Assembly (NCBI RefSeq): GCF_016907795.1
Contig: NZ_JAFBCR010000001.1
Location: 2,728,001 to 2,792,000, forward strand
Direction: 5' to 3'
DNA from: Kocuria palustris
GTDB taxonomy: Bacteria; Actinomycetota; Actinomycetes; Actinomycetales; Micrococcaceae
Length of the DNA stretch: 64,000 bases
The notes under the pieces are model-generated. The model saw only the letters and a list, made by a program, of their open reading frames with translations, searched no databases and was not told where the DNA came from. Numbering within the stretch: the stretch's first letter is position 1; each line of letters starts with the position of its first letter. Positions 1-64,000 of this stretch are shown here, piece by piece. The position numbers were made by a program, and so were the translations under genes.

Positions 1-1274
1 AGCTTCTTCATCTGGTGCGTGGCGTTGCGGGCCTCGAAGTGCGGGCCCAGGCCGTAGCCCTTGACGCCCTGCGCCAGGATGACGGTCGGCTGGCCCTTGA
101 ACTCCATGGCGGCCTTGTAGGCGGCATGGATCTTGAAGTAGTCGTGCGCGCCGCGCTTGAGGTTCCAGAGGTCGTCGTCGGACAGGTCCGCGACGAGCTC
201 CTTGGTCTCCGGGGTCTGGCCGAAGAAGTGGTCGCGGATGAACGCGCCCGACTCGCCCTTGTAGGTCTGGTAGTCGCCGTCCAGGGTCTGGTTCATGATC
301 TGGACGAGCTTGCCGGTCTTGTCCTTCTTCAGCAGCTCATCCCACTCGCGGCCCCAGATGACCTTGATGACGTTCCAGCCGGCACCGCGGAAGAACGCCT
401 CGAGCTCCTGGATGATCTTGCCATTGCCGCGCACCGGGCCGTCCAGGCGCTGCAGGTTGCAGTTCACCACGAAGGTCAGGTTGTCGAGCTTGTCGTTGGC
501 GGCGGCCTGCAGCACGCCGCGCGACTCGGGCTCGTCCATCTCGCCGTCGCCCAGGAAGGCCCAGACGTGCTGTTCGGAGGTGTCCTTGATGCCGCGGTTC
601 TCGAGGTACCGGTTGAACTGGGCCTGGTAGATCGCGTCCATGGGGCCGTTGCCCATGGAGACGGTCGGGAACTGCCAGTAGTCCGGCATCATGCGCGGGT
701 GCGGGTAGGAGGACAGCGCATGGCCCTCCTTGGTCTTCTCCTGGCGGAAGCCGTCCAGGTCCTCCTCGCTGAGACGGCCCTCGAGGTAGGAGCGGGCGTA
801 GTTGCCGGGGGAGGAGTGGCCCTGCCAGAAGATCTGGTCGCCGCCGCCGGGATGATCCGGGCCGCGGAAGAAGTGGTTCTGGCCGACCTCGTAGAGCGTG
901 GCCACGCCGGCGAAGGACGAGATGTGCCCGCCCACGCCGATCTCCGGCTTCTGGGCGCGCTGGACCATCATCGCGGCGTTCCAGCGCATGTAGGCGCGGT
1001 AGCGGCGCTCGATCTCCTCGTCGCCGGGGTAGTCCGGCTCCTGGTCGACGGGCACCGTGTTGATGTAGTCGGTGGTGGTGACCATGGGGACGCCGACGCC
1101 CTGGGCGCCCGCATCCTGCAGGAGGGCGCGCATGATGTACTGCGCGCGCTCGGTGCCCTGGGTCTTCACGAGGTCCCTCAGGGACTCGACCCACTCCTCC
1201 GTCTCCTCCGTGTTGGAGTCGGTCAGCTGGCTGGTGAGCCCGCTCAGGATGTGATTGTTGCTCTCGGATGCCAC
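1..1274 (-). CDS. aceE: Pyruvate dehydrogenase E1 component, homodimeric type (N-terminal part, runs off window)
   Basis: This is the thiamine-pyrophosphate-dependent E1 subunit that decarboxylates pyruvate and passes the acetyl group to E2 lipoyl domains. The minus-strand reading from a GTG at 1274 starts [18 protein letters not shown] and continues through [19 protein letters not shown] and [21 protein letters not shown], which are characteristic of the AceE N-terminal half. About 424 residues are visible of a protein usually near 900. An AGAGG ribosome site lies about 6 bases before the GTG. A long open frame on the opposite strand here is only a GC-rich shadow. The enzyme is a major cellular user of TPP, relevant to the thiamine-antivitamin genes later in the window. 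Confidence 0.95.
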
Positions 1275-1657
1275 GATCAACCTCTCTTCGTCGAGTGCGG
1301 CGGCGGTCCTGGCGGCAGCTGCGCCGGATGGTGGGGCGCGCCCCGCCGGAAGTCCTCAGACCATCATCCAACATTCTGCCGTCTCGTGCGTCCACGCCTT
1401 GACCTCCTGTCATGGGACTTGCCATGCGTCTCTGGTCACAGTCGGGCCGGGTGGGCTCGCAGCCGTCGTCACGGGTTCGCTGGCAGCGCCAATGACGGGC
1501 TCTGGTTGCCAGTCGCCTTGCACGCAGCGGCCAACAGGTGTTGTGTTGCGTCGAGGGCCGGACCGCGTCCTGCGATCCGGCAGCACAACTGGCCGCGACT
1601 GAGCGGCATGTCTTTCGGTGCACCTCCCGGCGGGAGGGCCCGGTGAAGGAGAGTGAC
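1275..1657. promoter_or_regulatory. Divergent intergenic region between aceE and the DUF3052 gene
   Basis: About 380 bases without a convincing gene. It must hold the divergent promoters of aceE (minus) and the DUF3052 gene (plus). I see no strong -35/-10 pair, riboswitch or clear operator. Open frames running through it lack codon bias and similarity to anything I recognise. Confidence 0.5.
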
Positions 1658-2074
1658 GTGGGCGAGGCCAAGGCCGCCGCAGACGACGCGATGAGCGAGC
1701 TCAAGCTGCCTGTGGACGCCATCGTGCAGGAGTTCGGCTACGACGACGACGTCGACTTCGATCTGCGGGATCGCATCGAGGACCTGATCGGGTCGCAGAT
1801 GCTCGACGAGGACGATCAGGATGTCGTGGATGCCGTGCTGCTGTGGTGGCGCGACGGAGACGGCGACCTCATCGACGCGCTGGTCGACGCTCAGACGCAG
1901 CTCGACACCGGTGGAGCCGTCTGGCTCCTCACGCCCAAGCCCGGTCGCGACGGCCATGTCAGCCCCGCGGACGTCGAGTCCTCGAGCTCCACGGCCGGAC
2001 TGCACACCACCTCGCGTGCAGGCGTGAGCGAGGACTGGACCGCGCTGCGCTTGGCGCCCAAGCGCAATCACTGA
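1658..2074 (+). CDS. DUF3052 domain protein
   Basis: A 138-residue acidic protein of the actinobacterial DUF3052 family, whose function is not established. Family features are the segment VQEFGYDDDVDFDLRDRIEDL near residues 21-41, a WWRDGDGDL segment and the later WLLTPKPGRDGHV. I chose the GTG at 1658 because AAGGAG sits six bases upstream (1646-1651); longer starts add non-conserved residues. It is divergent from aceE, a neighbourhood common in Micrococcales, and is followed by a peroxiredoxin in the same direction. Confidence 0.85.
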   Translation: MGEAKAAADDAMSELKLPVDAIVQEFGYDDDVDFDLRDRIEDLIGSQMLDEDDQDVVDAVLLWWRDGDGDLIDALVDAQTQLDTGGAVWLLTPKPGRDGHVSPADVESSSSTAGLHTTSRAGVSEDWTALRLAPKRNH

Positions 2075-2177
2075 CGAGCAGGCGGCCTCCGCGCCGCTGC
2101 ACGGACCCCCAGACCCACGATGATCTGCACCGGAGTCGGCCGTCTCGGCCGATCCCGGATGCGGCGAGGTGAGACCC

Positions 2178-2645
2178 ATGATCGAGATCGGACAGTTCGC
2201 GCCCGACTTCACGCTGAACAACCAGTACGGGGAGGCCGTGACGCTCGCTGAGCACCTCGGCCGGCCCGTGGCGCTGGTCTTCTATCCGTTCGCCTTCTCC
2301 TCAGTGTGCACGGGGGAGATGTGCCAGCTGCAGGACATGATGGATGAGGTTCAGGAGGCCGATGCCCTCCTGCTGGCGGTCTCCACGGACTCCCAGTACG
2401 TCCTCAAGGCCTTCAGTCGCGAGGAGTCCCTGGAGTTCGACCTCCTCTCCGACTTCTGGCCCCACGGCGAGACCGCACGCGCCTTCGGCGTGTTCGACGA
2501 GACCACCGGCATGGCCAGCCGCACGACTTTCCTGATCGATGCCGACGGCATCGTGCTCGACCGCTTCACCTCGGAGATCACCTCGCAGAGGCCCGTCGAG
2601 CGCTATCGCGAGGCGCTGGCCAAGCTGCCGGCACCCACCGCGTGA
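2178..2645 (+). CDS. Peroxiredoxin, AhpE-like 1-Cys type
   Basis: A thioredoxin-fold peroxidase of 155 residues that reduces hydrogen peroxide, organic peroxides or peroxynitrite in the cytosol. The peroxidatic cysteine is in FYPFAFSSVCTGEMCQLQD (first Cys near residue 44); a second cysteine follows four residues later. The C-terminal half, FGVFDETTGMASRTTFLID, fits the AhpE/BCP group. ATG 2178 is preferred over GTG 2169 because GAGGTGA lies just before it. The stop overlaps the sirtuin start by four bases (GTGA), indicating translational coupling. Confidence 0.88.
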   Translation: MIEIGQFAPDFTLNNQYGEAVTLAEHLGRPVALVFYPFAFSSVCTGEMCQLQDMMDEVQEADALLLAVSTDSQYVLKAFSREESLEFDLLSDFWPHGETARAFGVFDETTGMASRTTFLIDADGIVLDRFTSEITSQRPVERYREALAKLPAPTA

Positions 2646-3577
2646 GCCCTCCTGTCCGCATCCTGCGGGCCGGATACGGCCCCCGCGATGAGCCGGACCT
2701 GTTCCCCGATCCGCAGGCTCTGAGCCTTGAAGCCGGGCTTCCGGCCGCCCTCGAGCAGCTGGCCGGGCGGGAGGCCCTCGTCATCTCGGGCGCGGGCATG
2801 TCCACGGCCTCCGGGATCCCGGACTACCGCGGACCTGACGCCCAGCCGCGCCAGCCCATGAGCTTCCAGGAGTTCACGGGCTCGCCCGAGCGCCGAGCGC
2901 ACTACTGGTCGCGCAACCAGATCGGGTGGCGGAACCTGCAGCGCGCCGAGCCGAACGCCGCGCACCGGAGCCTTGCCCGGCTCGAAGCCGCCGGAGCAGT
3001 GCGGGCGGTCATCACCCAGAACATCGACCGGCTGCACGAGCGCGCCGGCTCGCGCTGCGTGATCGACCTGCACGGGCGCTACGACCGCGTGCGCTGCATG
3101 GACTGCGCAACGCTCATCCCACGGACTGTCTGGTCGGATCGGCTCGACGCGCTGAACCCCGAGGCCGCAGCGGCCTCGGCGGATCCCGCCGAGATCGACT
3201 TCGCCCCGGACGCCGATGCCGAGGTCGCCTATGCCGGCGACGCCTACCGCGTGCCGGACTGCCCGGTCTGCGGGGGCGTGGTCAAGCCGGACGTGGTGTT
3301 CTTCGGCGAGAGCGCTGATCCCGACGACGTCGCCGCCGCCTGGCATCAGACCGAGCTCGCTCAGGCCCTGCTGGTGCTGGGGACCTCGCTGACCGTGCAC
3401 TCGGCGCGGCGATTCGTGCGCCGGGCTGTGCGAGCGGGCATCCCCGTGGTGATCGTCAACCACGGCCAGACCCGCTCGGATGCCGATGCCTCGGTCAAGA
3501 TCGACGCGCAGGTCGCGGAGTTCCTGGCCGCAGCCGAAGCCCCGCTGAGCGAGGGCGCACGCGGCCGTCGACCCTGA
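2642..3577 (+). CDS. Sir2-family NAD-dependent protein deacylase
   Basis: A 311-residue sirtuin that removes acyl groups from protein lysines using NAD. The Rossmann motif GAGMSTASGIPDYRG is near residues 49-63, TQNIDRLHERAG near 123-134, the catalytic His in DLHGRYDRVRCMDC, and the zinc site is completed by the later PVCGG pair. GTSLTVHSA binds NAD. The long insert between the two zinc cysteine pairs (about 40 residues, acidic) is a moderate lineage feature. It starts at GTG 2642 inside the peroxiredoxin stop, so the two genes are co-translated, suggesting a stress-response pair. Confidence 0.9.
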   Translation: MSPPVRILRAGYGPRDEPDLFPDPQALSLEAGLPAALEQLAGREALVISGAGMSTASGIPDYRGPDAQPRQPMSFQEFTGSPERRAHYWSRNQIGWRNLQRAEPNAAHRSLARLEAAGAVRAVITQNIDRLHERAGSRCVIDLHGRYDRVRCMDCATLIPRTVWSDRLDALNPEAAAASADPAEIDFAPDADAEVAYAGDAYRVPDCPVCGGVVKPDVVFFGESADPDDVAAAWHQTELAQALLVLGTSLTVHSARRFVRRAVRAGIPVVIVNHGQTRSDADASVKIDAQVAEFLAAAEAPLSEGARGRRP

Positions 3578-3748
3578 GGGGCCCAGGGCCAGGAGGACGT
3601 CTTCACAGCCGACGTGATGGAAGACACCAGCTTCCGCATCAGGAATCGTTGTCGGAGCGTCACATAAGAGCCGACTCGGGGGTAACATCTGCGTCAGCAT
3701 CGGGTGCTGACGGCTGCGGAAGTCGTCCACCCGATGCCGCCACATCCA

Positions 3749-3824
3749 GGGCCTTTAGCTCAGCTGGCAGAGCACTGCGTTTACACCGCAGGTGTCGTCG
3801 GTTCGATCCCGGCAGGGCCCACCA
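3749..3824 (+). tRNA. tRNA-Val (TAC anticodon)
   Basis: A complete cloverleaf: 7-bp acceptor stem beginning GGGCCTT and closing with AGGGCCC, D arm GCTC...GAGC, anticodon arm CTGCG-TTTACAC-CGCAG giving anticodon TAC, T arm GTCGG-TTCGATC-CCGGC. The 3' CCA is encoded (3822-3824). Confidence 0.96.
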
Positions 3825-4383
3825 CAGCGGGCATCTGCTGTCGGACCCAGTGCATCACCCACAGGCCGCCAGCACGCTCGTCCTGCTTCTCGGTCCCATC
3901 GGGCACGAAGCCGTTGCGCCGATAGAAGCGGTGGGCGCGCGGATTCTCCCGGGCGACCCACAGCTGACAGGGCTCGGAGCCGACGACGGCGTCCAGGAGC
4001 GCCTGTCCCGCTCCCGAACCGTGGTGTCTGCGCAGCACATAGAGCATGCGCAGCTGCGTGCTCGGTGGGTTGTCGTGATCCGTCGGGACTGCCATGGCGA
4101 AGCCGATGACCTCGTCGCCCGCCTCGGCCAGCACGAGCCGCTGACCATCTGGTTCGTCTCTCAGCAGGCCGGACCACAGCTCCTGCCGTCGCTCCAGCGC
4201 CGAGGCCTCAGTGGGGTCGGTGGGAAGGCACATCCCATAGGTCTCGCGCCAGCACTGGGTGTGCACCCGGGCGAGCTCGTGGGCATCGGACGGCGTCGGG
4301 TGGCGCAGGGTCCAGATCGGATCGATCACATCCGAGAAACTATCAGCGACAACCTGGGTGCTGGCGCAGATCATGCGCCCCAT
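3781..4383 (-). CDS. GNAT-family N-acetyltransferase
   Basis: A small acetyl-CoA-dependent acetyltransferase of unknown substrate. The GNAT core is visible as MLYVLRRHHGSGAGQALLDAV (acetyl-CoA loop of the R-x-x-G-x-G/A type) followed by LWVARENPRAHRFYRRNGFV. The frame runs convergently into tRNA-Val, so the last residues (ending PTTPAV) are the complement of the tRNA; the functional protein probably ends near the preceding HWVRQQ. The start is uncertain: a GTG at 4329 would begin directly at the conserved DPIWTLRHPTPSDA, whereas ATGs at 4374 and 4383 add an unrelated leader. Confidence 0.75.
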   Translation of the reverse strand: MGRMICASTQVVADSFSDVIDPIWTLRHPTPSDAHELARVHTQCWRETYGMCLPTDPTEASALERRQELWSGLLRDEPDGQRLVLAEAGDEVIGFAMAVPTDHDNPPSTQLRMLYVLRRHHGSGAGQALLDAVVGSEPCQLWVARENPRAHRFYRRNGFVPDGTEKQDERAGGLWVMHWVRQQMPAVVGPAGIEPTTPAV

Positions 4384-4496
4384 GGTGCGCGCATGGCGGA
4401 GCGATTGCCCTCAACCTGCCGCATCCGGCGGCTCCGCACCATCCCCGGCTGGTGGGAGCGTGATTCCGACGCCGCGGCGAGGAATGAGGAACCCTG

Positions 4497-4920
4497 ATGC
4501 CCAGCATCACGCACCGTCCGCCCTTCGACGCCGAGACCGAGGCCTCGATGAACGCGATCGCCGAGCAGCTGCCGGTGATCACCCCGGGGATGATCGCTTC
4601 GCTGCGCGGGGTGCCGCTGCCGGTGTCCTTCTCCGAGGAGCTGCTCGCCGAGCACGACGCCGTGGCCGTGAGCGTCGAATATCGCCTGGCCCCGGAATTC
4701 CCCGATCCCTGCCCCGTCGAGGACTGCCATGCCGGGCTGGTGTGGACCGCGGCCAACGCGGCCCAGCTCGGCATCGATCCGCAGCGGCTGATGATCGCCG
4801 GTGCCAACGCCGGCGGCGGCCTGGCGGCCGGGACCACCCTGATCGCGCGCGACCGCCGAGGCCCCCAGCTGACCGGCCAGCTCCTGGACTGCCCCATGAT
4901 CGATGACCGCGATGCCACGG
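4497..4920 (+). pseudogene. Decayed alpha/beta hydrolase (hormone-sensitive-lipase type)
   Basis: The segment VAVSVEYRLAPEFPDPCPVEDCHAGLVW and the following strand-turn clearly derive from an HSL-family alpha/beta hydrolase. The oxyanion HGGG region is missing: about 50 residues are deleted between VPLPVS and FSEELLAEHD. The nucleophile elbow, normally GDSAGG, reads GANAGGG, so the catalytic serine is replaced by asparagine. After DDRDAT the frame degenerates, with no acid/histidine part. It is almost certainly non-functional as a hydrolase. Bases 4921-5058 contain no recognisable gene. Confidence 0.8.
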
Positions 4921-5058
4921 TCTCGACAGGATCCCTCGCCGCCGGGGCCTTCGGCGATCATGCCCTCCCAGTTCGGGATCCTGCGCGCGACGCTGACTGC
5001 TGCGTCTCTCAGCGGCACGACGACCGAGCTCCCGCCGCGCGGCGGGATCGGCATCTGA

Positions 5059-5445
5059 ACGGATCCCGCCGAGGCGCCGTCGTCCTGGAGCCCTGCGGTG
5101 ATCGCCATGCGCCTCACCGAGCCCGACGTGCAGCCGGTCGTGGATGCGGCCGATCTGGGGTCGATGCTGCTGCTGGCGCAGAGCTGTGACCCGCAGGACC
5201 CTTCGCGCGACATCACGACCCTCCTCCGGCTCGACGACCGGCAGCTCGAGGTGCTGCAGGCGCTCGTCAGCTCCGAGAGCATCCGCGCGGCGGCGAGCAC
5301 CCTGGGCATGCACCACTCGACGGTGCAGACCCGCCACGAGGCGCTGTGCGATCTGCTGGGCTACGACCCGCGCACCGTCACCGGACGCATGCGGTACCTG
5401 GCCGCTGCCGTGCTGGCCCGTCTCACCGCTCCGGGCCGGATCTGA
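5059..5445 (+). pseudogene. C-terminal fragment of a PucR-type helix-turn-helix regulator
   Basis: The C-terminal part, RQLEVLQALVSSESIRAAA followed by LGMHHSTVQTRHEAL and LLGYDPRTVTGRMRYL, has the shape of the PucR/CdaR helix-turn-helix domain. About 115 residues are open from GTG 5098; coding-like sequence reaches upstream only to an in-frame stop at 5056-5058. The usual sensory N-terminal half is absent. I take it as a remnant, possibly once partner of the decayed hydrolase before it. A small standalone HTH protein cannot be excluded. Confidence 0.5.
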
Positions 5446-5876
5446 GAACCGCCGGAGCCTGCGCCTGTGCGTCCGGCGATTCCAGCGCGCGAGCAGCCCC
5501 AGGCCGTCATCCGCGGCAGATCCTGGCCGACCTCGGTGCGTGGACGACGGCTGCTGAGTCGCCGAGCACTTCGTGTGCCCCGCGGTTCGCCTCAGCCCGA
5601 CTCCAGTGGTCGTCCTGCGGATGCTGGACACTGCGCGGGGCGGGGGCTGCGGGCACTGGGACCTCGCGCAGCCTGTACGTGGTGTCGGGGCGCCAGCCGG
5701 CGATCTCCGTGGATGTGGTGCTGTCCACGGCCAGCGCACGGCCGGCCGGTTCCAGGTAGGTGAGCACCGGCAGCTGCATGCAGCCGCCCCCGCGCCCCTC
5801 AGCGCTCCCGCCCGGGATGACCCACGCGCCGTCGCGCGGTGCACGCGGACAAGTCGCCGCGCTCGGAGGACCAGAC
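5446..5876. other. Region without a recognisable gene
   Basis: About 430 bases following the regulator fragment. A minus-strand frame at 5507-5779 (90 codons, starting MQLPVLTYLEPAGRALAVD) is open but unlike any family I know. The surroundings are decayed, so this is probably degraded DNA. Confidence 0.4.
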
Positions 5877-6347
5877 CTACAGGGGATGCTCGTGGCACAG
5901 CCGCGCCCAGTTCAGCGCCCTGCGGATCTCCAGGACGTCTACGGGTACGGCGACCGCAGCGGCGAACTGGACCTCTGGACCAACGCTGTCCTCGCCGAGG
6001 TCGAAGCCCTCCGGTACGCGACCCGTGGTCCATCGCCGATACTCCTCCGAGCTGGACCACCAGGTGCCGGAGGACCAGGGCTTCCACGGCCGGTGCCGGC
6101 GACGTCGCTTGCGGGTTTCCGCCGCCCGCGTCCGCTGGTCCCAGGCAAGGAGACCGGTCCGGTCGACAGGGGCTGCCGCGAGCTTGTCCCCGCGATGCAG
6201 GTCATGCTCGGAGGCCAGCTCCCAAGTCTGCGGTCTCGGCTCCTCGGACAGCTCTCTGACAAGCTCCATGCTCAGGCATCGAACGCAAGCGCCTTCCAGC
6301 ACTCGCAGGGCCTGCGTCTCATCCATCCGCCCATGCGCGGCGAACAT
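5877..6347 (-). CDS. Hypothetical protein
   Basis: A 156-codon open frame starting MFAAHGRMDETQALRVLEG. It contains cysteine- and tryptophan-rich stretches and a basic KRRRRHRPWKPW patch, with no domain I recognise. The N-terminal part has plausible codon bias. It lies just downstream of the SDR gene on the same strand and next to a decayed stretch. It may be a remnant. Confidence 0.35.
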   Translation of the reverse strand: MFAAHGRMDETQALRVLEGACVRCLSMELVRELSEEPRPQTWELASEHDLHRGDKLAAAPVDRTGLLAWDQRTRAAETRKRRRRHRPWKPWSSGTWWSSSEEYRRWTTGRVPEGFDLGEDSVGPEVQFAAAVAVPVDVLEIRRALNWARLCHEHPL

Positions 6348-6364
6348 GCTGCGACGAGAAGGGA

Positions 6365-7288
6365 TCAGAGTCGGCTCTGAGTCAGCCGTTCCACGGCGTC
6401 CCAGGCCTCGAGCTCGCGCCGGGCGTCGTACGACTGCGCCGAGGACCTCTGCACGGTGTCGCGGTCGATGTAGGCGCCCGTGGGCGCCTCCAGGTCTCCG
6501 GTGACGACGGAGGCGAGCCAGCTGCCGGCCTGCTCCGGAGTGCTCGCCAGCGGGGTGACAGCCAGCAGCGGCATGATTCGTCGCATGACGAGGCGAGATG
6601 CGACATCGGCCTCGCGGGCAAGGTCGGTGCCGGGGACGAAGCCAGGGTTGAACCCCACGATGGTCGGCCCGGAGGGGAAGCGACGCGCGAACTCATGGAT
6701 GAGGTGGATCGACGCGAGCTTGCTGGTCGAGTAGGCCCTGCGACCAGCAGTCGTGCTGCTCGGCCTGTCGAAGGCCCCCGGGCGGGCCAGAGCCTCGACC
6801 GGCTGCCAGCGCGGGCCCGGCACCATGCCGAGGTTGTGCCGCAGATCGCCGAAGTGGGTGTCGCTGACGGTCACCACGATCCTGCCCTGCGGGGAAAGGG
6901 CGCTCTGCAGCCGCCGGATGAGGACGTGGTGCGCCAGCACGTTGACCGCGAAGGTCGATTCGAAGCCGTCGTCGGTCTGCGTGCACGCGTTCGTGTGCTG
7001 GACGCCGGCGTTGCAGACCAGGGCTCCCAGCGGCGGGAGGCCGCCCGCGCTCAGCTTCTGGAGCACGGCGTCCGCGGCATCGCGCGTGTTGGGCAGCGAG
7101 GACAGGTCGCAGCCGATGCTCGACAGCCTTCCATCGAGCACCGCTGGTTGGTCGACGAGCTCACGGGAAGGGCCGCGGCTGAAGATCACCAGATGCGCTC
7201 CGGGCCGTTCGGCCAGCAACCGCTGCGCCGCGATCCAGCCGATTCCGCGGCTCGCGCCCGTCATCACGATGGTCTGCTCCACGAGCAT
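6365..7288 (-). CDS. Short-chain dehydrogenase/reductase (retinol-dehydrogenase-like)
   Basis: An NAD(P)-dependent oxidoreductase of about 307 residues. The cofactor motif TGASRGIG begins near residue 10, CNAG follows near 95, and the catalytic YSTSK is near 180, with a preceding serine region (TVSDTHFGD). The spacing between strand and YxxxK is longer than in classical SDRs, as in the WWOX/retinol dehydrogenase group. ATG 7288 was chosen because GGGAG lies just upstream and the Rossmann motif follows immediately. It is divergent from gnd. Confidence 0.82.
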   Translation of the reverse strand: MLVEQTIVMTGASRGIGWIAAQRLLAERPGAHLVIFSRGPSRELVDQPAVLDGRLSSIGCDLSSLPNTRDAADAVLQKLSAGGLPPLGALVCNAGVQHTNACTQTDDGFESTFAVNVLAHHVLIRRLQSALSPQGRIVVTVSDTHFGDLRHNLGMVPGPRWQPVEALARPGAFDRPSSTTAGRRAYSTSKLASIHLIHEFARRFPSGPTIVGFNPGFVPGTDLAREADVASRLVMRRIMPLLAVTPLASTPEQAGSWLASVVTGDLEAPTGAYIDRDTVQRSSAQSYDARRELEAWDAVERLTQSRL

Positions 7289-7391
7289 ATTCTCCCATGC
7301 CACCGGCCCGACCATGGCCTGCTCGAGCACTGCCAGGGCAACATGCAGTACCCATGGAGGGCTGTCCGGCCCCCGGACTAGGCTGAGGCCC

Positions 7392-8846
7392 ATGACTTCA
7401 GAGAAGAAAGCTCAGATCGGCGTCACTGGACTCGCGGTGATGGGCGCCAACCTCGCCCGCAACTTCGCGCACCACGGCTACACGGTGGCCCTGCACAACC
7501 GCTCGGTCGGCAAGACCGATGCCCTGATCGCCGAGCACGGCGACGAGGGCGAGTTCATCCGCACCGAGACCATGCAGGAGCTCGTGGACTCGCTCGAGAA
7601 GCCGCGCCGCATCCTCATCATGGTCAAGGCCGGCGCCCCTGTGGACTCCGTGATCGAGCAGCTCGTCCCGCTGCTGGACGAAGACGACATCATCATCGAC
7701 GGCGGCAACTCGCACTACCCGGACACCATCCGCCGCGAGCAGGCGCTTGCGGAGAAGGGCCTGCACTTCGTGGGCGTCGGTGTCTCCGGCGGCGAGGAGG
7801 GCGCGCTCAACGGCCCGTCGATCATGCCGGGCGGCTCGCGAAAGTCCTACGACTCCCTGGGCCCCATGCTCGAGTCCATCGCCGCGGACGCCCCCGGGGA
7901 CGGCAAGCCCTGCTGCGCCTGGATCGGCACCGACGGCGCCGGGCACTTCGTGAAGATGGTCCACAACGGCATCGAGTACGCCGACATGCAGGTCATTGGC
8001 GAGGCCTATGAGCTGCTGCGCCAGGTCGGCGGCATCGAGCCGGCTCAGCAGGCCGAGATCTTCACGCAGTGGAACAGCACCGAGCTGTCCTCCTACCTGA
8101 TCGAGATCACCGCCGAGGTCCTCAAGCAGGTGGACTCCCGCACCGGCGAGCCCCTGGTCGACGTCATCGTGGATGCCGCAGCCATGAAGGGCACCGGCAC
8201 CTGGACCGTACAGGCCGCCCTCGAGCTGGGCTCGCCGGTCACCGGCATCGCCGAGTCCGTCTTCGCCCGCGCCCTGTCCTCCACCGCTCGCGAGACCCGC
8301 CTGGAGGCCCAGAAGGTCCTGGCCGCAGGCGTTCCCGAGCCCGGCACCGTGGATGACGCAGCCTTCATCGAGGACGTCCGCCGCGCTCTGTACTGCTCCA
8401 AGCTCGTGGCCTACGCCCAGGGCCTGGAGATGCTGGATGCGGCCTCGGCCGAGCACGACTGGGACCTGCAGCTCGACGTCATCGCCTCGCTGTGGCGCGC
8501 TGGCTGCATCATCCGCGCCGAGCTGCTCGAGGACATCATGGCCGCCTACAAGGACAAGGAGACCGCCCCGCGCAACCTCCTGTTCGCACCGGCCTTCCGC
8601 GACGTCATCGCCGAGTACCTGCCGTCGTGGCGCCGCGTGGTCGTGGAGGCCACCAACCGCGGCATCCCGGCCCCGGTCTTCGCCTCGTCGCTGTCGTACT
8701 ACGACGGCCTGCGCCGCCCCCGCTCCAACGCCGCCCTGACCCAGGGACTGCGAGACTACTTCGGTGCGCACACCTACCTGCGCACCGACTCCGAAGGTGC
8801 CTTCCACACGCTGTGGAGCGGCGACCGCTCCGAGATCGACAGCTGA
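7392..8846 (+). CDS. gnd: 6-phosphogluconate dehydrogenase, decarboxylating (NADP-dependent)
   Basis: Converts 6-phosphogluconate to ribulose 5-phosphate in the oxidative pentose phosphate pathway. At 484 residues it is the usual long dimeric form. The N-terminal Rossmann motif is GLAVMGANLARN with the NADP-selecting NRS segment after it; the substrate loop GVGVSGGEEGALNGPSIMPGG (residues about 127-147) and HNGIEYADMQ carry the catalytic lysine and glutamate region. ATG 7392 is the natural start. A strong hairpin terminator follows. Confidence 0.96.
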   Translation: MTSEKKAQIGVTGLAVMGANLARNFAHHGYTVALHNRSVGKTDALIAEHGDEGEFIRTETMQELVDSLEKPRRILIMVKAGAPVDSVIEQLVPLLDEDDIIIDGGNSHYPDTIRREQALAEKGLHFVGVGVSGGEEGALNGPSIMPGGSRKSYDSLGPMLESIAADAPGDGKPCCAWIGTDGAGHFVKMVHNGIEYADMQVIGEAYELLRQVGGIEPAQQAEIFTQWNSTELSSYLIEITAEVLKQVDSRTGEPLVDVIVDAAAMKGTGTWTVQAALELGSPVTGIAESVFARALSSTARETRLEAQKVLAAGVPEPGTVDDAAFIEDVRRALYCSKLVAYAQGLEMLDAASAEHDWDLQLDVIASLWRAGCIIRAELLEDIMAAYKDKETAPRNLLFAPAFRDVIAEYLPSWRRVVVEATNRGIPAPVFASSLSYYDGLRRPRSNAALTQGLRDYFGAHTYLRTDSEGAFHTLWSGDRSEIDS

Positions 8847-8884
8847 CCCGAGCCGCCGGGGCCCTCGGGCTCCGGCAGTCGGAT

Positions 8885-8932
8885 CGACGACGGCCCCGGA
8901 CTCTCGTGAGCGAGAGCCCGGGGCCGTCGTCG
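8885..8932. terminator. Bidirectional hairpin between gnd and cysE
   Basis: A nearly perfect inverted repeat: arms CGACGACGGCCCCGG (8885-8899) and its complement (8918-8932), with an inner CTCTCG/CGAGAG stem around a TGAG loop. It lies between two convergent genes, so it probably ends transcription from both sides. There is no long T-run, as is common in high-GC actinobacteria. Confidence 0.8.
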
Positions 8933-8946
8933 TGAACCGGAAGACT

Positions 8947-9531
8947 TCAGATCCACATGGCCGGATCGATGTAGGCGGCTGGATCCACCAGCGGCTCCTG
9001 CTTGTCCGGGGTGCGGGCGCGGGCCTTGCCGGGAATGCCGGTGACCACCGAGTCCTTCGGGACGTCCTTGACGACCACCGAGTTGGCGCCCACGGCCGAG
9101 CCGCTGCCGATCTCGATGTCGCCCAGGACCTTGGCGCCGGCGCCCACGGTCACGCCGTCGCCGATCGTGGGGTGGCGCTTGACCTTGGCCAGCGACGTGC
9201 CGCCCAGGGTCACGCCCTGATACAGCATGACGTCATCGCCGATCTCTGCGGTCTCGCCGATCACGATCCCCATGCCGTGGTCGATGAAGAACCGGTGCCC
9301 GATGGTGGCGCCCGGGTGGATCTCCACGCCGGTCAGGAAGCGCCCGATCTGGGAGACCGTGCGGGCCGCGCCCTTGGTCTGCTCCCGCTCCCAGAGCCGA
9401 TGCGAGAGGCGATGCAGCCAGATGGCATGCAGCCCCGAGTAGTTCACGACGATCTCGACGTCCGAGCGGGCGGCGGGGTCGAAGGCGCGCGCGGTGTCGA
9501 TGTCCTCGCGCAGTCTGCTGAGAAAGCTCAC
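8947..9531 (-). CDS. cysE: Serine O-acetyltransferase
   Basis: Makes O-acetylserine from serine and acetyl-CoA, the first step of cysteine synthesis. The 194-residue product is the short EpsC-like form. Hexapeptide repeats forming a left-handed beta helix run through [28 protein letters not shown], with catalytic histidines in HPGATIGH and DHGMG. GTG 9531 is preceded by AGGAG. It lies downstream of cysK on the same strand, separated by 220 bases, so the two cysteine-synthesis steps are adjacent. Confidence 0.93.
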
Positions 9532-9754
9532 GGATCTCCTCATCGAAGCGTCACCGGGCGGGCGGAGCCCGGCGGGGCGGTGGGTCCAGCGGCATCCGTC
9601 CCGGCCGGCAGGGACCGAGGGGAGATCGCAGGAGGTCGGGGAAGGCGACGGACCCGCCGCTCGTCGACCCCGTCGAAGGCAGGGAGGGGAGCACGCGGGT
9701 CCGTCGGGACCGTACCGCGCCGGTGCTCGGCGCGGTCCGAGGTCGCTGCGGGGA

Positions 9755-10690
9755 TCAGCCCCGGATGTCCTCGTACAGGACGGTGGAGATGTAGCGCTCG
9801 CCGAAGTCGCAGACCACCGTGACGATCAGCTTGTCGCGGTTCTCCTCCTTCTTGGCCTCCTCCAGCGCCGCGAAGACGTTCGCGCCGGTGGAGATGCCGC
9901 CGAGGATGCCCTCCTTGGTGCCGAGCTCACGAGCCACGCGGACGGCGTCGTCGACCTCGACGTCGTAGACGTCGTCGTAGACCTCGCGGTCCAGGACGTC
10001 CGGGACGAAGTTGGCGCCCAGGCCCTGGATCTTGTGCGGGCCGGCCTTGCCCTGCGTGAGGATCGGGGAGTCGGCTGGCTCGACGGCGACCACGCGCACA
10101 TCCGAGTTCTGCGACTTGAGGTAGGAGCCGGCGCCCGTGATGGTGCCGCCGGTGCCGATGCCGGCGACGAAGACGGCGACCTGGCCGTCGGTGTCCTCCC
10201 AGATCTCCGGGCCGGTGGTCTCGCGGTGGACCTTGGGGTTGGCCTCGTTCTCGAACTGGCGGGCCAGGATGGCGTTGTCCGAGGACTCGACGAGCTCGCG
10301 GGCCTTCTCGACCGCCCCGCGCATGCCGTCGGCACCCGGGGTCAGGACGATCTCGGCACCGTAGGCGCGCAGCATGGCGCGGCGCTCGGTGGACATGGTC
10401 TCCGGCATGGTCAGGATGACCTTGTAGCCGCGGGCCGCCCCGACCATGGCCAGGGCGATGCCGGTGTTGCCGGAAGTGCCCTCCACGATGGTGCCGCCGG
10501 GGCGCAGCTCGCCGGAGGCCTCGGCGGCGTCGACGATCGCGCGGCCGATGCGGTCCTTGACGGAGTGTGCGGGGGAGTAGAACTCGAGCTTCACGGCGAC
10601 GTTGCCGGGGAGGTCCTTGTCGAGCTCGTTGAGGCGCACCAGCGGGGTGCCGCCGATGAGCTGGGTGACGTTGTCGTGGATCTTGCCCAT
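9755..10690 (-). CDS. cysK: Cysteine synthase A (O-acetylserine sulfhydrylase)
   Basis: PLP enzyme that combines O-acetylserine with sulfide to give cysteine. Over 311 residues it shows [11 protein letters not shown], the PLP lysine in SVKDRIG (about residue 45), the substrate loop [12 protein letters not shown], the phosphate-binding [10 protein letters not shown] and the C-terminal GISTGAN. The start ATG 10690 has AAGGAA upstream. The 223 bases between it and cysE contain no recognisable gene. Confidence 0.96.
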
Positions 10691-10807
10691 GATGATTCCT
10701 TCCGAAGGGGATCTGCGGTGCCCTGGCAGCCGCGGTGAGACGGCATCCGTGTGCGGGGCGATCGGACTCTGCTCGAGCCTAACGGCCGAGGCCGCGGCGC
10801 CTGCGAG

Positions 10808-11341
10808 TCACGAGGTGGTCAGAAACTCTGCGTAACCTTGCCGGACCTTGGCCAGCTTGGGATTGATGACGAACTGGCAGTACCCGTTGTAGGGCTGGCG
10901 GGCGTAGAAGTCCTGGTGGACCGGCTCGGCCTCCCATACGGTGCCCAACGGCTCGAGCGTGGTCACGATCGGGCGCTCGAAGTTCGGGGCCATCCGCTCG
11001 ATGGCCTCCTGGAAGAGCTGCTGCTGCTGCTCGTCGGCGTAGAACATCGACGAGCGGTACTGCGGACCCTCATCCGCTCCCTGGCGGTTCAGGCTCGTGG
11101 GATCGTGCGAGGTGAAGAACAGATCCAGGATGATCTCGGGGGAGACGACCTCCTGGTCGAAGCTCACCGCCACCGCCTCGGCATGGCCGGTCTGACCGGA
11201 GCAGACCTGCTCGTAGGTCGGGTGGCTCACATGGCCGCCGGTGTAGACGGAGACGACGTCGCTCACGCCGCGGGTCTTGCGGTAGATGGCGTCGAGGCAC
11301 CAGAAGCAGCCGGCGCCCAGGACGTAGGTCGTGGTGGTCAT
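10808..11341 (-). CDS. msrA: Peptide-methionine (S)-S-oxide reductase MsrA
   Basis: Repairs oxidised methionine in proteins and free methionine S-sulfoxide. The 177-residue protein has the hallmark GAGCFWCLDAIY near residue 9 with the catalytic cysteine, then VVSVYTGGHVSHPTYEQVCSG and the C-terminal YARQPYNGYCQFVI. It fits the one-domain MsrA without fused MsrB. With the upstream cysteine genes on the same strand it forms a sulfur/redox group. Confidence 0.95.
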   Translation of the reverse strand: MTTTTYVLGAGCFWCLDAIYRKTRGVSDVVSVYTGGHVSHPTYEQVCSGQTGHAEAVAVSFDQEVVSPEIILDLFFTSHDPTSLNRQGADEGPQYRSSMFYADEQQQQLFQEAIERMAPNFERPIVTTLEPLGTVWEAEPVHQDFYARQPYNGYCQFVINPKLAKVRQGYAEFLTTS

Positions 11342-11475
11342 GGTCGGTGGAACCTTCCTCGCGGCCTCGGTATTCCTGCGCTCGACCTCCTGCCGATCCG
11401 GCCTCGGGAGGGTCCCAGCGGTGAGGTCCCGACCGGCCGGGCGCGCTGTCGTCGTCTCCTCCTAGACTCGGTGCC

Positions 11476-12375
11476 ATGAGCGAGATCCCCACGCTGGCAG
11501 AGGTCGTCGACGCCGCGGATCGGCTGTGGCCGCTGCGCACGCAGCAGTCCTGGGATGCCTCGGGGCTGATCGCGGGGCGACCGGAGGCCCCCGTGCGCCG
11601 GATCCTGATGGCCGTGGACGCGGTGACGCCCACCGTCCAGGAGGCCGTGGAGACGGAGGCAGATCTGCTGCTGACGCACCATCCGCTGCTGATGCGCGGG
11701 GTGTCCACGGTGGCCGCTGACACCTACAAGGGACGGGTGCTCCACGAGCTGATCGAGCGCCGGATCGGGCTGCTGGCCTGCCACACCAATGCCGACGCCG
11801 CGCGCGACGGCGTCTCCGATGTCCTGCTGCGCGCCTGTGGCGTGGAGCGGATGCAGCCCCTCGAGCCGTCGTCGGAGGATCCGGAGATCGGGATCGGCCG
11901 TGTGGGCGACCTGGACGAGCCCGTGCGCCTCGTCGAGCTCTCCCAGCGGCTGGCCGCCGTGATCCCGCCGACCGCCCAGGGCGTGCGCGTGGCAGGGGAT
12001 CCCGACCGGATGATCCGCCGCGTGGCGGTGTGCGGCGGCTCGGGGGACTCTCTGTTCGAGACCGTGCGGCGTGCCGAGGCGGATGTCTACGTCACCGCCG
12101 ATCTGCGCCATCACCCGGCTTCGGAGGCGCGTGAGACCGCACTGACCGGCGACGGCTCACCGGCGCTGATCGACCTCTCGCACGCGGCCAGCGAGTGGTT
12201 GTGGCTGCCCGTGGGCGCGGCCGCGCTGCAGGAGGAGCTCTCCGCGCGCGGGTTCCGGGCCGAGGTCCGGGTCTCGGGGCGTCGCAGCGACCCCTGGGAC
12301 TTCCGGGTGCCCAGCCCGCACGAGCCCCCGCAGGACGTGTGGGAGCCGAGCCGATCGACAGGAGTCGCATCATGA
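11476..12375 (+). CDS. NIF3-like dinuclear metal-centre protein
   Basis: A 299-residue member of the NIF3/YbgI family, which forms hexameric toroids with a two-metal centre and is suggested to be a GTP cyclohydrolase I type 2-like or hydrolase protein; its exact reaction is not settled. Metal ligands are visible in LLTHHPLLMRGV (two His), GLLACHTNADAA and the C-terminal DLSHAASEW. The stop overlaps the next start as ATGA, typical of the conserved NIF3 - zinc-ribbon gene pair in actinobacteria. Confidence 0.9.
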   Translation: MSEIPTLAEVVDAADRLWPLRTQQSWDASGLIAGRPEAPVRRILMAVDAVTPTVQEAVETEADLLLTHHPLLMRGVSTVAADTYKGRVLHELIERRIGLLACHTNADAARDGVSDVLLRACGVERMQPLEPSSEDPEIGIGRVGDLDEPVRLVELSQRLAAVIPPTAQGVRVAGDPDRMIRRVAVCGGSGDSLFETVRRAEADVYVTADLRHHPASEARETALTGDGSPALIDLSHAASEWLWLPVGAAALQEELSARGFRAEVRVSGRRSDPWDFRVPSPHEPPQDVWEPSRSTGVAS

Positions 12376-13103
12376 CCACCGCCGCCCCCGAGCAGTTCGA
12401 GGCGCTGCTGGCGCTGCAGTCCCGCGATTCTCGCGCTGCGACCCTGCGCGAGCAGCTCACGGTGCTTCAGAAGGAGCCCGAGCTCGTGGAGTCCCTCAAG
12501 CGCCAGCGCGCCGCCGTCGCCAGGGCCAAGGAGCTGCAGGCCCGGGGCGCTGAGCTGGTGGGCGCCCGGGACGCCGCCCATCAGAAGGTCGATGGCCTCC
12601 TCGCCCGGCTCGAGACGGAGCGTGCCCGGCGCGATGCCGGCGGATCCGCCAAGCAGGTCTCGGCCCAGACCCGGCAGATCGAATCGCTGACCGGGCAGGT
12701 CGAGAAGGCCCGTGCCGGGGCCGAGCGCGCCGATCAGGAGCTGGCCGCCTTCCAATCCCAGCGCGACGAGCTGATGCCGCGGCTCAAGGCCGCAGATGCC
12801 GATGCCCGCGCGCGCGTGGGTGCGGCTCAGGAGTCCGGCAAGCAGCTGCGGGAGGAGCTGGCCGGGCTGGATCAGGGCCGGCAGGACGCAGTGCTCGCCG
12901 TGGGCAACGATCAGCTGGTGGCGCGCTACGAGCGGATCCGCGGCGGCGGCACGGGACGGGAGAAGATCGCGGCGGCGCGTCGTCAGGCCTCGGCCTGCGG
13001 AGCCTGCGGCAGCCCCATGAGCCCCGCGGAGGTCTCGGCCCTGGAAGCCGATCCGCAGACGGTGGCCGCCTGCGCCGACTGCGGCGCGATCCTGGTGCCC
13101 TGA
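12372..13103 (+). CDS. Coiled-coil protein with C-terminal C4 zinc ribbon
   Basis: A 243-residue protein: residues 1-190 form a long coiled coil rich in Glu, Lys, Ala and Gln, then a C4-type zinc ribbon with ACGACGSPMSP and ACADCGAILVP as the two CxxC knuckles. This family is conserved next to NIF3 in actinobacteria and likely binds nucleic acid or a partner protein; function unproven. Start ATG 12372 overlaps the NIF3 stop. Confidence 0.88.
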   Translation: MTTAAPEQFEALLALQSRDSRAATLREQLTVLQKEPELVESLKRQRAAVARAKELQARGAELVGARDAAHQKVDGLLARLETERARRDAGGSAKQVSAQTRQIESLTGQVEKARAGAERADQELAAFQSQRDELMPRLKAADADARARVGAAQESGKQLREELAGLDQGRQDAVLAVGNDQLVARYERIRGGGTGREKIAAARRQASACGACGSPMSPAEVSALEADPQTVAACADCGAILVP

Positions 13104-13135
13104 GAGCGCTTGCGGAGGTGCCGGAGCGGGGATGT

Positions 13136-13516
13136 CGAGGGACAGGACGGCCTGTGAGCCGGGTTCTGTGCACGTGCCCGGTCGCCCGGGGCACGGCGGT
13201 GATCATCCATCTAGGCCCATCGTTGCCGATGGGCTCGAGCGGCCTACCCGGATGCAGGACGAGCAGCCCTGTTGCACCCTGTCTGACCTTGCTCCGAACG
13301 GGGTTTGCCTAGCCGCACCGGTCGCCCGGTGCGCTGGTGGTCTCTTACACCACCCTTTCACCCTCACCGCACGGCGTGCCGTGGGCGGTCTGCTCTCTGT
13401 GGCACTTTCCTGCGGGTCTCCCCGAGTGGCCGTTAGCCACCGTTCTGCTCTGCGGAGCCCGGACTTTCCTCGAGGCGCACATGGCGCCGCGCGATCACCC
13501 GGCCGTCCTGTCCAGC
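13136..13516 (-). ncRNA. rnpB: RNase P RNA, bacterial class A
   Basis: Catalytic RNA that processes the 5' ends of tRNA precursors. On the minus strand I read the universal GAGGAAAGTCCGGGC motif (around 13461-13475), then the conserved AGGGTGAAAGGGTG-type core, and GAACCCGGCTCACAGG near the 3' end. The ends pair as P1: GGACAGGACGGCCG near 13512 with GGCCGTCCTGTCC near 13140. About 380 nt. It faces the zinc-ribbon gene convergently. Confidence 0.93.
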
Positions 13517-13554
13517 CGACCACTGTACCCGTCTGCGGCCGATAGCATGCTCGG

Positions 13555-14346
13555 ATGCTGATCCTGCTGCCGCCCTCCGAGACCAAGACCCGGCCCGGTT
13601 CCGGGGACCCGGTCCAGCTGCAGGAGCTGTCGCTGCCGCAGCTCGACGACGACCGCCTGAGAGTCCTGGCGGCTCTCGAGAAGGTGAGCGGGCAGCGCAA
13701 TGCGCTCGAGGCGCTGGGCGTGGGGGCCTCGCTCGCACCGGAGGTGCAGCGCAACCTGTCGCTGCGCACCGAACCGGCCGCACCGGCGCTGCAGATCTAC
13801 ACCGGGGTGCTCTACGACGCGCTCGGGGCCCAGTCGCTCACCGCCGAACAGCGCCGGGTCGCGGAGGACTCCGTGGTGGTGATCTCGGCCCTGTGGGGTG
13901 CGGTGCGGCCCACCGATCGGATCCCCGCCTACCGGCTGTCCATGGGCACTGCCCTGCGGGGGCTGGGCAAGCGCGAGCCGGTGAAGCTGTCGTCGTTCTG
14001 GAAGCCGCGGCTGCGGGAGGCGCTGGGTCCAAAGGCCGAGGGGCAGCTGATCATCGACTGCCGCTCCTCGGCGTACTCGACAGCCTTCGCCGCCCCGTCA
14101 GAGACCACCGTGGCCGTCCGCGCAGTCACTGTCTCCGACGACGGCCAGCGCAAGGTCGTCTCGCACTTCGCCAAGCACACTCGCGGGGAGCTGGCGCGTC
14201 ACGTGCTGGAGCAGGTCGCCCAGGGCCGCCGCGTCGAGACGGCCCAGGAGCTCGCCGAGGCGGCCGGCACCCGGTGGCGCGTGGAGCTGGAGGAGCCGCA
14301 GGGCAAGCGCCCCGGTCAGCTCACGGTGGTGCTGCCCGCAGCTTGA
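13555..14346 (+). CDS. Peroxide stress protein YaaA-like (DUF328)
   Basis: A 263-residue YaaA-family protein, linked in E. coli to limiting intracellular iron and oxidative DNA damage during peroxide stress. Visible family features: start MLILLPPSETK, the middle LYDALGAQSLTAEQ and SALWGAVRPTDRIPAYRLSM, then FWKPRL and IDCRSSAYSTAF. It follows rnpB divergently with little space. Confidence 0.88.
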   Translation: MLILLPPSETKTRPGSGDPVQLQELSLPQLDDDRLRVLAALEKVSGQRNALEALGVGASLAPEVQRNLSLRTEPAAPALQIYTGVLYDALGAQSLTAEQRRVAEDSVVVISALWGAVRPTDRIPAYRLSMGTALRGLGKREPVKLSSFWKPRLREALGPKAEGQLIIDCRSSAYSTAFAAPSETTVAVRAVTVSDDGQRKVVSHFAKHTRGELARHVLEQVAQGRRVETAQELAEAAGTRWRVELEEPQGKRPGQLTVVLPAA

Positions 14347-14506
14347 GCACGGCGCCGTCGAGCTGTGCATGGAGGATCGTGGGCCGCTCCTGATCCTGTC
14401 CGGATCCTGAGCGCGGGCGGGCGGTTCAGGGAGGGGGAGGCGGGCGCGTCTGGACATCCCACATCCGGGTCTACGCTGTCGGCCATGCCGATCGCCCCGG
14501 CGCCCC

Positions 14507-15292
14507 GTGCGCTCGCCGAACCTGTCGCCCCCCGGGCATCGGACCCCTCAGTCCGTGGGCATGTACTTCGCCCTGGGACACTCCACCGTGGTGTTCGCAG
14601 CCGCGGTGCTGGTGGTCGTTTCCGCACGGTGGGTGGGCCTGACAGGAGACTCCCCGGTGCGCACTGCGCTGGGCGTGTGGGGCGCTGCCTTCTCCGGGAT
14701 CACGCTGGTGGTGCTGGCAGCGATCAACCTGCGGACCCTGCACACGCTGATCCGAGCCTCGCGCCGAGCCGAGGAGAACGACCCGGCAGGAGCCGCTGGT
14801 GCGCTGTCCCGGATCCTGCGGCCCGCGCTGCGACGGGTGGACCGGCCGTGGCACATGTACCCGGTCGGGTTCCTCTTCGGACTGGGATTCGACACTGCGA
14901 CCGAGGTCTCCCTGCTCATCCTGGCCGCCGGGGGCGCCACGGCAGGCGTCCCGTGGTGGGTGGTGCTGCTGCTCCCGCTGGCGTTCACCTCCGGCATGTG
15001 CCTGCTGGACTCCGCCGACGGGATGTTCATGGCCCTGGCCTACCGCTGGGCTCTGGAGCGGCCCGAGCGCAAGCTGAGATACAACATTGTCATGACCGCG
15101 GTCTCCGTGTGCTTCGCCGCCGTCATCGGCGTGCTGGGGCTGATGAGTCTGCTCGGGGAGCTGGGAGTCACCGCCTTCACCTGGACGGACGCGCTGTCGC
15201 TCGAGTGGTCCGGGGTGGTGGTGCTGGGGCTCTTCGCGGCGCTGTTCGCCGGTGCCGTGCTGCGGTGGCGGCGCGGGGTACGTCGGGTCTGA
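14507..15292 (+). pseudogene. N-truncated nickel/cobalt transporter (NiCoT, HoxN/NixA family)
   Basis: The 261 codons encode several membrane segments of a NiCoT permease: SVGMYFALGHSTVVFAAAV, then GFLFGLGFDTATEVSLLIL and SGMCLLDSADGMFMALAY, which correspond to conserved signatures of TM3, TM5 and TM6. The essential first part with the HX4DH metal motif of TM2 is missing. A short peptide MPIAPAPRALAEP in another frame at 14485 may be the old N-terminus, suggesting an out-of-frame deletion. Metal transport is unlikely. Confidence 0.7.
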
Positions 15293-15357
15293 GCCGACCT
15301 GCTCCTCTTGCCTTCCGGCAGGGGCCTTTCGGGAGACCGCCGCTGCGACAGGGCGGG

Positions 15358-15930
15358 TCAGTGCCCGAAGGGGTCCTCGTCGATGCCGGGGGTCCAGGTG
15401 GTCCCGGCCTCGCGCCAGCCCTCGCCCTTCAGAGCCTTCCTGGCCTTGCGGGACCACTTCTCGTCCAGGCGGTCGACGTAGAGCTTGCCGTCCAGATGGT
15501 CGTACTCGTGCTGCATCACGCGGGCGAACCAGCCGGTGGCCTCCCAGGCGATCGGCTGGCCGTGCGGGTCGAAGCCTGCGATGCGCACCCACTCGGCCCG
15601 CTTGAGCGGGAAGCTGTAGCCGGGCACGGACAGGCAGCCCTCGGCCTCCTCATCGGGGTCCGGACGCTGCTCGGAGATCTTCCCGACCGTGAGCACCGGG
15701 TTGATGATCTCCCCGCGGTTCGGGGCGTCATCGTCGTTGTCGAACACGAAGGTGAAGATCCGCAGACCCACACCGATCTGAGGGGCGGCCAGGCCGACGC
15801 CGTGGGCTGCGTCCATGGTCTCGTGCATGTCGGCGATCAGCTCGCGCAGCGAGTCGTCGAACTCCGTGACCTTGGCGGCCGGGCGGTGCAGAACGGGATC
15901 GCCGGTGATCACGACGGGGCGGACGGACAT
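15358..15930 (-). CDS. def: Peptide deformylase
   Basis: Metalloenzyme that removes the formyl group from nascent N-terminal methionine. All three motifs are present in the 190 residues: GVGLAAPQIG (about 44-53), EGCLSVPGY (about 96-104) and QHEYDHLDG (about 139-147), supplying the metal ligands Cys and two His plus the catalytic Glu. The C-terminal extension to DPFGH is typical of actinobacteria. Confidence 0.95.
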   Translation of the reverse strand: MSVRPVVITGDPVLHRPAAKVTEFDDSLRELIADMHETMDAAHGVGLAAPQIGVGLRIFTFVFDNDDDAPNRGEIINPVLTVGKISEQRPDPDEEAEGCLSVPGYSFPLKRAEWVRIAGFDPHGQPIAWEATGWFARVMQHEYDHLDGKLYVDRLDEKWSRKARKALKGEGWREAGTTWTPGIDEDPFGH

Positions 15931-16103
15931 GCAGGGGCTCCTGGAGCTGGCGGGACGGTGGGGCGGCCGTGCGCGGCGGCGGCCCCGATCCTACCGGGCG
16001 AGCCGGCCGCCCACCGGAACCGGGGGTCCACCGGATCGGGCACGGTCCGGCTCCGTCCATCAGCCTGCTGTCTGTTCCCAGGTCCGTGTGTCAGATTAGG
16101 GCC

Positions 16104-17129
16104 ATGACCTCTGAGCCTGCCCCCATCCTCGATGACATCGCCCAGGCCGTGGGCGGCACCCCGCTGGTGCGCATGTCCCGGCTGTTCGACGGCCATCCGG
16201 CCGAGGTGCTCGCCAAGGTCGAGTCCCTGAATCCCGGGGCCAGCGCCAAGGACCGTCCGGCACTGGCCATGCTGCGCGATGCGCTGGACTCCGGGCGACT
16301 GGCCCCCGGCGGGACCGTGGTCGAGTCCAGCTCCGGGAATCTGGGGATGGCCCTGGCCCGTGCGTGCTCGGCGCACGACGTGCAGTTCGTGTGCGTCGTG
16401 GACACCCGGGCCAACCGCTCGACGATCGCGGCGATCCGAGCGCTGGGCGGACGGATCGAGCTCGTGGAGCATCCGGATCCGGCCACGGGCGACCTGCTGA
16501 CCGCCAGGCTGGCCCGCGTTCAGCAGCTGCTGCGGGAGATCCCCGGGGCGGTGAACCTGCACCAGTACGGCAATCCGGCGAATGCGGGCGCCCACCGCGA
16601 GGGGACCATGCGCGAGATCGCCGAGGCCATGCAGCACCGCGTCGACGACGTGGTCGCGGCCTGCTCCACGACCGGCACGATCGGCGGCTGCGCCTCCTAC
16701 ATCCAGGAGCACGGGATGCGCACCCGCGTGATCGCCGTGGACGCACAGGGCAGCGTGCTGTTCGGCGGGACGGCCGGGGCACGACGCCTGCCGGGGATGG
16801 GCGCCGGATTCGTGACCGACCTGTCGCGCCGGGTCCAGCCCGATCAGGTGCTGCGGGTCAGCGAGATCGAGTGCGTGGCCGGCGCGCGCCTGCTGGCCAG
16901 GCGCGAGGGCATCCTGGCCGGGGCCTCGACCGGGGCGGTCGTGCACGCCGTGGCCTCGCTGCTGCCGCAGCGACCGGACGATGCCCGGATCGCCATGCTC
17001 GTGCACGACGGCGGCATGCCCTACCTGGACACGATCTACGACGACGAGTGGGTGCGCACCGTCCTGGGAGCCTCCCCGCAGCAGGTCGAGGAGGCCGTGC
17101 AGGCTCTGCAGGAGCGGACGCGTGGCTGA
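16104..17129 (+). CDS. PLP-dependent cysteine-synthase-like enzyme, SbnA-type
   Basis: A 341-residue beta-replacing PLP enzyme. It has GGTPLVRM, the PLP-lysine region PGASAKDRPAL, ESSSGNLGMALA and the phosphate loop CSTTGTIGG. The loops differ from cysK at 9755-10690 and resemble SbnA, which joins O-phosphoserine and glutamate on the way to 2,3-diaminopropionate. Its stop overlaps the next gene by 8 bases, so it is coupled to the FAD-enzyme/decarboxylase fusion. The three activities suggest a small amino-acid-derived metabolite such as a metallophore building block. The substrate is inferred. Confidence 0.78.
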   Translation: MTSEPAPILDDIAQAVGGTPLVRMSRLFDGHPAEVLAKVESLNPGASAKDRPALAMLRDALDSGRLAPGGTVVESSSGNLGMALARACSAHDVQFVCVVDTRANRSTIAAIRALGGRIELVEHPDPATGDLLTARLARVQQLLREIPGAVNLHQYGNPANAGAHREGTMREIAEAMQHRVDDVVAACSTTGTIGGCASYIQEHGMRTRVIAVDAQGSVLFGGTAGARRLPGMGAGFVTDLSRRVQPDQVLRVSEIECVAGARLLARREGILAGASTGAVVHAVASLLPQRPDDARIAMLVHDGGMPYLDTIYDDEWVRTVLGASPQQVEEAVQALQERTRG

Positions 17130-20100
17130 GGGCATCCTGCGGCTGGCGGTGATCGGAGCCGGTCCCAAGGCACTGAGCGCACTCGATTCCCTGGGCAGAC
17201 GGCTGCGAGCAGCCGGCCGCGGCGACGGTCCGCGGGAGGTCCGGATCGACATCGTGGACCCCTCCGAGCGACCGGGCACCGGCGCGGCCTACGACCCGCG
17301 CCAGCCCCGGCATCTGCGCCTGAACGTCACGTCGGGGATCGTCGACGCCCATGAGCCGGGGGCCGAGGACCGCGTGGTGCAGCCCTTCCGGCAGTGGGCG
17401 CTCGAACAGGGCCGGGACGATGCCGCCGAGGACTACCCGCCCCGGGCGCTGATCGGAGACTACCTGGAGCACGCGTGGTCGCAGGTGGTCGCGGCATTGC
17501 CCGAGGGGACCCGGGTGCGGGTGCTCCGCGGCCGCGCCGAGCAGCTGCGCCGCCCTGCGCTGGAGCCGCGCGCGTGGGAGGTGCGGATCGAGCCTGCGCG
17601 GCGCGCAGGGGGCTCCGGCCCGCTCTGGCACGGCCCGTACGACGAGGTGCTGCTGGCCACGGGCCACGCCTCGGATCACCCAGCCGCCCTGGCGCACGGG
17701 TGGGTCGGCCCCGTGCCGCTGATCGGCGGTGTGTACCCCGCCCCGCAGCGGCTGAGCGAAGAGGCCGTGCCCCCGGGATCCCGCGTGGTGGTGCGCGGCG
17801 CTGCGCTGACCTTCATCGACGCGGCGCTGAGCCTGAGTGAGGGACGCGGCGGTCGCTTCGAGGAGGGCTCCGACGGCCGTCTGCACTACCGGCCCAGCGG
17901 CCGGGAGCCCGCGGTCATCCTCCCGACGGGACGCAGCGGAGCGCTGCTCGATGCCAAGCCGGATCCCGATTCCGCACCGGCCGGGGCGCTGCAGGAGGGC
18001 GTGCGCGCCGAGATCCTCGCAGCCGGCCGCCGTGAGGTCCTCGACGCCTCGGATGCATCGGCGCTGCTGAGGGCTGTGCAGCGCACGGCGCAGCGGCTCC
18101 TGCTGCGCGAGAGGCACCCGGAGTCCGAGGACGGCTGCGGCCCGCTGCGCTCGACGATCCCGGAGGGCATCGTCGCCGAGGTGGAGGAGACCCTGCGCAG
18201 CGGCCGGGAGCCGGAGCATCCCCAGGACGAGGCAGCGCAGAGCGCGCAGACCTCGAGTGCGGCTGCGCGCAGTGCCGCGGCGCGGTCCCTTCGCCGCGGG
18301 ATCGCCGTGGCCCAGGGCCGCGAGCCGGGCGGCCCGGCGTGGGTGCTGGGACGCGCGTGGTCGCTGCTGTACCCGGCCATCGTGCAGCGGATCAGCTTCG
18401 CGCAGATCCCGCCGCAGCAGTGGGCAGAGCTCCGCGCGGCGGCAGTGCGCTTCGAGCGGTGGGCCTTCGGACCGCCGCTGCGCAGCGCGCGGCGGCTCGA
18501 AGCCCTCGTCGAGGCCGGGATCGTGGATCTGTCCAGCCTGGATGCGGGTGCGCAGATCGGTGCCGACGGCCGGCTGCGGGCCCCCGGCGGGCCGTCGTCC
18601 CCGGGCCCGGACGTCGTCGTCGATGCCGTGCTGGCCCCTCCGGGCATTTCGGCGACGGATCCGCTGCTGCACGGGCTCGTGGAGCGCGGTGTGCTCAGCA
18701 TCCCGCCGGGGCGCCGCGGCTGCCGCATCACACGCGAGGCGGCCGCTGTGGATGTCGCCGGTCGCCTCGTCCCCGGGCTGTCGGTGCTCGGGCGGCCCAC
18801 CGAGGACGTCGTGCTGGGCCATGACACGCTGAACCGAGCCCTGCATCCCCAGCCGCAGCTGTGGGCACAGCGGATGATCGAGACCCCTCCCAGGAAAGCC
18901 ATGACCGCCACCCCGCCGATCGACGACCCCCTTCGCTCTCGCGCCCACGGCAGCCCCGCGCTGCCGGGCCGCCTCGAGCCCTGGATGCAGGAGCTGGTGG
19001 GCGATCCCGTCGCGTGCCAGGACCTGCTGACCGAGCACGGCAGCCCCGTGAACCTGCTGGACCCGGGACCGCTGGAGGCCAATGCGCAGGAGCTGATCCG
19101 TGCGGCGGACCAGCGGGGGGTCGAGCTGCGCGTGTTCGTGGCGCGCAAGGCGAACAAGATGCTCGCGGTGGTGGACAGGGCGCGGGAGCTCGGCCACGGG
19201 ATCGACGTGGGCAGCCAGCGAGAGCTGCGCCAGGTCCTCGAGCGCGGGGTGCCGGGAGAGGACATCGTGGTGACGGCGGCGATCAAGCCGGAGCCGCTGC
19301 TGCGGCTGGCGGTGGACTCCGGTGCGACCGTGGTCGTGGACAACCGGGATGAGCTGGCCCTTCTGCGCCGAGTCCTCGCCGGGCGTCCGGCCGGGACCGC
19401 CCCCGTCGGGATCGGTCTGCGGCTGGCGCCGGAGCCGGGGCGGGGGATCGCGCCGACCCGGTTCGGGGAGTCGGCGAGCACGTGGCTGGCCGAGCTCGGC
19501 GGCGCAGGGGGCTCGGTGAGCGAATCGGGAATGGCGGTCACCGGCGTGCACTTCCACCTGCACGGCTACGATCCGGGCGATCGCAGCGAGGGCCTGCGCC
19601 AGGCCGTGTCGCTGGTCGATGCCCTTCGCCAGCGTGGACAGGAGCCGGCCTGGATCGACATGGGCGGCGGCGTGCCCATGTCCTATCTCGAGGACCCCGA
19701 GCCGTGGGAGTCATTCTGGCGGGCCCACGAGCAGGCCGTCCTCAGCGGCGACGAATCGCTGACCTGGCGCGGTGACGGCCTGGGACTGCGCCGGGAGGAG
19801 GGCCCCGACGGTCCGCAGCTGGGCGGAGCGCGCGAGCTGTACCCCTATCACCAGAAGCTCACGCGCGGGCCCTGGCTGGGCGAGGTCCTCGACGCCGACC
19901 TCGCCTCCGGCAGGGACGACGACGGCGTCGTCGGGGCGGAGCACGTCGGCCTCGGCGCGCAGGCCACGGTGGCCGATGCCCTGCGCGCCCGCGGCCTGCA
20001 GCTGCGCTGCGAGCCCGGCCGAGCGATGCTCGACGGCTGCGGCATGACCCTGGCCCGAGTGGCCTTCCGCAAGCGCACCAGCGACGGCGTGCCGATCGTC

Positions 20101-20475
20101 GGGCTGGAGATGAACCGCACACAGTGCCGCTCGACGTCCGCCGACTTCCTCGTAGACCCGCTGCTCGTGCCCGGTCCGCAGCACGACGAAGGCGCGCTGG
20201 CCTCCGATCCCGCAGGATCGGAGTCGCCCGTCGACCCCTGGGCGGGGCCGATCGAGGCCTTCCTGGTGGGCGCCTACTGCGTGGAGGCCGAGCTGATCCT
20301 CAAGCGGCGCATCGTCTTCCCCCACGGAGTGGCGGTGGGGGACGTCATCGTGCTGCCGAACACCGGCGGCTACCTCATGCACATCCTGGAATCCGCCTCG
20401 CATCAGATCCCGCTGGCGGCCAATGCGGTGCGCACGGCCCACGGATGGGAGCCCGATGACATCGATCGGCAGTGA
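17122..20475 (+). CDS. Fusion of FAD/NAD(P)-binding oxidoreductase and Y4yA-type PLP-dependent decarboxylase
   Basis: One uninterrupted frame of 1117 codons. Residues 1-593 start with a dinucleotide fold (LRLAVIGAGPKALSALDSL) of the NAD_binding_9 type, with LRLNVTSGIVDAHEPG and a second fold at RVVVRGAALTFIDAAL. From residue 594 a fold-type III PLP decarboxylase (LysA/Y4yA-like) begins: VFVARKANKMLAVVD carries the PLP lysine, GVHFHLHGYD the stacking His region, WIDMGGGVPMSY the phosphate site and RCEPGRAM the substrate site. These are usually two genes. An internal ATG at 18901 preceded by AGGAAA might allow separate translation of the decarboxylase. Start GTG 17122 has GGAG upstream. Confidence 0.8.
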   Translation: MAEGILRLAVIGAGPKALSALDSLGRRLRAAGRGDGPREVRIDIVDPSERPGTGAAYDPRQPRHLRLNVTSGIVDAHEPGAEDRVVQPFRQWALEQGRDDAAEDYPPRALIGDYLEHAWSQVVAALPEGTRVRVLRGRAEQLRRPALEPRAWEVRIEPARRAGGSGPLWHGPYDEVLLATGHASDHPAALAHGWVGPVPLIGGVYPAPQRLSEEAVPPGSRVVVRGAALTFIDAALSLSEGRGGRFEEGSDGRLHYRPSGREPAVILPTGRSGALLDAKPDPDSAPAGALQEGVRAEILAAGRREVLDASDASALLRAVQRTAQRLLLRERHPESEDGCGPLRSTIPEGIVAEVEETLRSGREPEHPQDEAAQSAQTSSAAARSAAARSLRRGIAVAQGREPGGPAWVLGRAWSLLYPAIVQRISFAQIPPQQWAELRAAAVRFERWAFGPPLRSARRLEALVEAGIVDLSSLDAGAQIGADGRLRAPGGPSSPGPDVVVDAVLAPPGISATDPLLHGLVERGVLSIPPGRRGCRITREAAAVDVAGRLVPGLSVLGRPTEDVVLGHDTLNRALHPQPQLWAQRMIETPPRKAMTATPPIDDPLRSRAHGSPALPGRLEPWMQELVGDPVACQDLLTEHGSPVNLLDPGPLEANAQELIRAADQRGVELRVFVARKANKMLAVVDRARELGHGIDVGSQRELRQVLERGVPGEDIVVTAAIKPEPLLRLAVDSGATVVVDNRDELALLRRVLAGRPAGTAPVGIGLRLAPEPGRGIAPTRFGESASTWLAELGGAGGSVSESGMAVTGVHFHLHGYDPGDRSEGLRQAVSLVDALRQRGQEPAWIDMGGGVPMSYLEDPEPWESFWRAHEQAVLSGDESLTWRGDGLGLRREEGPDGPQLGGARELYPYHQKLTRGPWLGEVLDADLASGRDDDGVVGAEHVGLGAQATVADALRARGLQLRCEPGRAMLDGCGMTLARVAFRKRTSDGVPIVGLEMNRTQCRSTSADFLVDPLLVPGPQHDEGALASDPAGSESPVDPWAGPIEAFLVGAYCVEAELILKRRIVFPHGVAVGDVIVLPNTGGYLMHILESASHQIPLAANAVRTAHGWEPDDIDRQ

Positions 20476-20497
20476 GCGGGTCCGACCGCGGGGGGTG

Positions 20498-21845
20498 CCT
20501 CTATGGTTTTCGTCAAGCCGCCAGAGCGACTGACGACGACGCCGGAGGCGTGGTCGGGTCTTCGTACAGGGTGCCATCCCGCAGCATCGCGTAGAGCACG
20601 TCAGTGCGCCGCCGCGCCAGGGCGATCAGCGCTTGGTTGTGGCGCTTGCCCTGGGCTCGTTTTCGGTCGTAGTAGGCCCTCGAGGGGCCGTGGTGCAGTG
20701 AGGCGAAGGCCGAGAGGAACAGGGCGCGCTTCAGGCGCTTGTTGCCTCCGCGGGGTGCGTGCTCGCCGCGGATCGAGGTCCCTGAGCGGCGGGTGACGGG
20801 GGCGATGCCGGCGTAGGAGGCCAGGTGCCCGGCATCGGCGAAGTCCTTGCCCACGACTTCGGTGAGAATCCGTGCTGCGGTCCTGACCCCGATACCGGGC
20901 ATCGAGATCAGGACCGGATGAAGAGGGTGGGCCTCCACGACAGCCTCCACCTGGGTGGCCAGCCTGGCCCGCTGCTGGAGCAGCCCGGCGAGCTGCTCGG
21001 CCAGAATCGGCACGACGGTGGCTGCGGCCTCGGTGCCAGCGACCACGACGGTCTGCTGGGCCAGGGCTTCGAAGATCTCCTCCGTCAGAGTGTTCGCCAG
21101 TCGGGGTGCGTGCTTGCGCAGCCGGGCGCGCACGTGCCCGGGCCCGGCGGTCTTGAGCTTGCCCGGGGTCGGGTACCGGCCTAGCAGATCCGCTACTGCC
21201 GGGTGCGTGATCCTCGGTCCCAGCACGCGCTCCAGGGCGGGGTGGATCTGGGTCAGCAGCCCGCGCAGCCGGTTGGAGGAAGCGGTGATCTGAGCGGCGA
21301 GATCATCATCGGCGCCAGCGAGCATGGCCAGCTCAGCGATCTGCTCATCATCCACACGGATAGCCCGCAGGGTGTGGGGCATGGTGCGTGCTGCTTCGGC
21401 GATGATCGCGGCATCACGGGCATCGGTCTTGGCCGAGCCCGGGTGCAGGTCTGCGATCCGGCGCATCGCCAGCCCGGGCAGGTAGGCCACTTCCACGTCT
21501 TCGCAGGACTGCGCCACGGCCACGGGCAGGGCACCGATCGTGGCCGGCTGGTCGACCACGAGCAGCACGGGCCCGTGGGCTGCGGCGAGGTCGTCGAGGA
21601 TGGCCCGCAGCCGGGTTTCGTCGTTGGGCAGTGCCTTGTCGTAGACCCTTTCGCCAGCGGTGGTGAGGGCGACGGCGTGGTGGTCGGATTTGCCGACGTC
21701 GAGGCCGATGTACACGGCCGGGGTTGGGGTGGTCATGGCGGTTGCTCCTGGGCTGGTCGGGCCATGGGTGTGCTGGCCAGCCCTGTGGTGATCACGCTCG
21801 GCATCCACGTTACAAAGACCCTCGTGAGGGGGACCCCGCCTCTAT
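20498..21845 (-). mobile_element. IS110-family insertion sequence
   Basis: Contains a complete IS110-type recombinase. The eight-base sequence GCCTCTAT occurs at both limits (20498-20505 and 21838-21845), as expected for the shared core that IS110 elements leave instead of terminal inverted repeats. The left limit is 22 bases after the fusion gene's stop. Boundaries are inferred from this repeat only. Confidence 0.65.
20513..21736 (-). CDS. IS110-family transposase (DEDD recombinase)
   Basis: 407 residues from ATG 21736. The N-terminal RuvC-like DEDD domain is seen in VYIGLDVGKSDHHAVAL and HPGSAKTDARDAAIIAEAA. The C-terminal Tnp20 domain has SMPGIGVRTAARIL and the catalytic-serine region YAGIAPVTRRSGTS. 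The length and both domains look intact, so it may be active. The 109 or so bases upstream of the start, inside the element, are the place where IS110-group elements encode their bridge RNA. Confidence 0.92.
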   Translation of the reverse strand: MTTPTPAVYIGLDVGKSDHHAVALTTAGERVYDKALPNDETRLRAILDDLAAAHGPVLLVVDQPATIGALPVAVAQSCEDVEVAYLPGLAMRRIADLHPGSAKTDARDAAIIAEAARTMPHTLRAIRVDDEQIAELAMLAGADDDLAAQITASSNRLRGLLTQIHPALERVLGPRITHPAVADLLGRYPTPGKLKTAGPGHVRARLRKHAPRLANTLTEEIFEALAQQTVVVAGTEAAATVVPILAEQLAGLLQQRARLATQVEAVVEAHPLHPVLISMPGIGVRTAARILTEVVGKDFADAGHLASYAGIAPVTRRSGTSIRGEHAPRGGNKRLKRALFLSAFASLHHGPSRAYYDRKRAQGKRHNQALIALARRRTDVLYAMLRDGTLYEDPTTPPASSSVALAA

Positions 21846-21866
21846 CAGCGATCCGTGATCACCAGA

Positions 21867-21933
21867 CCGGTCCTCGGTGACAACACCCCCCGGATCATGG
21901 ACGACTGGGGGCAACGATCATGCCGAGGACCGG
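21867..21933. other. Large hairpin upstream of the cation antiporter
   Basis: Arms CCGGTCCTCGG (21867-21877) and CCGAGGACCGG (21923-21933) pair perfectly; inside, CCCCC (near 21886) can pair with GGGGG (near 21907). A GTGATCACC just before (21855) mirrors GGTGATCAC within the IS110 end (21787). It could be a leader RNA of the antiporter gene at 22134 or a piece of an IS110 bridge RNA. Nothing else is recognisable between 21846 and 22133. Confidence 0.4.
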
Positions 21934-22133
21934 CTGGCCGGCACCTGCTCATCCTGGACGATCCAGGCGCCGCCGAAAAGGTAACGGGGCGACTCCGGGC
22001 GGTGACCCCGCTGACAGCCTCCCCGGCGATCGACGACTAGGATCGATGCTCGGAATCGACAGACGCCCGCGGGACGACCCGCATCACCAGCGGCCTGCAG
22101 CGGGGACGGCCCCGCACAGGAGGCCTGGTCCGC

Positions 22134-23285
22134 ATGAGCTCACCGTCTTCGGCCCTGCGCAGCGTGCTGCACCCAGCCGTCATCCTGCGCCTGCTGCTGG
22201 GCTGGGGCGCCTATCTCGCGCTGAGTCTGGCCCAGCCGCTGCTGGAGGGGCACCTGCCTGCGGCCGCACTGGCGGCGCTGCTGGCGGGCATCATCGTCGT
22301 GATCCTGGTCTGCGCCTCCGGAGTCGTCGAGCAGGCAGAGCACCTGGCCCAACGGCTGGGGGATCCCTACGGGACCCTCGTGCTGACGCTGTCGGTCGTG
22401 CTGATCGAGGTCATCCTCATCTCGGCCGTCATGCTCGGCCCCGGCGAGCACGCGAGCATCGCTCGCGACTCGGTCATGGCGGTGTCGATGATCATCCTCG
22501 ACCTCGTGATCGGTCTGTGCCTGATCGTCGGGGGAGCACGCCACGGAGGACTGCGACCGAACCGCGCCGGGGTCTCCGCCTACCTGACGCTGCTGATCGT
22601 GCTGGCGGCCACGGCCTTCGCCCTTCCGGGACTGATCGGCGACGACGGCGCGTACACCGGCGCGCAGGCGGTGCTCGTGGCGGCCATGACGATCGTGCTC
22701 TACGCGTACTTCCTGCAGCGGCAGATGGGACCCCAGCGCGCTGACTTCCAGGAGCCGGGCGCTTCCTCGGACCCGGAGCTCCCCGCCGCAGCTGCCTCGA
22801 GCGCTGTGATCACCGAGGTGCTGCGGGCGCATCGCGCCGAGATCATGCTCCGAGCGCTGGTGCTCGTGGCCGCCGTCGTGCCGATCGTGCTGCTCTCGCA
22901 CCACATGGCTGCCCTGCTGGACGAGGCGCTCGCGCGCCTGCAGGCCCCGGCGGAGCTGTCCGGGCTGGTGATCGCCGCCATCGTGTTCCTGCCGGAGACG
23001 ATCACCGCGCTGCGGGCGGCCCTGGCCGGCGAGATGCAGCGGGTCTCGAACCTGTGCCACGGCGCCCTGGTCTCCACCGTGGGCCTGACGATCCCGGCCG
23101 TGCTCGTGATCGGGCTGCTCACAGGACAGGACGTGGTCCTGGCCGCTGCCCCCGCGCATCTGGTGCTGCTGGGGATCTCGCTGCTGCTGAGCGTGACCAC
23201 GTTCTTCGGCGGGCGGGCCACCGCGCTGCACGGCGCCGGTCACGTGATGGTCTTCGTGCTCTACGTCATGACGCTGTTCGCCTGA
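22134..23285 (+). CDS. Calcium/cation:proton antiporter, ChaA-like
   Basis: A 383-residue membrane protein of the CaCA superfamily with 10-11 hydrophobic segments. Two alpha repeats are visible: ASGVVEQAEHLAQRLGDPYG followed by LTLSVVLIEVILIS, and VIAAIVFLPETITALRAAL, each carrying the acidic residue used for cation transport. It exports calcium or sodium in exchange for protons at the cytoplasmic membrane. AGGAGG lies about ten bases before ATG 22134, and a strong terminator follows. Confidence 0.88.
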   Translation: MSSPSSALRSVLHPAVILRLLLGWGAYLALSLAQPLLEGHLPAAALAALLAGIIVVILVCASGVVEQAEHLAQRLGDPYGTLVLTLSVVLIEVILISAVMLGPGEHASIARDSVMAVSMIILDLVIGLCLIVGGARHGGLRPNRAGVSAYLTLLIVLAATAFALPGLIGDDGAYTGAQAVLVAAMTIVLYAYFLQRQMGPQRADFQEPGASSDPELPAAAASSAVITEVLRAHRAEIMLRALVLVAAVVPIVLLSHHMAALLDEALARLQAPAELSGLVIAAIVFLPETITALRAALAGEMQRVSNLCHGALVSTVGLTIPAVLVIGLLTGQDVVLAAAPAHLVLLGISLLLSVTTFFGGRATALHGAGHVMVFVLYVMTLFA

Positions 23286-23297
23286 GCCGGACCAGAC

Positions 23298-23331
23298 AAA
23301 GGCCCCGGAGTCCGAGGACTCCGGGGCCTTT
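23298..23331 (+). terminator. Rho-independent-like terminator after the antiporter gene
   Basis: Perfect 15-bp stem AAAGGCCCCGGAGTC / GACTCCGGGGCCTTT with a CGAG loop, ending in TTT, 12 bases after the antiporter stop. Confidence 0.88.
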
Positions 23332-23416
23332 CACGGGGTGGCTTGCGGGAGGACACTGCAGCCTCGATCACCACCCTGGGATCGCTGATTTCTCGGGCAT
23401 CTGAGGCTGGCGAGGG

Positions 23417-23875
23417 GGTCGGTTAACGGCTGCCCCGGCTGCGGAGTCATCGCGACCGGTCGTGGTCGAGATGATCGATGCGCCCTGGGCCGGGCGGCCG
23501 GTGCGGATCCGGTGGCGCAAGCGCCGCTGGATCTGCCTCGAGGACGTCTGCGCGGTGGTCTCGTTCATCGAGCAGGCCCCCCAGGTCCAGCCCGTCCTGG
23601 CCCAGGCCGCAGGCGATCCCTCCAGATTGGAGGGAGATTGGAGGGCGTGCAGGTCCTGGGCGTCGACGAGCACATCTCGCACCACCTCGACCCGCGCGAC
23701 TGGCTGGACGAGCGGGGCGAGGCGTTCCGCAAGCGGGTCGAGATCGCGACGCTGGACCCGTTCCAGGGCTGCAAGAACGCGATCGATGACCAGCTCGAAG
23801 ACGCGACCTGCGTGCTGGACGCCTTCAACATCGTGAAGGTAGCCGGCGCTGAGGTCGATGACGTTCGCCGCCGAG
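23417..23875 (+). pseudogene. ISL3-family transposase, left half (interrupted and decayed)
   Basis: Encodes pieces of an ISL3 transposase: the zinc-finger start CPGCGVIATGRGR in one frame, WRKRRWICLEDVC in another, then GVQVLGVDEHISHH with the first catalytic Asp and LDPFQGCKNAID before AGAEVDDVRRR. It has lost its N-terminus, contains an internal deletion and a small tandem duplication (ATTGGAGGG). It stops being homologous exactly at 23875; the missing continuation begins at 47284 on the same strand. Confidence 0.85.
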
Positions 23876-23900
23876 CCGAGCCAGGATCTAGGAGGTATCC
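23866..23900. other. Left attachment junction (attL)
   Basis: Transposase sequence ends in CGCCGCCGAG (23866-23875); element sequence begins CCGAGCCAGGATCTAGGAGG. The last four host bases CGAG (23872-23875) recur at 47284-47287. The element-side arm matches the reverse complement of the right arm at 17 of the first 22 positions. Confidence 0.78.
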
Positions 23901-24409
23901 GTGGTTGGTGTCTCAAGCCTACCGAACTCGGGCTCGCAGCGCAGGAGTCCCAGCACGAACCGGACGAGACGCAGGTGCGTCGTACGCGGGTCTAGACAGT
24001 ACAAACCGTTTCGCGATGGAGCGAGGCGAGGGGTGTATCGAACCACGATGCTAAGGCCGCACAAGACACAGACGGCACGGAGTTGTTCAGCTGAATTTAT
24101 ACTAAATCGACGACACCGCCCAGTCTTCGTCCTCCCTATTGAGAGGCGAGAAATCCTGCGGCGCTTCCAACTCCGATGGCCGTTCGTGCATTCCCTTTAG
24201 AGCCGGGAGATCAATCCGAGGCTGAAGAGGCCGGGGTCCGCCCAGTCGCAGATGGTCCGGTGATCTCAGTCGGTGGGTGCGTTTCCGGGTCGTGTCGATT
24301 GCTGCTGTGGGAAGTTGTGCGCGTTTCTCAGGTCAGATCCCTGGTCATGTCGGGCCGCGGTGTCCTAGTACTGAGTTCGGAATCGTCCGCGGCGGTCAGT
24401 TATTCACTC
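23881..24409. other. Gene-free left end of the integrative element
   Basis: About 530 bases, locally less GC-rich than the surroundings. Short open frames exist on both strands but none shows convincing codon bias or a familiar domain. It separates the attachment junction from the end of the YkoC-like transporter gene. Confidence 0.5.
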
Positions 24410-25270
24410 TCAGGTGAGGATGAGCTGCCAGGTACCGACCATCACCGCCACACCAATGGAGGCGGCACTGAAACAAGTGGCTGTGATAACCAGCCAGGCG
24501 TCGCGGGCGTGGAAGCGTGAGGCCCGAGACCAGGTTCGTGCTTGCGTCCCGAATCCACGTCCTTCCATCGCCATCGCCAGCCGGGCTCCGCGGCGGATCG
24601 CCTGCACTAAGAGTGCGAACGCCAAAGGCACTATCGCTGTGGCCCGAGAGAACAGCGAGTCCGCACCCGCGCCTCGAGTACGGCGGGCCAGTACGAGTGT
24701 TTTCCACTCTTCGATGAACAGGGTCACGAGTCTGGCGGCGGCCAGCGCGGAGAGAACGAAACGCTCCGAGAGCCGCAGGTGCTGGACTAACCCGTCGGCG
24801 AGGTCCGTGGGATCAGTCGTCGCCGCTACGACGATGCCCGGCAGTGCCAGGGCGAGGGAGCGCACGGTGATCGCGGCACCGGCTTCAAGCGAGCCCAAGG
24901 TGATAAGGTAGGGCCCCAACTCCACAAGCACAGTACCGGTCTTCGCCGCCATGATGGCTGTGGCCCAGCCCGCGATCACAGCGGCAACCGGGAGGACCCA
25001 GAGTCGGCGGAGCATGGCACCCACGTCGAGCCCGCTTGCGGGCAACCCGATGGCCAGTAGGAGTAGGAGCATCACGGTTGCCGAGACAAGGTCGATGCTC
25101 AGCAGTACTCCCATCATGAGGATCAGAACTGCTGCGAGCTTGGCCACGGGGTTGGCACGCGAGACCTGTGTCGGCCGTCGCAGCGGAATGAGGAAGTCCT
25201 GGGCGGGGCGCGTTTTCCTCCTCGTCATGGGTTGGACTGATCCCACCGGGAGCATACGCGACTCAGACAT
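24410..25270 (-). CDS. ykoC: Energy-coupling-factor transporter transmembrane (T) protein, YkoC-like
   Basis: A 286-residue membrane protein of the EcfT/CbiQ family that links ATPase movement to the substrate-binding component. It has hydrophobic segments around residues 40-75, 85-105 and 120-140, and the coupling helices RLSERFVLSALAAARLV and AMAMEGRGFG with Ala-Arg-Gly-like signatures. ATG 25270 has GGAGG six bases upstream and overlaps the ATPase stop by 8 bases. Together with the YkoD- and YkoE-like genes it forms a thiamine/hydroxymethylpyrimidine-type importer under a TPP riboswitch. Confidence 0.85.
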   Translation of the reverse strand: MSESRMLPVGSVQPMTRRKTRPAQDFLIPLRRPTQVSRANPVAKLAAVLILMMGVLLSIDLVSATVMLLLLLAIGLPASGLDVGAMLRRLWVLPVAAVIAGWATAIMAAKTGTVLVELGPYLITLGSLEAGAAITVRSLALALPGIVVAATTDPTDLADGLVQHLRLSERFVLSALAAARLVTLFIEEWKTLVLARRTRGAGADSLFSRATAIVPLAFALLVQAIRRGARLAMAMEGRGFGTQARTWSRASRFHARDAWLVITATCFSAASIGVAVMVGTWQLILT

Positions 25271-26798
25271 GCGAAGCCTCCCCGCCCTCGTCATGGACGT
25301 GGACCGAGTTGATGGCCTCAGCTGGGTTGTTCTCTTGTGCTGGGACCGCGCTGGGTCCGTTGAAGTCCAAGCGATCCGCGCTGAGGGCATGTGCGAAGGC
25401 TTCGTCGTGGGTGACGGCGACGATGGCCCGGTCCAAGGCCAGTTCCTCGGCGAACATCTTCGTCAGCTCTCGCCAGGTCAGTGCGTCTTGGCCGAAGGTC
25501 GGTTCGTCGACGATCAAGACCTGCGGTGCGGCAGTGAGCATGCAGGCCACTGACAGTCTGCGTTTCTCGCCGCCGGAGAGCGTCTGCGGATGAGCCTGAG
25601 CCAGCCGGTCAAGCTTCAATCGTTCGAGGAGCTCGTCGACGCGCGCCTGGATCTGGGTCTTCGAGTACCCGGCTTGGCGGGGTCCGAATGCTAGTTCTTC
25701 GGCGACCGTGTGGCGAAGGAACTGGTGTTCTGCTTCTTGGAAGACCATTCCGATCCGTGTCACCAGTGAGCGGGACTTCCACTGTGAGGGCTGTGCGCAT
25801 TTCGGGCGGTGAGGGCCGGCGAGCAGGGACTGCGAAGCGGTCACTGTCCCCGCGTCTTCTGGTATCAGACCTGCCAGAGTGAGAGCCGTGGTGGATTTTC
25901 CGCTGCCGTTGGGGCCGGTGAGCGCGAGAGCCCGACCTGCTCGTACCTGCGCCGACACCGTGGCGACCGGCTCTGCGCCGGGACGAGCGACGGTGATGTC
26001 CTTAGCACAGAGCATCTCCTCGCCTCGCGTGGTCGGGGTGTAGGCGATTCCAGGGACAGCGCCGGGCAGCCAGAGTCCCGCGGCCTGGAGGCAGTCGCGT
26101 AGGCGCATGTCGCCGAGCACAGTGTTGGGATCGCCGTCGGCCAGCAGCCCTTCTGGACCCAACACGAGGATGCGATCAACATGGGGTGCCCAGATCTCCA
26201 AGCGGTGTTCGACGACCACCATGGTCGCCCCGGAGCGTGCTTGTGCTGCCAGGACGGCATCGCGGACCGAATGCACCGCATCGGGGTCGAGGTTGGCCGT
26301 GGGCTCGTCGAGAACGATCACTCCGGGTTCCATGGCCAAGACGCCGGCGATGGCCAGACGTTGCTTCTGCCCGCCAGACAGCGCCAGGGTCGGGTGGTCG
26401 GGCTCCACCGGCAGACCCACAGTCTCCAGTGCTGTGCGCACCCTTTCGGGGATCTTCTCGGCGGGCAGACCGAGGTTTTCCATACCGAAGGCGACGTCAT
26501 CACCGACTCTGGCGAGAATCACCTGGGAGTCGGGGTCCTGCAGGACGAGGCCCGCAGCCCCGCGTGAGGCTGCCGGTGGAGCGTCACCGACGAGCAGTGA
26601 CCCCGTGGCATCACCGGAGACGGCTGGCAGAACACCGGTGATGGCGTGGAGGAGCGTGGACTTTCCGACTCCGGAGGCACCGGCGAGGAGAACGCGCTGC
26701 CCAGCTTCGATGTGCAGATCGAGTCCGGAGAACGCTGGCCGGGTCCTGCCGGCATGAGTCCAGCCATAACCGCGGGCCGTAACGGAAAGGGGGGTCAT
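25263..26798 (-). CDS. ykoD: ECF transporter duplicated ATP-binding protein, YkoD-like
   Basis: A 511-residue protein with two fused ABC ATPase domains. First: Walker A GASGVGKST (about residue 42), signature LSGGQKQRLA, Walker B VIVLDEPT. Second: GPNGSGKST, LSGGEKRRLS and VLIVDEPT. It powers the transporter formed with the YkoC- and YkoE-like proteins. Start ATG 26798 has AAGGA eight bases before it. A much longer frame reaching 27509 is open but the added part overlaps the YkoE-like gene and is not coding. Confidence 0.9.
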   Translation of the reverse strand: MTPLSVTARGYGWTHAGRTRPAFSGLDLHIEAGQRVLLAGASGVGKSTLLHAITGVLPAVSGDATGSLLVGDAPPAASRGAAGLVLQDPDSQVILARVGDDVAFGMENLGLPAEKIPERVRTALETVGLPVEPDHPTLALSGGQKQRLAIAGVLAMEPGVIVLDEPTANLDPDAVHSVRDAVLAAQARSGATMVVVEHRLEIWAPHVDRILVLGPEGLLADGDPNTVLGDMRLRDCLQAAGLWLPGAVPGIAYTPTTRGEEMLCAKDITVARPGAEPVATVSAQVRAGRALALTGPNGSGKSTTALTLAGLIPEDAGTVTASQSLLAGPHRPKCAQPSQWKSRSLVTRIGMVFQEAEHQFLRHTVAEELAFGPRQAGYSKTQIQARVDELLERLKLDRLAQAHPQTLSGGEKRRLSVACMLTAAPQVLIVDEPTFGQDALTWRELTKMFAEELALDRAIVAVTHDEAFAHALSADRLDFNGPSAVPAQENNPAEAINSVHVHDEGGEASHV

Positions 26799-26944
26799 AC
26801 AGAAATCCTTGAATAGGAGCAGGGAGCGAATCGTGGGCGCGATTGGTGCCTCTGGGCTGGAGGCAAATGCGTCGAGCCCGTACCAGCGAGCGTCACGAGA
26901 CACTGAGACACCGGTCGCGCTGAATGTTTTCGCTCCGGTGATGG

Positions 26945-27568
26945 TCAGATGCGTTTGGCGGCCCGGCCCGCCGCGACCGAAGAGAGGGCGCCAGTTCTCA
27001 CGAGTGCGCGCGTGAGGAGCCAGGAGCCCAGGCCAGCGATCACGATGCAGCTGAGCACCGCTAGGAGGATGTAGACGGTCTGGGCCTGAGTGGTCCATGC
27101 CGCATAGGACCTCAGAATTCCGCCCACGCCCAGACCGACTCCGGCTAGTGCCCCCGAGAACAAGGCTGCACCGAGTCCGAAACGTCGGTAGCCCAGGAGC
27201 GCGAAGCCGGCCTCGGCTCCCAGGCCCTGAATGAGTCCTGAGATGATCACTGTCGCCCCGAAGTGCGAGCCCAGCACCGCCTCGGCAGTGGCGGCGATGA
27301 GCTCGCAGAACAGCGCAGCGCCTGGACGGCGGATGATGAGGCCAGCCAGGGGTCCGGCGAGTACCCAGACTCCGCCGAAGAGACCGATGAGCGGCGGATA
27401 GGCGTTCGTCCACAGCTGGAAAACGGCCCAGCTGGCAGCCCAGGCCCAAAACACCAAACCGACTGCGAAACCGAGGACGGCGGTGATGACGATATCGACA
27501 ACGCTCCACCGATGAGTCGATTGAGCCGACCCGGGTTGGTCACGAGTTGTGGGCGTACTGTTCTGCAT
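26945..27568 (-). CDS. ykoE: ECF transporter substrate-binding (S) protein, YkoE-like
   Basis: A 207-residue membrane protein with about six hydrophobic segments. The start of the YkoE family is recognisable in VVDIVITAVLGFAVGLVFW and the WTNAYPPLIGLFGGVW loop, followed by KPGAAL-like RRPGAALFCELIAATAE. YkoE proteins are predicted to bind thiamine or its pyrimidine moiety and are typically TPP-riboswitch controlled, as here. ATG 27568 has AGGAGG six bases upstream. It heads the transporter part of the operon; 171 bases separate it from the monooxygenase gene and 146 from ykoD. Confidence 0.87.
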   Translation of the reverse strand: MQNSTPTTRDQPGSAQSTHRWSVVDIVITAVLGFAVGLVFWAWAASWAVFQLWTNAYPPLIGLFGGVWVLAGPLAGLIIRRPGAALFCELIAATAEAVLGSHFGATVIISGLIQGLGAEAGFALLGYRRFGLGAALFSGALAGVGLGVGGILRSYAAWTTQAQTVYILLAVLSCIVIAGLGSWLLTRALVRTGALSSVAAGRAAKRI

Positions 27569-27739
27569 GGATAGCCTCCTGAAGGGCAATGTGAGTGGCT
27601 GGAGCCCTCGACCGCTCGCGGCATCTGCCGCTGCCGACATCAAAGGGTCACGATTTCCCAAGCCCGCTGCCCAGCGCGGGCCCCGGTGGTGCTGCGGATG
27701 GTGCACGTTGACACCGGAAGCAGCGTTGCTCTCGACGGG

Positions 27740-29077
27740 TCAGTGCTTGGGCCTTGTCAGACCCAGGTGCTCTCGTAACGTTGTGCCCTCGTACTGAGTC
27801 CGGAATCGTCCGCGGGCCTGCAGTTCGGGGATGACGTGGTGGACGAAGTCCTCGATCCCCTGCGGCAGGGACGGTGGCATGAGGTTGAAGCCATCCGCGC
27901 CGCCGGTGTCGAGCCAGAGTTCGATCTCATCGGCGATCGTCTCCGGGGCGCCGACCATCGTGCAGTGTCCGCCACCGGCGGCAAGCCGGCCCAGTAGCTC
28001 GCGCACGCTCGGCTGCTCGGTCTCGACGATGCGCAAGATTGTGGCGTATCGCCCCTTGGGGCCGGTGAAGGCCTCCAGCGGGGGTAGGGGCGGTACCGGG
28101 GCGTCGAGGTCCCAGGCGGATGCGTCCTGTCCGATGAAGGTGCTCAACTGCCGCAGAGAGCTCTCCGTCGGCAGGAGGACGTCGAGTTCTCGTTGCCGGG
28201 CCCGTGCCTCGTCCATGGTCGATCCGACATAGGCCACCAGGCCGGGCATGACCGCCACCGTGTCCGGGTCACGGCCGGCACCTGTGATCCGGCGACGCAC
28301 ATCACTGCGGTACTCCCGTCCCGCCTGCACGTCATAGGCCACGGCATAGATGGCCTCGGCCCGGCGGGCGGCCAAGTCCCGTCCCTGCTCGGAGGCACCG
28401 GCCTGGAACAGCACCGGGTGTCCTTGCGGCGGGCGGGGCACATTGAGCGGACCACGCACATCGAAGTGCTCACCGGAATGATTCAGCTCCACGAGTCGGG
28501 AGCCGTCCACGTACCGGCCTGGTTGCCCATCGGGTGCCTCTGCGCGTTCGATGAGGATGGAGTCCTCTGGCCACGAGTCCCATAGCCGCAGGACGACGTC
28601 GACGAACTCCTCGGCCCGGGCGTAGCGAGTCGCGTGATCGGGCATGCGGGGCATGCTGTGGTTCTGCGCCTCGGTATCGAACATTGAGGTCACCACGTTC
28701 CAGCCGATCCGCCCGCCCGAGATGTGATCGAGGCTCGCCAGCATCCGGGCGGCATGGAAAGGTGTGTAGAACGTGGCTGAGACCGTGCTGACCAGCCCGA
28801 TCCGCTCAGTGGCCTGAGCCAATGCCGCCAGGAGTGTCAGCGGCTCGAGGTGCCACCTGGGACCATCACCGGCCGTGGCCGGTTCCAGTGAGTGGCCATC
28901 GGCGAAGAACACCGCGTCCAGCAAGCCGCGCTCGGCGACTCGTGCCAGCTCCTGGTAGTAAGCCACCTCCGTGAGTCGTTCGACCGACGACTCCGGTGCC
29001 CGCCAGGCCGCACTGTGATGGCCAACACCGTGGATGAACAGATTGAAGTGGGCCTGCTTGACTTCCACGGTGCTCAC
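27740..29077 (-). CDS. FMN-dependent monooxygenase of the NtaA/SnaA/DszA type (luciferase-like)
   Basis: A 445-residue flavin monooxygenase-like protein with a (beta/alpha)8 luciferase fold. Family marks: start HFNLFIHGVGHHSAAW, RIGLVSTVSATFYTPFHAAR, the GGRIGWNVVTS segment and HPVLFQAGASEQGRDLAA. Relatives attack sulfur- or nitrogen-containing compounds using FMNH2 from a separate reductase. GTG 29077 overlaps the stop of the preceding SDR as GTGA. Being in a TPP-riboswitch operon with a vitamin transporter, it may process thiamine, thiazole or pyrimidine derivatives; that substrate is inferred. Confidence 0.85.
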   Translation of the reverse strand: MSTVEVKQAHFNLFIHGVGHHSAAWRAPESSVERLTEVAYYQELARVAERGLLDAVFFADGHSLEPATAGDGPRWHLEPLTLLAALAQATERIGLVSTVSATFYTPFHAARMLASLDHISGGRIGWNVVTSMFDTEAQNHSMPRMPDHATRYARAEEFVDVVLRLWDSWPEDSILIERAEAPDGQPGRYVDGSRLVELNHSGEHFDVRGPLNVPRPPQGHPVLFQAGASEQGRDLAARRAEAIYAVAYDVQAGREYRSDVRRRITGAGRDPDTVAVMPGLVAYVGSTMDEARARQRELDVLLPTESSLRQLSTFIGQDASAWDLDAPVPPLPPLEAFTGPKGRYATILRIVETEQPSVRELLGRLAAGGGHCTMVGAPETIADEIELWLDTGGADGFNLMPPSLPQGIEDFVHHVIPELQARGRFRTQYEGTTLREHLGLTRPKH

Positions 29078-29850
29078 CCCTTGACGAGCCCGCCGTCAAC
29101 GATGAGGTTCTGCCCCGTCACACCCCTGGCCCACGGGGAGGCGAAGAACACCACCGGGTCGGCGAGCTGTTCCGGCGTCGTCACCGCCCGCAGCGGGGTA
29201 CCTGCGGCGATGCCTTCGAAGACCGCCTCAGGCGTCGCAGACGAAGCGTCCGTGGTCTGCAGCAGGCCACCGGAGACCATGTTCACGGTGATGCCTTGCG
29301 GGCCGAGATCATCAGCGAAGGTCCGGGTCAGAGACAGCAGCGCGGCTTTCGCCGCGGTGTAGTCGTGGTAGGGAACGACCGGGTGCTGGAAAAGATTCGT
29401 ACCAATGTTGACGATCCGGCCGAAGCCTGCCTCGACCATGCCGGGAAGCGTTGCCTGGATGACGTTGAGAGGTCCCTGCACGGAACCGGTGAACTGTGCG
29501 GTGATCTCCTCGTAGGAGATCTGGTCCGCGTGGGAGCGGGCATCGCCGTTGAAGGAGAAGTCGGCCAGGGCGTTGTTGACGACCGTGGTGAACCGCCCGC
29601 CAAGGTGATCGGCTGCCTCAGCGACGAGCGCGTCGACCTGGGCACGGTCGCGGACATCAGCCCGGATCGCGATCGCCTGTCCAGGGTGGCCGGCGGCGAG
29701 GTCCTCCGCGGCCTCCTGGGATGCGTGGTAGTTGATCACCACCCGCGCACCCTGGGCCAGGAACGCGCGAGTGATCGTAGCTCCGAGTCCGCGGGCCCCT
29801 CCGGTGACGAGGACGATCTGCTCGGTGAGGGGGAGAATAGTGTGTGCCAT
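29074..29850 (-). CDS. SDR-family oxidoreductase (3-oxoacyl-ACP-reductase-like)
   Basis: 258 residues with the cofactor motif VTGGARGLGATI (about residue 16), VNNAL where most have NNAG, and the catalytic HDYTAAK with serine replaced in the strand by NIGTNLF (threonine). It is the first gene after the first TPP riboswitch. ATG 29850 follows GAGAGG. Coupled by a 4-base overlap to the monooxygenase, it may act on the same metabolite. The altered catalytic serine position is noteworthy but threonine can substitute. Confidence 0.82.
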   Translation of the reverse strand: MAHTILPLTEQIVLVTGGARGLGATITRAFLAQGARVVINYHASQEAAEDLAAGHPGQAIAIRADVRDRAQVDALVAEAADHLGGRFTTVVNNALADFSFNGDARSHADQISYEEITAQFTGSVQGPLNVIQATLPGMVEAGFGRIVNIGTNLFQHPVVPYHDYTAAKAALLSLTRTFADDLGPQGITVNMVSGGLLQTTDASSATPEAVFEGIAAGTPLRAVTTPEQLADPVVFFASPWARGVTGQNLIVDGGLVKG

Positions 29851-29959
29851 GTGTATGCCTCTCGATGTCGAGGCGAAGGCAACCCGTGCGCGCCAGAAGG
29901 GGGCGAAGCCCCTCTCATGGTGCGCCGACACCGCCAACGTTGTCGGCGGGTGCAAGTAC

Positions 29960-30062
29960 GGACATTCCCTTCGCCAGTGCTAACTGGATCAGGTTCAACG
30001 GGTGTCATCTCAGCCGACCGCGTCCCATGCTCGAAAGCTGGAACGGGCGGCACCCCGTGTCG
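29960..30062 (-). promoter_or_regulatory. TPP riboswitch (THI element) for the SDR - monooxygenase - YkoEDC operon
   Basis: Read on the minus strand: ACGGGGTGCC at the 5' side, the universal CTGAGATGACACCCGTTGAA, then CCTGATCCAGTTAGCACTGG and CGAAGGGAATGTC. These are the pyrimidine-binding CUGAGA and pyrophosphate-binding elements of the TPP aptamer. Downstream (about 29929-29952) a GC-rich inverted repeat, CACCGCC...GGCGGGTG, may be the expression platform. High TPP should switch the operon off. Confidence 0.95.
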
Positions 30063-30208
30063 CACGACCATCACATCACGGAAGCCACCCTCTCCACAAG
30101 TCGGTCTCGGCCCCCGGTTTGTTGTCACTGGAAGCAATGTCACAGAACACCGGAAATCAATCATGGCTATCCGACAATTGGGCATTCTGGCTTCTCGTTT
30201 TGCTTGTC

Positions 30209-30649
30209 TTATTTTGGACGCTCTTGTTGCTCGCGCTCCAGCTCGAGCGCGGTTTCGGCAATAGCGCGGACGTCGAATGTTTGCGCCACCGGTATCGCAT
30301 CCATTTCCTCGAGAGTGAACCACGCCGCCTCAAGCGCATCATCGCCCGAGACCGGTTCCCCCCGTTCCCATCGGCAGAGCACCGCGATCAGAACATAATG
30401 CAGATCGTGGTCGGCATCGATGACGTCGACAGCATCGAAGACATCACCGGGTGTGGCGTGCACTCCCGTTTCCTCGGCGAGTTCGCGCACGGTCGCGACG
30501 GTCAGGGTCTCACCGAGGTCGATCTTTCCCCCGGGGAATGCCCAGCGCCCAGCATCGGGCATATGGGCCCGACGGATGAGAAGGACTCGCCCTTCCCGGA
30601 CCACTGCCGCCAGCGTCGCCGGTTTCGGATAGGAACGGCCGCATGTCAT
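30209..30649 (-). CDS. Nudix hydrolase 2 of the TPP-regulated pyrimidine cluster
   Basis: A 146-residue Nudix protein with the full box GGKIDLGETLTVATVRELAEE (G-x5-E-x7-REL-x-EE). It is clearly a paralogue of the first-gene Nudix (33750-34223): shared PDAG-W-FPGGKI, VAVLCRW/IAVLCRW and GDDALEA segments. The sequence type is near MutT/NudG, enzymes that cleave (modified) cytidine or other nucleoside triphosphates. It starts directly after the methyltransferase stop, with no gap. Likely role: making CMP, cleaning 5-hydroxymethyl-CTP, or removing pyrophosphate from toxic thiamine analogues (inferred). Confidence 0.88.
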   Translation of the reverse strand: MTCGRSYPKPATLAAVVREGRVLLIRRAHMPDAGRWAFPGGKIDLGETLTVATVRELAEETGVHATPGDVFDAVDVIDADHDLHYVLIAVLCRWERGEPVSGDDALEAAWFTLEEMDAIPVAQTFDVRAIAETALELEREQQERPK

Positions 30650-31405
30650 CTACCCAGCCCCGATCGTGGACTCGGAGGCCGCCGCGAAGTGGGCTGTGAT
30701 CTGCATGAACGGTGGATGGTCGATGGGCGACTGCATGCCGACGTCCTCCACCGATTGTGCTCCGCGGTCGGTGACCTGGTCCACTGTGAAACCGGCCTCG
30801 TTCAGCACCGCCTCGTAGGTGCTGATGAACCAGTGCCGGTCGACAAGCTCGAGAACACCGGCGCCGGGGATCTGCAAGCTGACCCTGCGTTCGTCTCCGT
30901 CGCGGTAGCGTCTGCCGGGCTCGCCACTGCGGAAGGTCGGGAACGGTATTCCTGTGGCCGCCGGGTTGCTGTCGACGATGAAGAGCGTGCCGGTCGGCGT
31001 GAGCACTCGGGCGAGTTCACGGGCGATAGCTCTCAGTTCCTCGCGTGTGGGCACGTTGATGAACACGAAGCAGCACACGACCGCATCGAATGTGGCGTCA
31101 GGGTAGGGTACGTGGCCGCTGTCGATGGTGTGGAATCGCGCCGTCGGTTGCGGGGACTGCACCTGGGCGAGGGTGATCATGTCGGTGCTGATGTCGACAC
31201 CGACGACCTGCGCTGCGGCCTCGGCGTCGAGGAGGCGTCGTGAGACTTTTCCGCTGCCGCACCCATAATCGAGCACGATCGCCTCTCGGCCGCAGGCGGT
31301 TTGGAGATCGTTGACGAGCGGGGTGTAGGCCAGTCGGGTTTCGACATAGTCGTCGTAGGCAGCGAACCCTGCTGATACTGCCGGAGTCGTCCATGATGTC
31401 GTCAC
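30650..31405 (-). CDS. SAM-dependent methyltransferase, candidate hydroxymethylcytosine 2-O-methyltransferase
   Basis: 251 residues with class I methyltransferase motif I IVLDYGCGSGKVSRRLL (about 43-59), the acidic VVGVDISTDM loop and motif IV FDAVVCCFVFINVP. GTG 31405 overlaps the stop of the thymidylate-synthase-like gene as GTGA, with GAGGGCGG upstream. In bacimethrin biosynthesis a methyltransferase adds the 2-methoxy group to hydroxymethylcytosine, turning it into a close mimic of thiamine's pyrimidine. The fold and context support that role; the exact substrate is inferred. Confidence 0.85.
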   Translation of the reverse strand: MTTSWTTPAVSAGFAAYDDYVETRLAYTPLVNDLQTACGREAIVLDYGCGSGKVSRRLLDAEAAAQVVGVDISTDMITLAQVQSPQPTARFHTIDSGHVPYPDATFDAVVCCFVFINVPTREELRAIARELARVLTPTGTLFIVDSNPAATGIPFPTFRSGEPGRRYRDGDERRVSLQIPGAGVLELVDRHWFISTYEAVLNEAGFTVDQVTDRGAQSVEDVGMQSPIDHPPFMQITAHFAAASESTIGAG

Positions 31406-32409
31406 TGCCGCACCGCCCTCACGCTCGCGTTTTCGATGCTGGGCCATCGATTCACGACCAGCTCCCGGTGGAGGGGATGAAGGTCGCCGATCATCGATGG
31501 GTCGACTGGTCGCTGACATTGGAGTTGCCGGTGGATCCAGAACAGGCGGACAATGTCGACCCACGCTTCTGGAAGGTCAACGGTCGCCAGTGCGCGGCCT
31601 GGGAGCCTGTCTGCACGGATCGACTGCTCCAAGTCCAAGACCTGGTGCACCTGGTCCAGGCTCGCTCCCGAGGGTAGCCGTGGAAGTGTGCTGGGTTCCT
31701 CCACGATCGTCTGCTCATCGCCATCGAGGAGGCTGTCCACCTTGGCGAGGTCTTTTTCGTAGATGTGGATCGAGCCGACGTTGTGGATGTACACGCCCGG
31801 AGTCAGTCCCAGCATCGAGGCGAGGAATTCTTGGACGAACGTGAAGGAGAACGTGTCGTTGAGCAATCCCATGTACGCGTCGTTGGCGCGCATGAACGCG
31901 ACCATGTGCAAACGGTCGTCACGGCGCAACAGCTGGAGAGCTAGCGTGCAGGAGACATCGATGTTGCGGCGGTAGATGTCTTCGGAGTGGTCGAAGATCT
32001 GCAGGACGGCACGTTTGCTCGCAGGGTCATCGTCGTTGAGGATGTTCACGATTCGTTCGATCGCGGTCTCGCCGCCGACGTCCCTGAGCAGTTTGGGACC
32101 ATACCCCGTGCCCGGCAGGCTGAGACCGTCAGGACTGCACCGGCTCATCGAGGGCGCGTAGGTGCGGATGAAGTCGAGGTCGTTCTTCCCCGAGAGGTAC
32201 CACAGTGCTTCGGCGTAGTTGAAGATGATGTTCTGCCGACGCGACCGCGCCAAGCAATATCGCCGGGCGGGGTTGGTCAGGCGCGCGGTGAAGCCGATGA
32301 TTTCGCGTTCGTCCTGCCCACGGGGACTGTTCTGGTATTCGAACCCGGTGTAGACCTGTCGCAGTGAATCCAGGTAGAGCGTGTGGAGGTCGGGATACTC
32401 AGGCTTCAC
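31402..32409 (-). CDS. Thymidylate-synthase-like CMP 5-hydroxymethylase (MilA/bacimethrin type)
   Basis: 335 residues of thymidylate-synthase fold, not a housekeeping ThyA. The catalytic cysteine is Cys154 in DVSCTLALQLL, where ThyA has PPCH; the nucleotide-binding strand reads FMRANDAYMGLLNDTFSFT instead of RSxDxxLGxPFN. Such changes are known from MilA-type enzymes that use methylene-tetrahydrofolate and water to convert CMP to 5-hydroxymethyl-CMP. GTG 32409 is preceded by GGAGGAG and overlaps the preceding gene by 11 bases. A C-terminal extension of about 100 residues after IYEKD lacks a clear match. Confidence 0.85.
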   Translation of the reverse strand: MKPEYPDLHTLYLDSLRQVYTGFEYQNSPRGQDEREIIGFTARLTNPARRYCLARSRRQNIIFNYAEALWYLSGKNDLDFIRTYAPSMSRCSPDGLSLPGTGYGPKLLRDVGGETAIERIVNILNDDDPASKRAVLQIFDHSEDIYRRNIDVSCTLALQLLRRDDRLHMVAFMRANDAYMGLLNDTFSFTFVQEFLASMLGLTPGVYIHNVGSIHIYEKDLAKVDSLLDGDEQTIVEEPSTLPRLPSGASLDQVHQVLDLEQSIRADRLPGRALATVDLPEAWVDIVRLFWIHRQLQCQRPVDPSMIGDLHPLHRELVVNRWPSIENASVRAVRQ

Positions 32410-32869
32410 TGACGGCTCCTCCCTGCACGCGCTCGATCGCAGCGAGGATGCGTGGCGCGGTGGGCTGCTCGGGATCGATGATGATCTTCTCAACGTCGGC
32501 GACCGCTGGGAGGCCCCGGACGAGGAACGCGTACTCAGCTCCCTCTTCGAGGAGCAAGACGACGGGCTTCTTCCAGGCTGAGGCCCACCCGATCTCGATG
32601 TGCGTGCCCGGGGACGCGGGTGCGCCGGGGAACGCGACGAAGACGTCACAGGCGGCGATCTCCGTGTAGTCGATGATTGTGCACTCGCTGGGTTCCATGA
32701 ACTCACGACCCCAGCCCTCTCTGCGGTGGGCGCAGTGCACATCCCACCCCTGGCCTTCGAAGAAGTCGATGATCGAGGTGTACTTGTCGATCTCGGCATC
32801 GCCCATCACATGGGTGTCAGCATCGACGAGAGCTTTGAACGGGCCGGCGAGAAACATCTTTCGCGTCAT
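32399..32869 (-). CDS. Nucleoside 2-deoxyribosyltransferase-like CMP/hydroxymethyl-CMP N-glycosidase (MilB type)
   Basis: 156 residues of the deoxyribosyltransferase fold. Family marks are the N-terminal KMFLAGPF strand, CAHRREGWGREFMEP, the D-segment AACDVFVAFPG and the catalytic glutamate (Glu92) in SPGTHIEIGWA. MilB-like members hydrolyse (hydroxymethyl-)CMP to free (hydroxymethyl)cytosine and ribose 5-phosphate, as needed after the MilA-type step. ATG 32869 was chosen because AAAGGAG precedes it. It is separated by 74 bases from thiD, the only visible gap in the operon. Confidence 0.85.
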   Translation of the reverse strand: MTRKMFLAGPFKALVDADTHVMGDAEIDKYTSIIDFFEGQGWDVHCAHRREGWGREFMEPSECTIIDYTEIAACDVFVAFPGAPASPGTHIEIGWASAWKKPVVLLLEEGAEYAFLVRGLPAVADVEKIIIDPEQPTAPRILAAIERVQGGAVSEA

Positions 32870-32943
32870 AGTCACGGCTCCTTTCATGAGTCGATGTGGT
32901 TGGCCCCCGATCGCGCGGAACGAGAAGGGGTTGTTCTGCATCC

Positions 32944-33753
32944 CTACCCGCGCGGCCAGAACTGGTGGAAATGGTGCAAAGGACCATGACCTTGGCCGAC
33001 GTTGAGGCGGTCGCTGGCAACCAGAGCGTCTTGCAGGTAGGTCTTCGCCTGGTCCACACTTTCGGGCACCGAGTGGCCGGGCAACAGCGCAGTGATTGCC
33101 GACGACAAGGTGCAACCGGTGCCGTGGTCGTTGAGGGTCTCGACCCGGGGAGACGAGTAGGTGGAGACGCCGTCGGGGCCGGCAAGGTAGTCGACACTGA
33201 CCGTCTCGCTCGTGAGGTGCCCGCCTTTGAGCAAAGCCCACTGACAGCTCAGTCCACGCAGCTGGGTGGCCTGGTCCTCCATCTGCCCCAGATTAGTGAC
33301 ATCCTCGGTATCGAGGAGCACGGCGGCTTCGGGAAGATTCGGGGTGATGACCGTGGCCAGCGGCACGAGGGTGTCCCGGATGGCAGCCACCGCATCGTCG
33401 TCTAACAGCCTGTCGCCACTCTTGGCGACCATCACCGGATCCAGGACCACGGTCTCAGCTTCGTGGTGGTGCAGGCGCTCGGCGATGACCTCGGCGATGG
33501 CGGCGTTGGCGACCATACCGATCTTCACCGCGTCGACACGCACATCGTCGAACACTGCATCGATCTGCTCACCAACGAATGACGGATCAAGGGGCACGAA
33601 CGAGCGCACACCGCGCGTGTTCTGCGCCACGACCGCAGTGATCGCGGCCATGCCGTAGGCGCCCATCGCTGAGAAGGCTTTGAGATCGGCGTGGATGCCT
33701 GCCCCACCGGTGGGGTCGGTTCCCGCGATGGACAGGACGTTCTTGACCGTCAT
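32944..33753 (-). CDS. thiD: Hydroxymethylpyrimidine / phosphomethylpyrimidine kinase
   Basis: A 269-residue ribokinase-fold enzyme that phosphorylates HMP twice to HMP-PP. Visible: SIAGTDPTGGAGIHADLKAF near the N-terminus, TAVVAQNTRGV, KIGMVAN, VLDPVMVAKSG and the anion hole DHGTGCTLSSAI with the flap cysteine. The first motif has threonine where most ThiDs have serine. ATG 33753 overlaps the preceding Nudix stop as ATGA. In a cluster that should make methoxy-HMP this kinase would activate it for entry into the thiamine pathway. Confidence 0.93.
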   Translation of the reverse strand: MTVKNVLSIAGTDPTGGAGIHADLKAFSAMGAYGMAAITAVVAQNTRGVRSFVPLDPSFVGEQIDAVFDDVRVDAVKIGMVANAAIAEVIAERLHHHEAETVVLDPVMVAKSGDRLLDDDAVAAIRDTLVPLATVITPNLPEAAVLLDTEDVTNLGQMEDQATQLRGLSCQWALLKGGHLTSETVSVDYLAGPDGVSTYSSPRVETLNDHGTGCTLSSAITALLPGHSVPESVDQAKTYLQDALVASDRLNVGQGHGPLHHFHQFWPRG

Positions 33754-34223
33754 GCGCACACTTCCTTCTGCTGCCGTGTGGCGGCGTACCGAGCGACCTC
33801 GGCGACATCCTTGCTCAGGGTCAGCCGGGCTTCGTCGACTTCGTCGAGGGCGAACCAGCGTGCTTCGAGGGCATCGTCGCCAGCGTGGGGTTGCCCCGAG
33901 CGCCACCGGCAGAGCACGGCGACGAGCACGAAATGACTGACTAATGGTCTGTTCTCGTCGCGGCTGAACGCGTCAAGGCAGGTCAAGACACCGGTGGCCT
34001 CACTGATGATGCTGGTTTCTTCACTGAGTTCGCGTTCGGCGGCTTGGGCGATTGTTTCTCCGAATTCGATCTTCCCGCCCGGGAATCCCCAGAATCCTGC
34101 ATCGGGAGGGTTCGCACGTCGCGCCAAGAGGACATGGTCGTCTTTGATGAGGACAGAAATGACCGCGACCCTTGGGTGCGCGTCAAATGAGGAAGTGTCA
34201 GGAACGACAACAGCATGAGACAC
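33750..34223 (-). CDS. Nudix hydrolase 1 of the TPP-regulated pyrimidine cluster
   Basis: 157 residues with an intact Nudix box GGKIEFGETIAQAAERELSEE. First gene after the second TPP riboswitch. GTG 34223 follows GGAGG, and that Shine-Dalgarno sequence lies in a small hairpin, so translation is probably the regulated step. Close paralogue of the last gene of the operon (30209-30649), with the pair bracketing the four biosynthetic genes. NudG/MutT-like. Candidate substrates: CTP or 5-hydroxymethyl-CTP, or pyrophosphates of toxic pyrimidine/thiamine analogues (inferred). Confidence 0.88.
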   Translation of the reverse strand: MSHAVVVPDTSSFDAHPRVAVISVLIKDDHVLLARRANPPDAGFWGFPGGKIEFGETIAQAAERELSEETSIISEATGVLTCLDAFSRDENRPLVSHFVLVAVLCRWRSGQPHAGDDALEARWFALDEVDEARLTLSKDVAEVARYAATRQQKEVCA

Positions 34224-34228
34224 TGTGA

Positions 34229-34244
34229 CCTCCTAGCGTGGAGG
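34229..34244 (-). promoter_or_regulatory. Shine-Dalgarno-sequestering hairpin of the second riboswitch
   Basis: On the minus strand CCTCC - ACGCTA - GGAGG pairs the ribosome-binding site of the first Nudix gene. It lies directly between the TPP aptamer and GTG 34223, consistent with TPP repressing translation initiation. Confidence 0.75.
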
Positions 34245-34267
34245 CCAGCGAAGGAAAGAAGCCCTGC

Positions 34268-34371
34268 TAGACCAGTCCCTTCGCCGGCATGGTCCGGATC
34301 AGGTTCTAGGGTCACCACGCTGACAACGTCCAGTGGTATCTCAGCCCCTTGACGGGACACCCCTCGGTACG
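34268..34371 (-). promoter_or_regulatory. TPP riboswitch for the bacimethrin-like operon
   Basis: On the minus strand: ACCGAGGGGTGTCCCGTC, GGGGCTGAGATACCACTGG, then GACCCTAGAACCTGATCCGG and CGGCGAAGGGACTGGT, all the landmarks of the TPP aptamer, with a variable P3 insert. Controls the Nudix - thiD - glycosidase - TS-like - methyltransferase - Nudix genes. Low TPP should turn them on. Confidence 0.95.
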
Positions 34372-34579
34372 ACCCGAATCTACCAGAACGCCGTCACAGA
34401 CACACCCTGCGCGGATAGACTGCCGCCGGATACTGGTGTTGGGATCGCCTGCGCACCCATCCAGTGACGCGACTGCGCCTGATGGAGCAAGTCCCCGCCC
34501 CACGGGTGGATCCACTGGTAGGTGTCGGTACTGGACGGTAGACCGGAAGGTGTCGGTCGAGCATGAAGGAGGACTGGTC

Positions 34580-34789
34580 ATGGCGACGACGAAGGCCTTG
34601 TCACAGGCCGAGATCGACCGGCTCGAAGCGCAGGTCACTGCTGGCCAGCGGATGGCTGGCGGAGAGGAGTCCGACGCCGACCGCGCCCTGGATCGCAAGG
34701 TGCTGGCCGGTGAGATGCCCGGCGATGACGCCATCGCCATCGCCGTCCGGCTGGCGCAGATCGACGCGAAGTACGGCATCACCCGGTAG
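34580..34789 (+). CDS. VbhA-like antitoxin (copy 1)
   Basis: 69 residues, MATTKALSQAEIDRLEAQV onward, with the region QRMAGGEESDADRALDRKVL in the style of VbhA antitoxins, whose inhibitory helix blocks the ATP site of Fic toxins. AAGGAGG sits 8 bases before ATG 34580. It precedes a broken Fic gene by 39 bases and is a paralogue of the antitoxin at 40238-40441; the upstream regions are also similar. Confidence 0.75.
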   Translation: MATTKALSQAEIDRLEAQVTAGQRMAGGEESDADRALDRKVLAGEMPGDDAIAIAVRLAQIDAKYGITR

Positions 34790-34828
34790 CACGCCGCAGG
34801 CCAGGGTCGCGGGTGGGGGTGGACGGTG

Positions 34829-35612
34829 ATGCCGGATCATTGCACAGATCCCGGCACCGAGGTGCTCGTCAACATCCCCGGCTACACCGATCCGGCAGCG
34901 TGGAAGGAAGCCGAGACCGCCGTCACCGGCCTTCGTGCCCGCGAGCTGGCCCGCACCCCGATCATCGGCGACTTTGACCTGCCACCTTTGCAGGCTATCC
35001 ACGCCGCCTGGTCGAGGGCTTCTACACCTGGGGCGGCCGCCTGCGGGATACGAACACCGGCCCCGGTGGGACCGGCATCGCGCACTGTCTGCCCGAGTTC
35101 ATCCCCGACGAGGCCGTCCGCGTGTTCGGTGTCCTCGCGAAGATGGATCACCTTCGCGGTCGGGACCGGGCCGGGCTCTCCGAGGGCCTGGCCTGGGCGT
35201 GGGGAGAGACGACAGCGATCCGCCCCTTCCGTGAGTGAACACGAGGAGCCAGTTCACGTTGTTCAACCAGCTCGCGGTCGAGGCCGGATGGGTCCTCGAC
35301 TGGAACCAGATCGACCCGCACGTCTTCGCCCACGCCCGCACCGTCGCGATCTACCGCGATCCCGACGGCCTCGACGCATTGCTCTACCCGGCGCTGGTTC
35401 CGGCCGCTTCCAGCCCTGAGCGTAAGGTCGCCGAGCGGATGGAACAAGTCGTGGCGAAGTTCGCCCGGCCCCGCCCTCCACGTAAGATGGATGCCCTGGA
35501 TCACGAGCTGCACGCGGCGTTGCAGCGGCGAGCATACCGCCTCGCCCCTGACCCGCCGTTCGGTCCGCCACACCAGGGGCCGGGGCTACACGACCGAGGG
35601 GTCGGGCTATGA
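34829..35612 (+). pseudogene. Fic-domain toxin, frameshifted (copy 1)
   Basis: Matches the intact copy at 40478-41260 along its length but carries at least two one-base deletions: CACGCC-GCCTGGTC (about 35008) where copy 2 has an extra C, and CGTGA-GTGAAC (about 35234) where copy 2 reads CGTGATGTGAAC, giving an early TGA. The Fic motif would read RPFRE...NTRSQF, so the catalytic His is also replaced by Arg. The toxin is inactive although its antitoxin gene is intact. Confidence 0.85.
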
Positions 35613-35686
35613 ACACTCCACGTATCGCCACCGCCGCGCGGAATGAGACCAGCGTGCGGGCGGCCCGGTCACACTGGGTCGAGGAG

Positions 35687-35714
35687 AACGGGCCCGCAAA
35701 ATGTGCGAACCCCT
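35687..35714. repeat. Decayed palindrome after Fic copy 1
   Basis: AACGGGCCCGCAAAATGTGC then GAACCCCT is an imperfect version of the first palindrome that follows Fic copy 2 (41302-41330). It indicates that the two toxin modules were duplicated together with at least one palindrome. The rest of 35613-35862 holds no recognisable gene. Confidence 0.6.
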
Positions 35715-35862
35715 CGATGCCCTCGGAGCACCGTACGAACGGAACAAAACCGCAGGAACAGTTAAACGGTCGAAGAAGCTACACGCTCAACGCCCAGCAC
35801 CACCCGAACTGGTTAGCAAACCGAGCCGTGACGGAGAGGCAGAAACATGGACGGTACGCGAT

Positions 35863-38800
35863 CTAGAGGCCGCGTGCTGGCCGGTCTCTGCGGGGAGCAC
35901 TCCGGGTGAGGTACTGCTCGTCGACGAGTTGCCGTTGGCGTTCCCCGAGTGCTGTCGCGCGGGCTTCGGTGGCGGCGCGTTTGATCTCGATGAGATCCAC
36001 TGCCTGATCCCGTGGCGGGCGACGGAGCTCGGCGGCCTCAGCCCGCGCTTCCTCTGTCGACGCCCTCCACTTGGCCGCCTGCCTCCGGGGGCTGGTGCGT
36101 AAGTATCGGTCGGGGTCACGGCGGACGTTGTCCGCCCCGTGGAGCCGCGCCAGGAGTGCGAGTCGGTCGCGGCGATGACGCTCCTGCAACCCGGTACGCG
36201 CCTGCCGCGCCGCGACTACGGCCTCGTCGGCTTGCACCACTTCGGGAGCGTTCTCGGCTTGCTGGGCGGCGACACGGCCCGCCCACTCATGGAGGTCATC
36301 CGCGGGCCGCGGGAGAGTGCCCCACTCCGAGGACAGGCGACCGCGCAAGGCCTGTGTGTGCTCGTGGGCGGTGTCGTGCTCGCGTTGCGCACGCCGCTTG
36401 CCGAACCATCCCGCCGTTGCCAGTCGTCCGGCCGCCTGGGCTTCCTCGGCCAAGGCGGCGAGGTAGTCCCGGCCTTCGGCTTCGGCGCGTGTCTCCAGGG
36501 GCGCGAAGGTCTCGGCCCGCATCGTCGCGGCGTGCTCCTCCGCGGCAGTGAGGGCGGTGGTGCTCTCGTCCGTCTCCTCCCGATGCCGGGCCGATAGCGC
36601 GTCGAGCTGTTCGCCGACGTTCTCCCACCAGGTGGCCCGCTGCTTCGCCTTCTCGATCAGATCGTCGAGGCATGCCAGCTCTTCTGTGACCATCGCGACG
36701 GGACCGTCCTTGACCAACCCTTGGATGGCTTCGTGGGCGCGGGTGGTGGCGTCGGTCAGTCCGCGGTCGGCGCGGTCGCGGCCCATCGCCTCGACGAACT
36801 GCGCTCTCGCATTCGTGAGGTCCGCAGCGATGACGTGGAGCTCGTTACGGCCGCTGCCGCGGGTCAGTCCGACGTAGACGGCTGCCGCGTCGAGGGCGTC
36901 GGAGAGCACCGTGTGCGCCGTGTTCACGGTGGCACCCTGGACGCCGTAGGCGGTGGAAGCGTAGGCCAGGTGCACGTGCTCGGCCACATAGTCGGCCGGG
37001 AGCGCGACCGTGAGGTTGTGCCTCCGGTTGGTGCCGGTCTCGATGGCATGAACGGTGCCGTCCTCGCCGATGCGTTGGACGGTGAAGGTCTGCCGGTTCG
37101 CTACCCGCAGCTCGGCATCGTTCTGCCGCGCCTGCACCAGGTCACCCGCCCCGATGGGCAGACCAGCAGAGTCGGTCACGGTGCGCCCGTCATCGACTTC
37201 GCCCTGTTCGACGCGGAGGGTGCGGGTGCGCTCGTTCAACTCGGCGGCTTCGTCGTTGGTCGCCACGGTCACCGCATCCTCGGGGACCGTGTGCTCGGCG
37301 ATGTGCTCACGCATGGCGTCGTCGTCGGCATGCAACCGGACCAGGCCCATTGCGTGCAACTGGTCGAAGATCGCCGCAGGGTTCTTCCCCTCCCGCATGC
37401 GCAACGTCAGCGCCGCATACTGCTCGTCGTCGAATCGGTGCAGCTCGGACATGTCCACGGTTGCCCCGCGAATGTGGGCGGCCATGTCGAGCACACCGCC
37501 GCGCCCGACCGCGGGGAGTTGGGCGCGGTCGCCGACCAGCGCCACCGAGGCCCTCGCTTCGCGGATCACGGTGAGAAGGGCGAGGGCGGTGTCCTGGTCG
37601 AGCATCCCGGCCTCGTCCACGATCACCCGCTCACCCCGCACCAACCGCGCCTCACGCGGCGGACCCGTGTAGACGCGGCCCGTGGTGGGGTCCGTGTCGC
37701 CGCGCTTGAGGCGGGTCCAGACGCCGTCGTCGTTCCACCGGAACCCGTGCGCGTACACGAGCGCGGCTACACTGTCGGCGGGTACTTTGAGGGTTTCTGC
37801 GGCGACTTGGGCGGCCTTCTTCGTCGGGGTGACCACCCGCGCCGACCGGCCCGCGTGGTCGAGGGCTTCGATGGCGGTGGCGAGCATGGTGGTCTTCCCC
37901 GACCCTGCCGCTCCCTCGACCACCACGAGCGGGTCACGGGAGGCGACCGAGGCAGCGGCGTCGGTCTGTCCGGCGTCGAGGCCGTGCTCGGCGGCGAGCG
38001 TGCTGAGGTCCGGGCGGCGAGGCTCCCGGTTCGGGGCCTGTGCTTCGAGCTGGTCCCGCAACTCGCTTTCGGCCTGCACCACCCGCAGGCTGGTGAGGTG
38101 TGCAACATACTCGGGTTGCACCGCGCCGGGCGGCAGCACGGAGAAGCAATCCTTAGCTGCGAGATCGGTGGCGAGTTGCACGAACTCGCGCAACTCGTCA
38201 GGGGTGGCTTGCACGCCGTGCTCGGTGGTGATGCGAGTGGCGTGCTCGCGCAGCGTGTGCACCGTCCATGTCGATCCACCCGCCGCGCTACGGTCGAGGG
38301 CACGGTTCGCGACCTCCTGCACGCTCAGGTCATCGACGGACACCCGTGCCGGTGCCGTGGCGCGGGTGAGGGTGTCGGGGTCGTAGCCGGCCTCGACCAG
38401 CTCGGCCCGCCAGGCGTGTTCGTCGCCGAGGTCGGCGGGCTTCTTGTTCGGCCGCTCATGCGCCCACGCCCTGTGCAGCAGCCGCGCCCGCACGACCGGG
38501 CCGGACTCCTCACCGGGATGGGCGTGCTCCCACTCGGCCTCCAACTGCTTCAGGTTGCGTTCGACCTGATGCGCACGCTTGCTCATCATCGGATTGAACT
38601 GCTCCAACTCGGCAACCTCCCCGGTGACCGGGTCGAGGGTGAGCCCGTTCGCGTCCAGGGTTGCAGCCAATTGCGGGTTCGCCGCGATGACAGCAGTGCC
38701 GAGTGCACGGATCGCGCCTTGCTGCTTGAACAGGACCGCAGTATCGAGGGCACGCCACTTGCCCGCGGCGGGCACGCGGGTGCCAATCTGGAAGTGCACG

Positions 38801-39312
38801 TGCCGGTGCGGATCACCGGCACGACTGGTCTTGTGCACGACGGCGACGGTCTGCAACGACTCCGCCGGGATGATCTCCTGCTGCCCGCGCGGGCCGACAC
38901 GGGTGTAGGAGTGCTGTGCCAGCCACTGTCGGATCTCCGAGACCGCGTCCTGTTGGGCTTGGTCGAGGGCGTCGGAGACCTCCGGGTGCAGGGCGGCGGC
39001 GATCGACAGCGACTTCGGGGTGTTGACGACCATCTCCGCGAACCGCGGGGAGCCCTTCCGGACCTCGCCCGCCTCGCGCGGGATGCCCATCTGCTCCCCG
39101 GTCAGCGGATGGGTCCAGTCGACCCAGCCCGCGTACTGCTCCGGGTCCAGGCCGGTGTTCGCGATGACCTCACCGGCGGCGTTGGTGATGGTGAAGTCCG
39201 CCAGCGCCGTGCCGCCTTCGAGGTAGTAGTCATCCACGGTCGACCGGTCGGATTCGAGGTACCGGCGGGCGGCGGTGCCGGGTCCGCGGAACAGGGTCAC
39301 GCCGCCTTTCAT
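35863..39312 (-). CDS. MobF-family conjugative relaxase/helicase (TraA-like)
   Basis: A roughly 1149-residue relaxase that nicks DNA at oriT and unwinds it for transfer. The N-terminal relaxase domain (TrwC type) has the metal-binding histidine triad DPHRHVHFQIG near residue 170. A RecD-like superfamily 1 helicase follows with Walker A VVEGAAGSGKTT (about 465), VIVDEAGMLD and VALVGDRAQLPAVGRGG, and the late motif YASTAYGVQGAT. The C-terminal 250 residues are charged coiled coil. ATG 39312 or GTG 39333 may be used; AGGAAGG lies between. No coupling protein or type IV secretion genes are seen, so the element is probably mobilizable, not self-transmissible. Confidence 0.92.
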   Translation of the reverse strand: MKGGVTLFRGPGTAARRYLESDRSTVDDYYLEGGTALADFTITNAAGEVIANTGLDPEQYAGWVDWTHPLTGEQMGIPREAGEVRKGSPRFAEMVVNTPKSLSIAAALHPEVSDALDQAQQDAVSEIRQWLAQHSYTRVGPRGQQEIIPAESLQTVAVVHKTSRAGDPHRHVHFQIGTRVPAAGKWRALDTAVLFKQQGAIRALGTAVIAANPQLAATLDANGLTLDPVTGEVAELEQFNPMMSKRAHQVERNLKQLEAEWEHAHPGEESGPVVRARLLHRAWAHERPNKKPADLGDEHAWRAELVEAGYDPDTLTRATAPARVSVDDLSVQEVANRALDRSAAGGSTWTVHTLREHATRITTEHGVQATPDELREFVQLATDLAAKDCFSVLPPGAVQPEYVAHLTSLRVVQAESELRDQLEAQAPNREPRRPDLSTLAAEHGLDAGQTDAAASVASRDPLVVVEGAAGSGKTTMLATAIEALDHAGRSARVVTPTKKAAQVAAETLKVPADSVAALVYAHGFRWNDDGVWTRLKRGDTDPTTGRVYTGPPREARLVRGERVIVDEAGMLDQDTALALLTVIREARASVALVGDRAQLPAVGRGGVLDMAAHIRGATVDMSELHRFDDEQYAALTLRMREGKNPAAIFDQLHAMGLVRLHADDDAMREHIAEHTVPEDAVTVATNDEAAELNERTRTLRVEQGEVDDGRTVTDSAGLPIGAGDLVQARQNDAELRVANRQTFTVQRIGEDGTVHAIETGTNRRHNLTVALPADYVAEHVHLAYASTAYGVQGATVNTAHTVLSDALDAAAVYVGLTRGSGRNELHVIAADLTNARAQFVEAMGRDRADRGLTDATTRAHEAIQGLVKDGPVAMVTEELACLDDLIEKAKQRATWWENVGEQLDALSARHREETDESTTALTAAEEHAATMRAETFAPLETRAEAEGRDYLAALAEEAQAAGRLATAGWFGKRRAQREHDTAHEHTQALRGRLSSEWGTLPRPADDLHEWAGRVAAQQAENAPEVVQADEAVVAARQARTGLQERHRRDRLALLARLHGADNVRRDPDRYLRTSPRRQAAKWRASTEEARAEAAELRRPPRDQAVDLIEIKRAATEARATALGERQRQLVDEQYLTRSAPRRDRPARGL

Positions 39313-39323
39313 GCCGGTCACCG

Positions 39324-39353
39324 CCTTCCTCACGAGTCGCTTCGTGAGGAAGG
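39324..39353. other. Perfect inverted repeat at the relaxase start, candidate oriT or leader hairpin
   Basis: CCTTCCTCACGA (39324-39335) and TCGTGAGGAAGG (39342-39353) form a 12-bp perfect stem with a six-base loop. It covers the relaxase ribosome-binding site. Relaxase genes often lie beside their oriT, which typically includes such repeats, but a translational control hairpin is equally possible. Confidence 0.5.
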
Positions 39354-39443
39354 TGCGCGGGTACTACCGCAGGTAACATGCGTCCATTCGTCTTGACAGC
39401 AGGAGAGACCGGGTCAGCGCGGAGAAGCGCGTCAGGGGTGCGG

Positions 39444-39806
39444 TTAGCGGCGTCGCTTGTGCTGGTCGCGGAGGTCGCGCCAGTCGTGGATGGGTCCGGT
39501 GATCGTGTCGAGCTGCTGGGTATCGGGATTCCAGCGGATCGCGGTTCCCGGGGCGAGGGTCTGCTCGAGGACGCGGGTGATGTGGACCAGGAGTCGCCAG
39601 TCGACATCCCCGCGGCTTTGGAGATGATGGCGCCACTCGGTCGGCTGTGTGACGATCATCGGTCGGCGTAGCCAGCGGGTCTGGATCGTCACAATCTGGA
39701 TCTTCCCGGGGCGGCAGGTCGAATCGCACATATGGCAGAACCAGCCGTAGGGCGCCCGGATCGCCCACGGCAGCGGGTCGGTGCCGGTGGCGTCTCGGAG
39801 AAGCAC
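39444..39806 (-). CDS. Hypothetical protein upstream of the relaxase
   Basis: 120 codons starting MLLRDATGTDPLPWAIRAP. A CHMCDSTC motif near residue 25 could bind metal, and the C-terminus is rich in basic residues (DLRDQHKRRR). It lies on the relaxase strand, 110 bases before it and 15 after the DUF5710 gene, so probably part of the mobilization operon. No family recognised. Confidence 0.6.
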   Translation of the reverse strand: MLLRDATGTDPLPWAIRAPYGWFCHMCDSTCRPGKIQIVTIQTRWLRRPMIVTQPTEWRHHLQSRGDVDWRLLVHITRVLEQTLAPGTAIRWNPDTQQLDTITGPIHDWRDLRDQHKRRR

Positions 39807-39821
39807 GGCGGGGTCGTCTGG

Positions 39822-40010
39822 TCATGATGGGTCGGGCTCTACGCGCGCCGGTCGAACGGGTGGCGGCAGGTTAGGAAGCCACCGGTCGAGTGCGCGGATT
39901 CCGGGCCGGGGCGCATACCAGCGGCGAGCCTGCGGGTCCCAGCGGGCACCGGCGGCCTTGGCCTGGTCCTTCTCACGGTAGGCGACGTCGAGCCAGATGC
40001 GCTGCACCAT
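39822..40010 (-). CDS. DUF5710-like small protein
   Basis: 62 residues. The motif RIWLDVAYREKDQAKAAGAR followed by WDPQARRWYAP is the recognisable core of DUF5710, a short domain often found next to or within mobilization and DNA-processing proteins of plasmids. It is the first gene of the presumed relaxase operon and is divergent from the second antitoxin gene; the 227 bases between hold their promoters. Confidence 0.75.
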   Translation of the reverse strand: MVQRIWLDVAYREKDQAKAAGARWDPQARRWYAPRPGIRALDRWLPNLPPPVRPARVEPDPS

Positions 40011-40237
40011 CGCTGCCCCCTACTCCGCCTCGTCGCTGTGCCTGATACCTCCACCGTACGTTGAGCACGAGGTCACGACGACCCTGTCGCCACGGCCTGC
40101 TCGATGTCCGGGATGCCGTGCGTACCTATCAGGGAGACAACCGCCTCAGGCCGGACGCTCAACTGCGGGGATTGCCGGGGTTTCACTGGGGCGGGAAGGT
40201 AGAATGGAGAGTGTCGGATGAGCATGGAGGAGGCATC

Positions 40238-40441
40238 ATGGCGACCACCCAGACGGCATCGCAGGCCTGGACTGCGCAGCAGCTCGCCGCGATTGAGGCC
40301 GGGCATCGTATGGCCGGCGAAGAGCCCACGGCTGGGGACGTGGAGGCCGCCCGCCGGGTGCTCACCGGTGAGGCCACGCCCGATCAGGTCATCGCCGAAG
40401 GGCTCGCCGAGCTGGAAGCCGAGCACGGCTTCACCCGCTGA
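40238..40441 (+). CDS. VbhA-like antitoxin (copy 2)
   Basis: 67 residues, with HRMAGEEPTAGDVEAARRVL matching the corresponding part of copy 1 (34580-34789). GGAGGAGG lies just upstream of ATG 40238. Paired with the intact Fic gene 36 bases downstream. Confidence 0.78.
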   Translation: MATTQTASQAWTAQQLAAIEAGHRMAGEEPTAGDVEAARRVLTGEATPDQVIAEGLAELEAEHGFTR

Positions 40442-40477
40442 CTGCTGGTCCTGTATGCCTGGTTGCGGGGGCCGGTG

Positions 40478-41260
40478 ATGCCGGACCATTACACGTATCC
40501 CGGCACCGACGTGCTGGTCAATCTCCCCGGCTACCACGATCCGGCGTTGTGGAAGGCCGCCGAACGGCGCGTGATCACCACGCACATGGCCGACCTCGCC
40601 CTGCACCCGGTCGACGGCGACTTCGACCTGCCGCACTTGCAGGCGATTCATGCCCGACTGGTCGAGGGCTTCTACCCCTGGGGCGGACGGTTGCGGGATA
40701 CGAACACCGGACCCGGCGGCACGGGCATCGCGCACTGCGTGCCCGAGTTCATCCCCGTTGAGACTGATCGCGTGCTTGACGCTCTGGCGAGGATGGACCA
40801 TCTCCGCGGCCGCGACCGTGCCGGGTTCTCCGAGGGCCTGGCCTGGACGTGGGGAGAGGTCACGGCGATTCATCCGTTCCGTGATGTGAACACGAGAAGC
40901 CAGTTCGTGTTCTTCAACCAGCTCGCGGAGTCAGCGGGCTGGCTCATCGACTGGAACCAGATCGACCCGCACGTCTTTGCCCACGCCCGCACGCGCGCCA
41001 TCGACATCAGCGAGGATGGTATCGAGGCGCTTCTGCACCCGGCGCTGGTACCTGCTCGCGGGATCGACGGGCAAGAGGTCCGGGCGCGGATGCTGCGCTC
41101 GGCGACGGAGTTCACGCGTCCCAGGGTGGCGAGGGAACGTAACGTGCTCGACCGGGAGCTGCGCGCCGCGTTGCAGCGGCGGGCGAATCGCCTCGACCCC
41201 GACCCTCCGTTCAACCCTCCGCGCGACCACGGGCCAGAGGACCGGGGGCTCGGGCTATGA
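40478..41260 (+). CDS. Fic-domain toxin, intact reading frame (copy 2)
   Basis: 260 residues of the Fic/DOC fold, enzymes that usually AMPylate target proteins and stop growth. The N-terminal segment DFDLPHLQAIHARLVEGFYPW and the flap-like FSEGLAWTWGEVTAIHPF lead to the active site HPFRDVNTRSQF. Compared with HxFx[DE]GNGRxxR, both glycines are replaced (V, T) and the last arginine is Phe, so activity may be altered or lost; His, Asn and the first Arg remain. ATG 40478 chosen. Confidence 0.85.
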   Translation: MPDHYTYPGTDVLVNLPGYHDPALWKAAERRVITTHMADLALHPVDGDFDLPHLQAIHARLVEGFYPWGGRLRDTNTGPGGTGIAHCVPEFIPVETDRVLDALARMDHLRGRDRAGFSEGLAWTWGEVTAIHPFRDVNTRSQFVFFNQLAESAGWLIDWNQIDPHVFAHARTRAIDISEDGIEALLHPALVPARGIDGQEVRARMLRSATEFTRPRVARERNVLDRELRAALQRRANRLDPDPPFNPPRDHGPEDRGLGL

Positions 41261-41301
41261 GACAGCGGAGAGCCGATGGAGTGCTCCGTAACGGGGCCGG
41301 G

Positions 41302-41829
41302 AACGGGTCCGCAAAATGTGCGGACCCGTTGAGCATCCGCGCGACGGGCAGTCAGGGGGCAGAAGCCCTGGTGGCGCGGTGCGGGAAAATTTCGCACACC
41401 GTTGACGACATCCGGTGGCAGTCTCGCGGGCCGCAGTGGGGCCGATCACGGTGGTGCCGAATCGGCACGACCGTGCCATCAGCCACGGCGGGGCAACGGG
41501 GCCGGAAAATTTCCGGGACCGTTCCGCGGCCGTCGCGGTCCCGCAAAATTTGCAGGACCATGCACCCGGCCACGGGGGTGGAAAATTTTCACCCCCGTGG
41601 GCGGTCGACGGTGGTGCCACGCTGGCACCACCGTGAAGAGCCAAGGTGAGGCGACGGTGACTGCAACGTGCAGGCACCGTGGAACCCTGACGGTCCCGGG
41701 ATGGCGGTGGTGGCAATTTGCTACCACCGTGCTGCCCTGCCTGATCGGGTGATGGCGGTGGTGCAAAATTTTCACCACCGCGAGGCCTGAGGTGTGGCGG
41801 CTACGGGGGTGCCGAATCGGCACCCCCGT
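41302..41829. repeat. Array of eleven AT-centred palindromes with covarying arms
   Basis: Eleven inverted repeats of 23-31 bases lie at 41302, 41377, 41447, 41495, 41537, 41570, 41608, 41654, 41705, 41755 and 41803, spaced 33-75 bases. Centres are mostly AAAATTT or GAATC; arms are variants of CGGTGG/CCACCG. Arms differ from unit to unit, but each left arm matches its own right arm, e.g. 41570-41600 (15 pairs) and 41803-41829 (13 perfect pairs). No gene is seen in 41261-41955. Confidence 0.9.
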
Positions 41830-42017
41830 GCCCGACCCCGATTCCGGGGCTTCGACGGGCACGACAGCACTGACCATCCACATATAGTAGCTCGCCTCCG
41901 TTCGGATGGCTAGATGTCGACGAGACTCATATAAAGTCCCCGCGTAGCAGGGCCCGTGCCTCACAGGGTTTCCCCGCGAAATCTTCCGCCCTTCAGGTGG
42001 CACGGCGACGATGGGGT

Positions 42018-43337
42018 ATGACTGACTGGGACGTGTCGATGACGACCCGCATCGAAGTGACCAAGAAGTACGCCACGGCGTATGTGAGGGCTTCGAAGAA
42101 GCAGAAGGGCGCGATCCTGGACACCGTTGTCGGGATCACCGGCTGGGACAGGGACCACGCCCGCCAGCAGCTGCGTCGCCGGGCCGCCCAGCCGCCCGGG
42201 CGGCCCATCGCCACGGTGGCGGTGCTGGACCGGCGCAAGTCGAAGCCCCGCAGGTACTCCTACGACGCCGTGGTGGTGCTGCAGCGGATCTGGGCGGCCT
42301 CCGGCGGGTTGTGCGGGAAGTACCTGGCCGCCTCGATGGGTGAGTGGATCGAGGCGATGGAACGCCACGGGGCCCTGCTGGACGGCGAAGACCGGTACTG
42401 CCCGTCGGTGCGGGCCGAGCTGCTGGCCATGTCGGCGGCCACCATCGACCGGTACCTGGCCCCGACCCGGGCCAAGGACCCGCTGCACGGCAAGTCCGCC
42501 ACCAAGCCGGGCTCCTTGTTGCGCACCTCGATCACCATCCGCAAGGCCGGTGACGAGGTCGAGGCCGAGCCCGGATTCTTCGAGGTCGACACCGTCGCGC
42601 ACTGCGGCCCGACGCTGACCGGAGAGTTCGCCCGTTCCGTGAACCTGACCGATGTGCGCATCGGCTGGGTGTTCACCCGCGCGATCCGCAACAACGCCCG
42701 CGTGCACATCCTCGCCACGCTCCAGGCCGGCCTCGAGGCGATCCCGTACCTGGTCAGCGGCCTGGACTTCGACAACGGATCCGAGTTCATCAACCACGAC
42801 GTGGTCAACTGGGCCGCCGACCAGGACATCTTCTTCACCCGCAGCCGGCCCTACAAGAAGAACGACCAGGCCACCATCGAGTCCAAGAACGGACACCTGG
42901 TGCGCCGCTACGGGTTCCACTACCGCTACGACACCGGCGAAGAGCTGGCCCTGCTGAACCGGCTCTGGCCCCTGGTCAACGACCGGCTGAACTTCCTCAC
43001 CCCCACGAAGAAGCCCACCGGCTGGAGCACCGACGCCGTCGGCCGGCGTAAACGTCTCTACGACACCCCGCAGACCCCATACCGGCGGTTGCTGGCCTCC
43101 GGGATCCTCAGCAACGCCCAGCAGACCGAACTGAAAGCACACCACGACAGGCTGGACCCGATGGCCATCGCCACCGAGATCGACCGGATCCAGCAACAAC
43201 TGATCCGCCTGGCCGCGGAGAGGACCCGGCAACTCGAACGCGAGGCCCAGGCCTCCACCGCCCCGCCCAACCCTGCCGGCATCAAACTCCACCACCACCG
43301 ACGCCAGCCGGGGTTCCGCGTAATTCCGTGTTTCTAG
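42018..43337 (+). CDS. DDE integrase-type transposase of the outer insertion sequence
   Basis: About 439 residues from ATG 42018. Helix-turn-helix N-terminus (GWDRDHARQQLRRRA), then an rve catalytic core with the triad in FFEVDTVAHCG, GLDFDNGSEFINHD and QATIESKNGHLVRRYG. IS481/ISNCY-like. The last nine residues, PGFRVIPCF, come from the end of the inserted IS1634; removing that element restores CAG GCC AGC TAG, so the original C-terminus was only two residues (Ala-Ser) beyond the shared Gln. Probably still functional. Confidence 0.88.
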   Translation: MTDWDVSMTTRIEVTKKYATAYVRASKKQKGAILDTVVGITGWDRDHARQQLRRRAAQPPGRPIATVAVLDRRKSKPRRYSYDAVVVLQRIWAASGGLCGKYLAASMGEWIEAMERHGALLDGEDRYCPSVRAELLAMSAATIDRYLAPTRAKDPLHGKSATKPGSLLRTSITIRKAGDEVEAEPGFFEVDTVAHCGPTLTGEFARSVNLTDVRIGWVFTRAIRNNARVHILATLQAGLEAIPYLVSGLDFDNGSEFINHDVVNWAADQDIFFTRSRPYKKNDQATIESKNGHLVRRYGFHYRYDTGEELALLNRLWPLVNDRLNFLTPTKKPTGWSTDAVGRRKRLYDTPQTPYRRLLASGILSNAQQTELKAHHDRLDPMAIATEIDRIQQQLIRLAAERTRQLEREAQASTAPPNPAGIKLHHHRRQPGFRVIPCF

Positions 43338-45339
43338 CCCCGATGTGAGTGCAAGATCCGCGAGAATCCGGGGAACTGCTCTCGCGACGCCCCGAGTTAC
43401 ATAGATACACGCTTCCGTGATCGTGATTCACATGGGCGGCTATGTGTGGTAGTTGTCATAGGTGTGTACATCAGGACGGTGAAGCGGCGGACGAGGACCA
43501 GCGAGGTCTCCTACGTTCAGCTGGCCCACAACGAGTGGGATGCCGCGAAGAAGCGGTCGACGCCGAAGGTGGTGCATTCCTTCGGCCGTGCCGACGAGGT
43601 CGACGAAGCAGGACTGCGCCGGTTGGTCGCCTCGCTGCAGCGCTACCTCGGCGACACCGACGACACCGGCACGAACGGCGCCTCGATGCCCGAACCTGTC
43701 GACTCCCGCCCCGCCGGCGGGGCGTTCCTCCTCGACGGGGTGTGGAAACAGCTCGGGCTCGATCGGGTGATCACCGGGGCCGGGCAGAAGGCTCGGGGCC
43801 GGAAGCGGGACCTGGACGCCACCGAACGGATCCTGTTCGCGCTGGTGGCCAACCGGGCGCTGGCTCCGTCGTCGAAGCTGGCAGCGGCTGACTGGATGAA
43901 CCACGATGTGGCGATCCCCGGCTTGACCGACACCGTCGGGGCCGTGGATGAGGACGCCTGCTACCGGGTCATGGACTGGCTCACCGACACCGGCGAAAGC
44001 CTGGAGCGGGCAGTCTACGAGCAGGTCGCCGACCTGTTGAACCTGGAGGTCGATCTGCTGTTCTTCGACACCACCTCCACCTACTTCGAAACCGAGGACG
44101 CCGATCAGCCCGTCTGGCGCGACGAGACCGGCCACCCGATCGCCGATACCAGCACCGGCGACGTCTCCCAGGGTGCTGGACCGGCGGGGGCGGTCCAGCA
44201 GACGCCGTTTCGGACGTATGGGAAGTCCAAGGACCACCGCGGCGATCTCCCGCAGGTCGTCATCGGCCTGGCCGTCACCCGCGACGCGATCCCGGTGCGG
44301 GTGTGGTGCTGGCCGGGCAACACCGCCGACTCCGCGCTCATCTGCCAAGTCAGGACCGATATGCGCGACTGGAGTCTCTCGCGCATCATCTACACCGCTG
44401 ATCGCGGCTTCACCTCGAAGGCCAACCGGCGGGAGCTGATGCGCGGCGGGGACGGCTACATCCTCGGGGAGAAACTCCGATCCAACTCCGCCGAAGCGGC
44501 CGCGGCCCTGTCTCGTCCGGGCAAGTACCGGACCGTGAAGGACAACCTGAAGGTCAAGGAAGTCACCATCGACCGGACCACCGGGACTGCGGACCGGTTC
44601 ATCGTCTGCTTCAACCCCGAACAAGCCCACCGCGACGCCCACACCCGTCAGGCTCTCGTGGCCCGGCTCGAAGAGATGATCGCAGGATCCGATACCCTCA
44701 CGGCTGGCAAGCGGGGTGAGCTGAAGGGCAAGATCTCGACCATGCCGGGCCTGAACCGGTTCCTCCGGTCGACGAAGACCGGGCTGCTGCGCATCGACAA
44801 GGACACGATCAAGCAGGAGACCAACCTCGACGGGAAGTACCTGCTGCGCACCTCCGATCCGCATATGAGCGCTGAAGACGTCGCGCTGGGCTACAAGCAG
44901 CTCCTCGAAGTCGAACGCGGATGGAAGGACATGAAGTCCACCCTCGACCTCAGGCCGGTCTATCACCGGCTCGAGTACCGCATCCGCGCCCACGTGTCTC
45001 TGTGCTGGCTGGCTCTGCTGCTCATCCGCATCATCGAGAACACCACCGACCAGACCTGGAACGACGTCCGCCGACAGGTTCAGCGGCTCCACCAGGTCAC
45101 CCTCGAAGGCGATGAGGGCACGATCACCACCATCACCCGGCCCACGCAAGCCCAGACCGCACTCTTCACCCAGCAGGGCCTGCCCACCCCGAAGCAGGTC
45201 CAGGGGCTCACGCCCACGCGCATCTGATTCCTGCACCGCCAGCCATAGATACACGCCATGCACGCGCCCCGGCGTGCGTTTCCGCTGATCAAAGCCCAAA
45301 TCCAAGTGTCTAGACCCAATCAATTACGCGGAACCCCGG
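43306..45339 (+). mobile_element. IS1634-family insertion sequence
   Basis: 18-bp perfect terminal inverted repeats CCGGGGTTCCGCGTAATT at 43306 and its complement ending 45339, flanked by the 5-base target duplication GCCAG (43301-43305, 45340-45344). 2034 bases, nested in the end of the outer element's transposase gene. Confidence 0.88.
43464..45227 (+). CDS. IS1634-family transposase
   Basis: About 587 residues of the IS4-related IS1634 group. Typical start VYIRTVKRRTRTSEVSYVQL, then LLFFDTTSTYFE with the first Asp, IIYTADRGFTSKANRREL with the second, and the Y-R-E-like region VERGWKDMKSTLDLRPVYH for the catalytic Glu. Length is normal and there is no frameshift, so it may be active. GTG 43464 is the likely start; the frame is open to 43446. 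Confidence 0.92.
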   Translation: MYIRTVKRRTRTSEVSYVQLAHNEWDAAKKRSTPKVVHSFGRADEVDEAGLRRLVASLQRYLGDTDDTGTNGASMPEPVDSRPAGGAFLLDGVWKQLGLDRVITGAGQKARGRKRDLDATERILFALVANRALAPSSKLAAADWMNHDVAIPGLTDTVGAVDEDACYRVMDWLTDTGESLERAVYEQVADLLNLEVDLLFFDTTSTYFETEDADQPVWRDETGHPIADTSTGDVSQGAGPAGAVQQTPFRTYGKSKDHRGDLPQVVIGLAVTRDAIPVRVWCWPGNTADSALICQVRTDMRDWSLSRIIYTADRGFTSKANRRELMRGGDGYILGEKLRSNSAEAAAALSRPGKYRTVKDNLKVKEVTIDRTTGTADRFIVCFNPEQAHRDAHTRQALVARLEEMIAGSDTLTAGKRGELKGKISTMPGLNRFLRSTKTGLLRIDKDTIKQETNLDGKYLLRTSDPHMSAEDVALGYKQLLEVERGWKDMKSTLDLRPVYHRLEYRIRAHVSLCWLALLLIRIIENTTDQTWNDVRRQVQRLHQVTLEGDEGTITTITRPTQAQTALFTQQGLPTPKQVQGLTPTRI

Positions 45340-45471
45340 GCCAGGCCAGCTAGATTTCCCGGGGACTTTTACCTGAGGCACGGCCCACCGTTCCCGGGGA
45401 ATTGACTATGAGGCACCACGGATGTTGGGGTTGACTTTTTTGCTCCGACATGCTTTACGTACCTGTCAGGT

Positions 45472-45675
45472 ATGAGTAGCATCCCGACACCCCAGACCCA
45501 GACCCAGACCACCGACCACGACGACGACCTCGGCCACGTCTCGCCCCACACGCAGCCGGAGACGGAGCGCGAACGCATCCGTGCTGCCGCGCGTGAGGCC
45601 GCTGCGCAGTTCCCGCCGATGAGCGGCGAGCTGGTCACTCTGGTGCGGAACACCCTGCGTGGTCGCACCCGGTGA
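45472..45675 (+). CDS. Small hypothetical protein facing the integrase
   Basis: 67 residues, MSSIPTPQTQTQTTDHDDDL onward, ending ALVRNTL-like TLVRNTLRGRTR after ERERIRAAAREAAAQFPPMS. Short proteins with this C-terminal pattern are frequent in actinobacterial integrative elements; function unknown. Converges on the serine recombinase gene, 16 bases apart. Confidence 0.6.
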   Translation: MSSIPTPQTQTQTTDHDDDLGHVSPHTQPETERERIRAAAREAAAQFPPMSGELVTLVRNTLRGRTR

Positions 45676-45691
45676 CCAGCCCGCCACCGGC

Positions 45692-47242
45692 TCACCGGGT
45701 GCGGGGCTCCATGAGTACCCGGCCCGGTTCGAAGGCGTTCTGACCGCGGTTGCGCGTCTGCTGGATACGGATGTCGAATCCGGCCTTGATGATCGCTCGC
45801 TGCTCTGCCAGCGACAGCTCGCCCCAGGCCGCCCGCAGATCCGGGGCTGTGACCAGAGCCTTCACACGGGCATCGGTGATCGGCGGGATCAGCTCCCGCT
45901 CAGCTGCCGCGATCTGCGGACGCAGGGACTGCTCGACCTTCGTCAGCGTGTCCAGGTTCAACTGCCCGGCCGTGTACTGGGCGATCGCCTCGTCCAGACG
46001 GGTCTGCAACGCTGCCCGGCGTTCCTGCGCGGCATCGGCCTTCGTGATCCACTCGCCCCCGTCGTCACCGGTGAGCCGGGCGAGGTTCTCCGGCTGTTCG
46101 AACCAGGTCAGCACCGCCTCCTCGACGTAGTCGTCCAGTCCCTGCTGGGCGATGGTGATCTTGTAGCAGCCACGGAACGCGCAGTAGTACTTCACCGCAT
46201 CCGCCTGATGCTTGCGCCTCAGGACGGCACGCTTCAAGGGGCGTCCGCAGTAGTGGCACTTGGCGATGTGGGTGATCAGAGTCTTCGCCTGCGTACCGCC
46301 GCCCTTGACCCTGCGGCCGGGATCGGCGAACAGGCGCTGGAGCCGTTGGAACGTCTCCCAGTCGATCAGCGGCTCCCACTGCGCATCACCGATGACCTCA
46401 CCCTGATAGACCCGCTTGCCCGCAATGGTCGGGTTCTCCAGCACCTGGCGGACTGTGTTCGCCTCCCACCCACGTGGAGCCTCGGTCCAGGACTTCATCG
46501 GGGTCGGCTCCTCGGCATCCTGGAGCCGCATCGCCACCGAGTGCAGCGACTTGCCTGCCAGCACGTCCCGGGCCGCATCCCGCACGATTTGACCCTTGTG
46601 CGGGTCGGGCTCCTGCCGCAGCAGCACCCCGGTGAGCTGGTCATAGATCCGTCGGTACCCATAGGGAAGGCGCCCGTGGGGGCGTCCGCGCTCGGCGTTG
46701 AGCTTCACGGTGCGCAGTTGCCGCTCGCGCATCGTATCCGCGTCAGCTTCGGCCCGTAAGAACTCCCACCCCATCGCGAACGAATCATCCGATCGGGTGA
46801 AGTCGTACACGCGGCCGTGGGTGAGGTAGAGGACGTTCGCTCGGCGGCAGGCCTTGCGCAGCTGCACGTAGACCTCCAGGTCACGCGCGGCCCTGGAGGG
46901 CTCCCAGGTGACGAACCCGCCGTGCTTGCCTTCCTCGATCAGCGCCATCACCTCGTCGAAGCCCTCGCGGATCTTCTTCCGCCACTGGGAGGCAGACCGG
47001 TCGGAGTCACGCACGATCATGTCCGGGTACCAGCGCAAGGGCTCGCACCAGGACACGCAGTCGAGCAGCTGGTCGTTGATCGAGCGCATGAGCTTCTTGC
47101 GGTCCTGGGAAGCGCGCCCGTAGACGATGGCCGGCGTCCAGTCGTCGTCCGCGACCTCGCGCAGCCGCGCGATCGAGGCTTCCAACGAGGTTGAGAGTTC
47201 GGGGGCTTCGAGCATGGAGTCAGTAGTGGTGTTCATGGACAT
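45692..47242 (-). CDS. Large serine recombinase (element integrase)
   Basis: 516 residues. N-terminal resolvase domain with AIVYGRASQDRKKLMRSIND (candidate catalytic Ser in ASQ or SIND) and DSDRSASQWRKK, recombinase domain from HGRLPYGYRRIYD, zinc ribbon with CHYCGRPL and YYCAFRGC, then a coiled coil (ALQTRLDEAIAQYTAGQL). Its start lies 41 bases from the right attachment junction, the usual place for a phage- or ICE-type serine integrase acting on the adjacent att site. It most likely inserted the 23.4-kb element in the ISL3 gene. Confidence 0.93.
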   Translation of the reverse strand: MSMNTTTDSMLEAPELSTSLEASIARLREVADDDWTPAIVYGRASQDRKKLMRSINDQLLDCVSWCEPLRWYPDMIVRDSDRSASQWRKKIREGFDEVMALIEEGKHGGFVTWEPSRAARDLEVYVQLRKACRRANVLYLTHGRVYDFTRSDDSFAMGWEFLRAEADADTMRERQLRTVKLNAERGRPHGRLPYGYRRIYDQLTGVLLRQEPDPHKGQIVRDAARDVLAGKSLHSVAMRLQDAEEPTPMKSWTEAPRGWEANTVRQVLENPTIAGKRVYQGEVIGDAQWEPLIDWETFQRLQRLFADPGRRVKGGGTQAKTLITHIAKCHYCGRPLKRAVLRRKHQADAVKYYCAFRGCYKITIAQQGLDDYVEEAVLTWFEQPENLARLTGDDGGEWITKADAAQERRAALQTRLDEAIAQYTAGQLNLDTLTKVEQSLRPQIAAAERELIPPITDARVKALVTAPDLRAAWGELSLAEQRAIIKAGFDIRIQQTRNRGQNAFEPGRVLMEPRTR

Positions 47243-47259
47243 GAGGTACGCCTGCCTTC

Positions 47260-47287
47260 CCTACCCCCTACCTCCCGGCTCGACGAG
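47260..47287. other. Right attachment junction (attR)
   Basis: Element arm (reverse complement TCGAGCCGGGAGGTAGGGGG) ends at 47283; ISL3 sequence resumes with CGAGTCCAGCAGG. Core CGAG at 47284-47287 equals 23872-23875. Confidence 0.78.
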
Positions 47288-47781
47288 TCCAGCAGGAGAC
47301 CCTCGGCCACCGAGGCCGCAAGGGCGACCCTCTCTACGGGATCCGCCACCTCCTCCGCGCGGGGCGCGAACGCCTCTCGCCGCGCCAGCAGAACCGGCTG
47401 GCCAGCGCGTTCGCGGCCCACCCCGATCATGCCGCGGTCGAGGTCGCCTACCACTGCGCCCAAGACGTCCGCGAAGTGTTCCGCCAGCCCGCCCTTCCCC
47501 GGGGCCGACGCCTCGCCGAGCAGCTGATCAAGAAGCTGCCGTCCTGCCCGATCTCGGAGATCGCCAGGCTCGGGAAGACCCTACGGCGGTGGAGGACGGC
47601 GTTCTTGGCCTGCTTCGACACCGATGGGGCGAGCAACGGCGGGACCGAGGCCATCAACGGAATCATCGAGCTCGGCCGCCGCATCGCCCGCGGGTTCCGG
47701 AACTTCGAGCACTACCGCCTCCGCATGCTCCTCATCATCGGCGGCCTCGACGCCTCTCCCCACACTCAACTCTGAAGAGCC
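47284..47781 (+). pseudogene. ISL3-family transposase, right half
   Basis: Continues the transposase broken at 23875: RVQQETLGHRGRKGDPLYG, RERLSPRQQNRLASAF, then the C-terminal core DGASNGGTEAINGIIELGRR and FRNFEHYRLRMLLI with the catalytic Glu region, ending ASPHTQL. The inverted end CTGAAGAGCC closes the element at 47781. Compared with the copy ending at 52598 this half retains about 50 residues that the other lost. Confidence 0.88.
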
Positions 47782-48471
47782 CGAAAACCCTATGGGCCGG
47801 CTGCGCGACCTCGGTACGGAACAGCCGGCACGTTCCCACCGTCGTGGCCCATAGAGCATCCTTTGGATTCCAGAATCCGAGTGCGGTCGTCGCGCATATA
47901 GTGCGTGCAGCACAATCACTGCTCACGAACACCGAGGTCTGACGACGATTGGGGCCGTAGGCGCAGACTTTCTTCATGCCATGCGTGCCACGGCATCGCA
48001 CCGCACAAGGGTGATCGGACGAGGTCAGGCAGCCTTTGAGAGAGCACCGGAGCTGCTACCCGGAACCTCACGATGCGCGCAGAGCGCAAATCAAGTCTTT
48101 ACTGCTTTACATATGGCTGGCTACCGGCCATTTTTCACAAGAACGACGTCGCCGTCGGGGTTCCTTCTACGAGCATCCGAAATGAGCCTGAGCTTATGAG
48201 ACGTCAGTAGACCGGGGCCAGGTGAGGTGATGGGGCGATTCGGTACTGGGGTGTCTTAGCGGCACATGGGTGGGGTCTGGTCCCACAATTCGACGTCGCC
48301 GTAGTCCTTTCCCCGGGCTGTTCACTGCTCCGCTCCTGGGCGCCTGTCTAACGGGGGGCCACGGCAATGGGTGTCAGGACGGCGAGGACAAGCATCACGG
48401 AGGGTATGGCCCGCCGTCAGGCGCGGCCCGCGGTGACGCACGGCGGATGGGCCCCGCTTCGAGCGGACCGC
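47782..48471. other. Region without a recognisable gene
   Basis: About 690 bases between the ISL3 end and the LysR gene. Short frames on both strands lack codon bias. Base composition is lower in GC around 47850-48200, consistent with foreign DNA. No RNA gene or clear repeat seen. Confidence 0.5.
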
Positions 48472-49395
48472 TTAGATCGTCTGTGTCGTCCGGGGGAGTG
48501 TGGTGCTCAGGACGGTGAACTGGGCGGTTTCGACGAAGGCGCGCGCTGCCCAATCTTCGTTGTCCTGGCGCCAGGCCACGCTGACTGTGGAGGGAGACAG
48601 ATCGGCCACGGGGACGAAAGCCAGGCCGGGGCGACTGTAGAAACGTTGGGTGGAGGCTTGCGTGAAGGCGACGCCTTGGTGACTCAGGATGGCCTCGAAA
48701 CACTCGTCGACGGTGTTGACCTCGGAGCCGATGACCGGGGAGTGGTTGTGACGGGCGTCGGTGGCCAGCCAGAAGTCCCGCCACAGATCCGGGGCGTTGC
48801 GGGCGATGAAGGGTTCATCGAGGAGTTCTTCTACTCGGACCGAGGACCGGGTAGCCAGCTCGGAGGCCTCTGAGACCGCTAGAACCCGGGGCTCGGTGAA
48901 CAGGGTGGCCATCCGCAGATCTTTGAACTGCGGCAAGGGTGGGCGAACGAAGGCGACGTCGGCGCTGCCATCGGCCAACCCAGCGGTGGGATCGCCGAAG
49001 GGGTAGGAGCGCATTTCGACCTGGACCGCCGGGTTGCTGTGGCGATAGGCCTCCAAGACGGCCCGGGTGAGTTCGGCGGCAGCATTGGCCTGGAAACCTA
49101 CCACCAGTTTTCGGCCCGGTTCCCGGGCTGCCCGCCGGGTCAAGGAAGCGGCCGCCTCAGCGGCCGCCAGCAGGTCCCGGGCGTGGACCAGCAGGACCTC
49201 CCCGGCCGGGGTCAGGGTCACCCCGCGGCTGGTGCGGTTGAGCAAGGGGGTGTCGAGGGAGCGTTCGAGATTGCGGATCTGCACGCTCAGTGACGGCTGG
49301 GCGATGTGGAGCCGGGTGGCGGCGCGTCCGAAGTGCAACTCTTCAGCAACAGTGACGAAGTAGCGCAGAACGCGCAACTCGAAGGAGGGCTGCAT
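48472..49395 (-). CDS. LysR-type transcriptional regulator
   Basis: 307 residues: winged HTH RVLRYFVTVAEELHFGRAA...LHIAQPSLSVQIRNLE at residues 8-50, then a periplasmic-binding-like effector domain (KLVVGFQANAAAELT). It resembles aromatic-catabolism regulators (HTH with PSLSVQIRNLE). Divergent from the SCP2-like/hydrolase pair with a 150-base intergenic region (49396-49545), where it probably binds, so it is a likely regulator of those genes. Confidence 0.93.
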   Translation of the reverse strand: MQPSFELRVLRYFVTVAEELHFGRAATRLHIAQPSLSVQIRNLERSLDTPLLNRTSRGVTLTPAGEVLLVHARDLLAAAEAAASLTRRAAREPGRKLVVGFQANAAAELTRAVLEAYRHSNPAVQVEMRSYPFGDPTAGLADGSADVAFVRPPLPQFKDLRMATLFTEPRVLAVSEASELATRSSVRVEELLDEPFIARNAPDLWRDFWLATDARHNHSPVIGSEVNTVDECFEAILSHQGVAFTQASTQRFYSRPGLAFVPVADLSPSTVSVAWRQDNEDWAARAFVETAQFTVLSTTLPRTTQTI

Positions 49396-49545
49396 GACTC
49401 AACGGTAGTGACCGCCCCGTTGGCTGGCAATAGTTGTGGCCTATCGCCCCATCGAAGAGGAGTAATGGATTCGTGAGGCAGGTCACGCTCCAATCAAGGA
49501 GGCGAACGCCACGGACAGAGCACGTCAGGCGGGAAGGACCACAAC

Positions 49546-49953
49546 ATGACTACCACCACCTCCACCACCTCGACCCAGCAGTGGGTTGACGCCTTCACGG
49601 CGGCCAACGACCAGGACCCCGAGCTCCTGGCCCACGGGAAGTACTTCACCTGCTCCTACCTGCTGGACATGGACGAGCACTCCTTCGTAGTGCGAATGAA
49701 CGCGGGGAAGGTCGCTGAAATCAGCTTCGACCCCGGACCCCTCGACGCCCCGTACCAGTTCGCCATCCGCGCCAGTGCGGCCACCTGGCGAGAGTTCGGC
49801 ACCGAGATGCCCGCCCCGATGTTCCACGGCATCTGGTCGGCATCCTTCCAGCGCGACATGGCCCTGGAGGGCGACGTGCTGGTGCTGATGCAGAACCTGC
49901 GCTGCCTCACACGCCAGATCGAACTGCTGCGCACCGTCGGCGTCCCCGTCTGA
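49546..49953 (+). CDS. SCP2-like small protein
   Basis: 135 residues beginning with a Thr/Ser-rich leader, MTTTTSTTSTQQWVDAF. The body (GKYFTCSYLLDMDEHSFVVRM, KVAEISFDPGPLD, ALEGDVLVLMQNL) has the pattern of sterol-carrier-protein-2 folds that hold hydrophobic ligands. First gene of a two-gene operon with the hydrolase 24 bases downstream. Exact role unknown. Confidence 0.6.
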   Translation: MTTTTSTTSTQQWVDAFTAANDQDPELLAHGKYFTCSYLLDMDEHSFVVRMNAGKVAEISFDPGPLDAPYQFAIRASAATWREFGTEMPAPMFHGIWSASFQRDMALEGDVLVLMQNLRCLTRQIELLRTVGVPV

Positions 49954-49977
49954 ACCGCCTGAACAAGGAGAACTCTC

Positions 49978-50844
49978 ATGGCTCGCATCTCACCTGTCAC
50001 CGGCCACTACGTCACCGTCGACGTCGACGGACTGGAGTACAAGGTCTTCTACCTCGAAAACGGCACCGGCCAGCCGTTGGTCTGCCAGCACACCGCCGGC
50101 TGCCACAACCACCAGTGGCGGGACCTGCTCGAGGACGAGGAGATCACCGCCAACTACCGGGTCATCGCCTACGACCTGCCCCGCCACGGGAAGTCCGACC
50201 CGCCGGAGAACACCGCCTGGTGGACCGAGGAGTACAAGCTCACCGCCGACCACTTCGCCAACTTCATCATCGCCTTGTGCGATGCCCTGGAGCTGGAGAG
50301 CCCGATCTTCATGGGCTCCTCCTTCGGCGGCAATATCGCCCTGCAGCTGGCCTACCGGCGCCCGGACCGCTTCGATGCGGTCATCCCGGTCGAGGGTGCG
50401 GACTACTCCCCGGGCTTCTACCTGGACTGGTGGCAGCACCCGCACGCCAACGCCGCCCAGGTCTGCGCCTCCGGTACCTGGGACCTGATGGCCCCGCAGT
50501 CCCCGGATGCCGACCGGTGGAAGACCTGGTTCTACTACACCCAGGGCTCGGAGTCCTTCAAGGGGGATTTGCACTACTACTCGGTCGACCATGACTTGCG
50601 CGGCAAGCTGGGAGAGATCGACACCGATCAGTGCGCGGTGGTGCTGATGACCGGGGAGTATGACTACCTCACCACTCCCGAAGACGGTGAGCGGACGGCC
50701 TCGCAGATCCGCAACGCGGAGTTCATCGAGATGAAGGAGATCGGCCACTTCCCGATGAGCGAGAACTACCCCGTGTTCGGCAGCTACCTCAAGCGCGCCC
50801 TGGAGATCGTCAAGACCAAGAAGAGCGCCTCGGTCAGCTCCTGA
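49978..50844 (+). CDS. Alpha/beta hydrolase
   Basis: 288 residues. Oxyanion strand PLVCQHTAGCHNHQW, nucleophile elbow FMGSSFGGNIAL (Ser about residue 118), acid LMTGEYDYLTTPED and catalytic His in EIGHFPMSENYP: a complete triad. Substrate unknown; the LysR-regulated two-gene setting suggests degradation of an organic compound. AAGGAG lies seven bases before ATG 49978. Confidence 0.85.
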   Translation: MARISPVTGHYVTVDVDGLEYKVFYLENGTGQPLVCQHTAGCHNHQWRDLLEDEEITANYRVIAYDLPRHGKSDPPENTAWWTEEYKLTADHFANFIIALCDALELESPIFMGSSFGGNIALQLAYRRPDRFDAVIPVEGADYSPGFYLDWWQHPHANAAQVCASGTWDLMAPQSPDADRWKTWFYYTQGSESFKGDLHYYSVDHDLRGKLGEIDTDQCAVVLMTGEYDYLTTPEDGERTASQIRNAEFIEMKEIGHFPMSENYPVFGSYLKRALEIVKTKKSASVSS

Positions 50845-50924
50845 CCCCGGCCTGCCACCGTCTTCCTACCCGGAAATTACCTCCCCATGGAGAAGATCAG
50901 GTGTCTCCGGGGGAGAGAACGCCT

Positions 50925-50965
50925 CGTGGGCGCCTCACCCGCTATGAGTGGGTGAGGCGCCCACG
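50925..50965 (+). terminator. Hairpin terminator after the hydrolase operon
   Basis: CGTGGGCGCCTCACCC (50925-50940) pairs with GGGTGAGGCGCCCACG (50950-50965) around a nine-base loop. 80 bases after the hydrolase stop. Bases 50966-51149 hold no recognisable gene. Confidence 0.8.
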
Positions 50966-51149
50966 ATGCGTTCCGGGAAGCACATGATCAAGAAGCGCCC
51001 TGAGATGCGCGTTCACCATCCTCCGCGGACCTGAGCCCGCACCACCGGAGGCATTCCGGGGGCTCCCGGGACTCTTCAGGCGTCGGTCCCCACGGCTTTA
51101 CATATGGAGGACTAGCTGCGAATTGTGCTGCGGCGAAGGGGCTTCATGC

Positions 51150-51293
51150 CTAGGGTCGTGGGGTTCCCGGGGTGGAGAGGTTCTTATCGAGGTAGTCGGC
51201 GGCGAGGTGGGCGATCTCCGGCCAGCCGTGGTCAATGGTCAGGGAATGGCCCCGGTTCCGGACCTCGATCAGAGCCGTGGGGTGGGGATTGCG
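51150..51293 (-). pseudogene. C-terminal fragment of another alpha/beta hydrolase
   Basis: On the minus strand the codons read PTALIEVRNRGHSLTIDHGW then EIAHLAADYLDKNL and stop (TAG at 51152-51150). RGHSLTID is the catalytic-His end of haloperoxidase-like alpha/beta hydrolases. The rest of the gene is absent beyond the ISL3 end at 51294. Confidence 0.65.
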
Positions 51294-52598
51294 GGCCCTT
51301 CAGGGTTGAGTGTGGGCGCGCCGGTTGGGCCGGGTAGCTGGGTGTATGACGTCGAGGTCCCCGATGATGAGCGGACTCTTACCTCTGCTCGCACCAAGGA
51401 CCTCGACGATGCCCAACCCTAGTTGCCCATGCGCTGACGCGCTCAATCGCTGCGGCCGATGCGATCTCCTCCTCGGCTTCCCCAGCCTCCATCTGCTCTC
51501 GGTGACGCAGGCTCCAACGGGCCTGGTGCTCGAGGTGGAGTCCTGCGATCCGGTCACGGGCTGCCCCGGCTGCGGAGTCATCGCGACCGGTCATGGTCGA
51601 GATGATCGATGCGCCCTGGGCCGGGCGGCCGGTGCGGATCCGGTGGCGCAAACGCCGCTGGGTCTGTCATGAGCGCACCTGCCCGGTGGTTTCGTTCCTG
51701 GAACAGGACCCCAGGATCTGCGCTGCGCGCGGGCGGCTGAGCACTCGGGCGATCCGGTGGGCAATCGGCCAGCTGCGTCGTGAGGCGGCCACGATCCAGG
51801 GTCTGGCCCGCCAGCTCGGCACGACCTGGAACACGCTCTGGGCCCAGATCAAGCCCGTCCTGACCCAGGCTGCAGGCGATCCCTCCAGATTCGAGGGCGT
51901 GCAGGTCCTGAGCGTCGACGAGCACATCTGACACCACCGTGACCCGCGCAGGCGCGGCCCGAAGGAGCTCACCGGGATGGTCGATCTGACCCGTGGTCCC
52001 CACCCCACCGCCAGGCTCCTCGACCTCTGTCCCCGGCCGATCCGGCAGCGCCTACCGCGACTGGCTGGACGAGCGTGGCGAGGCGTTCCGCCACCGGGTC
52101 GAGATCGCAACGCTGGACCCGTTCCAGGGCTGCAAGAACGCGATCGATGACCAGCTCGAAGACGCCGTTTGTGCGTGCTGGACGCCTTCCACATCGTCAA
52201 GCTCGCCGGCGCTGAGGTCGATGACATTCGCCGCCCACCCCGATCATGTCGCGGCCGAGGTCGCCTACCACTGCGCCCGGGACGCCCGCGAAGTGTTCCA
52301 CCAGCCCACCCTTCCCCGGGGCCGACGCCGCACCGAGCAGCTGATCGAGAAGCTGCCGTCCTGCCCGATCTCGGAGATCGCCAGGCTCGGGAAGACTCTG
52401 CGCCGCTGGCGGACAGCGTTCCTGGCCTACTTCGACACCGACGGCGCGAGCAACGGCGGGACCGAGGCCATCAACGGAATCATCGAGCTCGGCCGCCGCA
52501 TCGCCCGCGGGTTCCGGAACTTCGAGCACTACCGTCTCCGCATGCTCCTCATCACCGGCGGCCTCGACGCCTCACCCCACACTCAACTCTGAAGAGCC
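51294..52598 (+). mobile_element. Decayed ISL3-family insertion sequence
   Basis: Imperfect terminal inverted repeats GGCCCTTCAGGGTTGAGTGTGG (51294) and GGCTCTTCAGAGTTGAGTGTGG (complement, ending 52598). 1305 bases. No clear target duplication. Confidence 0.82.
51410..52592 (+). pseudogene. ISL3 transposase, inactivated
   Basis: N-terminus MPNPSCPCADALNRCGRCDL with zinc finger CPGCGVIATG, then a frameshift near 51590, a nonsense TGA at 51928-51930 just after VDEHI, another shift near 52035, and loss of about 50 residues after AEVDDIRR (52230), joining directly to PDHVAAEVAYHCARD. The C-terminal DDE region is intact. It is a close relative of the split copy at 23417/47284. Confidence 0.9.
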
Positions 52599-53480
52599 AG
52601 TTAACCAGCCGAAGGCTGCTGTCCAGAATGTGTTTTGGAAGCGTTGGTGGAAAAGTGCGAAGTGCCCGATCTCGTCTACATCGAGGTTCCGAGGGTGCAG
52701 ATAGATCTCCTCGCATTCGGCTTGAGGGAGATATTTCAGTGTTCTTCGCACCGCTGCTGGTGTGGCATATGGGTCGTCAGTTGGATTCACCGCCAATACC
52801 GGGAGCGTCAGCTGAGCGCTTCGGCGCAGTATCGCCTCTCCCTCGGGGCCGATCGTCTTCGAGTAGTCCGATGCTCCGCGCGCCCAGTCGAGGGCGACGC
52901 CCTGTGGCAGATTTTCCAGCCATCCGAGCTTCTTTCCCGGGAAGTAGCCCAGTGCGCGAGCAATCACCGGCATACAGACGTGCCACTTGATAAATAGGCT
53001 GAGCCTGTGCGTCTTCTCGTAATCCGGCCAGTGTGCGTGTTGGGCGCCCACCATCAGTAGCCGGTCGATCTCAGACGCGTGCTCCGCGAGGATTGCCGCG
53101 TAGCCTCCGAAGCTGTGGCCGACGGCGCTTAGTCGCGCCTGCGCTCCGTGGCGTTTGCGCATCCAGAGAATGCAGGCTTCAAGGTCACGCGTACCCCAGT
53201 AGTGCCATCGAATCTTCGCTTTCCGGTACTCCTTGAGAGTGTTCGGTGCCGAGCGGCCGATACCTCGATAGTCGGGCACCAGGCTAGTGACTCCGTGCTC
53301 AGCCAGGTAACTCGCGAATCGCCAGTAGTATCGGCCCTGCACACCGGTCGCCGGGGCGATGATCACAACATGCTCGATGTCACAGGCCGGTGCCGTGGCG
53401 GGGAAATACCGAGCCTGGATCTTCTCGCCGTCGGCACAGGCAATCGCGACGTCCTCGTCCTCATATTCGGACTCGATCAC
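52572..53480 (-). CDS. Alpha/beta hydrolase with C-terminus altered by ISL3
   Basis: 302 residues. Segment HVVIIAPATGVQGRYYWRFA, nucleophile SAVGHSFGGYAAI (Ser about 121), acid region LAVNPTDDPYATP and His in DEIGHFALFHQ, so the triad is complete. The last eight residues, GSSELSVG, are encoded by the ISL3 inverted repeat, replacing the native end. Lower GC than the backbone. Last gene of a decaying minus-strand operon. GTG 53480 has AAGGAG eight bases upstream. Confidence 0.82.
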   Translation of the reverse strand: MIESEYEDEDVAIACADGEKIQARYFPATAPACDIEHVVIIAPATGVQGRYYWRFASYLAEHGVTSLVPDYRGIGRSAPNTLKEYRKAKIRWHYWGTRDLEACILWMRKRHGAQARLSAVGHSFGGYAAILAEHASEIDRLLMVGAQHAHWPDYEKTHRLSLFIKWHVCMPVIARALGYFPGKKLGWLENLPQGVALDWARGASDYSKTIGPEGEAILRRSAQLTLPVLAVNPTDDPYATPAAVRRTLKYLPQAECEEIYLHPRNLDVDEIGHFALFHQRFQNTFWTAAFGWLTGSSELSVG

Positions 53481-54173
53481 GCGACATCTCCTTTCGATTC
53501 CGAGTGCCTCTCGTTCTCACACTATCTGCCCTCAGGTACTCTCGTGAGCCGACGTTCTCTGGTCGATAAGGTTCTTCCTGCACGCCGTGGGCGAGCACGA
53601 GTTTCATGGTGAGCAGGACGGGCAGCCACGCCCAGAGATGAGGGGCCGGGGTGAAGAATGCTGCGATGCCCGCGAGTGCGCAGAACGCCAAGGCGACCGG
53701 TCGCTGGAGATACACCGCTGAACGTCGGACAGCGATGGTACCCGCGAGGGGGAAGAGATACCAGAGCGCGCCCCACTACCAGAGTGTCGGAGCGAACACC
53801 AGTGCAATGAGTATGGGATGCAAGTGCAGCGCCGTGACGAGGACCGGTCGCCGCACGAGTTTCATCCCAAAGGATTCCGGTCTCTCTCCGTGCGAACCGA
53901 AGTGGTCAGATTTTGCGGAGTTCAGGCCGTTGGCGACGACGCCGCCGACCACATCGAACGAGATGATGACGGCAAGAACATACTGTGCCCAGCTCCAAGA
54001 CGCGTTCGTTCCCAGGGGAGTGCGGTGATTCCGACCGCTCCGACCAGGCCGACGATGTTCGCGAGACCTTTCTCGGCGCGGATTGCGCCGGTGCCGAAGA
54101 TCGGGTCGGGTTTGCCCGGCGGAACAGCCCAGCTCACCGCTGAGGTCGCTTCACGGGGAAATTCTTGGCTCAT
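53461..54173 (-). pseudogene. Membrane protein gene with frameshift and stop
   Basis: Starts MSQEFPREATSAVSWAVPPG (ATG 54173), shifts frame near 54020, continues as AQYVLAVIISFDVVGGVVAN, meets an in-frame TAG (53778-53776) in FAPTLW*WGALWYLF, then VALAFCALAGIAAFFTP and the tail KLVLAHGVQEEPYRP. Four to five hydrophobic segments. ATGA overlap with the upstream SDR shows it was part of an operon. No family recognised. Confidence 0.7.
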
Positions 54174-54917
54174 CGCGTTCCTCCGGCGACGTCGAGAATC
54201 GCACCGTTGACGTAACTGGCCTCGGGGCCGACGAGCCACTCGACAGCAGCAGCGATCTCCTCTGGTTGAGCGGGTCGCCCCATCGGCGATCGCGCCCCGA
54301 CTTCGGTTGCGCGGTCGGGGCGGCCCGCCCGCGCATGGATCGTCGTGGCCGCCGTGCCCGGACTCACTGCATTCAACCGGATTCCGTGAGGTGCGGCTTC
54401 TGCGGCCAACCCCACGGTGAGCGCGTTCACCCCGGCCTTCGCTGCCGCATACCAGACGTATTCCCCGGGAGATCCGGTTTTCGCGGCGACGGAGGACAGG
54501 TTGACGATGCTTCTCTGCCGTGCTCGGCCAGCGTCCGTCCTACGGATCATCGCCTCGCGGCAGAGCAGGATCGTAGCGGTGAGGTCGACGTCGACCGCGT
54601 GGCGAATCGCCTCGGCATCGGAATCGGCGAGCGAGCTGATTCCCCCGGTGACCCCGGCGTTGTTGACCAGGATCACCGGCACCCCGAGCTGTGCGGCCCC
54701 GTCGAAGACGACCTCGGCTGATCCGGGCGCGGCGATGTCGCATTTGTACGGCACGACCTTTGCGGTTTCCGTGGTGCAGCGTTCCGCGGTCACCGCTGCG
54801 TGGTGGTCGTCCTGGCTGTAGACCAGCAGAATGGTGGCCTGCGGCAGCCAGGCGGCGCACGACCGCAGCTCCGATTCCTCGGCTGCCGCCGGTGACGATC
54901 GCCACGGTCGAATCCAT
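54170..54917 (-). pseudogene. Short-chain dehydrogenase with early frameshift
   Basis: Begins MDSTVAIVTGGSRGIGAAVV with the NAD(P) motif, but about 2 bases are missing near 54840 in AAGH-TILLVYSQDD, so the frame changes. Downstream frame is good: VILVNNAGVTGG, SIVNLSSVAAKTGSPGEYVW, YAAAKAG, and the end ILDVAGGTR. A single short repair would restore it. Confidence 0.78.
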
Positions 54918-55162
54918 TTTTCTGCCCTCGCGTTGGTTCCCTCTGCTGGAGAGAAGATGACGTGCATGAACAGCGAATCGGTGATCTCCGTGAGGGAGTG
55001 GTGCTCGCCTGCCGGGACGAACAGAGCTGCACCTGGCACGGCCGCGCCGTCACCGCTTTCCGTACGCAGAATGCCCCGTCCTTCGAGGATGACGTAGATC
55101 TCGTCTTCCGCATGCGGGCCTTGGGGGTTGATCGCACCGACTGGCAGGTAATAGGTGCGATC
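54905..55162 (-). pseudogene. Cupin-domain protein, N-truncated
   Basis: Encodes GPHAEDEIYVILEGRGILRT and LFVPAGEHHSLTEITDSLFM, the two conserved motifs of a cupin_2 barrel with metal-binding His/Glu residues. The N-terminal start is missing: at about 55160 the sequence changes to a serine-recombinase tail on the other strand. The gene overlapped the SDR start. Confidence 0.7.
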
Positions 55163-55702
55163 GACCCGCAAACGATCGAGGCGGTCTCGGGGATGATTCA
55201 TGCCAAGTTCGACGAGATGATGGCCGAAGGAGCCGCCGAGCTCGCCGACCTTGCGTCCCGGACAACCCAGCTCGAAGGCGAGCAGCAGAAGCTGCTCCAA
55301 GCCCACTACGGCGGGGCGATCCCGCTCGACCTCCTCAAGAGGGAGCAGGACCGGATCACTGCGTCGTTGGAGACCATCGAGCACCGGATGACCCCGCACC
55401 ACGGCCACTACGCCGCTGCGCGAGAGAACATCGACGACTCCCTGAAGCTGTTGTCCAACGCCGCCGACATCTACGAGCACGCCGACGACGCGAACCGGCG
55501 GCTCATCAATCAGGTGCTGTCCAAGGCGATCTACAACGACGTGCGCGTCGGCTACCGGAACCCGTACGACGGGCTGAGCATCTCTGGCCTCCATGACGAC
55601 GCCCTGAGCTGGACCGCCGAAGCGAAGAAAATGGGCCAGGTGGGAACCGCGACCAAGGGCGGACCCTTGGTCGCAAGTTCACACCTGACCCGTTTGGGGT
55701 GA
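55157..55702 (+). pseudogene. C-terminal fragment of a large serine recombinase
   Basis: About 180 codons, IDPQTIEAVSGMIHAKFDEM onward, a coiled-coil tail (LLQAHYGGAIPLDLLKREQD) and NRRLINQVLSKAIYND, typical of the C-terminus of large serine recombinases. Catalytic and zinc parts are absent. The frame ends inside tRNA-His on the other strand (TGA 55700-55702). It marks a second, now deleted, integrative element. Confidence 0.8.
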
Positions 55703-55771
55703 GCGACGGGGGTTGAACCCGCGACCTCCTGGACCACAACCAGGCGCTCTGCCGACTGAGCTACGCCCACC
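55695..55771 (-). tRNA. tRNA-His (GTG anticodon)
   Basis: Minus-strand cloverleaf: extra G at position -1, acceptor GTGGGCG/CGCTCAC, anticodon arm CCTGG-TTGTGGT-CCAGG with anticodon GTG, T arm GCGGG-TTCAACC-CCCGT, and an encoded 3' CCA. It marks the return to conserved chromosome. Confidence 0.96.
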
Positions 55772-55924
55772 AAGCTGCTCGTCACGGCCGGGCCGTCTCC
55801 GCAGGGGAGACGTTGTCAGCCGCTGAGCAACGCGGACTACTGTAACCCATTCCTGAGTCTTCCGCGCGCACGATGTCGATCTCGTCACGCGCAGATCGCA
55901 CCGCCGCAGGGGCGGCGCGGCAGC

Positions 55925-56575
55925 TTAGGCCTGCGGCTCGTCCTGGGAGCTGCTCTGCTCGGCCAGGCGCCGGGCAGCCACCACTCGTGAGGCCGCTTCC
56001 CTGGCCTGCTCGGAGGAGGGGCCGGGGTCGTCCACGAACACGGCTTCGCGGTAGTAGCGCAGCTCGTCGATCGAGTCCTTGATATCGCCCAGGGCGCGGT
56101 GGTTGCCGGTCTTGTCCGGGGACTGGAAGTAGGCCCTGGGGAACCAGCGCCTGGACAGCTCCTTGATCGTGGAGACGTCGATGATCCGGTAGTGCAGGTG
56201 CTCCACGACCTCCGGCATGTCCCGGACCAGGAACGTGCGGTCGGTGCCCACGGAGTTGCCGGCCAGCGGTGCCTTTCCCGGCTCCGGAACCCATGTCCTG
56301 ATGTAGTCGAGGACCTGCTGCTGGGCCTCCTCCATCGAGGTCCCCGACGGCAGCTCTTCCAGCAGGCCGGACTCGACGTGCATGTTCCGCACGAAGTCGC
56401 CCATCTGCTCGAGCGCGCCCTCCGGCGGCCGGATGACGACGTCCACGCCGTCGCCGAGCACGTTGAGCTGATCATCGGTCACGAGCACTGCGACCTCGAT
56501 GAGGGCGTCGTCCGTCAGGGACAGACCCGTCATCTCGCAGTCGATCCACACCATTCGTTCATTAGAGAGAGCCAC
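55925..56575 (-). CDS. orn: Oligoribonuclease
   Basis: 216-residue DEDDh 3'-5' exoribonuclease that degrades 2-5-mer RNA (and pGpG). ExoI motif VWIDCEMTGLSL near residue 9, ExoII region LAGNSVGTDRTFLVRDMP and ExoIII NHRALGDIKDSIDELRYY with the catalytic His and Asp. GTG 56575 is the likely start (VALSNERMVW); an alternative ATG at 56554 is too close to the active site. Confidence 0.95.
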   Translation of the reverse strand: MALSNERMVWIDCEMTGLSLTDDALIEVAVLVTDDQLNVLGDGVDVVIRPPEGALEQMGDFVRNMHVESGLLEELPSGTSMEEAQQQVLDYIRTWVPEPGKAPLAGNSVGTDRTFLVRDMPEVVEHLHYRIIDVSTIKELSRRWFPRAYFQSPDKTGNHRALGDIKDSIDELRYYREAVFVDDPGPSSEQAREAASRVVAARRLAEQSSSQDEPQA

Positions 56576-56731
56576 GTCGGTCACTGTAGCCGCGGCGGCG
56601 GACAGCCCTGCATATCCGTCGCGAGGAGTCTCAGCCGCGGCGCCCCGGTAGGATGACGGCCACTGCGGGCGGCTCTTGCAGCAGGACCGTGCCGCCCGAT
56701 CGACCGTCAGCAGACCGCCGTGAGGGGATCC

Positions 56732-58294
56732 GTGCCAGAGACGACCACCGAGCAGCCGCCCGAGCCGGCGGCCGACACCGCGACGGCCCCGCCGCGCTCC
56801 GCGCGCGCAGAGCGGTCGATCCTGCGCTCCGTCGTCTTCGGAACTCTCGGATCCGTGCTGCTGATGATCGGCTCCTACGGGGTCGGCTGGCTGGCAGGGG
56901 TCTCCGAGCTGCGGCGCAGCCCCCTGGTGATCGAGCTGCGCTTCACCACACCGGGCGCGATCCTGTCGATCATCCTGGTGGCGATCGGATCCATGATGCT
57001 GGTGCGCGAGTGGTTCCGGCTGGGTCAGAAGCTGCAGGGGTGGGGACCGGGCTCCCGCAGGTGGGTCACCGCCGCGACCATCGCCTGGTCGGTGCCCATG
57101 GTCTTCTCGGTGCCGATCTTCAGCCGCGACGTCTACTCGTACATCGGGCAGGGCCGCGTGGCGGCTGCCGGGCTGAGCCCGTACGAGGCCGGCGTCTCCA
57201 CGATCGAGAACTTCTTCCAGCTGGGGGCGGATCAGCTGTGGAGCGAGTCCCCGCCGCCGTACGGGCCGCTGTTCATCATGATGGAGCGGGCGATCGTCGG
57301 GATCACCGGCGCGGAGCCGGACTCGTCGGTCTTCCTGTTCCGCATCCTGTGCGTGCTGTCCGTGATGCTGCTGGCCTGGACCGTTCCCCGGCTGGCGCAG
57401 CGCCACGGGATCGATCCCACGCGCGCCCTGTGGCTGTCGACTGCCAATCCGCTGCTGCTGGTGAACTTCATCCTGGCCGTGCACAACGACGCCATCATGA
57501 CCGCGCTGGCGCTGCTCGGCGTGCTGGTCGCGGCCACGTGGCGCGACTGGCGCGGGGGACTGGCAGGCACGGCCCTGGTGGTCCTGTCGATCGGCATCAA
57601 GCCGATCACCGTGGTGCTGCTGCCGTTCATCGGGCTGCTGTGGGCAGGGCGAGGGGCTTCGTGGCCGCGGAAGTTCCTCATCTGGTTCCTGACGCTGGCC
57701 TGGGCGATCGCCGTGATGGCTGCGCTGGGCTGGATGTCCGGCTTCGGCTGGGGCTGGATCGCGGGCCTGTCGACCACCGGCACCTCGTTCATCTGGTACG
57801 CCCCGATCGGCCTGCTGGGCGTGGTGGTCGGTGGGATCGCGGGGCTGTTCGGCGGCGATGCCGGGGCCGCCAGGGGCTTCGTGCACTCCGCCGGTCAGGC
57901 GCTGGCGGTGCCGGTCATCCTGTGGCTGATGTTCACGGGCCGCGATGAGCGGGTGGTGCGGCGCATGACGCTGGCCTTCGCGGCGATCGTCGTGTTCTCG
58001 CCCATGATCCAGGCCTGGTACGTGGTGTGGCTGATCCCGTTCTTCGCGGTGACCGGCATCCGCCCGGACTGGCAGGCCGACGTTCTGCTCTTCCTGACCG
58101 TGTTCTTCATGATCTACGCGATCTCGGACCAGCTCGACGTCTTCCCGTACCTCGACATCGACCTGGGATCCGGCCGCACCATCGCCGCGGTGATCGGCGT
58201 GGCCTACGGCGCCTACCTCTGGTTCCTGGACCCCTCCACCCGACGCAGCCGGCGGACGCGCACCCTCGATCCGAACCGGCCCGTGGTGATCTGA
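56732..58294 (+). CDS. MptB-type polyprenol-phosphomannose-dependent alpha-1,6-mannosyltransferase
   Basis: A 520-residue GT-C membrane glycosyltransferase with about 12 hydrophobic segments. The loop VPIFSRDVYSYIGQGRVAAAG carries the acidic residue pair needed to bind polyprenyl-phosphate mannose; SESPPPYGPLFIMMERAIV and NPLLLVNFILAVHNDAIM are further family marks. It probably extends the mannan backbone of lipomannan-like glycolipids on the outer face of the membrane. GTG 56732 has GAGGGG four bases upstream. Confidence 0.85.
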   Translation: MPETTTEQPPEPAADTATAPPRSARAERSILRSVVFGTLGSVLLMIGSYGVGWLAGVSELRRSPLVIELRFTTPGAILSIILVAIGSMMLVREWFRLGQKLQGWGPGSRRWVTAATIAWSVPMVFSVPIFSRDVYSYIGQGRVAAAGLSPYEAGVSTIENFFQLGADQLWSESPPPYGPLFIMMERAIVGITGAEPDSSVFLFRILCVLSVMLLAWTVPRLAQRHGIDPTRALWLSTANPLLLVNFILAVHNDAIMTALALLGVLVAATWRDWRGGLAGTALVVLSIGIKPITVVLLPFIGLLWAGRGASWPRKFLIWFLTLAWAIAVMAALGWMSGFGWGWIAGLSTTGTSFIWYAPIGLLGVVVGGIAGLFGGDAGAARGFVHSAGQALAVPVILWLMFTGRDERVVRRMTLAFAAIVVFSPMIQAWYVVWLIPFFAVTGIRPDWQADVLLFLTVFFMIYAISDQLDVFPYLDIDLGSGRTIAAVIGVAYGAYLWFLDPSTRRSRRTRTLDPNRPVVI

Positions 58295-58527
58295 GGGCTC
58301 AGGAACCGTTCTGCGCGTCCCGGGATCGATGACGGGGACGCCCGGGGGCATGGAGTCCCTGACAGTGCGCGAGACGATCCATGTGCGAACGGCAGGGTCC
58401 CCGCGCCTGAACGTCCGCCGTGAGCGCGTGAGTCTACGGCAGCTCCGGTTGGTGACGGATATGAATGCCATCAGCGCGGATGGCATGCATATCTGTCTCG
58501 AACCGCCTGCTCGCCGCGAGAAAAGGC

Positions 58528-58565
58528 TGAGCCGCGACATCGTCTGTCAACGATGTCGCGGCTCA
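58528..58565 (-). terminator. Hairpin terminator downstream of tRNA-Arg
   Basis: TGAGCCGCGACATCG and CGATGTCGCGGCTCA form a perfect 15-bp stem with an 8-base loop. On the minus strand it is soon followed by TTTT, and lies 10 bases after the tRNA 3' end. Confidence 0.85.
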
Positions 58566-58574
58566 GGACTGAAG

Positions 58575-58647
58575 TGCCCCGGGAGGGATTCGAACCCCCG
58601 ACCAAGAGATTAGAAGGCTCCTGCTCTATCCCCTGAGCTACCGAGGC
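58575..58647 (-). tRNA. tRNA-Arg (TCT anticodon)
   Basis: Minus strand: acceptor GCCTCGG/CCGGGGC, D arm GCTC-AGGGGATA-GAGC, anticodon loop CTTCTAA giving TCT, T arm GGGGG-TTCGAAT-CCCTC. CCA is not encoded. Confidence 0.94.
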
Positions 58648-58874
58648 GGGCGCGGAACAGCTTATCGAACAGCTCGCGCCGACCGTGCACCCTGCCTCCA
58701 CAGCAACAAGATTCGGGCGTGTGCCTGCAGATGCCCCCAGATGCGTCGGCGCCGCCGCCGGGGGCGGGGCATGGCGGTCCAGTCTGAGCGGACTCCGGGG
58801 CGCTGCCCGCACGAGCAGGCTCCGGCGACCATCCGCCGAGCGGCTCGTCTCGGCCCTCACCATCAGGAGTTGCC

Positions 58875-59474
58875 ATGTTCGACACCCTCACGGTCCGCGG
58901 CTTCGCCGCCACCAAGCCCGATCTCCGCAATCTTCCCGACGGCACTCCGGTGGCGTCGTTCCGCCTGGCCTCGACGCCGCGGCGCTTCGACACCGAGTCG
59001 AACTCCTGGGTCGATGTGGGCCCCACCAACTGGTACACCGTGACCTGCTTCCGGCGGCTGGCGGCGAATGCGGCGTCGTCGCTGAAGGTCGGCGACGCCG
59101 TGCTCGTGATGGGCCGGCTGCGCCTTCGGCCCTGGACCACCAAGGAGGGTCAGGAGCGGCTGACCGTCGAGATCGACGCGACGGCCCTGGGCCCGGACCT
59201 GGCGCTGGGCACTGCCACCTACAAGCGCTCCGGCGCCGGTTCCGACAGCTCGCGCGGCGAGGGCTCGGACGCCTCGCAGCACAGCGACGACTGGGGCGAC
59301 GGGTCCCGCTCGGTCGACCCCATGACCGGCGAGATCCTCGACGACGGGAACGACGAGCACGACGGCCGAGACGGCTCCGGCTCCGATGCCGGGGGCAGCT
59401 CCGAGGACGCGCATTCGTGGGAGGGCCATCCGCAGGAGCTGCTGGCCGGTGCCGGGCAGGGCTCCTCCTCCTGA
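58875..59474 (+). CDS. ssb: Single-stranded DNA-binding protein
   Basis: 199 residues. OB-fold N-terminus: FDTLTVRGFAATKPDLRNL, ASFRLASTPRRFD, NWYTVTCFRRLAANAASSL and AVLVMGRLRLRPWTTKEGQE. After residue 120 a long acidic, Ser/Gly/Asp-rich tail. It lacks the usual DDDIPF-type acidic tip (ends AGAGQGSSS), so it may be a secondary SSB paralogue. Confidence 0.88.
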   Translation: MFDTLTVRGFAATKPDLRNLPDGTPVASFRLASTPRRFDTESNSWVDVGPTNWYTVTCFRRLAANAASSLKVGDAVLVMGRLRLRPWTTKEGQERLTVEIDATALGPDLALGTATYKRSGAGSDSSRGEGSDASQHSDDWGDGSRSVDPMTGEILDDGNDEHDGRDGSGSDAGGSSEDAHSWEGHPQELLAGAGQGSSS

Positions 59475-59659
59475 GCCGGTGTGCGGACAGCAGGTCCGTG
59501 CCCGGTCTGCAGGGCGCTCGCGGCGCCTCCCGCTCGGTGCTCTCAGGGGCAGGGGGAGGCGCCGCCGGGGTGCGGAGCCCGGCCGAGGGGACTGGACCCT
59601 GGGCAGAGGCTCAGGCGGAGTGGCTCCGGCTGTCCTCCCCGACGGGTAGCCTGGGGGCC

Positions 59660-61342
<1,683 letters not shown>

Positions 61343-61374
61343 GCTGCTCTGCCGCAGCCCTCGCACCGCGCCTC

Positions 61375-61416
61375 GAGGGCCCGTCGTCATCCTGCACAGG
61401 ATGACGACGGGCCCTC
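61375..61416. terminator. Hairpin between ettA and the acylase fusion gene
   Basis: Perfect 19-bp stem GAGGGCCCGTCGTCATCCT / AGGATGACGACGGGCCCTC with GCAC loop. Between convergent genes, so likely bidirectional. Confidence 0.88.
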
Positions 61417-61420
61417 GTCA

Positions 61421-64000
61421 TCATGTGCTCTGGTTCGGATCAGCCGCGGCACCGCCCCTGGCTCGGGCGCCCTGCAGAGCCTCGCGAGTCAGGAAGGCAA
61501 GCTGGGCGGTCTTGTCCGGAAGCCGGATCTGCGTGCCGAGCTCGAAGCCGGTGCGCTGCATCCTCCGCACCGCTCGCCAGTTCGAGGCATCGGGCTCGGC
61601 GACCACGCGCCGGGTGGCGGGATCGGCGAAGAGGAACTGCGCCAGCGACTCCGCCAGGGCAGAGGTCAATCCGGGCTGCGGCCGCCGGGCCGGGGCGAGC
61701 AGCAGGTGCATGCCCAGATCCCCGGCCCGCGGCAGATAGGCCCCGCCGATGGGGTCGGCGTGCGGCTGATAGGTCTGCAGCAGCCCCAGGGGGCGGTCCT
61801 CGAGCTCGAGCACCCAGGCGTGGTGGCTGTCGGAGGCTGCGATCTCAGCGTAGATCGCCGAGACCGTCTCCGCTTCCAGTCCTCCCATGCCCCAGAAGAC
61901 GGCGCGCGGTGAGCTGACCCAGCCGTGCAGCAGCTCGGCATCGGCCAGGGGATCCACCGGTCGAAGGCTCAGCAGGGGAGCGTCGGGGCCGAACCCGGGG
62001 GCACCAGCGGACTCCTCTGCGGAAGCGCCTACCGGAGCCTCGGACGTGACCTGCGCGGCAGGGCGGCGCAGGTGCAGGCCTCCCAGCGGGTGCGGACGGT
62101 CAGTGGACGCCGGAGCCCCAGGCGGCACCCACGGCAGCGCCTGATCGATCTCGCCTGCCGCCCACCGATCCAGCGGCCGCGAGCCCAGCTGGCCGCGGTC
62201 CACGGGGTCTGGGGTGATCCATGCCGAGGTGGCCGGGTGCGCCAGGTCCCACAGCACCCGCGCCGAGGGCACACGAGCGCAGCCTGCGCCCAGGCCCGGC
62301 AGCACGCCTGCGGCCAGCAGCGCATCGGAGTCCCCGCCGACGGGCACGGGAGCGAAGGGCAGCAGCTGGTCGCAGGCCCTCCACGGGGCGAAGGCGTGCT
62401 GCACTCCCCACGGGGAGCCGGACGGCCTGTCCAGCTGCGCCGCGAGCTCCTCGAGCGCCGCCTGGGCGCAGGGGCCGGGATCCAGCCCCAGCCCCGGGCC
62501 GAGGGTGACGATCGACTCGAGGGCCAGCCCCACCCGAGGGGTGGTCCCGAGCAGGGGATCCCACAGGGGCGGCAGGCCCGTGGCGCCGCGCAGCGGCTCG
62601 AGCGCCGGATGGCCCGCGAGGTGCCGGGCCAGCAGATCCCGCCACTGGGCTGCGTGCGCGGCGACGACGGAGTCCGCGGCCATCTCCCCGTCCCACTCGA
62701 GCAGCTCCTGGCGCAGCGCCTCGACCTCCGATCCTGCAACGGGGCTGGACGAGCCGGCGGTGCGATCCGCGCAGGGGCCGGCGGCGGGATCGACGGTCCC
62801 GCCGGCGTCGTCGTCGGAGTCCTTCTGCGCGTCAGCCGGAGCCAGCAGCGCGTGCACCAGACCCAGCAGGGACGACGAGCGCGTGTCCAGCTGGGCGCTG
62901 AGCAGGTCCTCCGCCGAGATCGCACCGCTGTCCCTGAGCGCCTGGCGCAGCAGGTGCTCTGCGCGCCGGGCGCGATGGGGAGGGGCGCACCCCAGGACGG
63001 ACCCGGCCGCGAGGGGGTCCGGGGGCCGCTGATTGGCGCGGACGAGCAGGTCGTCGACGTCGCGGGGCTCGGGCAGCGGGCGCGCGGTCGCACCGATCAC
63101 GGCGTGCACGCACCGGCCCGTCGTGTCGGCCGCGACCAGGTCGTTGACGGGCACCGCCCAGCCCTGTGCCGCGGCCAGGACATCGGCAGCGGTGCCGGCG
63201 CCGAGCAGAGTGCGACAGGCGCTGAGGGCCGTGGCCGCAGAGCTTGGCGACAGCTGCTCGGCTGCCGTGTGCACGACCAGCACGGACGCGGTGCCGCCCT
63301 CGGGCAGGTCCGACAGCGCAGCCTCTCGCTCGCTGCTGCCGGGCAGGACCCGACCCTGGCGGCAACGACGAATCACGCGCAGTGCGCCGGTGCTGTCCCG
63401 GAACCCGGACTCGATGAGAGGCTCACCGGTCTCCTGCTGGGCCAGCTGCCCGCCGCGTCGCACCACGGCGATCTCGGTGAGCTGCTCCGTGACAGCCATC
63501 GAGGCGGTGATCGCCCAGGCCGCGGACTCGGTGCGCCCGAAGTGCGGGACGCCCGGCAGGCCCACCAGCGCCAGGCCCCGCACGCGCACCCCCGGGCATG
63601 ACAGGCACACCGGCTGGTAGGGCCCTGACTCCTCGACGATCCGGTGCGGATCAGCCGCGATCATCGGCGCGCCGGAGGCGCTGAGCCGCCCCGGGACCAG
63701 CCACGCATTGGATCCGGCCGTGCGGGGACTCTCCGCGTCCAGGGCGTCGAGCCACTGCGCTCCGAGCTGCCGGCGCACCCGGTCGCGCCACAGCTGCTCC
63801 GGCAGACTTCCCGCCAGCAGGTGAACGTCCAGGTGCACGGCGATCGGCGTCCATGGCTGCCAGGGCCGGGGCGGACGATGACCGAGGCCCAGGGACTGCA
63901 CCTCGGGGCTTGCTGCCCAGGCCTGCGACAGCTGCGAGCTGACCCCGCGCGCGTAGCCGGCCAGGAACACGCGGTCCTGAGACCCAGCGGCCTCCCACCA
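61421..64000 (-). CDS. Penicillin-acylase-family protein fused to a GNAT acetyltransferase (N-terminus beyond window)
   Basis: About 860 codons are visible and the frame stays open to the window edge. The N-terminal part is a penicillin amidase-like Ntn hydrolase: VFLAGYARGVSSQL from the alpha chain, then the beta-chain start TAGSNAWLVPGRLSASGAPM with the candidate nucleophilic Ser, IAADPHRIVEESGPYQPV, GVPHFGRTESAAWAI. The last 200 residues form a siderophore-type acetyltransferase: LLHGWVSSPRAVFWGMGG, GDLGMHLLLAPARR and VVAEPDASNWRAVRRM. Two activities on one chain suggest hydrolysis and acetylation of an amide-containing metabolite or metallophore. Autoprocessing cannot be judged. Confidence 0.78.
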   Translation of the reverse strand, partial: WWEAAGSQDRVFLAGYARGVSSQLSQAWAASPEVQSLGLGHRPPRPWQPWTPIAVHLDVHLLAGSLPEQLWRDRVRRQLGAQWLDALDAESPRTAGSNAWLVPGRLSASGAPMIAADPHRIVEESGPYQPVCLSCPGVRVRGLALVGLPGVPHFGRTESAAWAITASMAVTEQLTEIAVVRRGGQLAQQETGEPLIESGFRDSTGALRVIRRCRQGRVLPGSSEREAALSDLPEGGTASVLVVHTAAEQLSPSSAATALSACRTLLGAGTAADVLAAAQGWAVPVNDLVAADTTGRCVHAVIGATARPLPEPRDVDDLLVRANQRPPDPLAAGSVLGCAPPHRARRAEHLLRQALRDSGAISAEDLLSAQLDTRSSSLLGLVHALLAPADAQKDSDDDAGGTVDPAAGPCADRTAGSSSPVAGSEVEALRQELLEWDGEMAADSVVAAHAAQWRDLLARHLAGHPALEPLRGATGLPPLWDPLLGTTPRVGLALESIVTLGPGLGLDPGPCAQAALEELAAQLDRPSGSPWGVQHAFAPWRACDQLLPFAPVPVGGDSDALLAAGVLPGLGAGCARVPSARVLWDLAHPATSAWITPDPVDRGQLGSRPLDRWAAGEIDQALPWVPPGAPASTDRPHPLGGLHLRRPAAQVTSEAPVGASAEESAGAPGFGPDAPLLSLRPVDPLADAELLHGWVSSPRAVFWGMGGLEAETVSAIYAEIAASDSHHAWVLELEDRPLGLLQTYQPHADPIGGAYLPRAGDLGMHLLLAPARRPQPGLTSALAESLAQFLFADPATRRVVAEPDASNWRAVRRMQRTGFELGTQIRLPDKTAQLAFLTREALQGARARGGAAADPNQST

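Follow-up and report, generated by a model that had tools for sequence, protein, structure and literature searches.

A mobile operon behind a TPP riboswitch, probably for bacimethrin, with putative Nudix self-protection

What is made by an operon that joins relatives of two mildiomycin enzymes to ThiD and a pair of Nudix hydrolases behind a TPP riboswitch? Such a locus lies in the 64,000-nucleotide stretch of Kocuria palustris DNA analysed here (the window; Table 1). The first-pass annotation had described six tightly packed minus-strand genes behind the riboswitch, and this was confirmed: order, strand and packing match, and all six genes, from 34223 to 30209, are intact. Pfam and NCBIfam agree with the gene families that it had assigned; the glycosidase falls slightly below its Pfam cut-off (27.2 bits against 28.8) but matches MilB in PDB. 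The methyltransferase start, a GTG overlapping the stop of the MilA-like gene, was picked by eye. Judged by sequence comparison, the best explanation of the locus, and a probable one, is a transferable bacimethrin (2-methoxy-HMP) operon with Nudix self-protection and TPP control.

Table 1. Features of the operon, its companion operon and the surrounding element (window coordinates)
Feature	Position	Strand	Evidence and remarks
TPP riboswitch aptamer heading six-gene operon	34258..34374	-	Rfam RF00059 58.8 bits, gathering 54.3
Predicted expression platform, hairpin GGCCUCC/GGAGGUC over Shine-Dalgarno of Nudix 1 gene	34224..34258	-	Fold
Nudix hydrolase 1 (157 aa)	33750..34223	-	PF00293 4e-24; self-protection role proposed
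ThiD, HMP/HMP-P kinase (269 aa)	32944..33753	-	TIGR00097 303 bits, cut-off 205
MilB-like hydroxymethyl-CMP N-glycosidase (156 aa)	32399..32869	-	PDB MilB 4jem E 5e-45; FLAGPFKALV motif
MilA-like CMP 5-hydroxymethylase (335 aa)	31402..32409	-	MilA 5jnh E 3e-80; Pfam/NCBIfam thymidylate synthase 1.3e-14
SAM methyltransferase	30650..31405	-	PF13649 4e-21; 2-O-methylation of 5-hydroxymethylcytosine proposed
Nudix hydrolase 2 (146 aa)	30209..30649	-	PF00293 1.7e-20
Second TPP riboswitch heading companion operon	29948..30067	-	Rfam RF00059 59.6 bits, gathering 54.3
SDR oxidoreductase, first gene (start by eye)	29074..29850	-	PF13561 2.8e-49
LLM flavin-dependent monooxygenase, NtaA/DmoA family	27740..29077	-	TIGR03860 522 bits, cut-off 280
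ECF component (start by eye)	26945..27568	-	PF09819 7e-37
Double ECF ATPase	25263..26948	-	PF00005, two stretches, 7e-52
CbiQ-like ECF transmembrane protein	24410..25390	-	PF02361 2.9e-22
TrwC/TraA-type relaxase-helicase	35863..39333	-	PF08751 2e-41, PF13604 2e-42
Large serine integrase, right end of element	45692..47242	-	PF07508 3e-14, PF00239 2e-12
Mobile element, 23.4 kb	23869..47287	.	99.8-99.9% identical copy in Brevibacterium sp. CS2, flanks differ both sides

The thymidylate synthase (TS)-like protein had been credited with a non-ThyA active site, and comparison with MilA and ThyA bears this out. All three MilA specificity residues are kept (K132, A175 and D185, corresponding to MilA K133, A176 and D186), and the host ThyA has R, S and N at the same sites. 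The same K, A and D recur in 36 of 36 methyltransferase-linked TS rows with frames spanning all three sites (n = 38, five of which nearly duplicate the window; the partial frames L077 and L080 do not span all the sites). Genomes G105, G021, G008 and G289 have TS-like genes, too, at 29-37% identity. For the glycosidase, the CMP glycosidase BlsM follows MilB closely in PDB (5e-44); the assignment to the MilB rather than the BlsM type is therefore decided by the hmCMP motif. FLAGPFKALV fits this motif as given in PMC4081090 (here and below, cited papers are represented by excerpts), the glycosidase agrees with the MilB type in the Arg/Lys criterion of the position-23 motif, and Lys stands at the MilB Arg23 position in 38/38 methyltransferase-linked loci. 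The best PDB matches of the methyltransferase are generic class I enzymes (top, glucose O-methyltransferase, 1e-9). It is 43% identical to a Streptomyces microflavus and 35% to a Priestia megaterium protein, both from MilA/MilB clusters, and its family adjoins MilA/MilB homologues in Priestia, Paenibacillus and Streptomyces. By tree and pairwise comparison, a single methyltransferase family spans clusters of Actinomycetota, Pseudomonadota and Bacillota.

These kinships and diagnostic residues, together with ThiD and the TPP riboswitches, make the bacimethrin-like product proposed in the first pass the best-supported reading. In the route we infer, the MilA-like enzyme would convert CMP to hydroxymethylated CMP, the MilB-like enzyme would release the base as 5-hydroxymethylcytosine, and the methyltransferase would O-methylate it to 2-methoxy-HMP (bacimethrin), which would poison neighbours in the form of 2'-methoxy-TPP. 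The bcm cluster of Clostridium botulinum is described as following the path CMP to hmCMP to hmC to bacimethrin (PMC5627462, PMC12345177). Going by these descriptions, it shares with the present operon the pathway logic, glycosyltransferase, TS-like enzyme, methyltransferase and pyrimidine kinase, and is set apart by thiaminase I and an ABC transporter, with no Nudix listed in the excerpts. A cyanobacterial cluster, that of Microcystis, is a reported producer of bacimethrin and methoxythiamin and, compared by description, has little homology to the bacterial enzymes (PMC12345177). MilA and MilB are enzymes of mildiomycin biosynthesis (PMC5175136, PMC4081090), and the locus shares with them the first two steps and the diagnostic residues. 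The product might then be a mildiomycin-type hydroxymethylcytosine nucleoside antibiotic, with ThiD and the Nudix enzymes as unrelated passengers. We consider this very improbable: here the pair is accompanied by a methyltransferase and ThiD, which with the riboswitch point to thiamin, no sugar-tailoring or peptide-coupling gene is found among the operon genes, and a sister set, described below, ends a thiamin operon.

The leading part of the operon has relatives of another kind. A TPP-Nudix-ThiD unit of the same order occurs in Sulfitobacter (plasmid pTHAF37_e) and Marinovum (pMaD1), with identities of 65 and 63% for ThiD and 59 and 51% for Nudix 1; it lies next to thiC and thiE (and, in the Sulfitobacter annotation, thiM), and the stretch shown has no bacimethrin gene. 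Nudix 2 is 57% identical to the Sulfitobacter Nudix and 44% to Nudix 1, and ThiD is 47% identical to the host's own ThiD (locus L111). The riboswitch-Nudix-ThiD half resembles a thiamin unit of marine Roseobacteraceae, and the other half groups as sister to Pseudoalteromonas genes. The earlier proposal that ThiD activates the product need not hold, given how close this ThiD is to that of a unit without bacimethrin genes.

Since the Nudix relatives lie in TPP-controlled Nudix-ThiD units, the ancestral tie of these enzymes looks like thiamin, not CMP. In a published table, E. coli NudJ confers resistance to bacimethrin and cleaves both methoxy-HMP-PP and methoxy-TPP (PMC5158307), and from kinship and context we propose a NudJ-like cleavage of both compounds by Nudix 1 and 2, which would shield the maker. 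Alternatively, the two enzymes could serve nucleotide housekeeping, cleaving CDP/CTP or hydroxymethyl-CDP/CTP to feed CMP or keep the modified base from RNA, with bacimethrin still the product. The Nudix domain of YzgD accepts a range of nucleoside diphosphate derivatives (PMC5627462), the NCBIfam matches here (all under cut-offs) point to MutT-like and nucleotide families, and the best PDB matches of Nudix 1 are generic MutT-like, NudJ ranking 28th (E 2.5e-6). Housekeeping nevertheless seems the less likely role, though one to be taken seriously, as the closest relatives found come from units with no MilA/MilB in the stretch shown.

Self-protection by Nudix enzymes would also have company elsewhere. 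Of 34 TS+methyltransferase loci, 20 have Nudix and/or HAD genes no more than 4 kb away and 14 have none in that range; such genes accompany none of the 8 TS loci without methyltransferase and 1 of 14 loci without TS (Fisher p 4e-5, ancestry ignored; thresholds and the 4-kb limit were set for this analysis, and L052 represents six near-identical mobile loci, L053-L057 being dropped). The view that the Nudix genes make the architecture distinct held only in part. HAD-Nudix fusions occur in many Bacillota clusters, as do TPP riboswitches, and Nudix 1 is 31% identical (E 8e-13) to the Nudix domain of the Priestia fusion. For Paenibacillus thiaminolyticus, P. apiarius and P. dendritiformis, thiaminase I/bacimethrin operons have been published that include a YzgD Nudix and a putative TPP riboswitch, and a protective Nudix role has already been proposed for them (PMC5627462). 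As far as described there, the Paenibacillus operon also has thiD, glycosidase, TS-like and methyltransferase genes in common with ours. Ours differs in its actinobacterial hosts and its place on a mobile element, in gene order, in lacking thiaminase I, thiM and thiE, and in that its two Nudix enzymes stand alone where the Paenibacillus operon has a HAD-Nudix fusion. Neither Nudix genes nor TPP control are therefore peculiar to the present operon. The stated absence of a thiaminase holds for the window (tblastn with P. apiarius thiaminase I, best E 3.2); the enzyme turned up in 7 of the 70 loci searched (a set in which some loci overlap within one genome) and is not a general feature of bacimethrin clusters.

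Low TPP is predicted to make the leader free the first ribosome site. The 34262-34205 fold has -16.9 kcal/mol, equalled by 7 of 200 shuffles; for the complete leader fold, 17 of 200 shuffles are equally good. The predicted alternative pairing joins GCGAAGG of the aptamer with CCUUCGC. All six related actinobacterial loci (L052-L057) have a TPP riboswitch, none of the 8 other actinobacterial loci tested does, and 15 of 24 Bacillota loci with methyltransferase have one immediately 5' of the glycosidase gene. Rfam gave no match at gathering score in Paenibacillus L059, L060, L066 and L068, although a putative riboswitch is reported for such operons (PMC5627462), and none in L071, L072, L073 and L089; the scan covered loci other than L080.

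The host has ThiE and ThiD but no ThiC match; two ThiG matches, barely above the Pfam cut-off and spanning 58 and 37 of 247 positions, are taken for other barrel proteins. A ThiC-less host in which TPP shortage should switch the genes on might suggest a vitamin pathway, that is, a ThiC-independent, usable HMP surrogate for hosts unable to make HMP. We hold this to be very improbable. A 2-methoxy product is described as yielding an inhibitory cofactor (PMC5627462), and of the 31 carriers with the methyltransferase outside the mobile lineage, 18 have ThiC (assembly completeness unstated); as ThiC is missing just as often in non-carriers, we reject the operon as a ThiC substitute. ThiC is missing in L052 and L053 of the mobile lineage and present in L097, which lost TS. 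Among 25 genomes picked from two genera, it is present in 3 of 6 other actinobacterial carriers and absent in 14 of 19 non-carriers, which gives no hint that carriage goes with ThiC loss. One carrier with ThiC, Pseudoalteromonas sp. SMS1 (L058), has the same Nudix-glycosidase-TS-methyltransferase set, which ends a thiD-thiO-thiG-thiE-thiF operon with no Rfam TPP match and is sister to ours in both trees; this grouping joins long branches and is flagged by the tree program.

The operon had been placed on a mobile element, which proved correct, and the ends are now defined. In the window the element interrupts an ISL3 transposase gene (the left flank matches transposase positions 41-98, the right flank 105-240), and in Brevibacterium sp. 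CS2 an ABC ATPase gene. With defined ends, an integrase, a relaxase and different sites in two genomes, it has the features of an integrative mobilizable element. It is nearly unchanged in two bacterial families and has relatives in food-associated actinobacteria; the near-identity of the copies is indirect evidence for excision and transfer across families. Phages have TS-like hydroxymethylases (PMC5175136), and on a mobile element the MilA/MilB pair might modify or degrade phage or element nucleotides in DNA modification or defence. To this we give hardly any credence: the residues are those of ribose-preferring enzymes, the context is thiamin, and a viral-contig scan with the glycosidase (a single-sequence query, reaching close relatives only) found no relative.

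A bacimethrin operon with Nudix protection would have a partner on the same element. Behind the second TPP riboswitch, absent from the first-pass account, a companion operon (29850 to 24410) encodes SDR, LLM and an ECF importer, with a component of the PF09819 (YkoE) family. SDR adjoins LLM in other genomes too. Among the element proteins scanned, a subset of the frames, none was recognisable as a dedicated exporter. ThiD and the importer could maintain the supply of the true vitamin precursor. Somewhat speculatively, the element may be a transferable B1 weapon-and-supply kit: an antivitamin made on TPP shortage against HMP/thiamin scavengers, a Nudix shield from a Nudix-ThiD 'proofreading' unit of the marine Proteobacteria kind, and uptake through the companion operon. 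Hosts unable to make the B1 pyrimidine would then carry a factory for its poison. The element, present in two families, carries a putative pathway to a thiamin antivitamin, and a testable Nudix self-protection would be tied to thiamin quality control. If the interpretation is right, gene transfer can spread vitamin competition in communities such as cheese rinds, and glycosidase, MilA-like TS and this methyltransferase family, often behind a TPP riboswitch, would be a signature for genome screening.

Our searches of the literature, limited in scope, found nothing on bacimethrin together with Brevibacterium. The Brevibacterium S22 plasmid pBS22, which has YkoCDE genes (PMC6467879), was considered as a carrier contig and rejected (22.4 kb at 1763x against 23,730 bases at coverage 141). 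Some carriers are cheese-rind bacteria, and one of eight, B. iodinum, has a broken copy of the operon.

In a first-pass annotation of the window, six tightly packed minus-strand genes were described as a bacimethrin-like cluster, and this reading is right in substance. On reading the sequence, we found all six genes intact and packed as described. A TPP riboswitch is followed by genes for Nudix 1, ThiD, a MilB-like glycosidase, a MilA-like thymidylate synthase (TS), a methyltransferase and Nudix 2. The Nudix 1 and thiD genes overlap by 4 bases, the glycosidase and TS genes also overlap, and the methyltransferase gene starts with a GTG at 31405 that overlaps the TS stop codon. The G+C content of the cassette is 62.7%, versus 70.6% and 67.6% in the left and right flanks of the mobile element that carries it. 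From its sequence, the whole is probably a mobile, Nudix-guarded, riboswitch-controlled operon for bacimethrin (2-methoxy-HMP).

Coordinates of the riboswitches, operons and repeats (window positions unless a locus is named)
Feature	Position	Strand	Score (bits)
TPP riboswitch of the six-gene operon	34374-34258	minus	58.8
Second TPP riboswitch, heading the companion operon	30067-29948	minus	59.6
Companion operon	24410-30067		
Mobile element	23869-47287		
Diverged direct repeat, first copy	35004-35561		
Diverged direct repeat, second copy	40654-41212		
Fic/DOC-family gene	40463-41260		
Pseudoalteromonas sp. SMS1 cluster	L058 4080-11169		
Riboswitch-Nudix-thiD unit, Roseobacteraceae plasmid	L143 5993-7399		
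Riboswitch-Nudix-thiD unit, Roseobacteraceae plasmid	L144 5989-7391		

A PDB search with the TS-like protein placed MilA entries on top (5jnh, E 3e-80), with ordinary TS next at 1.6e-10. Lys133 and Ala176 of MilA are described as ribose-specificity residues and Asp186 as a cytosine residue (PMC5175136). In our alignment these positions are K132, A175 and D185 in the window protein and R, S and N in the host's own ThyA, used as a control, while both proteins keep the catalytic and ribose-binding Glu, Cys, His and Tyr. K, A and D occur together in 36 of 38 methyltransferase-linked TS rows; in the remaining two, whose frames are incomplete, L080 reads K, A, gap and L077 reads gap, G, D. The glycosidase, as anticipated, matches MilB best in the PDB (E 5e-45), with BlsM nearly equal (5e-44), and carries FLAGPFKALV, an instance of the motif F-L-(G/A)-(G/A)-P-F-(R/K)-X-L-(L/V/T), whose Arg/Lys has been linked to hmCMP (PMC4081090). 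Lys stands at this position in all 38 methyltransferase-linked loci (strict motif in 36), in five of eight loci with TS and without the methyltransferase, and in none of the readable loci lacking both within 4 kb (n = 13; non-Lys in 12, one unreadable). TS-like genes with 29–37% identity, scoring between MilA-like and ThyA-like, were also seen in four further genomes from this order (L014, L015, L016, L017), and a distant one occurs on 13 plasmid records of Apilactobacillus kunkeei (OX335326 and others; 25% identity among the matches listed).

The methyltransferase (METHYLTRANSFERASE) is 43% identical to a Streptomyces microflavus and 35% to a Priestia megaterium methyltransferase, both adjoining MilA/MilB homologues. 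Its PDB matches are generic class I enzymes only, so we infer from the C. botulinum pathway, for which an O-methylation step is described (PMC12345177, PMC5627462), that it would methylate at O-2. In the methyltransferase tree (39 rows) a branch supported at 100/100 has the Bacillota on one side, and the window lineage groups with Pseudoalteromonas sp. SMS1 as its sister (100/98). The same pair appears in the TS tree (48 rows; 100/100), although in both trees it joins long branches, and the program issued a warning for the methyltransferase tree.

For the census, genome contigs were scanned with a glycosidase alignment, giving 58 loci, to which three plasmid loci were added; the mobile lineage (the window operon and its near relatives) was counted as one locus, with five dropped, and neighbours were sought within 4 kb. 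TS and methyltransferase were both present in 34 loci, TS without methyltransferase in 8, and TS was missing in 14. Nudix and/or HAD genes lie within the limit in 20/34, 0/8 and 1/14 of these classes, the single TS-less case (L097) having lost TS and kept the methyltransferase. The claim of a distinct architecture is half right, since a single frame matches both HAD and Nudix queries in 15 Bacillota loci (fusion confirmed by Pfam in Priestia, the one checked). A stand-alone Nudix gene on the opposite strand was found in L089, and in Lentzea and Actinokineospora clusters (L070, L075, L077) a HAD match without Nudix adjoins the glycosidase gene. Thiaminase I was absent from the window, as stated earlier, and present in 7 of 70 searched loci.

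All eight loci with TS and without methyltransferase have ThiD. Such sets, without Nudix, were seen in Nocardia, Saccharopolyspora, Streptoalloteichus and other hosts (L087, L090, L100, L105, L106, L108, L109, L039; in the last, P450 and LLM genes come next) and perhaps serve a different pyrimidine product. Of the 24 Bacillota loci that have the methyltransferase, 15 show a TPP riboswitch directly ahead of the glycosidase gene, and one more (L088) shows it ahead of thiD; TPP riboswitches are also present in 6/6 mobile-lineage loci, in 0/8 other actinobacterial loci scanned (L080 lay outside the scan) and not in Pseudoalteromonas. Five Leuconostoc species (L099, L101-L104) carry TPP-controlled glycosidase-TS-methyltransferase clusters in genomes with no ThiC match.

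In the leader of the window operon, a predicted hairpin (GGCCUCC/GGAGGUC; –16.9 kcal/mol, equalled by 7 of 200 shuffles) between aptamer and start codon contains the Nudix 1 Shine-Dalgarno sequence. Folding of the whole leader pairs the conserved GCGAAGG of the aptamer with CCUUCGC upstream of the hairpin (17 of 200 shuffles equally good), and bound TPP would accordingly set the hairpin free and shut the Nudix 1 gene. The predicted switch uses segments that are all kept in four aligned related leaders, one G-C pair becoming G-U in three of them.

In Pseudoalteromonas sp. SMS1, whose genome also has ThiC, the sister Nudix, glycosidase, TS and methyltransferase genes stand at the end of an operon of thiD, ThiO-like oxidase, thiG, thiE and ThiF-like genes (ThiO and ThiF scores slightly below NCBIfam cut-offs), which might allow direct methoxythiamin synthesis. 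On Sulfitobacter and Marinovum plasmids, TPP riboswitch, Nudix and thiD are ordered as in the window and adjoin thiC and thiE, with no bacimethrin genes within the stretch examined; this may be a thiamin proofreading or antivitamin-resistance unit. Their ThiD proteins are 65% and 63% identical to that of the window. Nudix 1 shares 59% identity with the Sulfitobacter Nudix and 51% with that of Marinovum, which is annotated short; for Nudix 2 the values are 57% and 48%. The window operon therefore looks assembled from a riboswitch-Nudix-ThiD unit, a bacimethrin core and a second Nudix gene, and the source may be proteobacterial. E. coli NudJ is reported to give bacimethrin resistance and to cleave methoxy-HMP-PP and methoxy-TPP (PMC5158307), and a protective role has been proposed for Paenibacillus YzgD (PMC5627462); Nudix 1 and 2 may likewise serve self-protection against the antivitamin. 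New relative to earlier work are the stand-alone Nudix pair, Nudix/HAD genes near this methyltransferase family in three phyla, and the relationship with a thiamin unit.

A serine integrase is encoded at the end of the element, which also carries a TrwC-type relaxase gene. The element matches Brevibacterium sp. CS2 (NZ_CP040020.1), of a different family from the host, at 99.9% over 11.1 kb and 99.8% over 12.3 kb, with an interruption of ~1.3 kb in CS2. There, a 13-base repeat is common to the element ends and the flanks belong, by eye, to one ABC ATPase gene; in the host, the left and right flanks correspond to ISL3 transposase positions 41–98 and 105–240. Identity of ~90% was found over 28994-34921 in B. 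aurantiacum ATCC 9175, Brevibacterium sp. S22 and the sampled genome G341, over 30001-34921 in Brachybacterium alimentarium 908_11 (5.6-kb contig) and over 31771-34921 in B. iodinum ATCC 49514. Related relaxases occur in ATCC 9175, S22 and G341, and related integrases in ATCC 9175, G341 and ATCC 49514. All six genes are also present in a Brevibacterium MAG (L053). Carriers number eight including the host, with 7 among 396 genomes sampled from the order. The B. iodinum copy (L057/L048) is broken, its TS match stopping at residue 216 with no methyltransferase or second Nudix within 4 kb. S22 and 908.11 are described as cheese-rind isolates (PMC6467879, PMC5526665). The element also holds a direct repeat (80–84%), its second copy within the Fic/DOC-family gene.

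The host genome has no ThiC match and no full-length ThiG; it has a TPP-controlled thiM-thiE-thiD run (ThiM by eye), together with a further ThiD-like gene of full length and a single partial match, and from these genes looks like a thiamin salvager. A tie between the operon and ThiC absence was rejected: ThiC is present in 3/6 other carriers versus 5/19 picked non-carriers, and in 18/31 methyltransferase-bearing carriers outside the mobile lineage.

The companion operon encodes an SDR, an LLM monooxygenase, a PF09819 protein that we take to be YkoE-like, a double ECF ATPase and a CbiQ-like protein. LLM and importer are common to the host and, among carriers, were seen only in CS2; the SDR is shared by the host and five carriers (CS2, S22, G341, ATCC 9175 and the MAG) and did not turn up in the broken B. 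iodinum stretch, while the short 908_11 contig does not cover its place. Among 297 sampled genomes, 9 others contain full-length LLM relatives (61–68% identity) and G294 gives a further, partial match; of the 9, the SDR adjoins in 7 and a TPP riboswitch is present in 6. The companion operon is a thiamin-regulated module in its own right, co-carried here. TPP-controlled SDR-LLM monooxygenase operons recur in actinobacteria (L123-L126, L129, L130).
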